Shown: piece after piece, positions 1 to 64,000 of the stretch
How the letters are laid out: each line of letters opens with the position of its first letter
How positions within the stretch are numbered: the stretch's first letter is position 1
Source: Actinomucor elegans
Lineage: Eukaryota; Mucoromycota; Mucoromycetes; Mucorales; Mucoraceae
Direction: 5' to 3'
DNA: 64,000 bases
NCBI GenBank assembly: GCA_026027325.1
Contig: JAMSLZ010000004.1
Coordinates: 1 to 64,000, forward strand
Notes under the pieces: model-generated
What the model was told of the DNA's origin: nothing
The model's input: the letters and a program-made list of their open reading frames with translations, nothing else
Database searches by the model: none
Program-made: the position numbers and the translations under genes

Positions 1-110
1 ACCCTAACCCTAACCCTAACCCTAACCCTAACCCTAACCCTAACCCTAACCCTAACCCTAACCTAACCCTAATCCTAACCCTAACCCTAACCCTACCCTT
101 AACCCTAATC
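1..110 (+). repeat. Telomere repeat array (CCCTAA)n
   Basis: Near-perfect CCCTAA hexamers run from base 1, with a few variants (CCTAAC, AATCCT) at the inner edge. The C-rich strand reading 5' to 3' into the sequence is the polarity of a left chromosome end, so the G-strand repeat is TTAGGG. This is the only array here pure enough to be functional telomere. Confidence 0.97.
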
Positions 111-741
111 CTATTTGCGCCTGATCTTAATTTAATTCTTACTCTAATTTTAATCCAATTCTAACATTAACCTTATCTCTATTCCTAATTTTAACCTAAT
201 GCTAAGTCTAATCCCTCCATATTCGTGCTCCTAACCTTCATCTTGTCATTCGCCCTAGTTATGTTCCTAGCCCTTATCTAAATTTAGCCCTATCCTTAAC
301 TTTTATCGTGATCTTATTCCTGTTCCTAGTTCTATTCTGACCCTAATTCAATTTTTTTTTTTTTTTTTTTTATATATATAATTATACTCCTAATTTTAAC
401 TCCTGTTCTTAATCCTAATCCTATTCTTGTTTCTAATTTTAATTTTAACCTTATATCTAAGCTTATCCTTGTTCTTAATCCTAATCCTAATCCTGTTGCT
501 ATTTTTAACATTACCCCCTTTTTCACTCTGTATTTATCCTAATCCTAACATTAATCTTAAGCTTATGTCTAACTATATGCCTAATCCTAATACTGTTCTT
601 GATATAATCCTAACTTTCTCATCATCATAACTTTTATCTTATTCGTAATCTTAATCCTACCTAAAATCTAACATTATCCTTAATTCTATTTTCTTATAAT
701 CCTATTTCTCGAATTTAATTTTAATTATAACATTCTTTTTT

Positions 742-772
<31 letters not shown>

Positions 773-1585
773 CTCCTCTTTATCCTCATCTTGATTCTAA
801 CATCTTCTCTAATCTTATTTTTTTATTCTAACCCAATTTCTTGATTCTAATATTAATGTTATTTCTAACTTTACTTCTAATCTTATCTCTATTCCTGATT
901 ATTTATTATATTCCTAGTCCTATTCCTGATATTATTTCTATCCTTAATTATTGTTTTAATTATACTCCTAACTCTTATTTTGTCTTAATTCTTTCCTTAA
1001 TCCTAATATTATTCTTAATTATAATCCTGAAATTATTATTATTCTTATGTTTATATTCTTTAGTTCTGACTTTAATCTTAAATCTTCTCCTGATTCTAAT
1101 CCTTTTCTTATTCTTGTTTCTTGTCCTGCTTTGACATTGTCCATTATTCTTATTTTAACTTTATCCTAACCTTACTCATAATCCTAATTATATTGCTCAA
1201 CCTAATCATGTTTTTATCCGTATTTTCATTTGTTGTGCTTAATATTATTCCTAATTCTATTCATATACTAACTTTAATCCTCCTTCTGACTTTAATCTTA
1301 TTTTTAATCTTATACTTAATATAACCTTGATCTTGGTATTATCCCTTAACGTACTCTTAATCCATTTCCTATTCCTAATTTTATTCTTAATTTAATCTTT
1401 TAATTTAATCCTATCTCTAAATTTTTAGCCTAATCCTAATCCTGTTTCTATTTATTATCCTAATTATATTCTTCATTTTTTGTTCCTGCTCTTAAGTTTA
1501 AGCATGCCTCTATTTTATTTTTTAACCCTGATATGTTCTCATTGTTAATCCTAATCTTATGTCTATCTCATATTTCAAATCCTAT
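111..1585 (+). repeat. Degenerate telomere-like hexamer block, part 1
   Basis: About 1.5 kb built from diverged CCCTAA-like hexamers such as CCTAAT, TCTTAT, CCTATT and CTTAAT. The six-base phase is often kept while C is mostly replaced by T. Two long T runs (about 349-371 and 740-772) interrupt it. Reading frames rich in Leu and Ile through this block come from the hexamer period and are not genes. Confidence 0.85.
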
Positions 1586-1929
1586 GAGTCACGTTTATTA
1601 GTATATTGTAGTTGTAAGTTACAAAAATAACTTACTACGTGCTTTTTTAATTAATTTTTTAAAGAAAAAATTATGAAATTTGTTTTGAAAAATAAAAACT
1701 TCACTCATACATATAAAATTATTAAAATATAATTAATGCTATTTATAAATTTATAATTATTTACAAAAATAATATTAATTCAAAATAAAACGATATATAA
1801 AATGTTTTATACAGTATATAATTTATTAAGGTATTTAAAACAATAAGTTATTTTTATAGTTATATTAAAAATTAAAAGTATATAAATTAGGTTATAATAT
1901 TATTATAATTTAATTCTGTATCATTACTC
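1586..1929 (-). mobile_element. MITE copy A (344 bp)
   Basis: A 344 bp insert splits the decayed telomere block. It starts GAGTCACGTT and ends ATTACTC, and is flanked by TAT on both sides (1583-1585 and 1930-1932), consistent with a 3 bp target duplication. It is an inverted copy of 30734-31077. Near one end it carries the hairpin GTAAGTTA-caaaaa-TAACTTAC next to a CACGT motif, shared with copies B, C and D. No coding capacity. Confidence 0.8.
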
Positions 1930-1932
1930 TAT

Positions 1933-2480
1933 GTCTATCTCTTAATTCAAACTCTAACACTCTTTTTCATACATTTAATCCTATTCCTTATCCTAAGTCT
2001 ACCCATATCGTTGATGTTAAGTCTGATCCCAAGTTTAATGCTAATTATTACCTACTGCTCATTTTTGAATTCTAACTTTATTCCTTTTCTGTCCCTAACT
2101 GTCATTGTATCCTGTCCTTATTCCCTCTTAAATATTATCTTTATTCTTAATCTTCATTCTTTTCTTGTTTTATCAATGCTCTTAATTCATCTCTATTCTT
2201 TTTTTCTTTATTTTTCATCTTATTCCTATGTTATCTTAATTTTAGTCCTAAATTTACTATTATTCGTCTCACTGTGTATATCTCTAAACCTCATCTTAAT
2301 TTTAAATTATTTCCTAATTCTTTCCTCATATTATCTATAATATTCTTCCTATTTCTATTTAATGTTAACGTAATTTTATTCTTATCCATAATCTTATCCA
2401 TAATCTTATCCAATTTCTGATTTGTGTCTTCTTCTTTTTTTAATTTAATTCTTAGCCTATTATTATTATTATTATATCTT
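1933..2480 (+). repeat. Degenerate telomere-like hexamer block, part 2
   Basis: Continuation of the decayed telomere-like sequence beyond MITE A. It holds CCTAAT- and TCTTAT-like hexamers and a short perfect triplication of TAATCTTATCCA near 2380-2412. No gene is supported. Confidence 0.75.
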
Positions 2481-2817
2481 TATTTATAATTTACTCTTCA
2501 TTTAACTTTCTATCTAATGAGTATCTATCTATATCCTTATATTGTTTATACCATCTTTTAGATACTCCCATTATATTATTTTTATAAATATATATATAAA
2601 GCGTATCCTTAATTAATTAATTGTATCAATAACTATTAAAAACGGTCAGTGGGGGTGTCTGACATAGGAACTTAAGCAAATTGTAACCTTCTGGACTGTG
2701 GGTGTTGTATCTTGATTTTCTTGGGTTGTGAAAATCCATGGTACATTGTAGTGGAGTAGTTTGTTCCTCAAAGATAATATTGTTAATGCTTAATTTATTG
2801 TTTATACAATAGCCTCT
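2481..2817. other. Unassigned AT-rich stretch with a small open frame
   Basis: A reverse-strand frame of 65 codons (2626-2823) runs up to and into MITE B. It contains phrases such as NNIIFEEQTTPLQC and EGYNLLKFLC that look protein-like rather than random. It may be a broken coding fragment that MITE B entered, but I do not recognise the family and there is no second exon to support it. Confidence 0.3.
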
Positions 2818-3215
2818 GAGCAACGTTAAAAATAAAAAATTAAAATTAGTTTTTAAATTAAACAGTGTTTTTTGTAATTATAATTTTTTTTTGTTATAAC
2901 ACTTTTTTATTGTAATTTTTGAAAGTTTGGTAATTAACGTAAAAATAAGAAATTGCAATAATTATGCAAAACTTATAACGATTAAACTTTTATATTACTT
3001 TTCAATACAATTAAACTTTTTTTCATAATATTTCACACCATATCGAAACCCTATTGTGCGACAATTTTTTTCTTTTAAAATTGATTAAAAAGCACGTCGT
3101 AAGTTTTTTAGCAACTTACAACTTGATAAATAAAGAAAACTATATAATTTTTATTTAATAATATGAAACTAATTATAATATATATATTAATTACTAATGA
3201 TATGTAATGTAGGTC
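2818..3215 (+). mobile_element. MITE copy B (398 bp)
   Basis: This copy is closely related over its whole length to 20081-20482. It starts GAGCAACGTT and is flanked by TCT at 2815-2817 and 3216-3218. It carries the family hairpin motif GTAAGTTTTTTAGCAACTTAC after AAAAAGCACGTC. The ends are imperfect inverted repeats (GAGCAACGTT against GACCTACATT). It is non-coding. Confidence 0.8.
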
Positions 3216-3264
3216 TCTATTCTATAAGAGATGCGCTCTTCTTGAACTCCTAATGCGAGCACAA

Positions 3265-3412
3265 GTGAATAACTATTAGCCACAATCCAACAAGTAAAAA
3301 TACAACTTCGAAACAAAAGTTAGTATGAACCAATTGAAGTCAAGTTGAATAAACTTTTTAACCAAGGTGTAGTAGATTTTTTCTATGTTTTCCTATATTT
3401 TTACCACAGTAA
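3265..3412 (-). repeat. Fragment of repeat family V (LTR-like)
   Basis: Diverged homology to 16190-16320 and, inverted, to 32095-32245. All share the order 'agccacaat-caac-agta', a track ending in 'aagttgaat(a/g)aact', 'aaccaag' and a terminal 'ttttacc'. The fuller copies at 19284 and 32030 end in TTTCACCACA, so an LTR origin is plausible but unproven. Confidence 0.45.
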
Positions 3413-3639
3413 CATCAATGAATTCACCGCCTGTACAAAACTTGTCGATATTTTTCAGTCCTTCATTACCAGGTTAGTGTTCTGTTGATTCTAAATAGGC
3501 TACTAACGCATTGGTACACCGTCATGTATACTATCCAATTCCTCGGTCCCCAAGCAAACCCATGGGTAGCATTTTCTACCAACAATGTAGTAATGCTTCT
3601 GTTGTCGTATTCCATAATTAGTTTTTTTTTTTTAATAAT

Positions 3640-3920
3640 CCAAGCAATGTTAACTTCAGATAGCACTATGGCGAAAATATTGTGTGCTACCCATAATATT
3701 ATGTGGTAAAACGACGATTTTATTATCATTTACCTACTAATACTATAGATTTACCTACTAATAATAATCTGCGAACCAATGAAATTAGAGCAATTATTTT
3801 CTATGGCTGCGCAATTAACAGTGCTTTGCTCATTTATTAGTGGTTACTCCTAATATTAGTGGAAAGCAGACAATAATGTTATGGGTTTAGTCAATATTAT
3901 AACATAAATTGACAATAAGA
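3640..3920. repeat. Cluster of AATATTAT-like motifs
   Basis: Repeated, irregularly spaced copies of (C)TAATATTAT and its near-palindromic variants, interspersed with 'accca' and 'acctact'. The same texture recurs at 15560-15900, including a shared 'atggcgaaaatattgt'-like end seen there in inverted form. No reading frame of interest. The rest of 3413-5349 holds no gene I can support apart from the minisatellite listed separately. Confidence 0.4.
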
Positions 3921-4440
3921 AAGAAAAGCCTGAACTCCATTTTATTTGCAAACAATTTTTATGTATTCTTGTCTTTTGCCGATGAAAGCCAAATCTTGCA
4001 AACTTCTTATAAATGAGTACATGAAATTCTGATGCTTGTACGCAACAACATAATCCTCGTTTATTTTATTTACTAAAATGAACTCTGCTTTTCGTTTCAA
4101 CGATCTTTTATGTAAATTCCTAGAAACGTTTAATTTCAACGTTTGTCAAAAATAATGTTGAACAATTGTCTTTCAAATGCGTTTATTATTCGTTGAAAAG
4201 TCTCTTATACAGGTCAGGTTGCAAAAAATTCTCTTGTAAATTACTCTTTTGGAAACAAGAACGAATCGCTAGTTCCATTTAATAAGCTGAGCACTTTCAT
4301 TGCCGTGATTTAGCCTTTGGCTAATAGCTGTGTATTTAAAATGCTGAATGACATTAAGAATGAGCTGCCATTAAGTGTCTAATTTACTCAATTTTATGTT
4401 TAGTAAAATTATAGAATAAAGAAAGAAAGAAAGAAAAAAA

Positions 4441-4610
4441 GAAAATACATTGCGTTAAAAAAAAAGAAATACATTGCGTAAAAAAAAAAGAAATACATTG
4501 CGTTAAAAAAAAAAGAAATACATTGCGTAAAAAAAAAAGAAATACATTGCGTAAAAAAAAAAGAAATACATTGCGTAAAAAAAGAGATAAATTATTGTGT
4601 AAAAAAAAAT
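4441..4610 (+). repeat. Minisatellite, about 24 bp period
   Basis: Six close copies and one diverged copy of GAAATACATTGCGT followed by 8-10 A residues, with unit lengths of 23-25 bp varying in the A run. The reverse-strand reading frame of repeated FFLRNVFL is an artefact of this array. Confidence 0.9.
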
Positions 4611-5349
4611 AGGTCAAGTAGCGATTATTAATTGCCAGTAATCTTAGTCATTATTGCTAGGCGGTTATTTAACTAGATGATTTATTGTCAAAATCATATA
4701 TCCACTTCTCAAACTACAAAAAAACGCGTTCGTTTTTGGACTTTCGAGTAATTGATGATTATGATAGAATTCTTAATGACGATCGAAAGCTTCAAAAACA
4801 TGCACGTTTTTTTAGGTGCTAGAAAACTACAATCGATGAACATTTTTGCTGTCCGTTGGAAAATTAATCCGCATTGCTTGATAATAAACTAATTTTACTA
4901 TAAAGATAAACAAGAGCATTAATCATATTTTACATTTGGTTTTAAAGATTAACTGGAGCAACTAAATAGTCAATTAACATTATTGAATGATGAATATAGA
5001 ACTGTATAACTTGGGTTATCCTGGTTCTATATTTCTGATATTATGAAATAATTTCTTAAACATCAGGGAAATGGGTTAAATTTTGATTAAGAAATGTTTT
5101 TACATTCTGTTGCAAGATTGCTAATACCTTTCTCTCGAATTAATAACATGATATATAAAAACGAGTTAAATTATCTATAGTTTATATCTACTACAGAAAG
5201 TGTAAATACCTATTTTACTTTTGCTATATTATGATGAAGTCCTTTTGGAGGGAAGCTTTATATTATTTTCGGTGGTTTAAATACATAATCAATTCAGAGA
5301 ACAATTTTATTTCAAAATAAAACGCTTTTTGCTCTTGTCTTCATGCTAT

Positions 5350-8322
5350 TTACAAACGACTTAATATGCCAGCATTTTGCTCTAGATCTTGTTTAAATAT
5401 ATGATGAGAGATGATCTTGAACTCTTTCTCATTAGATTCACTTGAACGCACAAGACCTACACTGGCAACAATATCTTCAAACCGACAGACAGCGTAACTG
5501 TGTGCACCGCTACTGTGCAGCTCAACCAAAGCAATAGTCTTGTCATATTTGGTAGTTGCATTCTTTTTCGCTAAATCAACCAAAGCCAAATACTGTGGTC
5601 TACCATTGAATGAATGCTCGAAAAAGAAAACGATAGAACCAATGAACCAGCTTTCACGAATGGAATTATTTCGACTATTAACAAAGGTTGGTTAATCAAA
5701 GAGGTTTTTGTTCTTGAGCTAATTACTTACTTCAAGTAGCTGGCAGTGATCATCACGTAATTGTTTCCTCGACGATATTCATTTATATGGCTTTTATACA
5801 TGGTAGACGTATATACATTGCCATATGCCCAGGCACGACCAGCGATGGAAATACTATTCAACGAATCAATTTCAGCAATATTTACACCATTTGCTTCAGT
5901 ACGGCGATAGTAATGCAATAGCGCCTTCAAAAAAGTTTGAGTGGAGACACCAAAGGGAAGAGTATCCACTGAAATATTACTAAAGGGAGCCCATAATTGT
6001 GGATCACTAGCATCACCAGAAGGGTTATTCCTGAAAGTGGATTCGCTGTATTTTCGAGGAGTGATCAGGTCAAGCTCAGTATGAACATCCCAAGTCTGGC
6101 TGTTTATATGATTACGCGTTATGAGTCTTTCCAAGATATTACCAGCGTTTGCGCCAGCATCAACCTTTGACTTGATGAGCTTTTTGTATTTTCCGATGCT
6201 TCTTTCCATTGATCGGGCGGAATATGCTCTCAACACACCTTGTTGTTTGATCATATAGACTATATGCGAAAGGTAGTGTTGAACAGGCTTGAATACACCG
6301 GAATGAATACGCTTTGCCTTGATTTCTGCCAACAAAAATTCTTGCCATTCTTTGATATATCTTTGGAAAGTATGTAAGTAAACTAGATTTATGAGTACAA
6401 AAAAAATATATTTACCTTTCCATCAGAATAAGGTCTTCAATAGAAAGTTCCCATTTAAGAGCCAATGCGACAGCTTTTGTCAGATGAATCAATGGTTTCT
6501 TAGCGGATTCTTGAATCAATTCAGGAACGAACAAGGTGGGAATCATATATAAGAAAATATCAATCCAGTCAACAGCACGTTTGCCACCACTCTTGATAAT
6601 TGGATCTTCCCATTTGGATGAAAAGGATGTCGGTACAGTGGCTCTAGAAGCTTCAACAAGTTTACCAATTTTGATGAGCGATAATTTTGGAATATAGAAA
6701 GTATACGGCCATTCATCAGCAGACTTCAATCGGGCATCACTCAATTCATCTTCATTGGGCTTATATCGAGTTTTTCTTGCTGCATTGTACTCTTTACCCA
6801 TGTCGACTGTCAGCATATTGAATACGTGTTGAGCGATACCTTGTCCGAGAAGATGCATTTCGTCTAAACCAAAAAAAGTAGCGCCAGTAAAACTGGGAAG
6901 TATTGCAAATGGTGTTGCAGACTTGATACTGTAGCTCTATGAGGTAAAAAGAAAAAGAAATGTTAAAAACTTGTAAAGATTAATGCTGATTATAGTACTT
7001 ACATTCGCTGCATCTGGGGAAATGAAATCGTTTCTGCTTCTGATCTCATTGTCGATCGTTAAAAAACAATTATGATAATCATGACGTTCAGCTTGGACAC
7101 GACAAATACGGCAACCAAACGTAGCCATATGACCAATATGATTTGCAAGCTCAGCTGCAGCAGGAAGATCACCAGTAGCCATCACCAAGTTGACTTTAGC
7201 TTGACAAACAATTACACCATCCTTTTGTACAAGCATGCCTTTGGTAGACAGAGCATGAAACTCATCAATAATAGGCTTTAAAAAGGTATGCATGTACTTT
7301 GGGTAGTTTGGACCTGGCAAGATCGCCAATTGAAGCATGTATTCGTCTTGGTAGCGGTATTCTGGGGGAATGTTCATATTCAAGAGATGGATGATTGTTA
7401 ACTTGTCCCCTTTATGATTCTTGCTAGTACAGAAACCATCGACAAAAAGAACCATTGCGACATCATCTTCACCGGAAAACAGAATGCTATTATCCTTAAA
7501 GTACTTGTATGCTGCACCATCAAAGTAATCTTTATATTCACCGTCAGTTGATTTATAGTTGTAGCGGTATTTCATCAAGTCTCTTGTCTTTGCATTCGCA
7601 AGCATTTGAGCGACTTGTTCACCAATAGGAAGCATCTTCATAGAGCGACGAGGTTTACCATGATCATCAAAGCGATTTTCTTTACAAGCAGGGTTTTTAC
7701 ATTGAATAGTCTCTATATCTTCCTTTTCAAACAGCATGCAACCATTGACGCAGACATCATGAAAATGACATTGAATATTGGTTTTTGCTTTAAGAGTACG
7801 ATCCAAGGTATCAGGGAACATGAGAGTGGATGGTAGGTAACCTATATATAATGGGAATAAAAGCTGATAAGTACTTTTTTTTTAACTCTATTTGAATAGA
7901 TACATACCCAATCCATCGGTTTTACGGCTCTCTTCATTGTTTTTGATTATGGTACGCATTAGATAGACAAGTTCTCTTTGAGCCTCTCGAGGAATACCAT
8001 ACGTGTCGCAAATATCTCTCAATTGGATGCTATTTAATTCCGTATTGGTGAAAAGGTTTTGATCCGAGGATTTGACGTTGTAAGCAATTGGAGTAGGCTC
8101 TATTTCAAACAAGGTATATTGTTAAATTAAAAGCTTTAGTAATATATCTGTTAACTCACCTTGGACAGGAATGCTAGCTTCTTGCGTTTGGACGACCCTT
8201 TGTTTTCTATGATCACGATTATGGCTATAGTGATTACTCCTAGCTTTAACAGTTTTGAATGGCCTCAAACAAGTAGCGCAAGTATATTTATATGGTGTAG
8301 CAGAAGAGGAAACTTTGCCCAT
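5350..8322 (-). CDS. Tnp2-family DNA transposase, six exons, apparently intact
   Basis: Exons on the reverse strand are 8160-8322, 7908-8099, 7003-7841, 6416-6936, 5731-6360 and 5350-5674. The five introns are 55-66 bp with GTGAGT, GTATGT, GTAAGT, GTAAAT and GTAAGT donors and AG acceptors. Joining them keeps one frame of 890 codons including the TAA stop. The N-terminus has a C2H2-type zinc finger (C15, C18, then H31/H34). The middle shows VDGF, an IPGP-like LPGPNYPKYMH, DLPAAAE, a zinc-binding CRICR and LDEMHLLGQG. This order is typical of the Tnp2 (Transposase_21) family with a DUF4218-like C-terminal half. I infer that D of VDGF, D of DLPAA and E of DEMH form the catalytic triad. The product would cut and paste its element in the nucleus. 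The gene is head to head with 8728-9810. No frameshift or internal stop is visible, so it may be functional. Confidence 0.85.
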
Positions 8323-8727
8323 TTAAAGATAAGTAAAAACAAGTAAATATATCGAATTAATGAATAGCGGTTTTGTTGTTTAGAAAAAGCAGGTCTTAAA
8401 TACGTTTGCTTGGTCTACAATTGACAGAGTTCTCAATGGTAATTCATTGTTTTAGGCTGTTGAATCCTTTGAACTAATCGGCTTTTCATATTACTCAGCC
8501 TTCCAGATTATTCAGATATCGAATATATTTTAATGGATCCTTATGATTTCTAATCAAGCTAATTCCTTTCCAAGTCAGTCATACCTGTCAGTAAGCTTAC
8601 TTTCCAGAAAGCTCTTTGGACATTAGTAAGGATTACTAATGGATAAATGGTAAAGTACGCTTATAAAACAGTTAAATAGCTCAAATCATTCAATCACTTT
8701 TCTTTATAATATATTTACTTTATAGCT
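8323..8727. promoter_or_regulatory. Shared intergenic region between divergent transposon genes
   Basis: This 405 bp AT-rich gap separates the divergently oriented transposase and accessory genes, so it must hold both promoters. TATA-like runs occur close to the right-hand start ('tataatatatt' near 8706). No operator or clear repeat is visible. Confidence 0.5.
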
Positions 8728-9810
8728 ATGTCAAACAACAACAACAATAATTGGAGCGTCTACTTTGAGAAGATTGAACAAGAAATCTTAATCAACCGTC
8801 GTTTAATTCAAGATTTGATCCAAATATTAGCACCTCTATTTCCTCGAGAAGCTTCGAGGGTTTCATCTAACGAAGAAATTGAACAAGCACTTGACGATGG
8901 TACAATCATATCTGAAGCATGTTACTACATTCAGTTTTATTAACCTCTTAGCTTGTCATATATAGCTGAACGAGAAGCAATTGCAAATGCTTTGAATCCT
9001 AATTTACGTAGTAAACGGTCAATCCCAAAAGTGCTAGAAGAAGCAAAAGTGCGTTATCAACAAAAGGCAACCAAGACAAATGTCACCCCTTCTGCACCAT
9101 TAAGGTTATATGCCCTCTTGAAACACCTCAAGTATATAAAAGGCCAACAAAATGAACTGACCGATGATGATGTTCAACCGCAATACAATACGTTGAAATA
9201 CTTGGCAAGAGATGTCTTGAAAGACATGGAAAGGGCAAATATAAATATTGTTGGTAAAACTTGGAGTGAAATTGGCGAAGAGGATACCAGCATTCAAGAA
9301 CGTTATGCTTTGCTTTTGGAGAAACGTGCTTTAGATGTGGGCTTGCATCTGCATCTCTGTGTAGAGATGTGGGCTGCCAAGTTACTTTTATCTGAAGCAC
9401 TCAAAAACAAGAAGACTGTACGTACCAGAAGTAATTCTGCTGAAGAAGGTGAAAGTCAACAAAATCAAGAATCTGTTGAAGACAATGAGATTGAATCGTT
9501 CTTCAGGTTAGATGCTTTTTTATTTCTGTTTTTATATCTTTATTAATATGCTTGTTATGCAAATAGTGTGGATAATCAGCATATCCTTGTTGATCGTCTA
9601 GCTACTTCTGTTGCTCCAGTTGGTCTTGCATCTCCAATTGCTAGCTTGTTGGATCTACATTCTGCTCGCTCATCAACGAAAAGAAAAGCCATTACGGTTC
9701 AACCTGACGTTGGTGAAGATGAGGAGGCTGGATCTGACAATCGTTCCAAAGAAGCGGATTCCAATAAGCGTAAACCACGCTCTAAGAAAAATACAAAAAA
9801 AACGAAATAA
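8728..9810 (+). CDS. Tnp2-element accessory protein (hypothetical), three exons
   Basis: Begins MSNNNNNNWSVYFEKIEQEI. Exons are 8728-8899, 8966-9506 and 9567-9810, giving 318 residues. The second intron (9507-9566) is clear. For the first, a donor at 8900 gives a 66 bp intron like its neighbours, while a donor at 8921 also keeps frame, so that boundary is uncertain. The middle is helical and charged (KYLARDVLKDMERANINIVGKTW). The C-terminus is acidic and then strongly basic (KRKPRSKKNTKKTK), resembling a nuclear localisation or DNA-binding tail. I recognise no domain. Position next to the transposase suggests a helper such as a terminal-repeat binding factor, by analogy with two-gene CACTA elements. 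That role is inference. Confidence 0.7.
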
Positions 9811-9969
9811 ATATAGACGTTTTTTTATTGGTTTAAGTAGCTGACGTAGCATTTTTCTGCGGCTTTTCAGTATTAAGAAAAACTTTTTTACACCAATCTT
9901 GAGTTTCTTTCTTTTTTTTCGTTTGCTAAATTGGCACATTAAACGTAAGGTTTCTTGACATTTGTCACT
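9811..9969. other. 3' flank of the accessory gene, cut by transposon insertion
   Basis: AT-rich, non-coding. It contains no recognisable terminal repeat of the Tnp2 element. It ends in ACT (9967-9969), the left target duplication of the following transposon, so the right end of the Tnp2 element may lie beyond 14753 or be lost. Confidence 0.5.
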
Positions 9970-10189
9970 GATAAACATTTACAACTACTTAATATTTTTA
10001 ACTTTCCTAAAAAATCAAGGCATAAATATAATGTTGCCTTTTTATCCATAAATAAAATGTTGGTTACTTGTTCTATTTTAGAATAAAATTTATTTATATT
10101 ATTATTTGTATTCAAAAAAATCTATTATTTCCTAATTTTTTATATATTGTACTATTTTGAACATATTTCTGTAATACTAAATGTTCTTC
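9970..10189 (-). repeat. Module X, copy 1 (220 bp)
   Basis: Left terminal repeat of the dimer. It lies downstream of the transposase frame on the coding strand. It has a run of six T after 'cctaa', where other copies have seven. Confidence 0.95.
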
Positions 10190-10200
10190 TTATTAATTGA

Positions 10201-11678
10201 TTAATTATTTTCTATTGATTTCCAATAATTCAAAATAGTATCATGTGATGTAAAATCTTTTTCTTTTACCCATGAATTATGTTCTTTACCATACTTTTTC
10301 CATTTTACAAAATATTCATATAAGTTCTTTACTTTTTTGTGTTTAATTATATATTGTATTTCATATATATTTTGATCATTATTACTAGTGATATCTTCCT
10401 CCATTTGATCCATAATATCTATATTCACTTCATTTATATTTAAATTATTTAAAAATTGATTTTGTAATGATTTTATATCAACGATATTTTCTATTTTATA
10501 TTGTGTTTTTAATGTTACTTCTTTATTCATTTCAATATTATTTTTATAATAATAATCAAAATTATCATTTAGCCATTTGTTGTAATGGGCATTTTCTTCA
10601 ATTCCAAATAACTCTGTAAAATATTTTATGTTCAGTAATACTATTGCTAATTTTAGCTGTATATTATATGTCTTATTATCTGTTATTCTAATCTTATTTT
10701 GTCCACTAAATCTTTTAAAAATACTACCTAATTCTGCAAAATATTTTTCTATTTTTGACCTTAATCCACCTAATTCTTCATTGAATTTTTTTTCATCTAT
10801 GGTTAATTCAACTCCTTTATCTTTTTTATAGGATAGCAAAAATTTTTCAAGGATATATTAAATCCAATATTACTAAATTTTTCTATAAATTCTTTTACTG
10901 TGTTTTCATATAATCCATCAAAACATATACAATCTATTTCATTATAAAACTTATTGATATTTATGTCTAAAAGCATTTTATCATCAGTATTATTTCTACA
11001 AGGTAAGGAATCAGATATATAAACACATATTCTATTAATATCTATAATAAATTGTGTATTTAATCCATTTCTTTTTAATTTATACGAGAATAACTCTTTT
11101 TTATCTAGATTAATATCTTGATATGTTATACGATTATGGTGACCATCAATTAGTAATGTTACATTATCTAACATCATTGGATTAAATTTCTTAGCACAAA
11201 GTAATCTCAATGTATGTGTAGAAAAACATTTTTCTAATTTATTATTTATCCATTTTTCCAATAAATCATAATTATTTATATATAATGATTGATATAATTT
11301 ATAAAAACTAGTAGATGGAATATACATTTCCATTTCATTTATAGATTTTCCATTTAATAAATGTTCTAATAATATCAATACTTTATCTGCTGTTATATAT
11401 GGACCTGGTAGTTTTATATTGTTACATAAATCTGTCAAAAATACAAATGGAGCAATACTTCCTAATTTAATATATATATTTTTTTTAATTCTATCAATAT
11501 TTGGTATACTCGTTATTTTAGATCTATGATATTTCAATTCAACTTTATATATATATTCATTTTTCATAAATTTCCAATACCTATTGTAAATATTTCTGTA
11601 TTCATTTTCAATTAATAAGTCTATATGAGTGTTCATAAACAAATAAAATGATGTATTTTTATATAAAGAGAAATTCAA
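10201..11678 (-). pseudogene. Chromodomain-fused Harbinger-like transposase, frameshifted copy
   Basis: Same gene as 12482-13960, but a T run near 10826-10832 has six T instead of seven. This shifts the frame in the middle of the catalytic domain, after the second Asp and before the Glu. The two halves are open at 10803-11678 (N-terminal) and 10201-10839 (C-terminal, with the chromodomain). No other difference is visible in the translated parts, so the loss is recent. Confidence 0.92.
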
Positions 11679-11726
11679 TTTTTAATATTTTCTATATTTA
11701 ATAAACTTTTATTTATATATGAAAAT

Positions 11727-12095
11727 TCAATTTTTAATATTTTCTATATTTTCCAAGAACTTATGATTTCTTTTTGCATAATCTAACCATGATTTAAAAT
11801 TATAAATTTCTTTAATACTAACATATCCTTTTCTTAAACACCAGGATTTGAAATATTCATTTCTAACTTTTTCGTTATCATCTAAAATTGTTTTTATCAC
11901 TAAATTGGCATGGATATTTGTATTGTTTTCACCAACATCATAGAAAGGACCACTATATAAAATTTTATCAATATTTTTTATATTTCCAACCCATTGCAGT
12001 ATTTTCTTGTTTAATATTTCGGATGATTTATTCTTGACATCTTTTTTTTCAGGATTTAGAGTTAAAACCACAGCATAATAATAGATTTTTTCCAT
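11727..12095 (-). CDS. ORF B of the chromodomain-transposase element (122 aa, unknown)
   Basis: The frame is open from 12134, but the ATG at 12095 (MEKIYYYAVVLTLNP) avoids overlap with the preceding ORF A and is the likelier start. It lies between ORF A and the transposase in the same orientation. From that start, visible features are a hydrophobic VVLTLNP (9-15), IHANLVIK (H62) and SWLDYAKRN (Y106, K108). Their order and spacing recall motifs I-III of HUH/Rep-like endonucleases, but the match is weak: HAN rather than HUH, and Lys at +2 from Tyr. It is identical in all three copies in this window. Function unassigned. Confidence 0.6.
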   Translation of the reverse strand: MEKIYYYAVVLTLNPEKKDVKNKSSEILNKKILQWVGNIKNIDKILYSGPFYDVGENNTNIHANLVIKTILDDNEKVRNEYFKSWCLRKGYVSIKEIYNFKSWLDYAKRNHKFLENIENIKN

Positions 12096-12117
12096 TAAAT
12101 ATAATATTGATGTTATT

Positions 12118-12396
12118 TTAAAAATAATTCTCAAATATTATAGATACTTTTATATTTTCCAAAATATCATGCCAAGAATTAGATGCCAAGGAAGTTGTTT
12201 TTAGATTTCTCAATGTGATTAAACGCAATGGAAGTCTAAAAATAGGACAAGATAAACATTTACAACTACTTAATATTTTTAACTTTCCTAAAAAATCAAG
12301 GCATAAATATAATGTTGCCTTTTTATCCATAAATAAAATGTTGGTTACTTGTTCTATTTTAGAATAAAATTTATTTATATTATTATTTGTATTCAA
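12118..12396 (-). CDS. ORF A of the chromodomain-transposase element (92 aa, unknown)
   Basis: Starts MNTNNNINKFYSKIEQ inside module X; about the first 48 codons lie in X and the rest in the unique unit. A Cys cluster SSCKCLSCPIF at about 43-53 could bind zinc. A related frame (LHEKAILYLCFLL) sits at the end of the diverged element at 62380, which argues that this is a real, conserved protein. It is the first frame of a three-gene transcription unit with ORF B and the transposase. Function unknown; a DNA-binding helper is possible. Confidence 0.6.
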   Translation of the reverse strand: MNTNNNINKFYSKIEQVTNILFMDKKATLYLCLDFLGKLKILSSCKCLSCPIFRLPLRLITLRNLKTTSLASNSWHDILENIKVSIIFENYF

Positions 12397-12470
12397 AAAA
12401 ATCTATTATTTCCTAATTTTTTATATATTGTACTATTTTGAACATATTTCTGTAATACTAAATGTTCTTC
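12251..12470 (-). repeat. Module X, copy 2 (220 bp, shared middle repeat)
   Basis: Central repeat of the dimer. It serves as the downstream end of one unit and the upstream end, with the ORF A start, of the other. It has the six-T variant, like copy 1. Confidence 0.95.
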
Positions 12471-12481
12471 TTATTAATTGA

Positions 12482-13960
12482 TTAATTATTTTCTATTGAT
12501 TTCCAATAATTCAAAATAGTATCATGTGATGTAAAATCTTTTTCTTTTACCCATGAATTATGTTCTTTACCATACTTTTTCCATTTTACAAAATATTCAT
12601 ATAAGTTCTTTACTTTTTTGTGTTTAATTATATATTGTATTTCATATATATTTTGATCATTATTACTAGTGATATCTTCCTCCATTTGATCCATAATATC
12701 TATATTCACTTCATTTATATTTAAATTATTTAAAAATTGATTTTGTAATGATTTTATATCAACGATATTTTCTATTTTATATTGTGTTTTTAATGTTACT
12801 TCTTTATTCATTTCAATATTATTTTTATAATAATAATCAAAATTATCATTTAGCCATTTGTTGTAATGGGCATTTTCTTCAATTCCAAATAACTCTGTAA
12901 AATATTTTATGTTCAGTAATACTATTGCTAATTTTAGCTGTATATTATATGTCTTATTATCTGTTATTCTAATCTTATTTTGTCCACTAAATCTTTTAAA
13001 AATACTACCTAATTCTGCAAAATATTTTTCTATTTTTGACCTTAATCCACCTAATTCTTCATTGAATTTTTTTTCATCTATGGTTAATTCAACTCCTTTA
13101 TCTTTTTTTATAGGATAGCAAAAATTTTTCAAGGATATATTAAATCCAATATTACTAAATTTTTCTATAAATTCTTTTACTGTGTTTTCATATAATCCAT
13201 CAAAACATATACAATCTATTTCATTATAAAACTTATTGATATTTATGTCTAAAAGCATTTTATCATCAGTATTATTTCTACAAGGTAAGGAATCAGATAT
13301 ATAAACACATATTCTATTAATATCTATAATAAATTGTGTATTTAATCCATTTCTTTTTAATTTATACGAGAATAACTCTTTTTTATCTAGATTAATATCT
13401 TGATATGTTATACGATTATGGTGACCATCAATTAGTAATGTTACATTATCTAACATCATTGGATTAAATTTCTTAGCACAAAGTAATCTCAATGTATGTG
13501 TAGAAAAACATTTTTCTAATTTATTATTTATCCATTTTTCCAATAAATCATAATTATTTATATATAATGATTGATATAATTTATAAAAACTAGTAGATGG
13601 AATATACATTTCCATTTCATTTATAGATTTTCCATTTAATAAATGTTCTAATAATATCAATACTTTATCTGCTGTTATATATGGACCTGGTAGTTTTATA
13701 TTGTTACATAAATCTGTCAAAAATACAAATGGAGCAATACTTCCTAATTTAATATATATATTTTTTTTAATTCTATCAATATTTGGTATACTCGTTATTT
13801 TAGATCTATGATATTTCAATTCAACTTTATATATATATTCATTTTTCATAAATTTCCAATACCTATTGTAAATATTTCTGTATTCATTTTCAATTAATAA
13901 GTCTATATGAGTGTTCATAAACAAATAAAATGATGTATTTTTATATAAAGAGAAATTCAA
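12482..13960 (-). CDS. PIF/Harbinger-like DDE transposase with C-terminal chromodomain (492 aa)
   Basis: Residues 97-134 form a probable helix-turn-helix (ADKVLILLEHLLNGKSINEM). The DDE_Tnp_4-type core shows LLIDGHHNR (D178), CICFDGLYE (D254) and LRSKIEKYF (E311). The last region has the family pattern of a conserved Asn-rich stretch, Arg and then Glu before an F-x-x-F signature. Residues 439-488 are a chromodomain: YEIQYIIKHKK, then EYFVKWKKYGKEHNSW, then ILNYWK. The aromatic cage positions Y, W and W/Y are plausible. The ending closely resembles the chromodomains of the chromoviruses in this same window. It should cut and paste its element; the chromodomain probably steers insertion to methylated-H3 heterochromatin. 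The copy at 46930-48408 has the same protein sequence throughout. Confidence 0.92.
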   Translation of the reverse strand: MNFSLYKNTSFYLFMNTHIDLLIENEYRNIYNRYWKFMKNEYIYKVELKYHRSKITSIPNIDRIKKNIYIKLGSIAPFVFLTDLCNNIKLPGPYITADKVLILLEHLLNGKSINEMEMYIPSTSFYKLYQSLYINNYDLLEKWINNKLEKCFSTHTLRLLCAKKFNPMMLDNVTLLIDGHHNRITYQDINLDKKELFSYKLKRNGLNTQFIIDINRICVYISDSLPCRNNTDDKMLLDININKFYNEIDCICFDGLYENTVKEFIEKFSNIGFNISLKNFCYPIKKDKGVELTIDEKKFNEELGGLRSKIEKYFAELGSIFKRFSGQNKIRITDNKTYNIQLKLAIVLLNIKYFTELFGIEENAHYNKWLNDNFDYYYKNNIEMNKEVTLKTQYKIENIVDIKSLQNQFLNNLNINEVNIDIMDQMEEDITSNNDQNIYEIQYIIKHKKVKNLYEYFVKWKKYGKEHNSWVKEKDFTSHDTILNYWKSIENN

Positions 13961-14008
13961 TTTTTAATATTTTCTATATTTAATAAACTTTTATTTATAT
14001 ATGAAAAT

Positions 14009-14377
14009 TCAATTTTTAATATTTTCTATATTTTCCAAGAACTTATGATTTCTTTTTGCATAATCTAACCATGATTTAAAATTATAAATTTCTTTAATAC
14101 TAACATATCCTTTTCTTAAACACCAGGATTTGAAATATTCATTTCTAACTTTTTCGTTATCATCTAAAATTGTTTTTATCACTAAATTGGCATGGATATT
14201 TGTATTGTTTTCACCAACATCATAGAAAGGACCACTATATAAAATTTTATCAATATTTTTTATATTTCCAACCCATTGCAGTATTTTCTTGTTTAATATT
14301 TCGGATGATTTATTCTTGACATCTTTTTTTTCAGGATTTAGAGTTAAAACCACAGCATAATAATAGATTTTTTCCAT
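14009..14377 (-). CDS. ORF B, second dimer unit
   Basis: Identical in translation to 11727-12095. The likely start is the ATG at 14377, although the frame is open to 14416. It lies 48 bp upstream of the transposase frame and next to ORF A, so one transcript probably carries all three. Confidence 0.6.
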   Translation of the reverse strand: MEKIYYYAVVLTLNPEKKDVKNKSSEILNKKILQWVGNIKNIDKILYSGPFYDVGENNTNIHANLVIKTILDDNEKVRNEYFKSWCLRKGYVSIKEIYNFKSWLDYAKRNHKFLENIENIKN

Positions 14378-14399
14378 TAAATATAATATTGATGTTATT

Positions 14400-14678
14400 T
14401 TAAAAATAATTCTCAAATATTATAGATACTTTTATATTTTCCAAAATATCATGCCAAGAATTAGATGCCAAGGAAGTTGTTTTTAGATTTCTCAATGTGA
14501 TTAAACGCAATGGAAGTCTAAAAATAGGACAAGATAAACATTTACAACTACTTAATATTTTTAACTTTCCTAAAAAATCAAGGCATAAATATAATGTTGC
14601 CTTTTTATCCATAAATAAAATGTTGGTTACTTGTTCTATTTTAGAATAAAATTTATTTATATTATTATTTGTATTCAA
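14400..14678 (-). CDS. ORF A, second dimer unit
   Basis: Identical in translation to 12118-12396. Its start lies within module X copy 3, so X supplies the 5' end of the transcription unit. Confidence 0.6.
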   Translation of the reverse strand: MNTNNNINKFYSKIEQVTNILFMDKKATLYLCLDFLGKLKILSSCKCLSCPIFRLPLRLITLRNLKTTSLASNSWHDILENIKVSIIFENYF

Positions 14679-14753
14679 AAAAATCTATTATTTCCTAATT
14701 TTTTTATATATTGTACTATTTTGAACATATTTCTGTAATACTAAATGTTCTTC
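14533..14753 (-). repeat. Module X, copy 3 (221 bp)
   Basis: Right terminal repeat of the dimer. It has the seven-T variant shared with copies at 18621, 46698 and 48981. The ACT target duplication follows at 14754-14756. Confidence 0.95.
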
Positions 14754-16189
14754 ACTCTTATTGCGCACAACACTTTAACTGAAGCTTCTGTATAATAGGA
14801 ATTAACCTCAATGTCAGCTTGTAATTGTGTTTTTTTTTCCAAGCTTTCGAATATTTCCCTCGTTCTTAATGTCGTAATTATCTATAAATACGTCGTCATT
14901 CATACTGCTTATATTCTTATACTGACTTGTATTCTTAAATACTTATACCACTTCAGTAATACTTATAGCCAGTAATGCCATATAGCTTTTGAACCTTTAC
15001 TATTAGTTTTAAAGCTAATAACCATTAAGTAAGTGCAATGATTACTAATCCATTAATTTCTTTGTATATTAATCTAATACTGTTATAATAGATTTAGTTG
15101 TGTATATATACAAGACGAAGACTATTAAAACTGTAGCCCAGTGAATTATAATTGATTGTGTCTGATATAGTGTTGGTAAGTCTGTAGCAATAGCGAGTTT
15201 CATTCAAGAATCTAATCATTACTTACTTTAGGAAAAGATGATTAAAATATGCTATTATACAAGCGTGGGCCATTCTTCTAAAGGTTAGTTCAAATATACT
15301 CTTAAAATATTGTTTCATCAACGATAACTGACATTATTTATACAGTTATTTGCTTAATTCATTTACCTGTTACTTGCCAGTGGGACATAAATTCTTTATA
15401 CTTGTATGACAATAAGGTAAGTTAAATACTGTTCGTGTGTGATAGAAAGCTGGTTATTGTATATTCAGCTATTGAAGGCTAGTGTGTATTAGAGTAATAT
15501 CTGTTGAAGTTATATATTATATAAATAAAAAAAATAGCAATTAAATTATTATCTGAATAACCAAAATGACTATAATATTATTAGTAGTGTATTGTGAATA
15601 TATGATAGAAAACTAATAATAATATTGATTATAAATCATCAATATGGAGGGATTAATCCATACTATTATTGACTGGAAACCACTACTATTATACAATTTA
15701 CCCATAATAATATTGAAGGAAAACCCTTAATATTATAGTATTTACCCATAATATTATCGAATAAGAGTCACTAATATTATCAACCGCCGAAAAAACACTG
15801 CCTAGAAATTGACAATAATTATTAGCAGAACTATAGTCGATTTTACCCCTAATATTATCAACTTTTGGGCAAAAAACCGACAATATTTTCGCCATAGTGA
15901 TAGGGTGTTTCTTCTGCCGGTTGCCTTATTGCTACTACCAACGTCGTTTGTAGCATTCATCCTTGGATCCGAGCCATGGTGCTACCAAAAGTAAGCTTTT
16001 GCCATATTGCAGGTCCAACTCTTCAAGGCTAATCAAAATACGCGATTTTAATTTAATAAGCATATTATATTTTAGGCCAATATTTTGAGAAACATTTTAA
16101 TTCACAAGATTTTTTTACAAAATAAAAAATGTTAAAAGTATATTATTTAATACAATTAATACTATTTTCATAAATACAAGTATATAACC
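14754..16189. other. Gene-free stretch
   Basis: I see no credible coding frame, RNA gene or intact element here. It is AT-rich, with many short CTTATA and TAATAC words. The only structure is the AATATTAT cluster listed separately. Confidence 0.5.
15560..15900. repeat. Second AATATTAT motif cluster
   Basis: About eleven copies of AATATTAT or close variants spaced roughly 20-40 bp apart. Several follow 'acccataat' or 'cacta', and it ends in 'gacaatattttcgcc'. It may be a decayed minisatellite or an array of binding sites; nothing in the sequence decides. Confidence 0.4.
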
Positions 16190-16320
16190 TTCAGCCACAA
16201 TTCAACGAGTATAAATACAAGCTAGAAGAACTAGTTAGAAAGAATTAATAAATTTAAGTTGAATGAACTATAACCAAGTTATAATCGACTTACTACCTGC
16301 TTTTATCTTAATTTTACCGC
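16190..16320 (-). repeat. Fragment of repeat family V
   Basis: Inverted, diverged copy of part of 32095-32245 (shared 'caggtagtaagtcgattataacttggttat' region with small changes). It is truncated on the right by the following LTR fragment. Confidence 0.55.
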
Positions 16321-16330
16321 ACGACTTATC

Positions 16331-16492
16331 TTCGATGATAGATAGTTTATGAAGGTTAGTTGCACTAAGCATTGATTTCCATACATATCTTTTAACCGAC
16401 GTTACAAAGCTGTCAAAGCGCAAGCTGAGTATAAGCATTGTCGAACGTTGACCTGATTGGAGACGGAAACTGAACAAGTCATGTTTACAACA
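16331..16492 (-). repeat. Partial LTR of family Y
   Basis: Matches the first ~160 bp of the complete solo LTRs at 31132 and 42080 in inverted orientation, ending in GTTTACAACA. The other half is missing. Confidence 0.8.
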
Positions 16493-16605
16493 CTATAGCC
16501 TTAAGTAATTCTGGAGTGTCTTTTTCATTACCTCTAGCTTTAGGCTTAATATTGCTTATTTTACATCATTCCTAAGCCAAATATATTTCAACTTTAAGGT
16601 ATCCC

Positions 16606-16638
16606 TGTTTCTAGCCCTAACCCTATCTCTGAAGGTAA
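16606..16638 (+). repeat. Interstitial telomere-like motif
   Basis: CTAGCCCTAACCCTATC lies just outside the 98 bp satellite, giving a short, nearly intact telomeric match 16.6 kb from the end. Confidence 0.6.
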
Positions 16639-17030
16639 ACCCTTTCTCATGTGGTGTGATTAGCTCTCTCAGCCTACGAGTGTTATAAACCTGAGGTATG
16701 CCTTGTGCAAACCCTAGCCCTAGCCCTCAGGGTACTACCCTTTCTCATGTGGTGTGATTAGCTCTCTCAGCCTACGAGTGTTATAAACCTGAGGTATGCC
16801 TTGTGCAAACCCTAGCCCTAGCCCTCAGGGTACTACCCTTTCTCATGTGGTGTGATTAGCTCTCTCAGCCTACGAGTGTTATAAACCTGAGGTATGCCTT
16901 GTGCAAACCCTAGCCCTAGCCCTCAGGGTACTACCCTTTCGCATGTGGTGTGATTAGCTCTTTCAGCCTACCAGTGTTATAAACCTGAGGTATGCCTTGT
17001 GCAAACCCTAGCCCTAGCCCTCAGGGTACT
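16639..17030 (+). repeat. Subtelomeric satellite, exactly 4 x 98 bp
   Basis: Unit starts fall at 16639, 16737, 16835 and 16933. The fourth unit has a few substitutions (TCGCATG, CTTTCAG, CTACCAG). Each unit ends with AAACCCTAGCCCTAGCCCTC, a TAGCCC telomere-variant stretch, followed by AGGGTACT. The array sits between an interstitial telomere motif and a decayed telomere-like block. Confidence 0.95.
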
Positions 17031-18470
17031 ACCTAATCTGACACTAACTCTGTCCTAATCCTATTCTTAAGCCTAATCATAACCCTAATCATATCCTTAA
17101 TCTTAACCTTAACCCTATTCTTGTCCCTGTTTCTAACATTATTTCTAATGCTAATCTTATCCTAATCTTTATCCTAATCTTATCCCTGTTCTTATTTTTA
17201 ATGCCATCTCATATTTTTAATCAAACCCTAATCTTGTTTCTAAATTTTCTCTCAATTTAAATTTAATGTTCATTGTTTAATCTTAATTCTATTCCTTATT
17301 TTAGTTATTCTAATCTTACTTCTTACTTATATATTTTCATTCATATTCTAACTTTTACGTTCATTTTATTTTTTTTTTTTTTTTTTTTTTTTTTAATCTA
17401 TCTTTAATTTTATCCTATTCTTGTTCTTTCTTTGCTCTTTTCTTTATCATTATTCATTCTTTTTGTTTTATTTTTTTTTATCCCATTCTCTTTTTTAACA
17501 TTTCATTCTAATTATTTTTATATCTCATTATTTATTTATTTTTTTTTTTGCCTTGATTTTTTGCTCTATTTTTCAGTTATTAGCCTAATTTTCCTCTTAA
17601 TCTTATTCCTAATCCTAACCATATCTTAATTTTAATTCTGACAATACTATTTATTATCCCCCTGGTCTTATTCTTATCTTATTCCTAATTTTAGTTCTCT
17701 TCCTATTTCATATTTTGTCCTTAGTCCTTATTCTTATATTCAATATTACTATATCCTTATTCTTGCTCCATTCTATATTTCTAATTCTTTAATGTTGTTT
17801 CTATTCTATCCTTAACCTAATTATAAATCCATTCATAATCTTATTCCTATTCCTAATCATAATATTAATTCTAATCTTATTCATAGTCTTTTCCGTATAT
17901 CTTATCCCTAATTTTTATCTATTTCTTAATCATATTATTAATCTCTTTCTTATCCCTCAATTTACTGTCTTAAACTAACTTTTTCCTAATCCTTATTCTA
18001 ATCTTTTCCTTAATTAAGATTATGTTTATATTCCTATTTTAAAATTATATCATCTTTAAGTTTGTTCCTAGTATTTTTGATTTATCCATCTTTTTAATTT
18101 ATCATTATCATTATGTTTAACCTTATTATTCATTCTTTATCCTATTTTATATCCTATTTTTTATGCTTATTTTTCATATTATATATTTAATTATAATTTT
18201 TGTCTTATTCTTAATCTTCATTCTGTTCGTAATCTTTTTTTTTATTTTTATTTTTTTCTAATCTTGTGCCTATTCCTCTCTTGTCCTCATTCTAGTTCTA
18301 ACTTTATTTAATACTCTATCCCTAATTATTTTCGTAATTTATCTCTGATAATTTTCCTATCCTTCTCTTGTTTCTATTTTTTAATTATTTTTTTTTTAAT
18401 CTTATGTTAATTTATTCATTCTGATTTTATATTTTAATTTTATTTTATTTTTTTTTTTTGTTCGTATTAG
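17031..18470 (+). repeat. Second degenerate telomere-like block
   Basis: It opens with clear hexamers (CCTAAT, CCTATT, CTTAAG, CCTAAT, CATAAC, CCTAAT) and decays over 1.4 kb into T-rich sequence with 'taatctta' words. T runs lie near 17370-17394. Its polarity matches the terminal block, so it looks like a former telomere or subtelomere now 17 kb from the end. No gene. Confidence 0.8.
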
Positions 18471-18620
18471 AGCATCCGCCGCGGTTACATTAAAAATATT
18501 TTTTTCGCACATTTAATGTTAAAATTTTAAAAGTTTGCAAAAAATCGTCTACATCGTTGACATTATTCGCAACATTAAAATTAAAAATTAATTTTTCGAA
18601 CTAAAAACATTAAATGTAAT

Positions 18621-18841
18621 GATAAACATTTACAACTACTTAATATTTTTAACTTTCCTAAAAAATCAAGGCATAAATATAATGTTGCCTTTTTATCCAT
18701 AAATAAAATGTTGGTTACTTGTTCTATTTTAGAATAAAATTTATTTATATTATTATTTGTATTCAAAAAAATCTATTATTTCCTAATTTTTTTATATATT
18801 GTACTATTTTGAACATATTTCTGTAATACTAAATGTTCTTC
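18621..18841 (-). mobile_element. Solo module X (221 bp MITE)
   Basis: A full X with both ends (GATAAACATTTA and TAAATGTTCTTC) and nothing else of the element. AAT flanks it at 18618-18620 and 18842-18844. X is therefore a complete transposition substrate by itself. It carries a truncated ORF A start. Confidence 0.92.
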
Positions 18842-19206
18842 AATATAATATTATCTTTTTTTTGCTTCTTTTTTTTGACCTTCGTGCTATAAAAAAATTG
18901 TAGTATAAATTCAATTAGAATCCTTTTTATTATAACTTATTTTCGTAGAAAAGATACGTTAATAACTAATTGATTTTTAAATATTTGGATATAATATCGA
19001 ACTCTCTTTCTCTCTCTATATATGCTATCGGATGTATAGTTGATGATAATGTACAAGAGTCTCCGAAAGCAATAAGATGATATTGTTTATATATAATTAA
19101 GAGAATTCTTCAGTAGTCAATATCACAATAATTGTACATAAGACAGAAATTGCTACATTGTGTGTTTATCTACTGCAGCACATCTCAGACTTTTCTAAAA
19201 CCTACA

Positions 19207-19694
19207 ATGTCTTTATCAAATAAAAATCAAAACACTAGCACTGTCAGTAACAACATATTGTCTTCTGGAGAAAGTATGACTGTGTTACGGGCGCTCGTAC
19301 TGCGGTAAAAATTGAATAAAAAGCGAGTGAATCAGTTAGAACCGTTTTATGGGTTTTATTGATTCAAAGTGAGTTAAGTTTTTCTATCTAGCTTGTATCT
19401 CTTGTATTTATACTTCCAAAGAAATGGTCTCTTAGTAACAATCAAAGGTCTTTTTAATCTATGTTCATTCTTCATTAATTGTATTTTCAGCGGTGATTCA
19501 AAACTCCCTCTTTTGATGGATAGTTATTAAATGAATCCCGTCTTTTTAATATAATGCAGAATGTTATATGTGGATTTCACCACACGTACCATTGAAGTAA
19601 CAGTAGATGTAACTAGGGATACAATTTCGATAAATGATTCTGAAGGCGAAGGTCAAGCACCATCTAGAAAAACTTTTCCGAAGAAGAGGATGAG
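19207..19694 (+). pseudogene. Broken Harbinger accessory-type gene
   Basis: Starts MSLSNKNQNTSTVSNNILSS at 19207 and stays open to about 19283. It resumes after the V repeat near 19590 with EVTVDVTRDTISINDSEGEG and a basic RKTFPKKRM, and is cut at 19694 by a Z LTR. The Ser/Asn-rich start and acidic-then-basic end resemble helper proteins of DNA transposons. Two insertions make it non-functional. Family not recognised. Confidence 0.4.
19284..19589 (+). repeat. Repeat family V, probable solo LTR
   Basis: About 300 bp starting near TGTGTTACGGGCGCTCG and ending TTTCACCACA. It shares 'ctgcggtaaaaattgaat' and 'ctagcttgta' with the copy at 32030. A clear target duplication is not visible, so the ends are approximate. 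Confidence 0.45.
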
Positions 19695-20003
19695 TGTTAT
19701 AGAATAGAGATTATTGTATGAATAATAACTTATTCATTATCAATCTCATCTTTACGGAAGTACTTATGAGTTGATATGTTTAAGATTCATGTCTCAGATG
19801 GATATATATCTAGAACATAGACCTATAACATAACATCTTCTTAAATCCTCTTCACCACACTTAGATAGACGATTAGTATAAATAGGTTTAGTTTAGACAT
19901 AGTTATAGGATCTTCATCTTTATATTCATCTTTGTTAATAAAGCACAGTCTCAAAAAGTACTCTTTTTAGTCTTCTTTATTATTTCACTGCGCAAACACA
20001 ACA
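19695..20003 (+). mobile_element. Solo LTR of family Z
   Basis: 309 bp, TGTTATAGAATAG to CAAACACAACA, clearly the same LTR as 57036-57344 with scattered differences. The flanks (GATGAG and CCATG) do not form a target duplication, suggesting recombination between different insertions. Confidence 0.9.
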
Positions 20004-20838
20004 CCATGCCAGGCAGTGGGACAGTTTTTCCACTCCCAATGCATGCAGTCCAGAGAACCGAGCATACCAGGAAATCCTCTGAGCAACGTTAAAAATAAAA
20101 AAAAATAAAAATTAGTTTTTAAATTAAATAGTGTTTTTTGTAATTATATTTTTTTTTGTTTAACACTTTTTTATTGTAATTTTTGAAAGTTTGGTAATTA
20201 ACGTAAAAATAAGAAATTGCAATAATTATGCAAAACTTATAAAGATTAAACTTTTATATTACTTTTCAATACAATTAAACTTTTTTTTTTCATAATATTT
20301 CACACCAGATCGAAACCCTGTTGTGCGACAATTTTTTTCTTTTAAAATTGATTAAAAAGCACGTCGTAAGTTTTTTAGCAACTTACAACTTGATAAATAA
20401 AGAAAACTATATAATTTTAATTTAATAATATAAAAATAATTATAATATATATATTAATTATTAATGATATGTAATGTAGCTCTCTGGATTCTCCTTCCCG
20501 TAGAAGTCTTTTGATATCCTCTTCATTTGGTGCCCTCAGATATTCATCACTGAAAATTGAGACAACTGCAGAACAGAAACGTTTAAGACATTCCAGAGAA
20601 GTTGATTCTGCCATTCGGAAAGATTCGTCCAAAGAATCTGCCGATACTCCATAAGCAAGCAGGCGGATTGCAACCGATATTTTTTGTAAAGCAGAGAAAC
20701 CAGGTCTGCGTGCAGCATCGGTTTTCTGCTTAAAATAATCGTTTTTTTCTTGGACAGCATCTAGAATGCGAAAGAAAACGTCTTTACTTATTCGGAATCT
20801 TCTCCGATATTGGTCTTCTGTATACGTACAGTCTTCAT
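20004..20838 (-). pseudogene. Harbinger transposase remnant interrupted by MITE C
   Basis: Reverse-strand coding pieces lie at 20483-20838 and 20004-20080. The first reads EDQYRRRFRISKD, then YFKQKTDAARRPGFSALQK, AYGVSADSLDESFRMAEST and DEYLRAPNEEDIKRLLREG. The second continues with [19 protein letters not shown]. This is the signature of plant/fungal PIF-Harbinger transposases, and the D of SLDCMHW is a catalytic Asp. Deleting the MITE and one TCT copy joins the pieces in frame, so the MITE inserted into an open gene. The N-terminus is cut by a Y LTR and the rest of the catalytic domain is lost at the Z LTR. Confidence 0.85.
20081..20482 (+). mobile_element. MITE copy C (402 bp)
   Basis: Ends GAGCAACGTT and, inverted, GAGCTACATT (8 of 10 match). 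TCT target duplications lie at 20078-20080 and 20483-20485. The boundaries are confirmed by the interrupted transposase frame, which closes exactly when the element and one TCT are removed. It contains the family hairpin near 20361-20386. Confidence 0.92.
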
Positions 20839-21180
20839 TGTTGTAAACATGACTTGTTCAGTGTTCGACAATGCTTATACTCAGCTTGTGCTTTGGCAGC
20901 TTTGTAACGTCGGTTAAGAGATATATATGGAAATCAATGCTTAGTGCAACTAACCTTCATAAACTATCTATCACCGAATATAAAGTCGTACTAGAATGGA
21001 TTACTCTAAATCCTTGTTAACTCCATGAGCGCAGTCTTTGACTAACTCAATCGTCTATAATATCAAGTTAAATCCGAACTTCAATTTTGTATAAATAGCT
21101 CATCATTTTAATGCTTTAATAAATTAATTCGTTTTATCAGTCTGGTTATTTTTACAGTCTTTATTATATTGGATATAACA
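20839..21180 (+). mobile_element. LTR of family Y, internally deleted
   Basis: TGTTGTAAACATG to GGATATAACA, like the 364 bp solo LTRs, but with about 22 bp missing near 20864 between two short GTG/TTC repeats. No target duplication. A short inverted Y fragment (21181-21212) follows directly. Confidence 0.85.
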
Positions 21181-21540
21181 TCTAGTACGACTTTATATTC
21201 GGTGATAGATAGTGTCATGAACCAATCATTAGTCCACGTGCTTCCAAGACATCCATGCATCACGTCACGTTACCATGACTCATGTTTCTAGTTTCAGACG
21301 CGTAATCTGAAACCGTGAGATTGTTTCAGTTAGTGAAACAATCACCAATCAGACCCATGTTCCAAGTTGATTAAGTAATCCATGTTTCATCATTGAAAAG
21401 GTATAAATAAGATCTACATTTGTAGCCATCTTTACCTTTGTCAATTATCCTAGTCTTAACCCTAGTCATATTACTACTCAAATAAACTTACCTTTACCAC
21501 TTGCACTTGTCGATATTCTGTCCACGCCTTGTGTAGCCAG

Positions 21541-21849
21541 TGTTGTGTTTGCACAGTGAAATAATAAAGAAGACTAAAAAGAGTACTTTTTGAGACTGTG
21601 CTTTATTAACAAAGATCAATATAAAGATGAAGATCCTATAACTATGTCTAAACTAAACCTATTTATACTAATCGTCTATCTAAGTGTGGTGAAGAGGATT
21701 TAAGAAGATGTTATGTTATAGGTCTATGTTCTAGATATATATCCATCTGAGACATGAGTCTTAAACATATCAACTCGTAAGTGCTTCCGTAAAGATGAGA
21801 TTGATAATGAATAAGTTATTATTCATACAATAATCTCTATTCTATAACA
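21541..21849 (-). repeat. 3' LTR of Z2
   Basis: 309 bp. It is preceded on the coding strand by the polypurine tract GGGAGGGGATAA (21850-21861 read in reverse). Confidence 0.93.
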
Positions 21850-22404
21850 TTATCCCCTCCCAGGTATGATTAATACCGTCTAAGTCTTTTATTACTTGTT
21901 ACCTTGTAATTACTGCTGCTTTTATGCATATTTAATTGAGAATTAGGGTAACTAGTATTATAAGAAGTGGATGGTATTTCTCGTTTACCTGATAGTAATT
22001 TTGGAGATTTATTAATAACATCATTCTTGTACTTTTGTTTCCAAGAGAAATCCTCTGGTATTACACCAATACGTTTCCAGTATTCTTTAATGAATCTAGG
22101 ATCAACAAAACTCTCACTGGGTTCCCAAGTATCATCTTCTTCAGTATAGTCTTTCCATCTTACATTATAAAGATATTGGCCATTTACTTTTTTATGGGCA
22201 ATGATGGCTTCGACATCGAAGAATTTATCATTGGATTTGATGGGATCACCGTTAACAAGTTTTAGTAATGAAGGTGGATAGTTACGTGGTTCTATCTGAC
22301 CTTTTTCATTTTGTAGTAGGAGAACATGTTTGTGCATTTAAGCATAAAAATTTAACAATTTACATAGATTTCATGAATTATATAAATGTTAGGGTTAATT
22401 TTAA

Positions 22405-22416
22405 AATCACGTGATT
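22405..22416. promoter_or_regulatory. AATCACGTGATT palindrome in module I arm
   Basis: A perfect 12 bp palindrome with an E-box core (CACGTG). The inverted arm near 23440-23451 carries it too. It may be a subterminal protein-binding site. Confidence 0.45.
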
Positions 22417-22642
22417 GTTAAAATGCCCCTAAATTTATGAATTTCATTTTTTTCAGCTTTTTTTTAGAATACCAAGACATTTTTAGAAATCACATGATAT
22501 GATAGCTATAAAACATACTAATTCATTTTACTATCATTATATGTTTAATGGATAGGGATGTATTATATTAAGAGTCTCGTATTTTATTATTAATTAAATA
22601 AAAGGATTCAAAAAATTATTTATATTAAAATATATATTGACT

Positions 22643-23227
22643 TTATTTAATATTTAATTTATTAAATATATTAATAGCATCATCATAATTTATATCCTCA
22701 TCTTTTATCTCGTTATTTATTTTAATAAAACCTGTTTTAATTGTAAAATTTATATATATCTTACCATTACTAATATTTATAGATGGTGAAAATAATGATG
22801 GATAAATAGAAAAACATTTATTTTTAATATCATCAATACTTAAATTTTGATTATTTTCTATATTTTTAAATTTGGATATATTAGTTAATACCAAATACAT
22901 AATTTTTGTATTTTCTTTTGAATTCGATTCTATTAAAGGATTTAATAATTCTACATTCATAATTTTATTTCTTCTACAATACATATTTATTTCATTTATT
23001 AAAACATTTATAAAACTTTCAAAATCAATATGTTCATTACTAGTAATGTCTAAATCTATCTTTATTTTATATGGTTTTTTTTCAATCCATAATTGACTAT
23101 CTTCAAATGCAATCTTTGTATCAATTATGAAATTATGACCATTATACAATACATTGTATTTGTCATCCTTAAATTTCTCTATTAAAAAAGCATTTTTATC
23201 ATATTCTGTTAATGTTATTACAGGCAT
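22643..23227 (-). CDS. Unknown protein carried by module I (194 aa)
   Basis: Starts MPVITLTEYDKNAFLIEKFK; Asn-, Ile- and Lys-rich with no Cys cluster and no transmembrane segment. It seems to alternate strands and helices (YKIKIDLDITSNEHIDFESF, then INVLINEINMYCRRNK). It is the only frame between the 202 bp arms and ends close to the left arm. I recognise no family. It takes the place ORF A and ORF B hold in the 2.5 kb element, so it may be a transposition helper or cargo. Confidence 0.6.
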   Translation of the reverse strand: MPVITLTEYDKNAFLIEKFKDDKYNVLYNGHNFIIDTKIAFEDSQLWIEKKPYKIKIDLDITSNEHIDFESFINVLINEINMYCRRNKIMNVELLNPLIESNSKENTKIMYLVLTNISKFKNIENNQNLSIDDIKNKCFSIYPSLFSPSINISNGKIYINFTIKTGFIKINNEIKDEDINYDDAINIFNKLNIK

Positions 23228-23727
23228 ATTTATTTTAATGTATGTTTTTCAATTTATGTTAAATAAATTAAAATTGGAAATATAAGAGTAATCTAGTTTT
23301 TATACATATATTAATTGGATGACATTGTTGTTATATAGTATGTTTTATAGCTATCATATCATGTGATTTCTAAAAATGTCTTGGTATTCTAAAAAAAAGC
23401 TGAAAAAAATGAAATTCATAAATTTAGGGGCATTTTAACAATCACGTGATTTTAAAATTAACCCTAACATTTATATAATTCATGAAATCTATGTAAATTG
23501 TTAAATTTTTATGCTTAAATGCACAAACATGTTCTCCTTAATAAGTATTACAGTAAATTTGACTGTTATTATTATAAGGAAAATATACATGCTATTCATA
23601 TACCTATGTATCTTTAAAAAATATTCGTAAAATTTATAATCATATATATATATATAAAACAAAAAAAAATTACAAAATCTTTTTTATTTTTTAAGTCATG
23701 TGACATCATGATACGTATCCCTTAAGT

Positions 23728-25131
23728 TTAAAGGTTATCTAACCCAGCATGATATTCATCAATTATTTCTCTATCATTAAATGCGTCTTCCCATATCCAA
23801 CTATTGTAGCTATCATCATAATTTTTCCATTTAATAAAATATTTTGTTCTTTTTTTATATTTTCTATGATTTAATATTTTTTCTATTTCATATGAATCAT
23901 TTTCTATGTATTCTATATTTTCGTCAATTATCATTTCACTTTTATTTAGCATATCATTAATAAATGAGTTTTGTTTATTTCTCATATTAATGACTCTACA
24001 ATATTCAAAAGTTTCAGTAAATGCATCTTCATTATGATTTTTGTTACTTGGATAATTAAATTTATCTTGTATCCATAATCCATAATAATCTTTAATTGGA
24101 ATATTTTGAAGCTCAACAAATTTTTGGATGTTACTTAATAATAATGCCATTTTTAACTGTAAATTATATATTCTTATATTATCAATTTTAAGAACTTTAT
24201 TACTATTATCAAATCTTTGGAATTTATCACCTAATCGTCCAAATTTATTTTCAATGATGCTTCTAAAACTTCCAAAAGTATTATTGAATTCAATTTCATT
24301 ATCACTTAACTTAATTCCTTTTTTTTTTCTAAATGGAAATATAAAATTATCGTTATTGATTTTATCATTTCCATATTTACTACAATTCTCTAAGAAGTCT
24401 TCTATAAATAAATTATAACCTCCATCAACTGCTATACAATCATTTTCATTTAATTTATTTTCTAGTTTCATTGCTAAAAACATTTTACCATCATTATATT
24501 TTTTACATGGTAAACTATCTGATACATAAATAGCTATTTCATTAACATCAATTATTACTTGGGTTCTAAATCCTGATTTTTTAAATTTATATGAATACAT
24601 ATCTTTACTTTTAATTTTCAAATCTGTATAGTTAACTCTACTATCATGTCCATCCAAAAGTAAAGTAACATGCTTAAAATGCTCAGGATTAAGTCTATTA
24701 GCATAATATATTCTTAATAAAATTGTGCTAAACATATTTTCTAATAGTTTATTACATGTTTTATGTAGCTCATTTAAGTTTACATCCCAGAAACTTTTAT
24801 ATATTTCATGAAATGATGAATAGGGTATGTAATCATTCATTTCTCTTATGCTTTTACCTGTAATTAAGTGATATATTATTAGTAATCCTTTTTCAATATC
24901 TCTATATGGAGTTTTATATTTATAATTTACAAATATATTATTTAAAAAGAAAAATATAGGTATTATGCCTAATTTGTTTTGTAATTCAACCTTAATTTCT
25001 TCAATATTTTTTACATCTTTTAGTTCTGTTCTATGTTTATACTCATCTTCTTTTATTTTCCATTCCTCATCTAAAAAATTCCAGTAACTATGTTTTATTT
25101 TATTTAATTCTTCGTATATAAGTTTATCCAT
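23728..25131 (-). CDS. Diverged chromodomain-fused Harbinger-like transposase (467 aa)
   Basis: Homologous along its length to the 492 aa transposase. Probable helix-turn-helix at about 80-115 (KGLLIIYHLITGKSIREMND). Catalytic residues are LLLDGHDSR (D160), CIAVDGGYN (D236) and FRSIIENKFG (E294). Residues 414-460 form a chromodomain (YEIEKILNHRK, then YFIKWKNYDDSYNSW), ending without the YWK seen in the relatives. The last 18 codons and stop lie inside the left 207 bp arm, so the inverted right arm upstream of the gene also holds them in antisense. The frame is intact, so it could supply activity. Confidence 0.9.
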   Translation of the reverse strand: MDKLIYEELNKIKHSYWNFLDEEWKIKEDEYKHRTELKDVKNIEEIKVELQNKLGIIPIFFFLNNIFVNYKYKTPYRDIEKGLLIIYHLITGKSIREMNDYIPYSSFHEIYKSFWDVNLNELHKTCNKLLENMFSTILLRIYYANRLNPEHFKHVTLLLDGHDSRVNYTDLKIKSKDMYSYKFKKSGFRTQVIIDVNEIAIYVSDSLPCKKYNDGKMFLAMKLENKLNENDCIAVDGGYNLFIEDFLENCSKYGNDKINNDNFIFPFRKKKGIKLSDNEIEFNNTFGSFRSIIENKFGRLGDKFQRFDNSNKVLKIDNIRIYNLQLKMALLLSNIQKFVELQNIPIKDYYGLWIQDKFNYPSNKNHNEDAFTETFEYCRVINMRNKQNSFINDMLNKSEMIIDENIEYIENDSYEIEKILNHRKYKKRTKYFIKWKNYDDSYNSWIWEDAFNDREIIDEYHAGLDNL

Positions 25132-28100
25132 TTTATGTTTTTTATATATGTTTTTTTCAATTTTTATTTCATTTTAGCATTTAATGATAGAGAAATAATT
25201 GATGAATATCATGCTGGGTTAGATAACCTTTAAACTTAAGGGATACGTATCATGATGTCACATGACTTAAAAAATAAAAAAGATTTTGTAATTTTTTTTT
25301 GTTTTATATATATATATATGATTATAAATTTTACGAATATTTTTTAAAGATACATAGGTATATGAATAGCATGTATATTTTCCGTACATAAGATCCGCCT
25401 TTGGTTATTCTAAGTACTTTATAAGTTCCAATATAATTGGGATCTAACTTGTTATTCTTTTGAAGCACTTTGACCATTACTTCAGAACCAACTGGAATGT
25501 CAATGAGCTTGTGAGTTTTGTCAAAAGATTCTTTTTGCTTTTGTGTAACTAGTTTGGTACGCTCATAGATGGCAGGAAATACTATTTCCGTCATCATTTT
25601 GACTTTTTCTTGAAGGTCATTATTTATTTTCTTTCGCGTTGCGTTATCTTTTTCTTTACTGAAATCTTCAAAGTCATTTGCGTTTCTACCAAACATTAAA
25701 GTGAATGGTGGTGTTTTAGTTCTTTCATTGTATTTAGTATTTAAATACAATTGTGTGGGTCCAACATAAAGATCCCAGTCAGCATTCATACCATTCACTT
25801 GTTTTTTTATAGTATTTACGCTACTTTGTACCCAACGTTCACTAACGCCATTTGCCCTTGGATGGTATGCACTTATGAGTCTATGCTCGAAACCAGAATG
25901 CTCGGCTAATAAAGACATCATTTCGTTTACAAACTCTGTTCCATTATCAGATTGGATTATTCGAGGTATACCAAACGTTACCATGAGGTTTACTAATTCT
26001 TTGACAATAGATAAGGAAGACTTATCAGGAATGGGTTTTAATACGCAGTAACGAGTAGCTATGTCGACCATTATCAACAGGTAGTTGTTACCTTGAATCG
26101 ATGTTTTAAATGGTCCAGCTAAATCAATACCCCAGCTATCACCTGGCAATGATGCTGTTATGGGTCTTAATGGATTGTAGCCCTTTTTCACAATATTAAA
26201 TTGCTGACACGGGACGCAAGACTTTACTAGTTCAATAGCTTCATTTTTCAGGTTAGCCCAGTATATGCCTTTACGTTTTAATCCATAATAGATTGCATCA
26301 GAAGCAAAATGACCCTTTAAGTGTTCTCTCATTAGGAGCAACTTGCGTTCTTCTGGATCCGCGGGTGTCATATATTCACCGCTGTCATCGCTGGGTAGGT
26401 TATCGATTGTAGCGCTCTTATTATATAGTGCTTTATCCCCTCCCAGTTCATTTTCAGGATGCTCAGATTCGAAGAGTCTGGATAGTGTGTCAGGTAAAAT
26501 ATTGTCGATGCCTGGCAAATGAACGACTTTAAAATCATATTGTAATATAACATCTAACCAATTTATCATCATAGCATTGGCGATTTTTTGTGTGTGTAAG
26601 TAAGTTAATGCCTTATGATCCGTATACAGAGTGAAATGGTTACCCCACAAGTATTTATGGAATTTTTGCAAAGCATACACAACAGCTAGTAATTCACGTT
26701 TAGTAGCGGAATAATTGCGTTCACTTGAGGAAAGGCTTTTAGCCATCATCGATAGGTATTTTATTTCACCGTTTATGATCTGGTAAAGGACAGCACCTAC
26801 TCCTACGTTGGATGCATCCGTAGCTACACAGAAAGGATGATTTAAGTCAGGATACGAAATCACTGTATCATTTAATAAAGCTTTCTTTAGATTGTTAAAA
26901 GCATTTTCATGTGTAATATTCCAGATCTTATCCAGTGATTTTTCATTGCGTAATGCATCAAGAGGAGCCATTAAAGTGGATACTTTTGGAATTAAAGATC
27001 TCAGATAAGAAATCAATCCAGTGTATCTCATGATGTCTTTACCAGTACGTGGACGAGGAAACTCGAGAACGTTGATCAACTTGCGACGATCCATCGATAT
27101 GCCACGAGGAGCAATCGTGAAACCTAGTAAATTGATCTTATTCTGGAAAAACTTACATTTTTTGGGTTGCAGTTTAAGATTGACTTCTGTCAATTTATTA
27201 ATTACTAGGCTTAAGTGATGCTTATGTTCCTCGATAGAGTTACTTTTAATTACTACATCATCTACAAAGCATCTAGCGAATGGCATACCTTCAAGAGCAA
27301 TACTCATTGTCCTTTGCATGACACTTGATACATGCTTAACACCAAACACAGTGCCGATTGGAGTATACTGAATTCCACGCCAAGTGAAATTAAGTTTATG
27401 TGCATGATCAGGATATAGCAATAATGAATTGAAAGCAGACTTCAGATCCAAAGTACTGTAAATGGATGCGCCTTTAAGCTCTTCAAATAATTCATTGATA
27501 ATAGGTAATGGCATACGATCAATCGATTGCAATAGTGCATTAACGTGTCTAGGATCATGACAGACTCGATGTCCTGTTATTTCGCCTTTACCATTGGTTT
27601 TTGGAACTACTGTTATAGGACAATTCCATTCAGAATGACCAGTAGCACGTTTTATAAAACCTTCATTCAACCATTCATTTATTTGCTTATCTACAACTTC
27701 ATGATATGTAATTGGTACAGGATATGGCTTACGATAAGCAGTTACGTTAGGTGGTGTATTAATGTATACCACGCTTTCGGGAATAGTGCAGAACTTTCCT
27801 TTTGTTCTTTCCTCATTTGCTGCTATGAAAGGTTGAATATAACTCATTGCTTGTTCATATTCCTCTGTGGTTCCAGTAGGATTATCGCCAAGCTCATTGA
27901 GTTCTTGTTTGACTTGTTCTAACAATTCACTGTCATTGTTATATCGTCTTATGGAGTCAAGTTTATTATGTTCAGAATTGGATTCATCATACTTTATAGG
28001 AAGTCCAGTTATACCAATTCCAAAAGAAGTCATTAAGTCAATGCCAATACTTAAATCGTAATTATTTGTAAGTTCCATAACTTCCAGTTTACGAGTAAGT

Positions 28101-29686
28101 GTTTTGTTATTGCATCTTAAGGTGACTTCTGTAGTGCCAATTCTTTTTACAGTAGATTTAGAGTCAGCTAATTTAATATGCTTGATGTCATCATTTAAAA
28201 TAGGAAGTATAGGTAGGTTTAATTTTTTAACAACGTCTTTATTAATAGCGCTATGATTTGCACCCGTATCTAGTATAGACACCAGACGTTCCGGTATGTA
28301 GTTCCTTCTAATGACGAGAATAGGAAACGTAATAGAATCGTTAATATTTTTGAAATCCTTAGTTATTGTATTTTTAGATGAATACTTACATTCTAAGGCA
28401 CACCGATTTAACTGCGAATTAACTTGTTCACTAATATCAATATTTCCAGCGTTTGTTCGCTCAGACATGCGACTTATGGGCTGGAAACGAGGTTCACCAG
28501 AGTTCACATGACTCTTAGCCTCTATAAATTCGTTACAGCGATGTCCATAGTTCCATACTCGCTTACAATAATGGCAGAGTTTATTATTGGAACCAGAACT
28601 AGAACCAGATCCAGATCCCCGACCATGAAACTTGCTATTCTTATGAGAAGGAGACGGAATAAAACCTTTATTGACCTTATAATTGGCCTTATTAGGTGTA
28701 GTGTTGTCCAAAGAACCAGAGTCAGAGTCCACTCGGGGACGTTTGCCATTCAATGACAAGAAAGACGAGTCATCACCTGAAGCGATCACCAAATCAATGA
28801 GCTCAGCAATGGAGTTAGGTAATTTCTTGCCAAAATGACAAGCAATAGCTTGTTGGGACCGGCCACGAACCTCCTCACGCAGAGACACAAAGAAAGTGAC
28901 AGCTAGCTGCGTGTTGTCTTCCATACCAGCCTCACGACGCAACTTTTGGAATCGGCTTGCATACTCACGGTTGGTTTCATACCTTTCTTGACGTATGGAA
29001 CCAACTTTGGCCATCAACAAGAACTTGCGATATGGAGTATCAAAATGATCCAACAAGGAAGAACGAGCAGCAGACCAAGACATACCCTTAGATAACAATC
29101 CTTCTTCAAACCAAGAGTTTTGCTCGTTGTTCAAGCACATAGGCAACAAGCGCTCCCAATTAGCATCTAGATCTTGAACATGGGCACGGAGTACCTTCTC
29201 AAAGCACACGCAAAAGTCATGAGCCGAGTCATACATGTCTTCACGAGGCTTCCATTGATGTTCACCTCTCAATTGAAGGAAAGGAAGACCAGCAGGTACA
29301 ATCGCAGGGCGATGGGATGCAGAGACAGGGCCAGAAGCGGATGAAGATTCACCCATAATCTTGAGGTAAGAGTTTTGGGCTTGTTTAAAGTGGGCTAGCT
29401 TCTCTTCAGCAGATTTGTAGGCCACATATGCCTCGTTGGCAGCAGGAGAGTTAGGATCTTGACGAACCAGGGCAGCCAAACGAGTAAACAGCATTCTAGA
29501 GTTTTCAGTTAATGCTTGAACTACATCAGAGGCATCATCAGGGGTTGAATCAATAGTTGATTGATTCTCGGAGAAAGCTTGCTCAACTTCACCAATGGGA
29601 CCAGAAATGACACCATCCATGGTAGAGACACCAGAATCAATAACAGGGGCTTGAGCAGACATAGTAAGTGTAATAAAGCGTTGAAT

Positions 29687-29696
29687 TCAAAAAGTA
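29687..29696 (-). other. Self-primer binding site of Z2
   Basis: TACTTTTTGA on the coding strand, 3 nt after the 5' LTR, is complementary over 10 nt to TCAAAAAGTA within the LTR (29742-29751 in reverse). This is the arrangement of Tf1/sushi self-primed elements. No tRNA primer site (TGG) is present. Confidence 0.65.
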
Positions 29697-29699
29697 AAA

Positions 29700-30007
29700 T
29701 GTTGTGTTTGCACAGTGAAATAATAAAGAAGACTAAAAGAGTACTTTTTGAGACTGTGCTTTATTAACAAAGATCAATATAAAGATGAAGATCCTATAAC
29801 TATGTCTAAACTAAACCTATTTATACTAATCGTCTATCTAAGTGTGGTGAAGAGGATTTAAGAAGATGTTATGTTATAGGTCTATGTTCTAGATATATAT
29901 CCATCTGAGACATGAGTCTTAAACATATCAATTCGTAAGTGCTTCCGTAAAGATGAGATTGATAATGAATAAGTTATTATTCATACAATAATCTCTATTC
30001 TATAACA
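29700..30007 (-). repeat. 5' LTR of Z2
   Basis: 308 bp. Nearly identical to the 3' LTR, with one A-run difference near the start. Confidence 0.93.
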
Positions 30008-30021
30008 GCCAGTACCTGACA

Positions 30022-30174
30022 GATAGTTTATGAAGATTAGTTGGCACTAAGCATTGATTTCCATATATATCTCTTAACCGACGTTACAAAGCTGTCAAAG
30101 CACAAGCTGAGTATAAGCATTGTCGAACATTGACCTGATTGGTGACGGACACTGAACAAGTCATGTTTACAACA
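30022..30174 (-). repeat. Partial LTR of family Y
   Basis: Inverted Y LTR sequence ending GTTTACAACA. With 21181-21212 it forms the host into which the W LTR inserted. Beyond it, 30205-30290 matches the first ~85 bp of the U LTR. Confidence 0.75.
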
Positions 30175-30313
30175 GCGAGTATCTGTATGACCTCCAGTGA
30201 ATGAATTCTTGATCTATAATAAAAAAACTATCCACAGTTTTAAAAGTATTTCTATCTTTCAAAATTCCCATCTACTACCTTTACAACAACATGGACTAAT
30301 GATTGGTTTATGA

Positions 30314-30626
30314 CAGATAACATCGTTGTGATCATCACGTAATTCACTACACGACTATTCTAACTAATTATGGACATCGTTAACCTAACTAATCATGGAT
30401 ATAATTAACCTAACTAATCATGGATATAATCAACAGGATTATTTCTACGTTTTCCATAGTCGAGCTATCGACCACAGCTAGCTAGTTGAGGGATCAAGGA
30501 AATCGATAACAGACACTGCCGTTTACCAATGTGATAACAGTCTATTTGGCGTCAATAGGGAAACAGCACTAGTAATGAAGGATGGAAAAGGTAGTTATGA
30601 GTTTTGCATTCGTGATATTGTATTCC
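30314..30626. other. Gene-free stretch with a short tandem repeat
   Basis: Three tandem copies of a 25 bp unit (TAACTAATCATGGATATAAT plus five more bases) lie at about 30354-30428. No coding sequence. Confidence 0.6.
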
Positions 30627-30733
30627 TGTTGCGTTTTTACAGTGGAATAATTGTTGTGTTTGCACAATAAAATAATAAAGATCAAAAGAAGTACATTTTG
30701 AGACTGTGCTTTAGTATCAAAGATAAATACAAA

Positions 30734-31077
30734 GAGTAATGATACAGAATTAAATTATCATAATATTATAACCTAATTTATATACTTTTAATTTTAATAT
30801 AACTATAAAAATAACTTATTGTTTTAAATATCTTAATAAATTATATACTGTATAAAACATTTTATATATCGTTTTATTTTTAATTAATATTATTTTGTAA
30901 ATAATTATAAATTTATAAATAGCATTAATTATATTTTAATAATTTTATATGTATGAGTGAAATTTTTATTTTTCAAAACAAATTTCATAATTTTTTTTCT
31001 TTAAAAAATTAATTAAAAAAGCACGTAGTAAGTTATTTTTGTAACTTACAACTACAATATACTAATAAACGTGACTC
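30734..31077 (+). mobile_element. MITE copy D (344 bp)
   Basis: Inverted near-copy of 1586-1929: starts GAGTAATGATACAG and ends CACGTGACTC-like. It contains the hairpin GTAAGTTATTTTTGTAACTTAC after AAAAAGCACGTA. The flanks (AAA and TAT) do not match, so its target duplication is lost. Confidence 0.85.
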
Positions 31078-31131
31078 TATGTCTAAACCAAACCTATTTA
31101 TACTAATCGTCTATCTAAGAGTGGTGAAGAG

Positions 31132-31495
31132 TGTTGTAAACATGACTTGTTCAGTGTCCGTCACCAATCAGGTCAATGTTCGACAATGCTTATACTCAGC
31201 TTGTGCTTTGACAGCTTTGTAATGTCGGTTAAGAGATATATATGGAAATCAATGCTTAGTGCAACTAACCTTCATAAACTATCTATCACCGAACATAAAG
31301 TCGTACTAGAATGGATTACTATAAATCCTTGTTAACTCCATGAGCGCAGTCTTTGACTAACTCAATCGTCTATAATATCAAGTTAAATCCGAACTTCAAT
31401 TTTGTATAAATAGCTCATCATTTTAATGCTTTAATAAATCAATTCGTTTTATCAGTCTGGTTATTTTTACAGTCTTTATTATATTCGATATAACA
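31132..31495 (+). mobile_element. Solo LTR of family Y (364 bp)
   Basis: TGTTGTAAACATG to GATATAACA, flanked by AAGAG (31127-31131 and 31496-31500). It is nearly identical to 42080-42443. No internal region of a Y element is present in this window. Confidence 0.93.
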
Positions 31496-31745
31496 AAGAG
31501 GATTTAAGAAGATGTTATGTTATAGGTCTATGTTCTAGATATATATCCATCTGAGACATGAATCTTAAACATATCAACTCATAAGTACTTCCGTAAAGAT
31601 GAGATTGATAATGAATAAGTTATTATTCATGCAATAGTCTCTATTCTATAACAATAATAAAGAACACCAAAAAAAAGAAAAAAACCTTTTTTAAGACTGC
31701 GCTTTATTACCTAAGATAAATATAAAGATGAAGATTTTATAACTA

Positions 31746-32029
31746 TCGCCAAGACGGATAAAACTGAATCTGCGATGAGAAACAATTTAAAAACTATTAA
31801 AATTACTAAATATGTAGAAAATAAAATTATAAAAGCATTAGTTTTAATATTTAAAATTTAAAAAAACATTAGAAAGTTAAAATAAATTTACAAAATTAAT
31901 TATTTTTCCAATTTTTTATTAACTTCATAATTTATCTCAAGAATGAACCCTAAAGTTTTCAATAAAAGTAACAAACAATTTTTAATTTTTTTTATATTTT
32001 TTTTTTTAATAATTTTTAAAATGGATGAA
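31746..32029. other. Gene-free AT-rich stretch
   Basis: Long A and T runs, no open frame of note and no recognisable repeat. Confidence 0.5.
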
Positions 32030-32408
32030 TTGATTCTCGATGCTTGAAAATAGTGAGTTGTTGGATATTCATATACCATTTACATATGTTAAATATTGAT
32101 GAGTTTTGCGGTAAAATTAAAATATAAAAGCAGGTAGTAAGTCGATTATAACTTGGTTATAGTTTATTCAACTTAAATGTGATTAATCCTTTCTAACTAG
32201 TTTTTCTAGCTTGTATTTATACTCGTTGAATTGTGACTGAAGGTTATTTACTTGTGTTCATATAAAAAGTATAAGAAGGACGTATCTCTGTTTAAGGACT
32301 GTATCGCTGTATAAGGTAATCAATGATGCTTTAGTATGTATGTGCTACAGCTAGGGCGCACAGGCCTCTAGTCTGTCTGTACTTCAATTATGTGGCTATT
32401 TCACCACA
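32030..32408 (+). repeat. Repeat family V, longest copy (LTR-like)
   Basis: Contains TTTTGCGGTAAAATT, CTTGTATTTATACTCG and the end GGCTATTTCACCACA, shared with 19284-19589. Its right edge cuts the coding frame that follows. The left edge is uncertain. Confidence 0.5.
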
Positions 32409-32794
32409 GCAAGATCCTTCTTAAGCGTTGCATTTTCAGCAACCAATGATTCTAGCTGGTTGAACCGTTGATCATATCCGCGAACTTTTCTTTCCATGAA
32501 TGTAAAAAGATCCGTTGTACTAGTAGAAGGACCCACCTCAAGGTCAGATGCATTAGTAAAGTTCATATCTATATCCCTTGTTAGGGTTGGAAGTTCGATA
32601 CCAAGTGCAGGCAGGTCAGTTTTTTGGCTATTGACACCACGGCTAGGCTTACCACTGGCAGGGGGACCACGTAATAGTTTTTTCGTTCTACTGGTCATAG
32701 AAGAAGAAGGTGTCAAAACTGTTATAGGACGTTTAGAAGATGTTCTATAGTTCACTTCAAGTGGTTTGTTATCGCCAGGAGTATCGTTGTTCAA
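32396..32794 (-). pseudogene. Truncated accessory-type gene with coiled-coil segment
   Basis: Starts MNNDTPGDNKPLEVNYRTSS at 32794 and is Ser/Thr/Lys-rich. It ends in a probable coiled coil (YDQRFNQLESLVAENATLKK) and then runs into the V repeat, where a stop follows at once. The make-up, a disordered N-terminus then a coiled coil, resembles the start of 34633-35809. It is probably the first exon of a transposon helper gene whose rest was lost. Function unknown. Confidence 0.5.
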
Positions 32795-34632
32795 AGTTTC
32801 AGCTTTGTTTTGCAGTTCAATGTTCCCAGAGATGAACTAATTGTTGGAGATTGCGAGATGAGTTTTGTAAAATCTGGCGTAATTGCGTTCGAGTTTGACG
32901 AAATCTTGTCCAAATGATTCGAGAGTGGTATCAAAATGTCCGGAAGAGTTTGTTTTATCGTTTTATATAGGTGAAAGTGTAGGTTATTATTGCAGTTCTT
33001 GAGCTTTCACTGCAAATAATTGATCACGAACATCATCACGAATTTGGCCCGAGTTTTATGGTGTTCGGGGTAATGGTCGTGATCACGAATATAGGGTAAA
33101 TAGCTGGACGGAGTTCGGGGTGGCCCGATGTTTGCATAGAACATCGGGGACAATCTCTCTACGCTTTTTTAGCAGGCAATTATGCCCTAAGCTTGCACGA
33201 ACTCGGTAGGTTCTTATTACACTCTTAGCAGGCAATTGCTCCCCGAGTTTCAGCATATAAATTGGCATTCTATCCAATAGTTTCTTAGAATTTAGACGCT
33301 TTACACGCTTAATTATTGGTCTAAACTGATGGTATGTACTGCTTTCAATTGGTTTATATTATATCTTTTTTATTGTTATGTTTATACTTCATTGGCCCAT
33401 ATATCATTATAAATAAGTTTTGTAATTTTTCAATTGGTTTTTATTTTAATCAAATTGAATGTTCATTTGCTCGATTCAAATCAAATAGAACTATAATTAT
33501 CGCTATTATAAGCGCAGAACTATAGCAATATAGACTCGTATATATAGCAAAATTTGATACTACACTATTGGCTAGCGTTTCCAGATATCAAGCTTCAGTA
33601 TACTCACCTTGAGATCGAGGGAAAAGAGAGAGCAGCAGCCAGCCAAGTCATTTTTACATATTCTAGTTAATAAACAAGCGTTAGTAATAAGCATTGAACA
33701 CAAATATTCAATCTAATTACCTTAATAAATGCGATTTGAGACTAATCGTCAGCCATGATCGAACAAGTACGCGAATTAAAACTAATGAAAGAATGAAATT
33801 AATAAAGAGTTGGGAAGATTGTTCAGTTTTAGTTTATAACTTACATTGATTAGAGGGAAAAGCTAATAGTATTTAGCCTAAAAGTTGTATGTTAGATAAT
33901 GTCAAAAAAAAAGGATCTGTTAAGCATACCTTGAAATTACGACACCAAATAGACATTACTAGTCCAATACAAGATCGAAACTAAGAACACATTGAATGGA
34001 AGAATGCTAGAAGATAGTCAGGAATACATAATTTCAAACTTCAAAGTAGTAAGTTAATTTACCTTGCGCAGTAGTAAATGTGTTCGTTATTCTGCTTCTA
34101 ATGGAAAAATATTAGTGTTAATTCATTTAAATCGTAGAGTACAATACTATGTTTAGCTTTGCTATCTATAAATGTATTGTTACAGTAGCAGCCTTTGACA
34201 TTCATCATTAAGATATCTAAGTTAAAAAAAACCAGTTAGAAAAAAAGGGTTGTTTTTGTGCAGCAAGAATAGTTTAGAATCACCAGATATATGAGTCTTG
34301 AAAAAGTCAACAGGGTTTTTGAACAAATGCATTGGCATATACTAGGATAGAACAATAATCGTCCAGAAGATTAAAGGTTGAAGTGAAAGAATACGCAGCA
34401 GAAGAAGATAGAAAAGAAGCTAAAAAAAATTTTTTTTTATTACTACGCATACTAATTATATTGATGTCTACTACGCATACTTATTACCTTCGCGTTTACT
34501 ACGCACATTTATTATGTCCGCAATATCATTAAACCAATGAAAGGAAGCTGCCAAATAACTATTTAATGCTGTAAGCCGTAGCAACTTCCTTAACCCATCT
34601 TTATTACAAACCTTTTATTTGAAAAACAAAAA
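32795..34632. other. Long intergenic region with a GC-richer, structured segment
   Basis: No coding frame is supported. The stretch at 33020-33260 is less AT-rich than its surroundings. It holds repeated GATCACGAA and TTAGCAGGCAATT words and a strong hairpin. The remainder to 34632 is ordinary AT-rich DNA. Confidence 0.5.
33124..33148. other. Hairpin CCCGATGTT-7 nt-AACATCGGG
   Basis: A perfect 9 bp stem with a 7 nt loop within the GC-richer segment. It could be part of a structured RNA or a transposon subterminal repeat; no transcript evidence is available. Confidence 0.6.
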
Positions 34633-35809
34633 ATGTCCAACAATAATGGTATCCCCAATGTCCTGAGCGTTGCTTCTTCTGCTCGTAGAACTATATCTCC
34701 TAGATATAGAAACAGAAATTCATCTATTGAGGATGAATTGATAGTTCTTCAGGAACGACTTGCTCAAGTCGAAAAAAATGGCCAACGCACTGAAGAACTA
34801 TTGAAGAAACAAATCGAGCTTAATCAAGCATACGAAGAGAAGCTTACTATTCTTCAAGCCAATTACTGCAGCACCAACAAGAGTAATAAGAAAAGTAGTC
34901 GAAGACCATCCTTTCATGGCTGCCAGAAAGATCAAAATGCTCTGACGGTAAATCATTATAATATGTTAATAAATGCATCACCATACAAATGTATTAACGT
35001 TTGTTTCACAATACTGTATACATAGTCGCGCCTTCGAACAATTGAAACCTCTATAATCAATGACAGAAAGTTGAATTGGAATGTAAACGGCTCGTTAAAG
35101 GGTGATGAAACGAATCATCGTCTTTTGATTGCCATGGAGAACAAAGCAATGGATGATCTGTTGATCAACAAAGCAGTTGTGGGCTGCAATTGGGATCTTC
35201 ATCAAAAGAAGCAATTTATCGAGGATTATTATAGAAAGAGACTGGAGTTTGCCAAGAAGAAGGCAAATAATGAAAAAGCTGGCCCAGAAGTAAAAGATGC
35301 AAAGAAAAAGGCAAATGCGTACAAGTCTAGAAAAGATAGAGTAAGCTTAATTGATTGATATCATTTGAAATCAGACTTAACCATTTAATACTAATAGCTA
35401 AAAAGAAATCGTACTACTGCCTTTAACATGCATCAAAATCATTTTGGGCTGAATGGCTTTAATATTAACGACTGCCAGATCTTGCTTCAAGCTGCCTGTA
35501 TGTCTGATGAAGAAGATAATGATGGTGATCGAAAGACCATCAGACGCATTCGTCCTTGTTGGAGATCACAAAAGGTAAATATGCGTAAATTATAAACTAT
35601 CTGATAGATACTTATCTTGTATAATATATGTCTAGGCTGACGAGTTCTATGATCTTTGCGACCGTTTGTTTGCCTCAAATCGTCAATCAGAGACGGAGAG
35701 TAAGCCTCGTCTCCCTATTCGCAGCACGGAAGATTCATTAAACCAAAAAATCTTCAAAAAGCTTCCAACATGGGCTGTTGATCCAAGCTATAAAAATAAT
35801 ACCAATTAG
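34633..35809 (+). CDS. Transposon accessory protein (hypothetical), four exons
   Basis: Exons are 34633-34947, 35026-35340, 35398-35574 and 35636-35809. Introns of 78, 57 and 61 bp have GTAAATC, GTAAGC and GTAAAT donors. The joined frame gives 326 residues ending at TAG. It begins MSNNNGIPNVLSVASSARRT, then a long coiled coil (ELIVLQERLAQVEKNGQRTE and on), a basic linker, a charged helical segment (QKKQFIEDYYRKRLEFAKKK) and an acidic patch (SDEEDNDGD). I recognise no domain. It resembles 8728-9810 in start, exon style and charge pattern. It faces the broken Tnp2 gene at 41778, so it may be the helper gene of that element, although the order there is convergent rather than divergent. Confidence 0.65.
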
Positions 35810-35870
35810 ATATAAATAAAAATGCCCATAATACTTATCATCTCACCTTGTGTTTCACTAAAAATGTATC

Positions 35871-36166
35871 TGTGCTGAACTAAGATCTCGCACATAATAA
35901 GTTCCGTCTTAAAACATAATCATCATCATAATGTACTCCATTAACAAATATATCTCAGCAACCGTCTTGTACAAACAATATAATTCTGCATCCGAGGTCT
36001 TTGTATATACTACTAATTATATACCCGACAATAATATATATAGAGCCTGATTTTATATCTAAAGAAGTTCAGTTAACTAAGAATCATCTTTTACCTTTCT
36101 ACACAATAAACCATTAGAAGGATTTTAATTGTATTCTTATAACGTTTTTATATATTTTTTATAACA
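35871..36166 (+). repeat. 5' LTR of T
   Basis: TGTGCTGAACTAAG to TTTATAACA. A TATA-rich stretch (AATATATATAGAG) near 36030-36042 is a plausible promoter. Confidence 0.95.
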
Positions 36167-36171
36167 TTTTT

Positions 36172-36181
36172 TACAATTAAA
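36172..36181 (+). other. Self-primer binding site of T
   Basis: TACAATTAAA, 5 nt after the LTR, is complementary over 10 nt to TTTAATTGTA at 36124-36133 in the LTR. No TGG tRNA primer site follows the LTR. Confidence 0.65.
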
Positions 36182-36202
36182 GCAAATCACTTTTCTCAAG
36201 CA

Positions 36203-38200
36203 ATGTCTGATACTAGCAATTCTACTGCCACCACTCCAATCATGGAAAAATTGTCGCTTGGTCCTGCTGCTCCTACTGTTGATACTACGCCCATTGCTCC
36301 TGCTACTGTTGCCGCTACTGCTGATATTCCTGCTCATAACGCTGATGAGGTGAATCATCAAGCTGATATTCCTGTATGCATCGGTGACAAGGAATCTGTT
36401 GAGTCCGAAGCTGCTCCGATGACTGTAAACCGTAATCGTGGCGAAGCTCTGGTAGCTTTGATTGAAGAACGGGATCGATTAATTGAAGAGTATTCTGGCC
36501 CTTACCTTGATCAGGTTATCGCTGGCGACACTGAAACTAACAATGGTGATATTATATTAAATAGAATAGAGAAGTTAAATAAGGCAATTACTGTATTTAA
36601 GCAGACGCTTAAAATTGGATCTTCTTCTGTTATCACTGTTAAAGCCAATGCAACTGGCTCGGGATCTTCTGTATCGTCTGATGCAGGCCTCAAGTTGTCA
36701 ACTCGTGATGTACCAAAGATGCAGCTTAAAGGTACAGTAAACAAGCCTTTTCCATCAGAACCTGCATATGATACTGTGGAGCATTTTCTTCGTGCCTTTG
36801 AGAAGACCGTTATGTCCACTGGTAAGACAATTGATTCGGTATGGCGCTATTATGTTCCTGTTGCTCTTGGTGATGAACACCACGACTGGTTGAAGGATGT
36901 CTTGCTCAAATGTAATACTTGGGGACAGGCCAAGAAGCAGTTTGAAAAACGTTTTCATAACACGCATACCAGACTTTTGGCAAAACGAGAGGTTATGACT
37001 ATGAAGATGCGTCTTAATGAAACTGCGAACGAGTATGCTGCACGTTTTGGAAGAGCTGCTGGTGAAGCTGGTTACTCTAAACTTGACAAGACTCTCTCTG
37101 ACACTTTTATGTATGGCTTTCCGGAGAATTGGCAAGTGCAGATTAGTGCTGTGCTATTGTCATTGTACGGTGACAAGCAAGAATGGTTAGTTGATGAAGT
37201 GACCAACGCTGCTAACCATGTGTATGGTGATAAGAAACCTGGGGAACTGTCTGCTGCTTCTTCTTCTGGTTTCAACAACTATGCCAAGGAAACCAATGCC
37301 AATAATAAGAGGTCATCTATCTACATGGGCAAGCAGAAACGCAAGGATGATGCTGCTGCTACTATGCCTACTTTATTTAAAAGACTCAAGTATAATGATA
37401 CCGGTAGTATAAAACCTGCTGCTAAGCTAGAGGCGCCGAGTAAACGTTTTTTTGGGTCTAGTAAGAATGTACCAAGAAAGGCCTTTGGTAATAAGCCTTG
37501 TAGATTTTGTAACAAGGATTGGTTTCGCGGACACACATGTGATGAGTACCGCAACTATAAGGCTGGTAACCTGGTCGTACTTTCGATTAGGAAGACTAGT
37601 AATAATAGCAATGAAGCTAAATGCTTTAAAAGAGCCATGGAGGACGAACAGTATGAATGTAAATATGATGTACCTCCTGTAAATGATGATGGCTTTAATC
37701 TAATCACACCTATTATTATAGGAAACAAGAAGCTTGTAGGGTTGTGTGATCCAGGAAGTGATATATCCTGCATCAATAAATATATTATTAATAAAGAGTT
37801 TAATAATATTGATATATGTAATACAACAGGCTATCTAAATTTTCTAACTATGAATGATAATAAGGATGGTAGCAATAAAACTAAAAGAATAGGACAGACT
37901 GAGCCTATGTCTGTGCGCTACCGTGATGATCTTCGTTTTAAACATGCTTTTGAAGTTGTAGAATTCAACGATGTAATGTCAACTAGCTTTGACGTATTAT
38001 TAGGTCGAGACATACTTAGCAAAATGGGTGTATACCTTGCCAATGTCGCTTATAAATGGCCCAAAGAAGAAAGCAATAAAGAAGATCTACAGTTTGAAAA
38101 CGTCAATTATGATGATAAAAACGAGATTAACCCTGAGGATGCTGATTATGGCAACCCTGATGAACGATCCACCTATATGGACGCTATTAAAACGCATTGA
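36203..38200 (+). CDS. gag: T Gag-protease polyprotein (665 aa)
   Basis: The N-terminal ~130 residues are Ala/Thr-rich. A retrotransposon Gag domain at about 170-330 is followed by a zinc knuckle (CRFCNKDWFRGHTC, about 433) and a protease region (GLCDPGSDISCI, about 515; then LLGRDIL). The protease has D-P-G instead of the usual D-T/S-G, which is unusual but may be tolerated. The frame ends TGA, overlapping the first pol codons in the -1 frame. It forms the virus-like particle. The ATG at 36203 is the first after the LTR. Confidence 0.9.
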   Translation: MSDTSNSTATTPIMEKLSLGPAAPTVDTTPIAPATVAATADIPAHNADEVNHQADIPVCIGDKESVESEAAPMTVNRNRGEALVALIEERDRLIEEYSGPYLDQVIAGDTETNNGDIILNRIEKLNKAITVFKQTLKIGSSSVITVKANATGSGSSVSSDAGLKLSTRDVPKMQLKGTVNKPFPSEPAYDTVEHFLRAFEKTVMSTGKTIDSVWRYYVPVALGDEHHDWLKDVLLKCNTWGQAKKQFEKRFHNTHTRLLAKREVMTMKMRLNETANEYAARFGRAAGEAGYSKLDKTLSDTFMYGFPENWQVQISAVLLSLYGDKQEWLVDEVTNAANHVYGDKKPGELSAASSSGFNNYAKETNANNKRSSIYMGKQKRKDDAAATMPTLFKRLKYNDTGSIKPAAKLEAPSKRFFGSSKNVPRKAFGNKPCRFCNKDWFRGHTCDEYRNYKAGNLVVLSIRKTSNNSNEAKCFKRAMEDEQYECKYDVPPVNDDGFNLITPIIIGNKKLVGLCDPGSDISCINKYIINKEFNNIDICNTTGYLNFLTMNDNKDGSNKTKRIGQTEPMSVRYRDDLRFKHAFEVVEFNDVMSTSFDVLLGRDILSKMGVYLANVAYKWPKEESNKEDLQFENVNYDDKNEINPEDADYGNPDERSTYMDAIKTH

Positions 38201-41178
38201 CGTGTAACACAAATATTAAGTCAAATGCAGTATGTACTATGAAGGAATCTCAAGTAAACATCAAGTTGAAAAGTGACGCAAACTGCTACGTACGTCAATA
38301 CCCTTTAACCACTAAAGCGCACGCTGAAATAGAAAAACAATTACAAGGATGGCTAAAAGATGGAATAGTTGCTGAAGCAAAACCATCACCGTATTATCAC
38401 TCACCATTACTTGTTGTGCCAAAGAAAGACGAGAATAATAAAGCTACCAAGCTGAGGGTATGCTGCGATCTAAGAAAGATCAATGCGGCTTTGACAGATG
38501 ACAATCAACATAACTTTGCTGTCCCAAAAATTCAGGACATATTCAATTCCGTTGCCTCGAGGGGTAAAATTATTAGCAAAATTGACCTGCGGCAAGCCTA
38601 TTTTTCGTTCGAAGTAGCCGAGTCATCACGTAAATATTTAAACTTCTCTTTTAATCATAAAAATTATGAATGGAATCATGCTGCTTTTGGATTAAAATTT
38701 TTAACATCCCAATTCTGTTACTGTATGCGTGTCTTATTGGGTGATATACCTGACGTAGAGACCTATGTCGATGACTGTGTAATCTTTAGTGAAACTATAG
38801 AAAGTCATATCAAGACAATAAATGAAGTCATAACTCGTCTGACTTTTGTAAACTTACGTATTAATACAGAGAAGTGTACTTGGTTTAAAACATCCGTGTA
38901 TCTATTAGGATTTGTTGTTGGCCAAGGTGTAACTAAAATTGATATGCGACGACTATCCAATATTAATGAATGGAAAATACCAAAAACTGCCAAACAAGTA
39001 AGAAGCATAATGGGTGTTGTATCACACTTACGAGACTATTGTCCTATGCTATCAAAAATCGCAGCTCCTATTGATTCGTTACGGAATTCGAAATCAGTAG
39101 AGAAAGAGTGGACTCAATTGCACACAGATCATTTTGAAAGCATCAAACAGATCTTATTATCCAATGCAATCCTACACACTCCAGATCTGAGCCGTACGCT
39201 ATATTTGTGTTGCGATGCCTCTGTATATGGTCTTGGGTGTGCTTTGATTCAAAAGGATGAACTTGGAAGGACTGTGCATATTGCATTTATAAGTAAATCA
39301 TTAAATGATACGGAACGAAGATGGAGCACTAATCGCAGAGAAACTGCTGCTATTATATTCGGATTAGAGCGCTTCAGACCTCTCCTATGGGGACATCCTG
39401 ATGTAGTAATCATGACTGACCATCTTTCCTTGACATTTCTATTTACAAGTTCCACGTTAAACTCAACACTGCAAACCTATTTTGAAATACTAGGAGAGTT
39501 TAACTTTACTGTCGCATACATTAAAGGTATACAAAACATATTACCTGATAAATTGTCTCGAGTTTATCCCCCTATCGATGAAGATAAAACTCTGGAGGGA
39601 GAGCAGGATAGACATATTCGAAGACTAGAAAAACTTATACTCACTAGAAGAGCGACTAGTGACGTAAAAAAGGACACTAAACAAATCGTAAGAAGAAAAG
39701 CAATCCATTCAAAAGATAAAAATCTAAACATACTAGCTATAAAACTAAATAGCAATGAGTTCAAATCACAAACTACGGATTATACTTGTCCTCCCGTAAA
39801 TGAACGTATTAGTATAATAAAGGATGCATATTCCCTTGGGCATTTTGGCATAGATAGTGTAGTAAAGCATATACACTCCAACTATGGTCTTCATTGGAAC
39901 ACCATTTATAAAGACTGTAAAGAAGTACTCATGCAGTGTAAAGAGTGCGCTCAACATAATATAGCTAAAAGAGGTTTCAATCCTCAAAAGTCTATTGTAG
40001 CATATGATGTATTTGATCATGTATCATTTGATCTACTCGGCCCATTACCTGTTACTGATAAAGGTAACATATATATCTTAGTCTTAGTTGACCTATGTAC
40101 CAAGTATATCATTGCCCGTGCAATTCCAAATAAACAAAGTAACACTGTCGTGCAAACACTAGTAAATATATACGGTGATTATGGAGCACCTATTTCAATC
40201 CAGCAATCGGATAATGGAAGAGAATTTCGTAATAGTTTAATGAAAGTATTGACTGATGCACTGCCAATCCAACATCGTTTTTCCACTCCATATTATCCCC
40301 AATCAAATGGTGCTGCAGAGAATTCTGTAAAAACAATAACCAATACACTACGTAAAATGTGCGGTAATGATACGTCTAACTGGGATGATCGCCTAAGCAT
40401 TGTTCAACTTGTATGTAACATGAAGGAACGTGTACGAACTGCAACTACCCCATTCTCATTGATGTTTGCGAGACAAGTGAATCTCAAAAGAACTGTTGAC
40501 AAAATGAATTATAAAGGTACAAAGCCTTCATTGTCTCTTGAAGATTTAAGGGAACGAGCTGAGCGTATGAACACTATTGTATTTCCTGCCATAACAGAAA
40601 GAACTAAAAGACTAGTTGAGGAATACAATAAGAAGTTTGATGAAAAACACTACCTTATTAATATACCAGACGATACTACAGTAATGATAAGACTAGCAGA
40701 AGGAAGAGAGTCTAAACTTGCACCTTTATATTCTGGACCTTACACGGTCGTGCGTAAAACCCGTGCTGGTACATATGTACTAAAGAATGATGCGCATGAA
40801 CTTCTTAGCCGAGAATATACTCCATCTGAATTAAAAATTGTATCTTTGGATGAGACGGCTATTGAAGATGAAGTCTATGAAGTCGAAGAGATTAGAAATC
40901 ATAGAGTTGTAAACGGTCAAAAGGAGTACCTAGTCAAATGGATAGGTTATGGTGAGAAAGAAAACGACTGGCTAACTCCAGATATGTTTTCCACCCCTAT
41001 ACCAATTCGTAATTACTGGAAAAAAGTTCGCGAAATAGAAAAACTAAATAAAGAAAGAAAGCTAAAGAAAAGTGATACTTCTTCCAAAAAGAATACAAAT
41101 AACTTGGATTGTACTAAAAAGAGATATCATAACTCCAATGAACCCATAAAACATACCAAACGATTAAAAAATAAATAA
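38197..41178 (+). CDS. pol: T Pol: reverse transcriptase, RNase H, integrase, chromodomain
   Basis: The frame opens at 38191 and begins by reading TTG ACG across the gag stop. An upstream TAA at 38188 limits where a switch can occur. Domains: reverse transcriptase with YVDD (about 190), RNase H (CCDASVYG, about 338), integrase HHCC (HFGIDSVVKHIH, then CKECAQH) and DDE (FDLLGP, SDNGREF, NGAAENS, about 611-707), a GPY/F-like SGPYTVV, and a chromodomain at about 893-942 (YEVEEIRNHR, then YLVKWIGYGEKENDW, then NYWKK). The basic tail (KHTKRLKNK) may help nuclear entry. No heptamer slip site is evident, so termination-reinitiation at ATTGA is possible. Confidence 0.92.
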   Translation: MTCNTNIKSNAVCTMKESQVNIKLKSDANCYVRQYPLTTKAHAEIEKQLQGWLKDGIVAEAKPSPYYHSPLLVVPKKDENNKATKLRVCCDLRKINAALTDDNQHNFAVPKIQDIFNSVASRGKIISKIDLRQAYFSFEVAESSRKYLNFSFNHKNYEWNHAAFGLKFLTSQFCYCMRVLLGDIPDVETYVDDCVIFSETIESHIKTINEVITRLTFVNLRINTEKCTWFKTSVYLLGFVVGQGVTKIDMRRLSNINEWKIPKTAKQVRSIMGVVSHLRDYCPMLSKIAAPIDSLRNSKSVEKEWTQLHTDHFESIKQILLSNAILHTPDLSRTLYLCCDASVYGLGCALIQKDELGRTVHIAFISKSLNDTERRWSTNRRETAAIIFGLERFRPLLWGHPDVVIMTDHLSLTFLFTSSTLNSTLQTYFEILGEFNFTVAYIKGIQNILPDKLSRVYPPIDEDKTLEGEQDRHIRRLEKLILTRRATSDVKKDTKQIVRRKAIHSKDKNLNILAIKLNSNEFKSQTTDYTCPPVNERISIIKDAYSLGHFGIDSVVKHIHSNYGLHWNTIYKDCKEVLMQCKECAQHNIAKRGFNPQKSIVAYDVFDHVSFDLLGPLPVTDKGNIYILVLVDLCTKYIIARAIPNKQSNTVVQTLVNIYGDYGAPISIQQSDNGREFRNSLMKVLTDALPIQHRFSTPYYPQSNGAAENSVKTITNTLRKMCGNDTSNWDDRLSIVQLVCNMKERVRTATTPFSLMFARQVNLKRTVDKMNYKGTKPSLSLEDLRERAERMNTIVFPAITERTKRLVEEYNKKFDEKHYLINIPDDTTVMIRLAEGRESKLAPLYSGPYTVVRKTRAGTYVLKNDAHELLSREYTPSELKIVSLDETAIEDEVYEVEEIRNHRVVNGQKEYLVKWIGYGEKENDWLTPDMFSTPIPIRNYWKKVREIEKLNKERKLKKSDTSSKKNTNNLDCTKKRYHNSNEPIKHTKRLKNK

Positions 41179-41404
41179 TAATAATAATAAATAATAGAAA
41201 ACTCAAATAAAAGGAGACGTCCTTGTTGCTTTTTTTGTTGTCTCTGATGTTGCTGTAGCTGTACCACCATCAGTAAAAGATCACGCCAAAAGAGAGCTGT
41301 GACTTGTAAAATAAAATAATGATATAGATAATATGCATTATAAAATAGAACATTGTAACAAATATATACCAAATCCTACACTTATATCAAATAATAGACT
41401 GACA

Positions 41405-41421
41405 GGTCAGCTTCGCTGACC
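41405..41421. other. Hairpin GGTCAGC-TTC-GCTGACC
   Basis: A perfect 7 bp stem with a 3 nt loop, 14 bp before the 3' LTR and just upstream of the purine tract GGTGGGGAAG (41424-41433). Its place suggests a role in RNA structure at the plus-strand primer or in termination. Confidence 0.65.
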
Positions 41422-41435
41422 TTGGTGGGGAAGCA

Positions 41436-41731
41436 TGTGCTGAACTAAGATCTCGCACATAATAAGTTCCGTCTTAAAACATAATCATCATCATAATGTA
41501 CTCCATTAACAAATATATCTCAGCAACCGTCTTGTACAAACAATATAATTCTGCATCCGAGGTCTTTGTATATACTACTAATTATATACCCGACAATAAT
41601 ATATATAGAGCCTGATTTTATATCTAAAGAAGTTCAGTTAACTAAGAATCATCTTTTACCTTTCTACACAATAAACCATTAGAAGGATTTTAATTGTATT
41701 CTTATAACGTTTTTATATATTTTTTATAACA
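41436..41731 (+). repeat. 3' LTR of T
   Basis: Identical by eye to the 5' LTR. Followed by the GTATC duplication. Confidence 0.95.
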
Positions 41732-41777
41732 GTATCCATAAATCCATCATCAAATAATCATTGCATTATCTAATTTA

Positions 41778-44700
41778 TTAAAAAACCTTTCGAGGCAGAA
41801 AAAGAACGATGTTGATATTAGTCAAATATTCCATCTTCATGTGAATACCCGAGTAAAGTTTGTGTACTGGCAATATACAGTCTTGAGACATGTCTTCAAA
41901 CTTATTTTGCCAACAGGATACGTTATTACCATTATATGATGACAAGTCTTCTGTACCTGGATTTGGATACTTGAACCACCGTACAAAAGCAAACATATGG
42001 TCTAACAATCCATTTTCTTCGTCTTCCTCAACACTTTCGACTTCTTGAGTATGTTGAAAAAAGAATTGAATCTGACCAGTGTTGTAAACATGACTTGTTC
42101 AGTGTCCGTCACCAATCAGGTTAATGTTCGACAATGCTTATACTCAGCTTGTGCTTTGACAGCTTTGTAACGTCGGTTAAGAGATATATATGGAAATCAA
42201 TGCTTAGTGCAACTAACCTTCATAAACTATCTATCACCGAACATAAAGTCGTACTAGAATGGATTACTATAAATCCTTGTTAACTCCATGAGCGCAGTCT
42301 TTGACTAACTCAATCGTCTATAATATCAAGTTAAATCCGAACTTCAATTTTGTATAAATAGCTCATCATTTTAATGCTTTAATAAATCAATTCGTTTTAT
42401 CAGTCTGGTTATTTTTACAGTCTTTATTATATTCGATATAACAACCAGGTCGAAGCTCCAACACGCCATTGTCATTGTAATGGTAGGCACAGAAATAAGT
42501 ATTTTTGTTTCTATTTGCTTCTGCAGAGTAATATTTGTATCCAAGAATTTGTATACGATCAAACCGTTTGATGGTATTTTTTACCGTTATTTCGTTATAT
42601 TCTATCATGTCGTCGTCTCGTTTCAAAAGAAAGCCATAAACATCACAGTAGTATTCAACAAGACAACTATATTCATCCAGTGTCTGTCCTTGCTCGATTA
42701 TCTTGTTTAAATTCGTGGAATTGCTGCATGACCAACGAATGGAGTTCAAGCTGAACTGCGGTAAAGGCTCCAAGCCACTGCAGTACTCGTTATCATTAGT
42801 TGGTGCTTCAGAATACTTCATACACTGAAATAATTCTTCTGATGGTTCAATCGAAACAGATTCAAGAGAATCAACTGCATTGCTGAGATTTAAGAAAAGC
42901 CTTTTGATTTCTTGGTAAGAGTTGTTGTTAACGTTATTCATAATGTTATATAACTTTTTTTTAAAAAAAAAAAGAGAGAGAAGGAGAGAGAAAGAAAGAA
43001 AATGCTTTTGACAGAATATATATCAAATTAGTACAAGAATACACTTGTGACTTAAATTATTTATTCTATATATACTTTTCAAAAAGGCCCGCATAATCTT
43101 CAGCATGAATTATTCGAAGCATTTGAACCATAAAGGTTTTTTCAAATCCCTTTTTATGATTTGTTCGAACCATTTTAACAAACATATTATAACGTTCGAA
43201 ATTAAACGCCCAAAAACAGGAAATAGGACCGTACATTCGTATACACTCTGCAAGATGGAGATGAAAGTGCATATTAGAGGTGACATTGCGCTTTCCATAC
43301 AAATGCTCAAAACCAATGCAGAACTCTCGCAACTTTGCATGGCAAGTGTCAATGTCAGTCAAACGAATAATGTTTCTTTCCAAGATTTGCAAAGCATCAA
43401 CAAAAAGCATAAAATTGTTGAATCGTTCAGTATCAAGTACTTGTCTTAAGATCAGTGGAGACATTGTTGAGCACCAGATTTTCCATTCGGCTGCTTTCAA
43501 ATACGAAAAACCTGGTCCGATGTTAATTTTTCTGACAATAGATCGACCATCGCTTTCATCCTTGAACGAAAAATTGGAGAAGAAATCTTCAAATCTTGCA
43601 AGACTTTGCTTATATCAATCAATGGCTCTGCTGTTGATCGTTTTACCCAGCTGTTTCTTGTATCTCTGGATAACCACAAGTTCATCATATGTTTAGCGGT
43701 ACCAAGATAGAGATTGTGCATTGGTTCAATAACAGTGAATGCGGGCGCGTCAAAGTAAGGCAATTTATGTAAAGAACTATAGCGTGTACCATTTGCGTCT
43801 TCTAACGGCTTTACATTTTGTCCAGAATCTTTCTTGAGTTTCCACGCTTCTGCTTCTGATTTATTCTCTTCTTTAGTGCGAAGGATCCAATCATCACTAT
43901 TCCAACCGGACCAGTCTCTTCTACCTTCATTAGCAAGGATGTTAAACCTGGATTTACAACGATGGCAGCCACAGATAGCATGGAATGAGACAAATCCAGA
44001 AGTTTTTTTTGCAGCAGGTAAATCACAACATACCATGGAAAGGGCAGCCTTGACCTTTTGCGCTTGGATCTGTCCATCTGGCATCATTGCATTCATTGTA
44101 ACACCGTTCATCAGCAGCAAGAGCTCATCAACTAGAGGATCTAAATAATGATTCATGTCTGAGGTAGAAGGCTCTTTAGGGCCTGGAATAATGCCTACGA
44201 GTACAAGATTCCTTTTGAGATCGCGACCATCGGCTTTGGGAAGATTTTGAATGGTCATATAGATGCTACCACAAGAACCACCAGAAGATCCATCAACATT
44301 GTACCAATCCACGTTTAAAGTAAGCATCAGGTTAAATATAGATTGAGAAGTGAATGCAGGAAGATTAGGCCCTAACGAAAAATTCTTGAATACAGATCCA
44401 TCATAAATATCATATAGATAGCCATCCAAGGAAGGACGTGAACACCATTTCGAGATTTCTCTGACAAAATTTGGACGCATAAACATTTTTTTGAGAGTGG
44501 AAATAATAGAATTGTATGGATACACCTTTCTTGGGACAAGATGGTTGGCTAGGGACGACTTTTCATGCAGACTTTCATTGCAAGCAATAACTGTTCTATC
44601 TGACAAAACTTTTGTGATGTGATTGCAGTATTTTTTGGAGGATGTAGGTAAATACATTTGATGGCATGTAGGACATACAGTATAATAGGTAATGCCATTG

Positions 44701-45264
44701 CAGAATACTTTTTGAGCTTGATCTCTTCTTGTTAGTGTTATGATTTTTTTAGGAAAACGAAATGGATCATTGGCAAGGTTAAGAGCAGCATTCAAAAAAG
44801 CCATAACAATTTCAGCACATTCATCAGTTAGATGGTTATTGATCCGCAACATCACAACCATAAGGTATAGGACAAAGGAGAGAGGAGAAGCCGGAAATAT
44901 GTTATTAGCTATCATTGACAAAAATAAATGTGAGTATATGATATCAGTATTTAGTATGATAGCTACTAGACTTACAAGCATTATAAAGCTCTTTTTCACG
45001 CAACTCTTGCTGTTCATTATCATAATCAAAGGAACTGGTATTGATTTCAGAATTATATCCATCATCATACATATCAGTACCATCAGTATCATTATCAGCT
45101 ATAACTATATATAAAGCAGAATTAGCACATATGTCACTAATTGATTTTAAATAGTTACCTTCTTCTTGTTGGATAGATGAACTACTCTGTATATCATCAA
45201 AATGATCATCAGGCATGGTGGCTTGTTTACCTTCTAATGTATTTGATAAAGAATTAGATGTCAT
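41778..45264 (-). pseudogene. Second Tnp2-family transposase, broken
   Basis: Exons on the reverse strand: 44976-45264 (acidic N-terminal part), a GTAAGT intron at 44909-44975, and a long exon down to about 43500 with LNVDWYNVDGSSGG, LVGIIPGPKEPST, CCDLPAAKK, CGCHRCKS and IEPMHNLYLGTAKHM. These are the Tnp2 signatures. Near 43570-43590 the frame shifts by one base; the continuation reads RKINIGPGF and then KAAEWKIW in 43066-43500. The C-terminal part (42449-42941, then 41778-42079) is split by a Y solo LTR right after LELRPG; beyond it come IQFFFQHT and FAFVRWFKYP. The N-terminal zinc-finger exon is stranded at 53901-54050 beyond retrotransposon U. Frameshift plus insertions leave it non-functional. 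Confidence 0.85.
42080..42443 (+). mobile_element. Solo LTR of family Y (364 bp)
   Basis: TGTTGTAAACATG to GATATAACA with ACCAG at 42075-42079 and 42444-42448. It splits the C-terminal exon of the Tnp2 gene. Confidence 0.95.
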
Positions 45265-45286
45265 ATTATGGAAAGTATTTTAATAT

Positions 45287-45794
45287 TGTTGTAAAGGTGG
45301 TAGATAAAGATTTTGGAAGATAGAAATACTTTTAAAACTGTGGATAGTTTTTTATTATAGATCAAGAATTGATTAACTGGTCAAAAGGTGATAAAACGCA
45401 TCTCTTATATACTTTTCCTCGATCGGTACTTGATTCTAAATTCATATTACGATTTGCCAGGAACAAGGTTGGACTGCGTATAAAGAAGACCAGGGATAAT
45501 AACCAAATGAGCGGACCAAGATTAGCGGCGAGGAGTGTCGGGATCATTATATTCAAAGGTAAAATAGTATTGGATGTAATATTTGGTGTGAGAGATAGTA
45601 TTTATCAATTAGCGTCTACTTGCTCAGTGTGATATATAAATAAAGATATTTTAACATAATCAAATACAGTCATTTACATTCTGGTTCTTGGTAATAATGC
45701 TTTATACACTTCTGCAGCTATATGTAAGGATATCTATACGATTTTCTATCTGTACAGTATTCTCTTATTAATATAGTCATGAGCGTTTACAACA
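45287..45794 (-). repeat. 3' LTR of U
   Basis: 508 bp, matching 53374-53881 by eye. The purine tract GGTGGAGGATAA on the coding strand precedes it. Confidence 0.94.
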
Positions 45795-46697
45795 TTATCC
45801 TCCACCAGAATCAAACAAACTTGTATTGATTCGGCAAGTGCGTCAGTTCCACCAAATAGTACATTCATGCGGCTGAGTTTTTATTAACTCGCTCAGGTAT
45901 ACCTCCTTTTACGCACCAATTCAGGGTCTTTTCTTGCATCGTGGCTTTTCTTGGTTCTTGTTTCATAACTTGCCTACTTATTCTATCTTTCTTTTCTTGT
46001 TTGAACGTCTATTCAGTATTCTCTCTTCTCTACTCGTAGTGGTTGCAATATTTGCTCTTTTGTTTTTCGACATCTCGATCGCTACATTTGACATCTCATT
46101 CCCATTGCATTTAGGAATCTTGGAAGTTCCAACTTTTTTGCGTCTGTTAAGTTCAGAGTTTTGAATTGACTGTTCGACTCTAGTTTGCTCTAAACGTCGT
46201 AATTCTCTTTGCTTATTCCAATACCGTTGAATGATAGTTGGATCGGTGAAATCACTTGCTTTTTGCCAAGTATTTTCTTTCTCAGAATAACCTTTCCACT
46301 TAATCAAGTATTCTCGATGACCTTCTTCACCTCGATGATCACGGATACCTTCGACTTCGTAGTATTCTTCTTCGATACTAGACTCATCCAGGGTAACGAC
46401 TTTCAATTCCGACGGTACATAGTTTCGGGATAATAATTCATTCTGTTCATCCTTTAGTTCATACGATCCACCAGTATTTCTTCGAACAACAGTGTAAGGT
46501 CCCTCATAAATCGGAGCTAACTTACTAGATCGATTCTGTAATCTGATCATGACATGCGTTCCAACTGGAATGTCGACAAGAACACTCTTTTGATTGAACT
46601 TTTTGTTGTATTCCTCATTTATCTTCTGAGTTCTTTCGAGGATGGCTGGGAATACGATCTTATCCATGTAATCTACGCGTTCTTCCAACTCTCGCAT

Positions 46698-46918
46698 GAT
46701 AAACATTTACAACTACTTAATATTTTTAACTTTCCTAAAAAATCAAGGCATAAATATAATGTTGCCTTTTTATCCATAAATAAAATGTTGGTTACTTGTT
46801 CTATTTTAGAATAAAATTTATTTATATTATTATTTGTATTCAAAAAAATCTATTATTTCCTAATTTTTTTATATATTGTACTATTTTGAACATATTTCTG
46901 TAATACTAAATGTTCTTC
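46698..46918 (-). repeat. Module X, left copy
   Basis: 221 bp, seven-T variant. No difference from the right copy is visible. Confidence 0.95.
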
Positions 46919-46929
46919 TTATTAATTGA

Positions 46930-48408
46930 TTAATTATTTTCTATTGATTTCCAATAATTCAAAATAGTATCATGTGATGTAAAATCTTTTTCTTTTACCC
47001 ATGAATTATGTTCTTTACCATACTTTTTCCATTTTACAAAATATTCATATAAGTTCTTTACTTTTTTGTGTTTAATTATATATTGTATTTCATATATATT
47101 TTGATCATTATTACTAGTGATATCTTCCTCCATTTGATCCATAATATCTATATTCACTTCATTTATATTTAAATTATTTAAAAATTGATTTTGTAATGAT
47201 TTTATATCAACGATATTTTCTATTTTATATTGTGTTTTTAATGTTACTTCTTTATTCATTTCAATATTATTTTTATAATAATAATCAAAATTATCATTTA
47301 GCCATTTGTTGTAATGGGCATTTTCTTCAATTCCAAATAACTCTGTAAAATATTTTATGTTCAGTAATACTATTGCTAATTTTAGCTGTATATTATATGT
47401 CTTATTATCTGTTATTCTAATCTTATTTTGTCCACTAAATCTTTTAAAAATACTACCTAATTCTGCAAAATATTTTTCTATTTTTGACCTTAATCCACCT
47501 AATTCTTCATTGAATTTTTTTTCATCTATGGTTAATTCAACTCCTTTATCTTTTTTTATAGGATAGCAAAAATTTTTCAAGGATATATTAAATCCAATAT
47601 TACTAAATTTTTCTATAAATTCTTTTACTGTGTTTTCATATAATCCATCAAAACATATACAATCTATTTCATTATAAAACTTATTGATATTTATGTCTAA
47701 AAGCATTTTATCATCAGTATTATTTCTACAAGGTAAGGAATCAGATATATAAACACATATTCTATTAATATCTATAATAAATTGTGTATTTAATCCATTT
47801 CTTTTTAATTTATACGAGAATAACTCTTTTTTATCTAGATTAATATCTTGATATGTTATACGATTATGGTGACCATCAATTAGTAATGTTACATTATCTA
47901 ACATCATTGGATTAAATTTCTTAGCACAAAGTAATCTCAATGTATGTGTAGAAAAACATTTTTCTAATTTATTATTTATCCATTTTTCCAATAAATCATA
48001 ATTATTTATATATAATGATTGATATAATTTATAAAAACTAGTAGATGGAATATACATTTCCATTTCATTTATAGATTTTCCATTTAATAAATGTTCTAAT
48101 AATATCAATACTTTATCTGCTGTTATATATGGACCTGGTAGTTTTATATTGTTACATAAATCTGTCAAAAATACAAATGGAGCAATACTTCCTAATTTAA
48201 TATATATATTTTTTTTAATTCTATCAATATTTGGTATACTCGTTATTTTAGATCTATGATATTTCAATTCAACTTTATATATATATTCATTTTTCATAAA
48301 TTTCCAATACCTATTGTAAATATTTCTGTATTCATTTTCAATTAATAAGTCTATATGAGTGTTCATAAACAAATAAAATGATGTATTTTTATATAAAGAG
48401 AAATTCAA
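46930..48408 (-). CDS. Chromodomain-fused Harbinger-like transposase (492 aa)
   Basis: Identical in translation to 12482-13960: D178, D254, E311 and a chromodomain at 439-488. It is last of three same-strand frames. The stop falls 12 bp before the left X, so X may provide the 3' end of the transcript. This is the best candidate for an active transposase of the family, because it lies in a single-unit element with both X repeats. Confidence 0.93.
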   Translation of the reverse strand: MNFSLYKNTSFYLFMNTHIDLLIENEYRNIYNRYWKFMKNEYIYKVELKYHRSKITSIPNIDRIKKNIYIKLGSIAPFVFLTDLCNNIKLPGPYITADKVLILLEHLLNGKSINEMEMYIPSTSFYKLYQSLYINNYDLLEKWINNKLEKCFSTHTLRLLCAKKFNPMMLDNVTLLIDGHHNRITYQDINLDKKELFSYKLKRNGLNTQFIIDINRICVYISDSLPCRNNTDDKMLLDININKFYNEIDCICFDGLYENTVKEFIEKFSNIGFNISLKNFCYPIKKDKGVELTIDEKKFNEELGGLRSKIEKYFAELGSIFKRFSGQNKIRITDNKTYNIQLKLAIVLLNIKYFTELFGIEENAHYNKWLNDNFDYYYKNNIEMNKEVTLKTQYKIENIVDIKSLQNQFLNNLNINEVNIDIMDQMEEDITSNNDQNIYEIQYIIKHKKVKNLYEYFVKWKKYGKEHNSWVKEKDFTSHDTILNYWKSIENN

Positions 48409-48456
48409 TTTTTAATATTTTCTATATTTAATAAACTTTTATTTATATATGAAAAT

Positions 48457-48825
48457 TCAATTTTTAATATTTTCTATATTTTCCAAGAACTTATGATTTC
48501 TTTTTGCATAATCTAACCATGATTTAAAATTATAAATTTCTTTAATACTAACATATCCTTTTCTTAAACACCAGGATTTGAAATATTCATTTCTAACTTT
48601 TTCGTTATCATCTAAAATTGTTTTTATCACTAAATTGGCATGGATATTTGTATTGTTTTCACCAACATCATAGAAAGGACCACTATATAAAATTTTATCA
48701 ATATTTTTTATATTTCCAACCCATTGCAGTATTTTCTTGTTTAATATTTCGGATGATTTATTCTTGACATCTTTTTTTTCAGGATTTAGAGTTAAAACCA
48801 CAGCATAATAATAGATTTTTTCCAT
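48457..48825 (-). CDS. ORF B of the single-unit element (122 aa, unknown)
   Basis: Same protein as 11727-12095 and 14009-14377. The likely start is the ATG at 48825. Three identical copies with no stop or shift are consistent with a maintained coding role, or simply with recency. Confidence 0.6.
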   Translation of the reverse strand: MEKIYYYAVVLTLNPEKKDVKNKSSEILNKKILQWVGNIKNIDKILYSGPFYDVGENNTNIHANLVIKTILDDNEKVRNEYFKSWCLRKGYVSIKEIYNFKSWLDYAKRNHKFLENIENIKN

Positions 48826-48847
48826 TAAATATAATATTGATGTTATT

Positions 48848-49126
48848 TTAAAAATAATTCTCAAATATTATAGATACTTTTATATTTTCCAAAATATCAT
48901 GCCAAGAATTAGATGCCAAGGAAGTTGTTTTTAGATTTCTCAATGTGATTAAACGCAATGGAAGTCTAAAAATAGGACAAGATAAACATTTACAACTACT
49001 TAATATTTTTAACTTTCCTAAAAAATCAAGGCATAAATATAATGTTGCCTTTTTATCCATAAATAAAATGTTGGTTACTTGTTCTATTTTAGAATAAAAT
49101 TTATTTATATTATTATTTGTATTCAA
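48848..49126 (-). CDS. ORF A of the single-unit element (92 aa, unknown)
   Basis: Same protein as 12118-12396. It starts inside the right X, so X would contain the promoter and 5' end, much as an LTR does for a retrotransposon. Confidence 0.6.
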   Translation of the reverse strand: MNTNNNINKFYSKIEQVTNILFMDKKATLYLCLDFLGKLKILSSCKCLSCPIFRLPLRLITLRNLKTTSLASNSWHDILENIKVSIIFENYF

Positions 49127-49201
49127 AAAAATCTATTATTTCCTAATTTTTTTATATATTGTACTATTTTGAACATATTTCTGTAATACTAAATGTTCTT
49201 C
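48981..49201 (-). repeat. Module X, right copy
   Basis: 221 bp, in direct orientation to the left copy and ending TAAATGTTCTTC at the CAT duplication. Confidence 0.95.
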
Positions 49202-51952
49202 CATGGTCATAGACTCGATGGGTAGTTTGAACTTCTTCTCGTTACCGTAGTCATCAGGTAAGTTGACTCTACGTGCAAACATCAAGGAGAAGGGAGAACT
49301 CATAGTTTTTGCTTTAATGTGTCGGTTCATGCAGAGCTGTATGATAGGAAGATAATACGCCCAACTATGACTGTCTGACTTCATCATTTTTCTTAACGTG
49401 TTAGTTGCGGTACGAACTGCATTTTCCGCTGCTCCATTTGCTCGAGGATGATATGGCGTAGTATATCTTCTATCAATTCCTAGGTTCTTCGAAATACTGT
49501 TCATCACAGCATTCTTGAACTCTAGACCATTATCAGACTGGCAAATACGTGGAACACCAAAATCACCATAGACTCTGACCAACTCTTTTGCAACAGTATC
49601 GGATTGTTTGTTCTTCAGAGGTCTGAGAATAACGAATTTCGAACAAATATCTGTTATAACCAACATGTAAACATATCCTTCTTCAGTTACGTCAAAAGGT
49701 CCAGCCAAGTCGATAGCAATATGATCAAATGGTCGGTTGGCTACAACATTAGATAATGGGTGATAACCTCTCTTACTGATGTTGTGCTTTTGACATTCAA
49801 CACACGAACTAACAATGTCTTTTGCTTCTGCGTAGATATTCGCCCAATGGAGACCTTGTGAATGTAAATCTCGCACAATTGCTTGCGATCCAAAGTGTCC
49901 AAATGCATGCGCTTCTTTCAACAGAGCATCTCTCTCTTCTTCAGGAGGAGTCATATAGTCAGTCAGCTCATCTTTTCTTTCAACTAGTTTAGTCGCGAGT
50001 ACGTTAATCGTTTTATCTCGGCTAAATCGCTTTTTTCTAATGATGGCTTTCTTTTTAGGACTTCGTCTGATGATTTTGCTCGTAACACTATCCTCCACCA
50101 GTTTGTTTTCATCTTCTAAAGGTGAATACAAACGGCTCAGAATATCAGGCAATTTGTTCAATATACCGGGGATGTGCACTACATCAAAATCAAAATCCAG
50201 AAGAGTCTCGATCCATCCAATTAACATGGGATTTGCGATCTTTTGCGTATGTAAGTATACTAGTGCCTTGTGATCTGTAAATACAGTGAACTTTTTGCCC
50301 CATATATACTTGCGAAACTTCAGTAATGCTAACACGACTGCATACAATTCTCTTTTAGTAGTGCTCCAACGGCGTTGTGAAGGTGACAAGGAGCTCGATA
50401 CAAATCCTATGTAAAGATCTTGGCCGGCCTCATTCTTTTGAAACAACACTGCCGCGACACCATAAAGTGATGCGTCTGTAGCTACGTAAAACTGTTTTGA
50501 CAAATCCGGATAATGCAGCATCATCTTCGACTGCAAAATCTCTTTGATAGTTTCAAAGCTCTTAGTGTGACGATCGGTCCACAGCTCTTCCACATTCTCT
50601 GCATTCACTAAACTGGTGAGTGGTTCTGCTACTCTGGAAATCATCGGAACGAATTCTCTCAGGTAATTGACCAAACCCATAAATTGCTGGATGTGTTTCT
50701 TATTTTTATTTGGAAGTGGCCACTTTGAAACATTGGTAAGTTTTGATTGATCCACACGAACTCCTGAAGCGTCCACTACAAATCCCAACATACGAACTGA
50801 ATGTTGAAACCATGAACACTTGGATTCTTTCAGGATTAAATTTGCGGAATTTAATCTGTCAATCACAAACTTTACATCTTTTGCATGCTGTTCGATACTT
50901 TCACTGGCAACAATACAGTCATCCACGAAGTTCTGAACGCAATCAATACCTTCAAACAAGGTTGCCATGACCTTTTGAAATTGCGAGGTTAGCATTTTCA
51001 CTCCAAAGCACGCTTTTTGAAAGGAAAAGCCATTGCCATTATAAGTAAACGATAGCTTGTGTACATCCTCGGGTGCCACTTTGAATCGATGATATGCATT
51101 CGACAAATCCAAAGTTGTAAACACTTTTTTACCGGCCAAGTTATCAAAGATATCCTTAACCAAAGGTACGGGAAAATTGAATGTTGGAGGTAGAATTTGA
51201 TTCAACGATCTCACATCTAAACACGCTCTATGGCTCACAATCTCACCATCTTTGTTACGTTTAGGAACAAGCAGTAATGGGCTGTTGAATGACGTGTTTA
51301 CTCGGGATCGAATGATTGTGCCTGTTTCCAACCATTCTTTTATTTGCTTATCGAGAACTGGTCTTAATGCATAAGGGATGGGGTATTGACGTCTATACGC
51401 CGTTGCACCCTCTTTCGTAGGTAATCGAACAATGGATTCAGGCAAAGGACATGAAGATGTTATAGGTATGCTCTGATTAATCTCTAGTGATTCTTTAATT
51501 ATACTCATGAACTCTGCTCTTTGCTCAGGCGTACCAGCAGGCGAATTGTCAGGTTCATGTTTTCTTTCACGTTCAATGTTCAAGTTTTCAAAAATAGCTT
51601 CATCACTCAAGGCAGCGTCAGAATGTGCATGATCGTCTTTGATGCGAAAAGCCACTCCAGTTAATCCGATATTCATTTTGGGAAGAATATCTGTGCCAAG
51701 AAGAATGTCAAACTCGAATCCGTCGTTAAAGTTCATTACTTCAAATGAGTGTTTGAACTTAATGCCATTTGCATACTTTATTTCCAAAGGATCGGTGATA
51801 CCAATTCTCTTTGCAGTATTTTGATGAGACAAGAAATTATAAGAACCAGGTAATTTATGTACTTTATTTATACGAAGTTTATTCTTCAAAGAAGACAAAC
51901 TAACAAAGCTACAACTACTTCCTGTATCTACGCGTCCCAGGAGACGTTCAGA

Positions 51953-53329
51953 CTATTGATAGCTCTGATTCTCAATCTCGGAGTCGGCCATCTCCAAGTC
52001 CTCTTGAACTTGCTGCTCAATTGACTTCTCACTCGAGGAAGCCGCAGGCATCACAGCCAAGACAGTACTGCTACTACTGCTTTCAGCAGCACCACAACGA
52101 TGACCAGGACGCCATGGAGACACACCACAAGTCCAACACTCTTTACCCTTCGCCTTCTTCACAGAAGGAGGGCGTTCAGCTCTTCTCTTAGCGAGAAAAC
52201 AATCCTTGGTGTCATGGGTCGCATTGTTACCATGATGGATGCACGAAAAGGGTTTCGCCACCTTACTCGCCTTTTGCACCCGACGAGCTGCATTCTTGTG
52301 ATGATGGTAATAGGGGGCCTTTTCTTTGCGTCGCTCAACAACAGGCGCACCAGGAAGAAGAGAAACAGCCTCATTATACGACGTATGGTCGTCACCAAGA
52401 ATATCACGACCAATCTGTGCGATTTGATCGACAGTGTATTCAGCATTCTCACCAGAAGATCCAGCCTTCACTGAATTCATTGCAACTCTGATCAGCGTCT
52501 GAACAGGTTTGGTCAGCGAGGCCAAAAAACGATCAGCTACTCTAGGACACTCTCTAGGTAGGCCTGCATCAAACATTGCTGTTTGAAAACGCTTAGCATA
52601 GTCGCCCACCGACTCATTGTTTTCCATTACCATGGTAAACACAAGGTCAGTATATCTTCTCAACACAAGGGAAGAACCGTGCTGCTTCTTAAACTCTCTA
52701 CGAGCATCTGCCCATAGGGTACAACCTCTACTCAGCTCATCTTTCACCCATGCTTTATCGCCATGGGGAAGGCAAAGGGGTAAGAAGTTCTTCCACACCT
52801 CATCAATGGACATGGAAGAAGACTCAACTACATCCTCAAATTCTCTCAAAAAATGCTCAACAGACTCGAAGGCTTCGTAACCTGGAAAAGGTTTGACAGC
52901 CGAGGTCAAGAGTTGGAACTTGGGCAAGTCGCGACGATTCAATGTCAAACCAGTAGGTGGCTTAACACGATCAACCTCACCGATCAATGAACTGCACTCT
53001 TGGATCTCACGGAGCATCCTCTTGGAGCGTTCAAGGGCCAACAAGGCTTCATCAGCCGCTACGTCATCTCTGACTACACGAGCACGACTAAACGCTTGAA
53101 GGTATCGGGTAATATCTGCACGGAGCCCGGCGATATTTGTGTCAATCAGTTGTGGGTCAGTCATGTCAGCAACAGCATGCTCAGCCGACTCAGACAACAA
53201 AGAACTAGCACCAGGAGACTTGATAAACTCATCAAGGTTGCTTGACAAGGTCGATTCATCAAACATGGGGGTGTCAGGGTTAACACCACAGTTGGCAGAA
53301 GAAGAACCAGAAACGTTGTTGGAAGCCAT
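51953..53329 (-). CDS. gag: U Gag (458 aa) ending in an in-frame TAG
   Basis: Starts MASNNVSGSSSANCGVNP. A Gag domain spans about 140-320. Two Cys/His clusters follow, CIHHGNNATHDTKDC and CWTCGVSPWRPGHRC, the second being the zinc knuckle. The frame ends QSYQ then TAG, and the very next codons in the same frame lead into the protease. The TAG may be a read-through signal setting the Gag to Pol ratio, or a recent nonsense change in a once continuous gag-pol like that of Z. Confidence 0.9.
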   Translation of the reverse strand: MASNNVSGSSSANCGVNPDTPMFDESTLSSNLDEFIKSPGASSLLSESAEHAVADMTDPQLIDTNIAGLRADITRYLQAFSRARVVRDDVAADEALLALERSKRMLREIQECSSLIGEVDRVKPPTGLTLNRRDLPKFQLLTSAVKPFPGYEAFESVEHFLREFEDVVESSSMSIDEVWKNFLPLCLPHGDKAWVKDELSRGCTLWADARREFKKQHGSSLVLRRYTDLVFTMVMENNESVGDYAKRFQTAMFDAGLPRECPRVADRFLASLTKPVQTLIRVAMNSVKAGSSGENAEYTVDQIAQIGRDILGDDHTSYNEAVSLLPGAPVVERRKEKAPYYHHHKNAARRVQKASKVAKPFSCIHHGNNATHDTKDCFLAKRRAERPPSVKKAKGKECWTCGVSPWRPGHRCGAAESSSSSTVLAVMPAASSSEKSIEQQVQEDLEMADSEIENQSYQ

Positions 53330-53359
53330 ATCGATAAAAGTAAGGAAATAGGACAGTAA

Positions 53360-53368
53360 TTAAAAGTA
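53360..53368 (-). other. Self-primer binding site of U
   Basis: TACTTTTAA on the coding strand, 5 nt after the 5' LTR, pairs over 9 nt with TTAAAAGTA in the LTR (53414-53422 in reverse). Same geometry as in Z and T. Confidence 0.6.
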
Positions 53369-53373
53369 AAAAA

Positions 53374-53881
53374 TGTTGTAAAGGTGGTAGATAAAGATTT
53401 TGGAAGATAGAAATACTTTTAAAACTGTGGATAGTTTTTTATTATAGATCAAGAATTGATTAACTGGTCAAAAGGTGATAAAACGCATCTCTTATATACT
53501 TTTCCTCGATCGGTACTTGATTCTAAATTCATATTACGATTTGCCAGGAACAAGGTTGGACTGCGTATAAAGAAGACCAGGGATAATAACCAAATGAGCG
53601 GACCAAGATTAGCGGCGAGGAGTGTCGGGATCATTATATTCAAAGGTAAAATAGTATTGGATGTAATATTTGGTGTGAGAGATAGTATTTATCAATTAGC
53701 GTCTACTTGCTCAGTGTGATATATAAATAAAGATATTTTAACATAATCAAATACAGTCATTTACATTCTGGTTCTTGGTAATAATGCTTTATACACTTCT
53801 GCAGCTATATGTAAGGATATCTATACGATTTTCTATCTGTACAGTATTCTCTTATTAATATAGTCATGAGCGTTTACAACA
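53374..53881 (-). repeat. 5' LTR of U
   Basis: 508 bp, TGTTGTAAACGC to CCTTTACAACA on the coding strand, matching the 3' LTR by eye. Confidence 0.94.
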
Positions 53882-53900
53882 AATATCAACAAACTTGCCA

Positions 53901-54050
53901 TTAGTTTTTTTTCCAAACTTTATAATCCAAGCCATTATATGTATGTAATCTCTTGTGGAGGGTAATAGATGACATGGAGATGAAGCGAGCTTGATAGCCT
54001 AAATACCTACATTTATCACAGTGGCAATAATAGGAAGTGGTTGATTTCAT
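53901..54050 (-). pseudogene. Stranded first exon of the second Tnp2 gene (zinc finger)
   Basis: A 49-codon frame starts MKSTTSYYCHCDKCRYLGYQ and continues to LHKRLHTYNGLDY. C-x2-C followed by H-x3-H-like spacing matches the N-terminal zinc finger of the intact Tnp2 gene at 8122-8322. It is separated from the rest of its gene by retrotransposon U. The original splice to the next exon is not resolved. Confidence 0.65.
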
Positions 54051-55030
54051 CTTTTTTTTAACTTGAGGCAGAGTTTAATAATAAAAGTAATCAATTAATA
54101 TTGAAGAATATCGCATTTAAATATTTTTCTACACTGATCTGCTGCGTATTTATAGCCTTCGCTTCAATAATCCGCAGCTCTTTTAAAAGCAATTGGAAAC
54201 GATATGATTCGTTCAAACCGCTGGCCTTTTTTTATTTATTTTTAATTCGGAATTTGGTGTACTTTTTTATCTTTGTCATCTATTCTTTTAGTTACAATAA
54301 ACTGCTTTAAAACTCGACATGAATGCAACATTTAAATAGAATTTGGCAACTAAGACTCAAAATTAGTCCAACAACGCTTGAAAAATCCGCAGCCATGTTT
54401 TATATAAAGACGATTTCGGTAAAATCTCGCACTTAATTACTACATCAGCCTCAGAATGAACTCTTAATGAAAAAGAATTTCAAAATTGTAGCCCCAATGC
54501 TTTTGTCTGGTCAAATGCCTTGTACATAAAAGTTGAATTGTAACTAACATGGCAAAAGTACATGCTTTTTAAAAAAAACTCAGTGATGACTATCAACCAT
54601 TTGACATTCATTGAGATGGCATTTATTTTGCACGTTAATTAACCAATTCAAACGCATTTTAAGCAAGACATGTATTCTTCAGTGCTAATTAATACTTGAA
54701 GAATTCTCGATACTTGCTTGACAATGTAATATTTTACAGTAAAACAGTATTATAATAAGGGAATGCAATTGCAACAGCTGTATCATAGTGTCTCTTTTTT
54801 AAAAGCTATATATGAATAGGCTCTTTTGCATATATATCCATGTTCTTAAAGTCCTTGAGGTAATTTATGTTAATTTTTATACCTTGTTTTTTTTCTCAAA
54901 TATTGTATAGCTTGTAGTAATTGTGGCATCTCTATTAAAACTCATTACATTTAATCAGTCATTAGGCTTTTTTCTTTTTGTTTCTCTTTGTTTCTCTTTG
55001 TTTCTCTTTTTTTTTTTCCTCTTTTTTTTC

Positions 55031-55077
<47 letters not shown>

Positions 55078-55734
55078 AAAGCTACATTTTTATACTTATA
55101 CTACACCAACTATATTTCACCAACAAGAATAACTAGTTTATTCACTGTTACAATTATCTATATATACATATATATACTATTATAACTTATTATATTTTAA
55201 TAATTAGTAGTTTGAATAAGCATTAATTATTTAAAAAACGCGCTTTTTTTTTTATGTTTTAAAAAACTTGCAATTCTTTATGAAAATCAGTCTGATCGGA
55301 AAGCGAAAGGTTCACGTAAAAAATTATGCCTGAAATTGATACTTATATAAAAAATGTCAAATATGGCATAAAAATATTGTTTTTTTTATATAAAAACAAT
55401 TGAATACAACCAAAGACAATATTTATTTAAAAAAACAGAATGTTTATAATCAAAGTAACGAATTATATGAAAAAAACAGTTTTCTCAGTTTTGGCAGAAG
55501 CATGTTCGGGGATACTCTCTACTGGCTCAACCCCGAATTTCATGCTGGAATTCAAATTATTTGCAGTGAGAGAACTGATTCTACAGACATCCATTGCAAG
55601 ATACAGAACTGACAGAAATGTCGGGTTCAGAACGAAAGGTATTCCAGAGGTTCAAGCCGCACCCCGGACCAAGCGTAAGTTCAGTCCGATAGTACCTTCT
55701 GGAAGAAGCTCTAAAAGAAATAAGCTCTACAGTA
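54051..55734. other. Gene-poor stretch with a long poly-T tract
   Basis: AT-rich, with a T42 run at 55033-55074 preceded by TTTCTCTTTG repeats. A forward frame at 55440-55742 (MFIIKVTNYMKKTVFSVLAE) runs into the next LTR and has a basic end, but no recognisable domain and no supporting context. I do not call it a gene. Confidence 0.45.
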
Positions 55735-56022
55735 TGTTGTAGACATTTCTAGAGATTTCGAAAGATTACCATCGCGGGATGGCCAAGACATTCAAGAAGA
55801 TTCCAGATCCTCAATGTTATATTTAGAATCAGAATCAACTTCACTTTAGAATAGTATAAATATATGCTCCCTTCTATTAAATAAAAATCATCAACCCTTT
55901 AACTATTATTTACTCTATATCTAAAGCACTCTCCTACTATATTACATAATATAACTACCTTATTAAGTAGTCTGTACTACATCGCTTTTACTCTCGCCGG
56001 AAAACGCAAATACAATTTTACA
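55735..56022 (+). repeat. 5' LTR of a further Ty3/gypsy element
   Basis: TGTTGTAGACATTTC to CAATTTTACA, 288 bp, with TATAAATATA near 55856 and AATAAA near 55880. The assignment rests on the following primer site and Gag gene; no second LTR is in the window. Confidence 0.65.
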
Positions 56023-56023
56023 T

Positions 56024-56040
56024 TGGTAGCATCAGGGTCC
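56024..56040 (+). other. Probable tRNA primer binding site
   Basis: TTGGTAGCATCAGGGTC begins 1-2 nt after the LTR. TGGTAGC complements a tRNA 3' end of the form GCUACCA, as in initiator-methionine tRNAs. This contrasts with the self-primer sites of Z, T and U. Confidence 0.5.
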
Positions 56041-56138
56041 TATAAAGATTTAGGAAACATTATTAAAAAACGATTGTTTCTGTACCTCGAATTTTGAAAA
56101 CTACGTGAATTGAATCTTGATTAAATATCTAACGAGAA

Positions 56139-57035
56139 ATGGCTACCGCTGGATCTATGGACAACATGAATTTGGAAACCCCTAAGAAAACAAACATTGA
56201 CTTGGAAACTTTGGTTGCTCTATTCACAAAAACGTTGAAGGAAACTGGAAACGAAAGAAAAGTGAATGACATTAGGTTGAAGGAACCCGAAACGTACGAT
56301 GGTACTCGAAATGCCTCTACCATCGATAGCTGGATTAAATCAATTGAACGATATGCCGACTTCTATAACCTGGACGATAAAAGAACTGGTCTTTTGGCTC
56401 TCTCGCTACTTCGTGGTCGTGCGGATACTTGGTATAGGTCCATAGAAAAGAATGAGGAAGAAACTCCTGCCAGTTGGCTATATTTAAAACGCGAATTAGT
56501 TGCTTTCTTTCGCCCAGATAACGCGGTACGATTAGCAAGAGATCGTATTGCAAATCTGACCCAAACAGGTGATTTAATGAGTTATATCAATGCCTTCATG
56601 AATTTAAAGTTGGAGATACCTGATATGAGTGAGGCCGAAGCTTTGGATAAGTTTGGTCGTGGCCTTAGCGGTCATGACCTTCGAACCTATGTTCGTCGTA
56701 TCGACCCATTGAACATGAGAGATGCTATTCATGCTGCAATGGCATTTGATAGCGCTCGACAAGAAGGAGATTCTTTAAAGACCATGGCTCCTACTTATAA
56801 CGGGTCTAACACCAAACAACAAGACCTCTTGGATGACCCTATGGAATTAGACGTTATGGACAATCGACGTGGGGGCAAACCTACTCGTGGTGATCTCAGA
56901 ACTGGTGGCCGTCGTGTTGGCTATTCTTTGGGTGGTGGTCGTTCTGGCTTTGCTTTTCGTGGTGGAAATGGCACACGTATAATCACTTGTTTCTTTTGTG
57001 GTAAACAGGGTCACTATAAAGCGGATTGTCGTCAA
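56139..57035 (+). pseudogene. gag: Gag gene of the truncated Ty3 element
   Basis: Starts MATAGSMDNMNLETPKKTNI. A classical retrotransposon Gag domain at about 55-200 (TYDGTRNASTIDSWIKSIER, ADTWYRS) is followed by a Gly/Arg-rich stretch (about 240-280) and a canonical CCHC knuckle, CFFCGKQGHYKADC. Coding stops where the 5' LTR of Z1 begins at 57036, so the pol part is displaced beyond Z1 or lost. It differs in Gag type, knuckle and primer from the other three families, so it is a separate lineage. Confidence 0.88.
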
Positions 57036-57344
57036 TGTTATAGAATAGAGACTATTGTATGAATAATAACTTATTCATTATCAATCTCATCTTTACGGAA
57101 GCACTTATGAGTTGATATGTTTAAGATTCATGTCTCAGATGGATATATATCTAGAACATAGACCTATAACATAACATCTTCTTAAATCCTCTTCACCACA
57201 CTTAGATAGACGATTAGTATAAATAGGTTTAGTTTAGACATAGTTATAGGATCTTCATCTTTATATTCATCTTTGTTAATAAAGCACAGTCTCAAAAAGT
57301 ACTCTTTTTAGTCTTCTTTATTATTTCACTGTGCAAACACAACA
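57036..57344 (+). repeat. 5' LTR of Z1
   Basis: 309 bp. TATAAATA at 57218-57225 is the likely promoter; AATAAA at 57278-57283 is the likely polyadenylation signal. The self-primer complement TCAAAAAGTA lies at 57292-57301. Confidence 0.94.
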
Positions 57345-57347
57345 TTT

Positions 57348-57357
57348 TACTTTTTGA
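57348..57357 (+). other. Self-primer binding site of Z1
   Basis: TACTTTTTGA, 3 nt after the LTR, complements TCAAAAAGTA at 57292-57301. This predicts that the transcript starts at or near 57292. Confidence 0.65.
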
Positions 57358-57380
57358 ATTCACGCTTTATTACACTTACT

Positions 57381-60300
57381 ATGTCTGCTCAAGCCCCTGC
57401 TACTGATTCTGGTGTCTCTACCATGGATGGTGTCATTTCTGGTCCTATTGGTGAAGTCGAACAAGCCTTCTCTGATAATCAATCAACCATTGATTCACCT
57501 CCTGATGATGCCTCGGATGTGGTTCAAGCCTTAACTGATAACTCTAGGATGTTATTCACTCGTTTGGCCACTTTGGTTCGTCAAGACCCTAATTCCACTG
57601 CTGCTAACGAAGCATACTTGGCTTACAAGTCTGCTGAGGAGAAATTGACTCATTTTAAGCAAGCCCAAAACTCCTACCTGAAGATCATGGATGAGTCTTC
57701 ATCCGCTTCTGCTTCGACCTCTAATGTGAATCGTCCTGCCATTGTTCCTTCTGGCTTACCTTTTCTCCAATTGAGAGGTGAACACCAATGGAAACCTAGG
57801 GAAGAGATGTATGACTCTGCCCATGATTTTTGTGTCTGCTTCGAAAAGGTGTTGCGAGCTCACATTCAAGACCTGGATGTCAATTGGGAACGTCTGTTGC
57901 CTATGTGTCTGAACAATGAGCAAAACTCCTGGTTTGAAGAAGCTCTTTTAGCTAAAAGTATCTCTTGGTCTGTTGCTCGTTCTGCTCTTTTGGATCACTT
58001 TGATACACCTTATCGCAAGTTCTTGATAATGGCTAAGGTTGGTTCCATGCGTCAAGAAAAGTATGAGACCAATCGTGAATATGCAAGTCGTTTCCAAAAA
58101 TTGCGTCGTGAAGCCAGTATGGAAGACAATACGCAGCTAGCTGTCACTTTCTTTGTGTCTCTCCGTGAAGAAGTACGTGCTCGGTCTCAACAGGCCATTG
58201 CTTGCCACTTTGGTAAGAAATTGCCTAATTCAATTGGTGAATTGATTGACTTGGTAATTGCTTCTGGTGATGACTCTACTTTCTTGTCCTTGAATGGCAA
58301 ACGTCCCCGAGTGGACTCTGACTCTGGTTTCTTGGACAAGACTGAACCTAGTAAGGCCAATAATAAGGTCAATAAAGGTTTTATTCCGTCTCCTTCTCAT
58401 AAGAATAGCAAGTTTCATGGTCGGGGATCTGGATCTGGTTCTAGTTCTGGTTCCAATAATAAACTCTGCCATTATTGTAAGCGAGTATGGAACTATGGAC
58501 ATCGCTGTAACGAATTTATAGAGGCTAAGAGTCATGTGAACTCTGGTGAACCTCGTTTCCAGCCCATAAGTCGCATGTCTGAGCGAACAAACGCTGGAAA
58601 TATTGATATTAGTGAACAAGTTAATTCGCAGTTAAATCGGTGTGCCTTAGAATGTAAGTATTCATCTAAAAATACAATAACTAAGGATTTCAAAAATATT
58701 AACGATTCTATTACGTTTCCTATTCTCGTCATTAGAAGGAACTACATACCGGAACGTCTGGTGTCTATACTAGATACGGGTGCAAATCATAGCGCTATTA
58801 ATAAAGACGTTGTTAAAAAATTAAACCTACCTATACTTCCTATTTTAAATGATGACATCAAGCATATTAAATTAGCTGACTCTAAATCTACTGTAAAAAG
58901 AATTGGCACTACAGAAGTCACCTTAAGATGCAATAACAAAACACTTACTCGTAAACTGGAAGTTATGGAACTTACAAATAATTACGATTTAAGTATTGGC
59001 ATTGACTTAATGACTTCTTTTGGAATTGGTATAACTGGACTTCCTATAAAGTATGATGAATCCAATTCTGAACATAATAAACTTGACTCCATAAGACGAT
59101 ATAACAATGACAGTGAATTGTTAGAACAAGTCAAACAAGAACTCAATGAGCTTGGCGATAATCCTACTGGAACCACAGAGGAATATGAACAAGCAATGAG
59201 TTATATTCAACCTTTCATAGCAGCAAATGAGGAAAGAACAAAAGGAAAGTTCTGCACTATTCCCGAAAGCGTGGTATACATCAATACACCACCTAACGTA
59301 ACTGCTTATCGTAAGCCATATCCTGTACCAATTACATATCATGAAGTTGTAGATAAGCAAATAAATGAATGGTTGAATGAAGGTTTTATAAAACGTGCTA
59401 CTGGTCATTCTGAATGGAATTGTCCTATAACAGTAGTTCCAAAAACCAATGGTAAAGGCGAAATAACAGGACATCGAGTCTGTCATGATCCTAGACACGT
59501 TAATGCACTATTGCAATCGATTGATCGTATGCCATTACCTATTATCAATGAATTATTTGAAGAGCTTAAAGGCGCATCCATTTACAGTACTTTGGATCTG
59601 AAGTCTGCTTTCAATTCATTATTGCTATATCCTGATCATGCACATAAACTTAATTTCACTTGGCGTGGAATTCAGTATACTCCAATCGGCACTGTGTTTG
59701 GTGTTAAGCATGTATCAAGTGTCATGCAAAGGACAATGAGTATTGCTCTTGAAGGTATGCCATTCGCTAGATGCTTTGTAGATGATGTAGTAATTAAAAG
59801 TAACTCTATCGAGGAACATAAGCATCACTTAAGCCTAGTAATTAATAAATTGACAGAAGTCAATCTTAAACTGCAACCCAAAAAATGTAAGTTTTTCCAG
59901 AATAAGATCAATTTACTAGGTTTCACGATTGCTCCTCGTGGCATATCGATGGATCGTCGCAAGTTGATCAACGTTCTCGAGTTTCCTCGTCCACGTACTG
60001 GCAAAGACATCATGAGATACACTGGATTGATTTCTTATCTGAGATCTTTAATTCCAAAAGTATCCACTTTAATGGCTCCTCTTGATGCATTACGCAATGA
60101 AAAATCACTGGATAAGATCTGGAATATTACACATGAAAATGCTTTTAACAATCTAAAGAAAGCTTTATTAAATGATACAGTGATTTCATATCCTGACTTA
60201 AATCATCCTTTCTGTGTAGCTACGGATGCATCCAACGTAGGAGTAGGTGCTGTCCTTTACCAGATCATAAACGGTGAAATCAAATACCTATCGATGATGG

Positions 60301-62105
60301 CTAAAAGCCTTTCCTCAAGTGAACGCAATTATTCCGCTACTAAACGTGAATTACTGGCTGTTGTGTATGCTTTGCAAAAATTCCATAAATACTTGTGGGG
60401 TAACCATTTCACTCTGTATACGGATCATAAGGCATTAACTTACTTACACACACAAAAAATCGCCAATGCTATGATGATAAATTGGTTAGATATTATATTA
60501 CAATATGATTTTAAAGTCGTTCATTTGCCAGGCATCGACAATATTTTACCTGACACACTATCCAGACTCTTCGAATCTGAGCATCCTGAAAATGAACTGG
60601 GAGGGGATAAAGCACTATATAATAAGAGCGCTACGATCGATAACCTACCCAGTGATGACAGCGGTGAATATATGACACCCGCGGATCCAGAAGAACGCAA
60701 GTTGCTCCTAATGAGAGAACACTTAAAGGGTCATTTTGCTTCTGATGCAATCTATTATGGATTAAAACGTAAAGGCATATACTGGGCTAACCTGAAAAAT
60801 GAAGCTATTGAACTAGTAAAGTCTTGCGTCCAGTGTCAGCAATTTAATATTGTAAAAAAGGGCTACAATCCATTAAGACCCATAACAGCATCATTGCCAG
60901 GTGATAGCTGGGGTATTGATTTAGCTGGACCATTTAAAACATCGATTCAAGGTAACAACTACCTGTTGATAATGGTCGACATAGCTACTCGTTACTGCGT
61001 ATTAAAACCCATTCCTGATAAGTCTTCCTTATCTATTGTCAAAGAATTAGTAAACCTCATGGTAACGTTTGGTATACCTCGAATAATCCAATCTGATAAT
61101 GGAACAGAGTTTGTAAACGAAATGATGTCTTTATTAGCCGAGCATTCTGGTTTCGAGCATAGACTCATAAGTGCATACCATCCAAGGGCAAATGGCGTTA
61201 GTGAACGTTGGGTACAAAGTAGCGTAAATACTATAAAAAAACAAGTGAATGGTATGAATGCTGACTGGGATCTTTATGTTGGACCCACACAATTGTATTT
61301 AAATACTAAATACAATGAAAGAACTAAAACACCACCATTCACTTTAATGTTTGGTAGAAACGCAAATGACTTTGAAGATTTCAGTAAAGAAAAAGATAAC
61401 GCAACGCGAAAGAAAATAAATAATGACCTTCAAGAAAAAGTCAAAATGATGACGGAAATAGTATTTCCTGCCATCTATGAGCGTACCAAACTAGTTACAC
61501 AAAAGCAAAAAGAATCTTTTGACAAAACTCACAAGCTCATTGACATTCCAGTTGGTTCTGAAGTAATGGTCAAAGTGCTTCAAAAGAATAACAAGTTAGA
61601 TCCCAATTATATTGGAACTTATAAAGTACTTAGAATAACCAAAGGCGGATCTTATGTACTACAAAATGAAAAAGGTCAGATAGAACCACGTAACTATCCA
61701 CCTTCATTACTAAAACTTGTTAACGGTGATCCCATCAAATCCAATGATAAATTCTTCGATGTCGAAGCCATCATTGCCCATAAAAAAGTAAATGGCCAAT
61801 ATCTTTATAATGTAAGATGGAAAGACTATACTGAAGAAGATGATACTTGGGAACCCAGTGAGAGTTTTGTTGATCCTAGATTCATTAAAGAATACTGGAA
61901 ACGTATTGGTGTAATACCAGAGGATTTCTCTTGGAAACAAAAGTACAAGAATGATGTTATTAATAAATCTCCAAAATTACTATCAGGCAAACGAGAAATA
62001 CCATCCACTTCTTATAATACTAGTTACCCTAATTCTCAATTAAATATGCATAAAAGCAGCAGTAATTACAAGGTAACAAGTAATAAAAGATTTAGACGGT
62101 ATTAA
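57381..62105 (+). CDS. gag-pol: Z1 Gag-Pol polyprotein with chromodomain (1574 aa), intact
   Basis: The frame is open from 57354, but the ATG at 57381 (MSAQAPATDSGVSTMDG) matches the start of Z2 and lies beyond the primer site, so I use it. Approximate positions, counted from 57354: Gag 130-330; zinc knuckle CHYCKRVWNYGHRC 380; protease LDTGAN 473; reverse transcriptase FVDD 808; RNase H ATDASNVG 957; integrase HHCC 1121-1163 and DDE (IDLAGP 1186, SDNGTEF 1246, NGVSERW 1282); chromodomain 1468-1516 (FDVEAIIAHKK, then YNVRWKDYTEEDDTW, then KEYWKR). A single Gag-Pol frame without stop or shift is typical of Tf1/sushi elements. This is the intact reference for Z2. Confidence 0.95.
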   Translation: MSAQAPATDSGVSTMDGVISGPIGEVEQAFSDNQSTIDSPPDDASDVVQALTDNSRMLFTRLATLVRQDPNSTAANEAYLAYKSAEEKLTHFKQAQNSYLKIMDESSSASASTSNVNRPAIVPSGLPFLQLRGEHQWKPREEMYDSAHDFCVCFEKVLRAHIQDLDVNWERLLPMCLNNEQNSWFEEALLAKSISWSVARSALLDHFDTPYRKFLIMAKVGSMRQEKYETNREYASRFQKLRREASMEDNTQLAVTFFVSLREEVRARSQQAIACHFGKKLPNSIGELIDLVIASGDDSTFLSLNGKRPRVDSDSGFLDKTEPSKANNKVNKGFIPSPSHKNSKFHGRGSGSGSSSGSNNKLCHYCKRVWNYGHRCNEFIEAKSHVNSGEPRFQPISRMSERTNAGNIDISEQVNSQLNRCALECKYSSKNTITKDFKNINDSITFPILVIRRNYIPERLVSILDTGANHSAINKDVVKKLNLPILPILNDDIKHIKLADSKSTVKRIGTTEVTLRCNNKTLTRKLEVMELTNNYDLSIGIDLMTSFGIGITGLPIKYDESNSEHNKLDSIRRYNNDSELLEQVKQELNELGDNPTGTTEEYEQAMSYIQPFIAANEERTKGKFCTIPESVVYINTPPNVTAYRKPYPVPITYHEVVDKQINEWLNEGFIKRATGHSEWNCPITVVPKTNGKGEITGHRVCHDPRHVNALLQSIDRMPLPIINELFEELKGASIYSTLDLKSAFNSLLLYPDHAHKLNFTWRGIQYTPIGTVFGVKHVSSVMQRTMSIALEGMPFARCFVDDVVIKSNSIEEHKHHLSLVINKLTEVNLKLQPKKCKFFQNKINLLGFTIAPRGISMDRRKLINVLEFPRPRTGKDIMRYTGLISYLRSLIPKVSTLMAPLDALRNEKSLDKIWNITHENAFNNLKKALLNDTVISYPDLNHPFCVATDASNVGVGAVLYQIINGEIKYLSMMAKSLSSSERNYSATKRELLAVVYALQKFHKYLWGNHFTLYTDHKALTYLHTQKIANAMMINWLDIILQYDFKVVHLPGIDNILPDTLSRLFESEHPENELGGDKALYNKSATIDNLPSDDSGEYMTPADPEERKLLLMREHLKGHFASDAIYYGLKRKGIYWANLKNEAIELVKSCVQCQQFNIVKKGYNPLRPITASLPGDSWGIDLAGPFKTSIQGNNYLLIMVDIATRYCVLKPIPDKSSLSIVKELVNLMVTFGIPRIIQSDNGTEFVNEMMSLLAEHSGFEHRLISAYHPRANGVSERWVQSSVNTIKKQVNGMNADWDLYVGPTQLYLNTKYNERTKTPPFTLMFGRNANDFEDFSKEKDNATRKKINNDLQEKVKMMTEIVFPAIYERTKLVTQKQKESFDKTHKLIDIPVGSEVMVKVLQKNNKLDPNYIGTYKVLRITKGGSYVLQNEKGQIEPRNYPPSLLKLVNGDPIKSNDKFFDVEAIIAHKKVNGQYLYNVRWKDYTEEDDTWEPSESFVDPRFIKEYWKRIGVIPEDFSWKQKYKNDVINKSPKLLSGKREIPSTSYNTSYPNSQLNMHKSSSNYKVTSNKRFRRY

Positions 62106-62113
62106 TCATACCT

Positions 62114-62125
62114 GGGAGGGGATAA
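62114..62125 (+). other. Polypurine tract of Z1
   Basis: GGGAGGGGATAA lies directly before the 3' LTR (TGTTATAG at 62126), the expected plus-strand primer position. Confidence 0.8.
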
Positions 62126-62379
62126 TGTTATAGAATAGAGACTATTGTATGAATAATAACTTATTCATTATCAATCTCATCTTTACGGAAGCACTTATGA
62201 GTTGATATGTTTAAGATTCATGTCTCAGATGGATATATATCTAGAACATAGACCTATAACATAACATCTTCTTAAATCCTCTTCACCACACTTAGATAGA
62301 CGATTAGTATAAATAGGTTTAGTTTAGACATAGTTATAGGATCTTCATCTTTATATTCATCTTTGTTAATAAAGCACAG
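62126..62379 (+). repeat. 3' LTR of Z1, truncated by insertion
   Basis: Matches the 5' LTR to '...AAAGCACAGT', then sequence changes abruptly to GACGGACATCTTG. Confidence 0.92.
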
Positions 62380-62457
62380 TGACGGACATCTTGTTTCATA
62401 TAAATTTGGTACGTATATTAGGAGAAAGCATAAATATAATATTGCTTTTTCATGCAA
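62380..62457 (-). CDS. ORF A-like frame, left end of the third element
   Basis: MHEKAILYLCFLLIYVPNLY and then ETRC align with the part of ORF A reading MDKKATLYLCLDFLGKLKIL and then SSC. The 'gcataaatataat(a/g)ttgc' DNA is shared as well. The frame runs out of the element into the Z LTR, so it may be truncated. It supports ORF A being a conserved family protein. Confidence 0.4.
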
Positions 62458-62730
62458 AATGGAACAGTTGCCTTCTTGATAATGTTTATTATACTTAATA
62501 ATAATTTTAATTCATGAAAAAAAGTTATAAATTATAAAATATATGGATATATTAAAAAAAAATAGGACATATACAATAGATTTAAAAGATATATTAATTG
62601 TAGATATCCGTCTACTATAACCATAGAGAAATGTTTCTGTTGCTATAAAATTCTGAATTATAAAATCAGCTTAACACTACAATTCTTTTCAAATTATCAA
62701 TTTGTTTGTCATTCCATGAAAATTAAAAAT

Positions 62731-62747
62731 GTTCACAATTTGTGAAC
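62731..62747. other. Palindrome GTTCACAA-T-TTGTGAAC
   Basis: A perfect 8+1+8 inverted repeat upstream of the third transposase gene. It may be a binding site for a dimeric protein such as the transposase or a helper. Confidence 0.55.
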
Positions 62748-62790
62748 TTTTTATATTTTCTATTTCTTTAAAACAATTAGGATTTATTAT

Positions 62791-62809
62791 ATTTTGTGTA
62801 ACACAAAAT
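62791..62809. other. Palindrome ATTTTGTGT-A-ACACAAAAT
   Basis: A perfect 9+1+9 inverted repeat, 44 bp after the previous palindrome and sharing the TTGTG/CACAA core. Confidence 0.55.
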
Positions 62810-63022
62810 ATTTATAAATCTGTCTATTAATAAAAAGTTCAAAAAAAATAATTGATTTTACAATTTTGCTGACTAAGCAAAATATAAAATTAATAAATTT
62901 TAGAATTACTTCAAACTTTTCAAAATAAAAAATGTTTTCTAAAACATAATAATGTATATATTATTATTAATTTTATTTTAAGTTATAAAAAATTGAATTT
63001 ATCTCAATATAAAAAAGAACAA

Positions 63023-64000
63023 ATGGATAATATTAATAATGTTAAGGATACTTTATTAATGGAGTATCAGATTCTAACAAATGATTATTGGAAATTTTTA
63101 AATTATGGTTGGCCAGAGATTGAACAAAAAAAATATCACACTAAAAAGATTATATCTATTAAAAAGATCAAAGAAATTAAAAAGATTTTATTAGAAAAGT
63201 TAGGAATAATACCTGTTTATTTCTTCCTAGTTATATTATTTGGAGATAGAGATTATAGAGGACCATATAATAATATAGAAAAAGGCTTATTGATATTATA
63301 TTTTATAGTAGAGAATATATCAATTGAAGATATGGATGATTATATATCAAAAAGTACTTTTCATCAAATATACAGACAATTTTATTCATCAGATAGAATG
63401 TTAAAATTAAATAAGATTTTAAGTTTTTCTTTACAAAACATGTTTTCAAATATAAAAATTAGACTTTTAAATGGAATGATAGAGAATCCAGATTTGTTTA
63501 ATCAAGTAACAATACATTTAGACGGCCATGATAAAAGAGGTATGGTATATGGTGCAGAAGATAAATCCATATATTATAGTTACAAACTTAAAAAAAATGG
63601 GTTTAGAACACAAGTTGCAATAGATACAAATGGTATGGTATTATTTGTATCAGACAGTCAACCATGTAGTACTAATAATGATGGATCTATGCTTATAAAT
63701 ATGAATATTGAAAATAAACTAAATTTGATGGATTGTATTGCATTAGATGGAGGATATAGCCTATACGTAGATAATATAATAAATAGTTCTGATCTAAATG
63801 ACTATAACTTCGTATATCCTATCAGAAAAGATAAAAATATAAACTTAAATGAAATTGAAATAAATTATAACGATCAATTTGGAAGTTTTCGGTCTAAAAT
63901 GGAAAAAACTTTCTCAGATTTGGGATGTATCTTTAAAAGATTAAATAACAAAAAACCTTTTTTAACTACTAATATAAATATATATAATATTCAACTAAAA
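63023..64000 (+). CDS. Third Harbinger-like transposase, 3' end outside the window
   Basis: Starts MDNINNVKDTLLMEYQILTN at 63023 and stays open for 326 codons to the window edge. It aligns with the 467 aa transposase: helix-turn-helix about 87-121 (KGLLIIYFIVENISIEDMDD), HLDGHDKRG (D167), CIALDGGYSLY and FGSFRSKMEKTFSDLG. The chromodomain, if present, lies beyond base 64000. It is more like the 467 aa form than the 492 aa form, and opposite in strand. It sits within the interrupted 3' LTR of Z1. Confidence 0.85.
   Translation, partial: MDNINNVKDTLLMEYQILTNDYWKFLNYGWPEIEQKKYHTKKIISIKKIKEIKKILLEKLGIIPVYFFLVILFGDRDYRGPYNNIEKGLLILYFIVENISIEDMDDYISKSTFHQIYRQFYSSDRMLKLNKILSFSLQNMFSNIKIRLLNGMIENPDLFNQVTIHLDGHDKRGMVYGAEDKSIYYSYKLKKNGFRTQVAIDTNGMVLFVSDSQPCSTNNDGSMLINMNIENKLNLMDCIALDGGYSLYVDNIINSSDLNDYNFVYPIRKDKNINLNEIEINYNDQFGSFRSKMEKTFSDLGCIFKRLNNKKPFLTTNINIYNIQLK

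Follow-up and report, generated by a model that had tools for sequence, protein, structure and literature searches.

Chromoviruses are Gypsy LTR retrotransposons whose integrase carries a chromodomain, and guidance by such a domain is best known from these integrases. Among DNA transposons, the PHIS group unites PIF/Harbinger, ISL2EU, Spy, Pangu and Nuwa, and the target duplications given in the available text include C|TNA|G for NuwaII and ANT for Pangu (Han et al. 2015, PMC4482050). A layout in which an internal region lies between long terminal direct repeats has been described in animals for KolobokP, which its authors present, in the available text, as unlike any other DNA transposon (Kojima and Bao 2022, PMC9587614). 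Also described are fungal TET+ Harbinger elements and HarbingerS, the latter with a SET histone methyltransferase according to the title of a cited work (Kojima 2025, PMC12730594).

The window, i.e., the whole stretch of 64,000 nucleotides of Actinomucor elegans DNA analyzed here, forms the start of contig 22 in a genome of 36.5 Mb and 27 contigs. A first-pass annotation had proposed that it encodes Harbinger-like DDE transposases ending in a chromodomain, and both domains exceed the Pfam cut-offs (24.8 bits for DDE_Tnp_4 and 25.1 bits for Chromo) in the frames at 12482, 46930, and 23728 (Table 1). The open frame at 12482-13963 (minus strand) scores 34.4 bits for DDE_Tnp_4 and 32.3 bits for Chromo, with identical scores for the frame at 46930, and the frame at 23728 reaches 38.4 and 41.5 bits, respectively. 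The frame at 62897 matches DDE_Tnp_4 with 34.7 bits and its C-terminus lies past the window end; the full copy of this element, read from the genome past that end (L048), encodes 490 aa with a C-terminal chromodomain detected by a family-built profile. The 63023 copy had thus been called partial when it is cut by the window edge alone. Families are labeled hereafter by the length of their open frame, the 12482 and 46930 copies belonging to F493, the 23728 copy to F481, and the 62897 copy to F504a. The shared D-G, D-G-x-Y, and R-x-x-x-E motifs noticed at first hold up well, their residues D165, D241, R294, and E298 being invariant across 38 aligned proteins. Of the lengths initially given, 467 aa at 23728 stands, and 492 aa at 12482 and 46930 becomes 478 aa when counted from the first ATG. 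Similarly, the frameshift at 10201 is real, and the sequence that carries it is a unit of the 9970-14753 tandem array rather than a separate copy.

Table 1. Features of the chromodomain-transposase elements in the window
Feature	Positions	Strand	Basis
Tandem F493 dimer, outer target duplication AGT	9970..14753	-	
Second dimer unit, transposase split by frameshift into two overlapping frames	10201..11681	-	
F493 transposase, 478 aa, intact, first dimer unit	12482..13918	-	Pfam, first ATG
Chromo match inside the 12482 transposase	12500..12646	-	Pfam, structure comparison
DDE_Tnp_4 match inside the 12482 transposase	12911..13432	-	Pfam
ORF1, 122 aa, predicted ferredoxin-like, conserved H62-x-N64 and Y106	14009..14377	-	
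Solo F493 direct repeat, own duplication ATT	18621..18841	-	
F481 composite, 3065 bp, in Gypsy chromovirus frame, duplication TAC	22319..25383	-	
Module B inverted repeat arms	22319..22520 and 23336..23537	.	
ORF2 of F481 composite, 194 aa	22643..23227	-	No Pfam family reaches cut-off
Module A inverted repeat arms	23578..23784 and 25177..25383	.	
F481 transposase, 467 aa, DDE_Tnp_4 and C-terminal Chromo	23728..25131	-	Pfam
Complete single F493 element, 2504 bp, in Gypsy chromovirus, duplication ATG (minus strand)	46698..49201	-	
3' long terminal direct repeat, 221 bp, of 46698-49201 element	46698..46918	-	
F493 transposase, 478 aa, DDE_Tnp_4 and C-terminal Chromo	46930..48366	-	Pfam
ORF1, 122 aa, partner protein of 46698-49201 element	48457..48825	-	
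5' long terminal direct repeat, 221 bp, of 46698-49201 element	48981..49201	-	
5' direct repeat, 232 bp, F504a element extending past the window	62381..62612	+	
F504a transposase, cut by window edge alone, complete with chromodomain in L048	63023..64000	+	

Chromodomain-fused DDE_Tnp_4 transposases are a real observation, and a larger one than first stated. The expression "small family" is an understatement: when 150 of 157 candidates in the genome were scored, at least 131 proved to match DDE_Tnp_4, of which 113 copies were sorted by score and frame length into about ten families, leaving out 18 canonical-like matches and fragments. The chromodomain was confirmed by sequence in F493, F481, F504a, F504b, and F471, and for F566, F495, and F505 there are Chromo matches in frames that agree with them in length and position. 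Full-length F493 copies are 99.88 to 100% identical to the window copy. The same fusion occurs in proteins of Mucor, Apophysomyces, Cunninghamella, Mortierella, Entomortierella, and Dissophora as well as in environmental sequences, the closest named proteins coming from Mucor flavus in one search and Mucor hiemalis in another, and this spread over several named fungal genera makes comparative tests feasible. In a catalytic-domain tree of 135 relatives, the chromodomain is present in 91 and absent in 44 (some of them truncated proteins), with nine changes by gain or loss, suggesting that the domain is dispensable in some lineages, although truncation alone accounts for some of the absences. Two Harbinger transposase loci of the same genome (L001 and L002, at C8:436928 and C8:190345) combine high DDE_Tnp_4 scores with a second gene on the opposite strand; no chromodomain was seen in their 437-aa frame, and they provide a natural control.

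The build of the elements around direct repeats is the most surprising addition to the first observation. The F493 element spans 2504 bp and is bounded by 221-bp direct repeats, each beginning with GAAGAACATTTA and finishing with TAAATGTTTATC, two ends that form an imperfect inverted pair. In the F493 dimer, three direct repeats, the central one being shared, enclose two internal units, and the window holds one dimer and one solo form with target duplications, both from F493. F504a has 232-bp direct repeats, and F504b, located elsewhere in the genome, has direct repeats of 292 bp (a figure of 297 bp takes in chance matches in the flanking bases). In three of the four families with mapped ends, namely, F493, F504a, and F504b, each direct repeat thus has short inverted ends. 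The tandem and solo forms resemble those of LTR elements, and one could read the repeats as the LTRs of a retrotransposon devoid of reverse transcriptase or as two MITEs flanking a gene by chance. However, the transposase is the sole frame of at least 150 aa in the F493 internal region, the target duplications are 3 bp long, each repeat has its short inverted ends, and an identical layout recurs in three transposase families, making either reading highly improbable. The frames of F493 and F481 showed neither a reverse transcriptase nor an RNase H.

Matching 3-bp target duplications flank 34 of 37 F493 and F481 sites (26 of 29 for F493 and 8 of 8 for F481), when about 2 of 37 would be expected by chance. 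These 37 sites are those with both ends in retrieved DNA, including the solo repeat and the dimer, and leave out as nested or cut L009, L013, and one L034 copy for F493 and L018, L037, L042, and L047 for F481. F504b shows 3-bp duplications in three of three copies, and no target duplication was found at the sole complete copy of F504a. TWA-type duplications are nearly absent, just 1 of 34 being TTA or TAA. The F493 target appears palindromic, C|ANT|G, with G at +1 in 19 of 25 sites and C at -1 in 14 of 25; L035, whose flanks are those of one L025 site, is counted among the 37 sites but left out of this target-preference set, which keeps 25 of the 26 F493 sites with duplications. F481 sites do not display this target, C|NNN|G occurring in none of eight.

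F481 is organized differently, its repeats being inverted, unlike those of F493, F504a, and F504b, and terminal direct repeats being absent. It is made of two modules that move jointly as 3065 bp and are each framed by a separate pair of inverted repeats about 200 bp long; one module carries the transposase and the other a 194-aa protein.

A small second frame, ORF1, is located upstream of the F493 transposase and has 12 homologues. Its H62, N64, and Y106 are invariant, and position 109 is K or R, in 13 of 13 rows; in the ferredoxin-like model (pLDDT 83), the conserved residues sit on a strand and a helix. Searches of ORF1 against Pfam, against the PDB by sequence, and against the PDB by fold gave nothing significant, and its identification as a known nuclease was set aside. 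No Pfam family match to Myb/SANT was obtained for F493 ORF1 or F481 ORF2. In a viral library, seven ORF1 matches reach an E value of 0.001, all unnamed. The lack of HUH entries among the PDB fold matches listed is compatible with an HUH fold, and ORF1 could be a small nuclease of the HUH type, nicking the repeat and driving the formation of dimers or circles, comparable to the His-Me proposal made for KolobokP. The conserved H62-x-N64, Y106, and K/R109 and their position in the model speak for this idea, as do the replication initiators that make up 6 of the 15 named proteins among the 50 viral matches listed, all of them weak. However, neither Pfam nor the PDB lends support, HxN is not the classical ligand pair of HUH nucleases, and F504a and F504b have no frame of at least 70 aa upstream of the transposase on its strand. 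We therefore consider such a nuclease rather unlikely.

The C-terminal residues were indeed rightly read as a chromodomain, since they match the Chromo profile and their predicted structure superposes on HP1 bound to H3K9me2. The best structural matches are HP1 proteins, several of them H3K9me-bound. An aromatic cage is kept at the equivalents of HP1 Y24, W45, and Y48, which we take to be the cage positions (aligned to 1kna), in 74, 75, and 74 of 75 rows, respectively. These rows comprise 69 of 76 relatives, seven having no match, and six rows from this genome, among which the one labeled F471_L007 is a second copy of F504a. The domain would thus most likely bind histone H3 methylated at K9, as judged from the model. 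Since CDY, CBX, and LHP1 chromodomains, which have other partners, also match, it could instead do another job, such as reading a different methyl-lysine mark, binding a non-histone partner, mediating dimerization, or regulating the transposase itself; the intact cage and the HP1 structures at the top of the matches, several with H3K9me, make this doubtful.

The origin of the domain had been sought in a neighboring chromovirus, element T, on the basis of a shared K-W-x-x-Y and Y-W pattern. This pattern is no pointer to T, because K-W-x-x-Y also occurs in HP1 and the near-terminal Y-W in 10 of 15 displayed rows. The F493 chromodomain is 36% identical to that of element T, 37% to that of chromovirus Z, and 33% to HP1; with another transposase family encoded in this genome, the identity is 58%. 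When 84 chromodomains were placed in a tree, a branch supported at 97/97 had 72 of the 75 transposase rows on one of its sides, many other forks being unsettled because only 55 columns are available. Topology tests rejected F493 and T as one group (p-AU 0.018) and did not reject a single origin for all 75 transposase chromodomains (p-AU 0.5). Element T, no closer to F493 than Z or HP1, was accordingly ruled out as the donor of its chromodomain. Capture from some adjacent chromovirus draws on F471, P0071, and P0072, whose chromodomains group with those of chromoviruses and HP1, the F471 domain being 45% identical to that of T. Against these three rows stand the well-supported branch, the topology tests, and the presence of the fusion in distant relatives, so capture is very unlikely.

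The surroundings of the copies were then considered (F493 and F481 sites alone, without matched control transposons). An open frame of at least 90 aa lies within 150 bp of 29 of the 37 sites, and 22 of these 29 adjoining frames are transposon frames (21 of 28 without L035, a duplicate of L025). Seventeen were recognized by domain, i.e., reverse transcriptase, RNase H, integrase, endonuclease/exonuclease, IS1595 or Tc3 transposase, and zinc knuckle, with the Tc3 and zinc-knuckle matches falling below cut-offs; the endonuclease/exonuclease family matched at L026 has host members too, and the L026 frame is 81 to 82% identical to LINE frames. A further five (L018, L034, L027, L030, and L039) were identified as transposon frames by sequence matches. 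Among the remaining seven, those of L012, L014, L015, and L020 form one repeated family, the frame at L029 recurs in L008, and those of L019 and of the window at 9676 are short and unmatched. None of the 29 adjoining frames matches a clearly host-only family above cut-off, the YabA match of L020 being below it.

Several further frames were noted alongside. The repeated family of L012, L014, L015, and L020, with frames of 325 to 522 aa and no convincing Pfam match, is perhaps a LINE first frame and received four F493 insertions. The frame shared by L029 (277-1734, plus strand) and L008 (2785-3471, plus strand) is multi-copy, spans at least 486 aa, and has no Pfam match at an E value of 1; one copy carries an F493 insertion. 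A 200-aa frame at 8944-9546 (plus strand) of the window adjoins the F493 dimer, has no Pfam match, and shares identical stretches with DNA near the L017 and L041 insertions. The window also holds two Tnp2-type (Transposase_21) transposon genes, at 6937-7881 and 43497-45098 (minus strand), with more frames alongside, and long, closely similar chromovirus frames at 57312-62105 and 25331-29686 that point to recent retrotransposition.

On the scale of the genome, 79 of 113 chromodomain-Harbinger copies lie within 50 kb of a long chromovirus frame, compared with 37 of 74 Tc1/mariner copies and 7 of 119 kinase genes, all of these counts being lower bounds. The difference is large with respect to kinase genes (P = 5e-26 at 50 kb) and modest with respect to Tc1/mariner (Fisher P = 0.009 at 50 kb and 0.024 at 25 kb), a family in which we know of no chromodomain. 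The signal is weaker for F481 alone, with 6 of 10 copies within 50 kb, and 23 of 31 F493 copies are near chromoviruses versus 2 of 10 in one DDE_3 subfamily picked post hoc (P = 0.007). The 74 chromovirus landmarks measure about 850 aa or more and were picked by hand from the 150 frames scored out of 364 candidates; C12:3154861, one of these landmarks, is possibly a host gene. For mariner, stop-free frames had to reach 220 aa, which excluded two rows (199 and 205 aa), and the kinase set results from 142 rows merged by hand to 119. Harbinger-like transposons of medaka, whose genome distribution has also been studied, are homogeneous along chromosomes according to the available text (PMC9179366), whereas the copies analyzed here are clustered. 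In Mucor species, H3K9me2 has been reported, in the available text, for GremLINE1 elements and for a cluster of transposons (PMC12863538), so the mark expected for the chromodomain exists in such hosts. A Chromo_shadow search for an HP1 of the host gave no match, and it gave none in the control genomes either, which makes it uninformative about the host.

Starting from the fusion, the element ends, the 3-bp duplications, the near-identity of F493 copies, and their frequent nesting, all apparent in the sequence, we consider it probable that these are recently active, heterochromatin-guided transposons related to PHIS that combine a chromodomain with direct repeats. Such an element encodes a DDE transposase with a C-terminal HP1-like chromodomain, and in three of the four families with mapped ends its genes lie between two direct repeats, so that the whole resembles a composite of two copies of its own mini-element. 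The transposase, presumably active, would cut the outer ends and insert the element at a target opened with a 3-bp stagger. The chromodomain would bind methylated H3 (K9) and anchor the transposition complex on heterochromatin, and new copies would consequently end up chiefly inside older mobile elements rather than in genes. The tandem and solo forms may then arise when the direct repeats recombine.

Heterochromatin targeting would best explain the placement of the copies. The competing view is that the chromodomain does not steer insertion and that copies gather where they do because insertions in genes are purged or because transposon-rich regions are tolerant. The Tc1/mariner copies, half of which (37 of 74) also lie near chromoviruses, and the 44 of 135 relatives without a chromodomain are consistent with this view. 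However, the 99.88 to 100% identity of F493 copies leaves little time for purging, the cage residues are kept in 74 to 75 of 75 rows, copies of the post hoc DDE_3 subfamily are scattered, with 2 of 10 near chromoviruses, and 0 of 29 adjoining frames match a clearly host-only family above cut-off. Insertion without targeting is therefore somewhat unlikely, and targeting rather than later selection probably shaped the distribution. A bolder scenario, in which a second independent lineage of LTR-like composite DNA transposons would unite an H3K9me-reading chromodomain, steering the DDE transposase into heterochromatin, with an HUH-like ORF1 that makes multimers, is quite unlikely. In that scenario, the element would represent a natural histone-mark-guided integrase that spares host genes. 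An independent case of chromodomain guidance on a compact DNA transposase (under 500 aa) would make histone-mark targeting testable by a single-residue change in a short element. The second, unrelated direct-repeat case would likewise offer a system for studying how DNA transposons make and keep such repeats.

Compared with known systems, the chromodomain elements appear to belong near PHIS because of their catalytic profile and 3-bp duplications. Like the PHIS elements, they have a DDE_Tnp_4-type catalytic domain and duplicate 3 bp, and the F493 target, though not that of F481, combines a flanking C/G palindrome like that of NuwaII with an ANT core like that of Pangu (PMC4482050). The C-terminal chromodomain and the long direct repeats are features of the elements described here, the string "chromo" occurring zero times in the available text of the PHIS paper (PMC4482050). 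The initial assignment to the PIF/Harbinger type is sound as regards the clear DDE_Tnp_4 profile match, but the TWA duplication and Myb/SANT-type partner that distinguish PIF/Harbinger were not found. An hhalign comparison with the canonical L001 Harbinger gave no significant alignment (E value of 0.094 and probability of 0.6%), although its 136 columns cover the D, D, and E motifs. The fusion family had been thought undescribed, and no chromodomain-fused Harbinger-type family was found in the literature titles and beginnings of abstracts covered, with subscription journals mostly outside this scope; papers with "chromo" terms likewise held, in their available parts, no passage describing a chromodomain on a DNA transposase. 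Repbase and Dfam fall outside the scope of this statement, and an earlier mention in a survey of fungal cut-and-paste transposons is possible. TET+ Harbinger and HarbingerS also have chromatin-related functions, but these are writer or eraser enzymes and not a transposase-fused chromodomain, the lone "chromo" in the available text being "chromosome" in a reference (PMC12730594).

For the direct-repeat layout, KolobokP is the one published match found, and it belongs to another superfamily and to animals. Common to both are long repeats that each have short inverted ends, the occurrence of solo and tandem forms with duplications, and a small second protein (PMC9587614). It differs by its Kolobok superfamily membership, its animal hosts, repeats of about 450 or 660 bp, duplications of 3 to 5 bp depending on the family, and a His-Me finger nuclease, the word "chromodomain" occurring zero times in the available text (PMC9587614). 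The Kolobok C/DxxH signature between the second D and E was found in 0 of 38 aligned rows. As for the chromodomain itself, chromoviruses likewise couple a DDE enzyme to a C-terminal HP1-like chromodomain and reside in transposon-rich regions, but they are retrotransposons with a reverse transcriptase, and most of the transposase chromodomains described here form a group separate from theirs.
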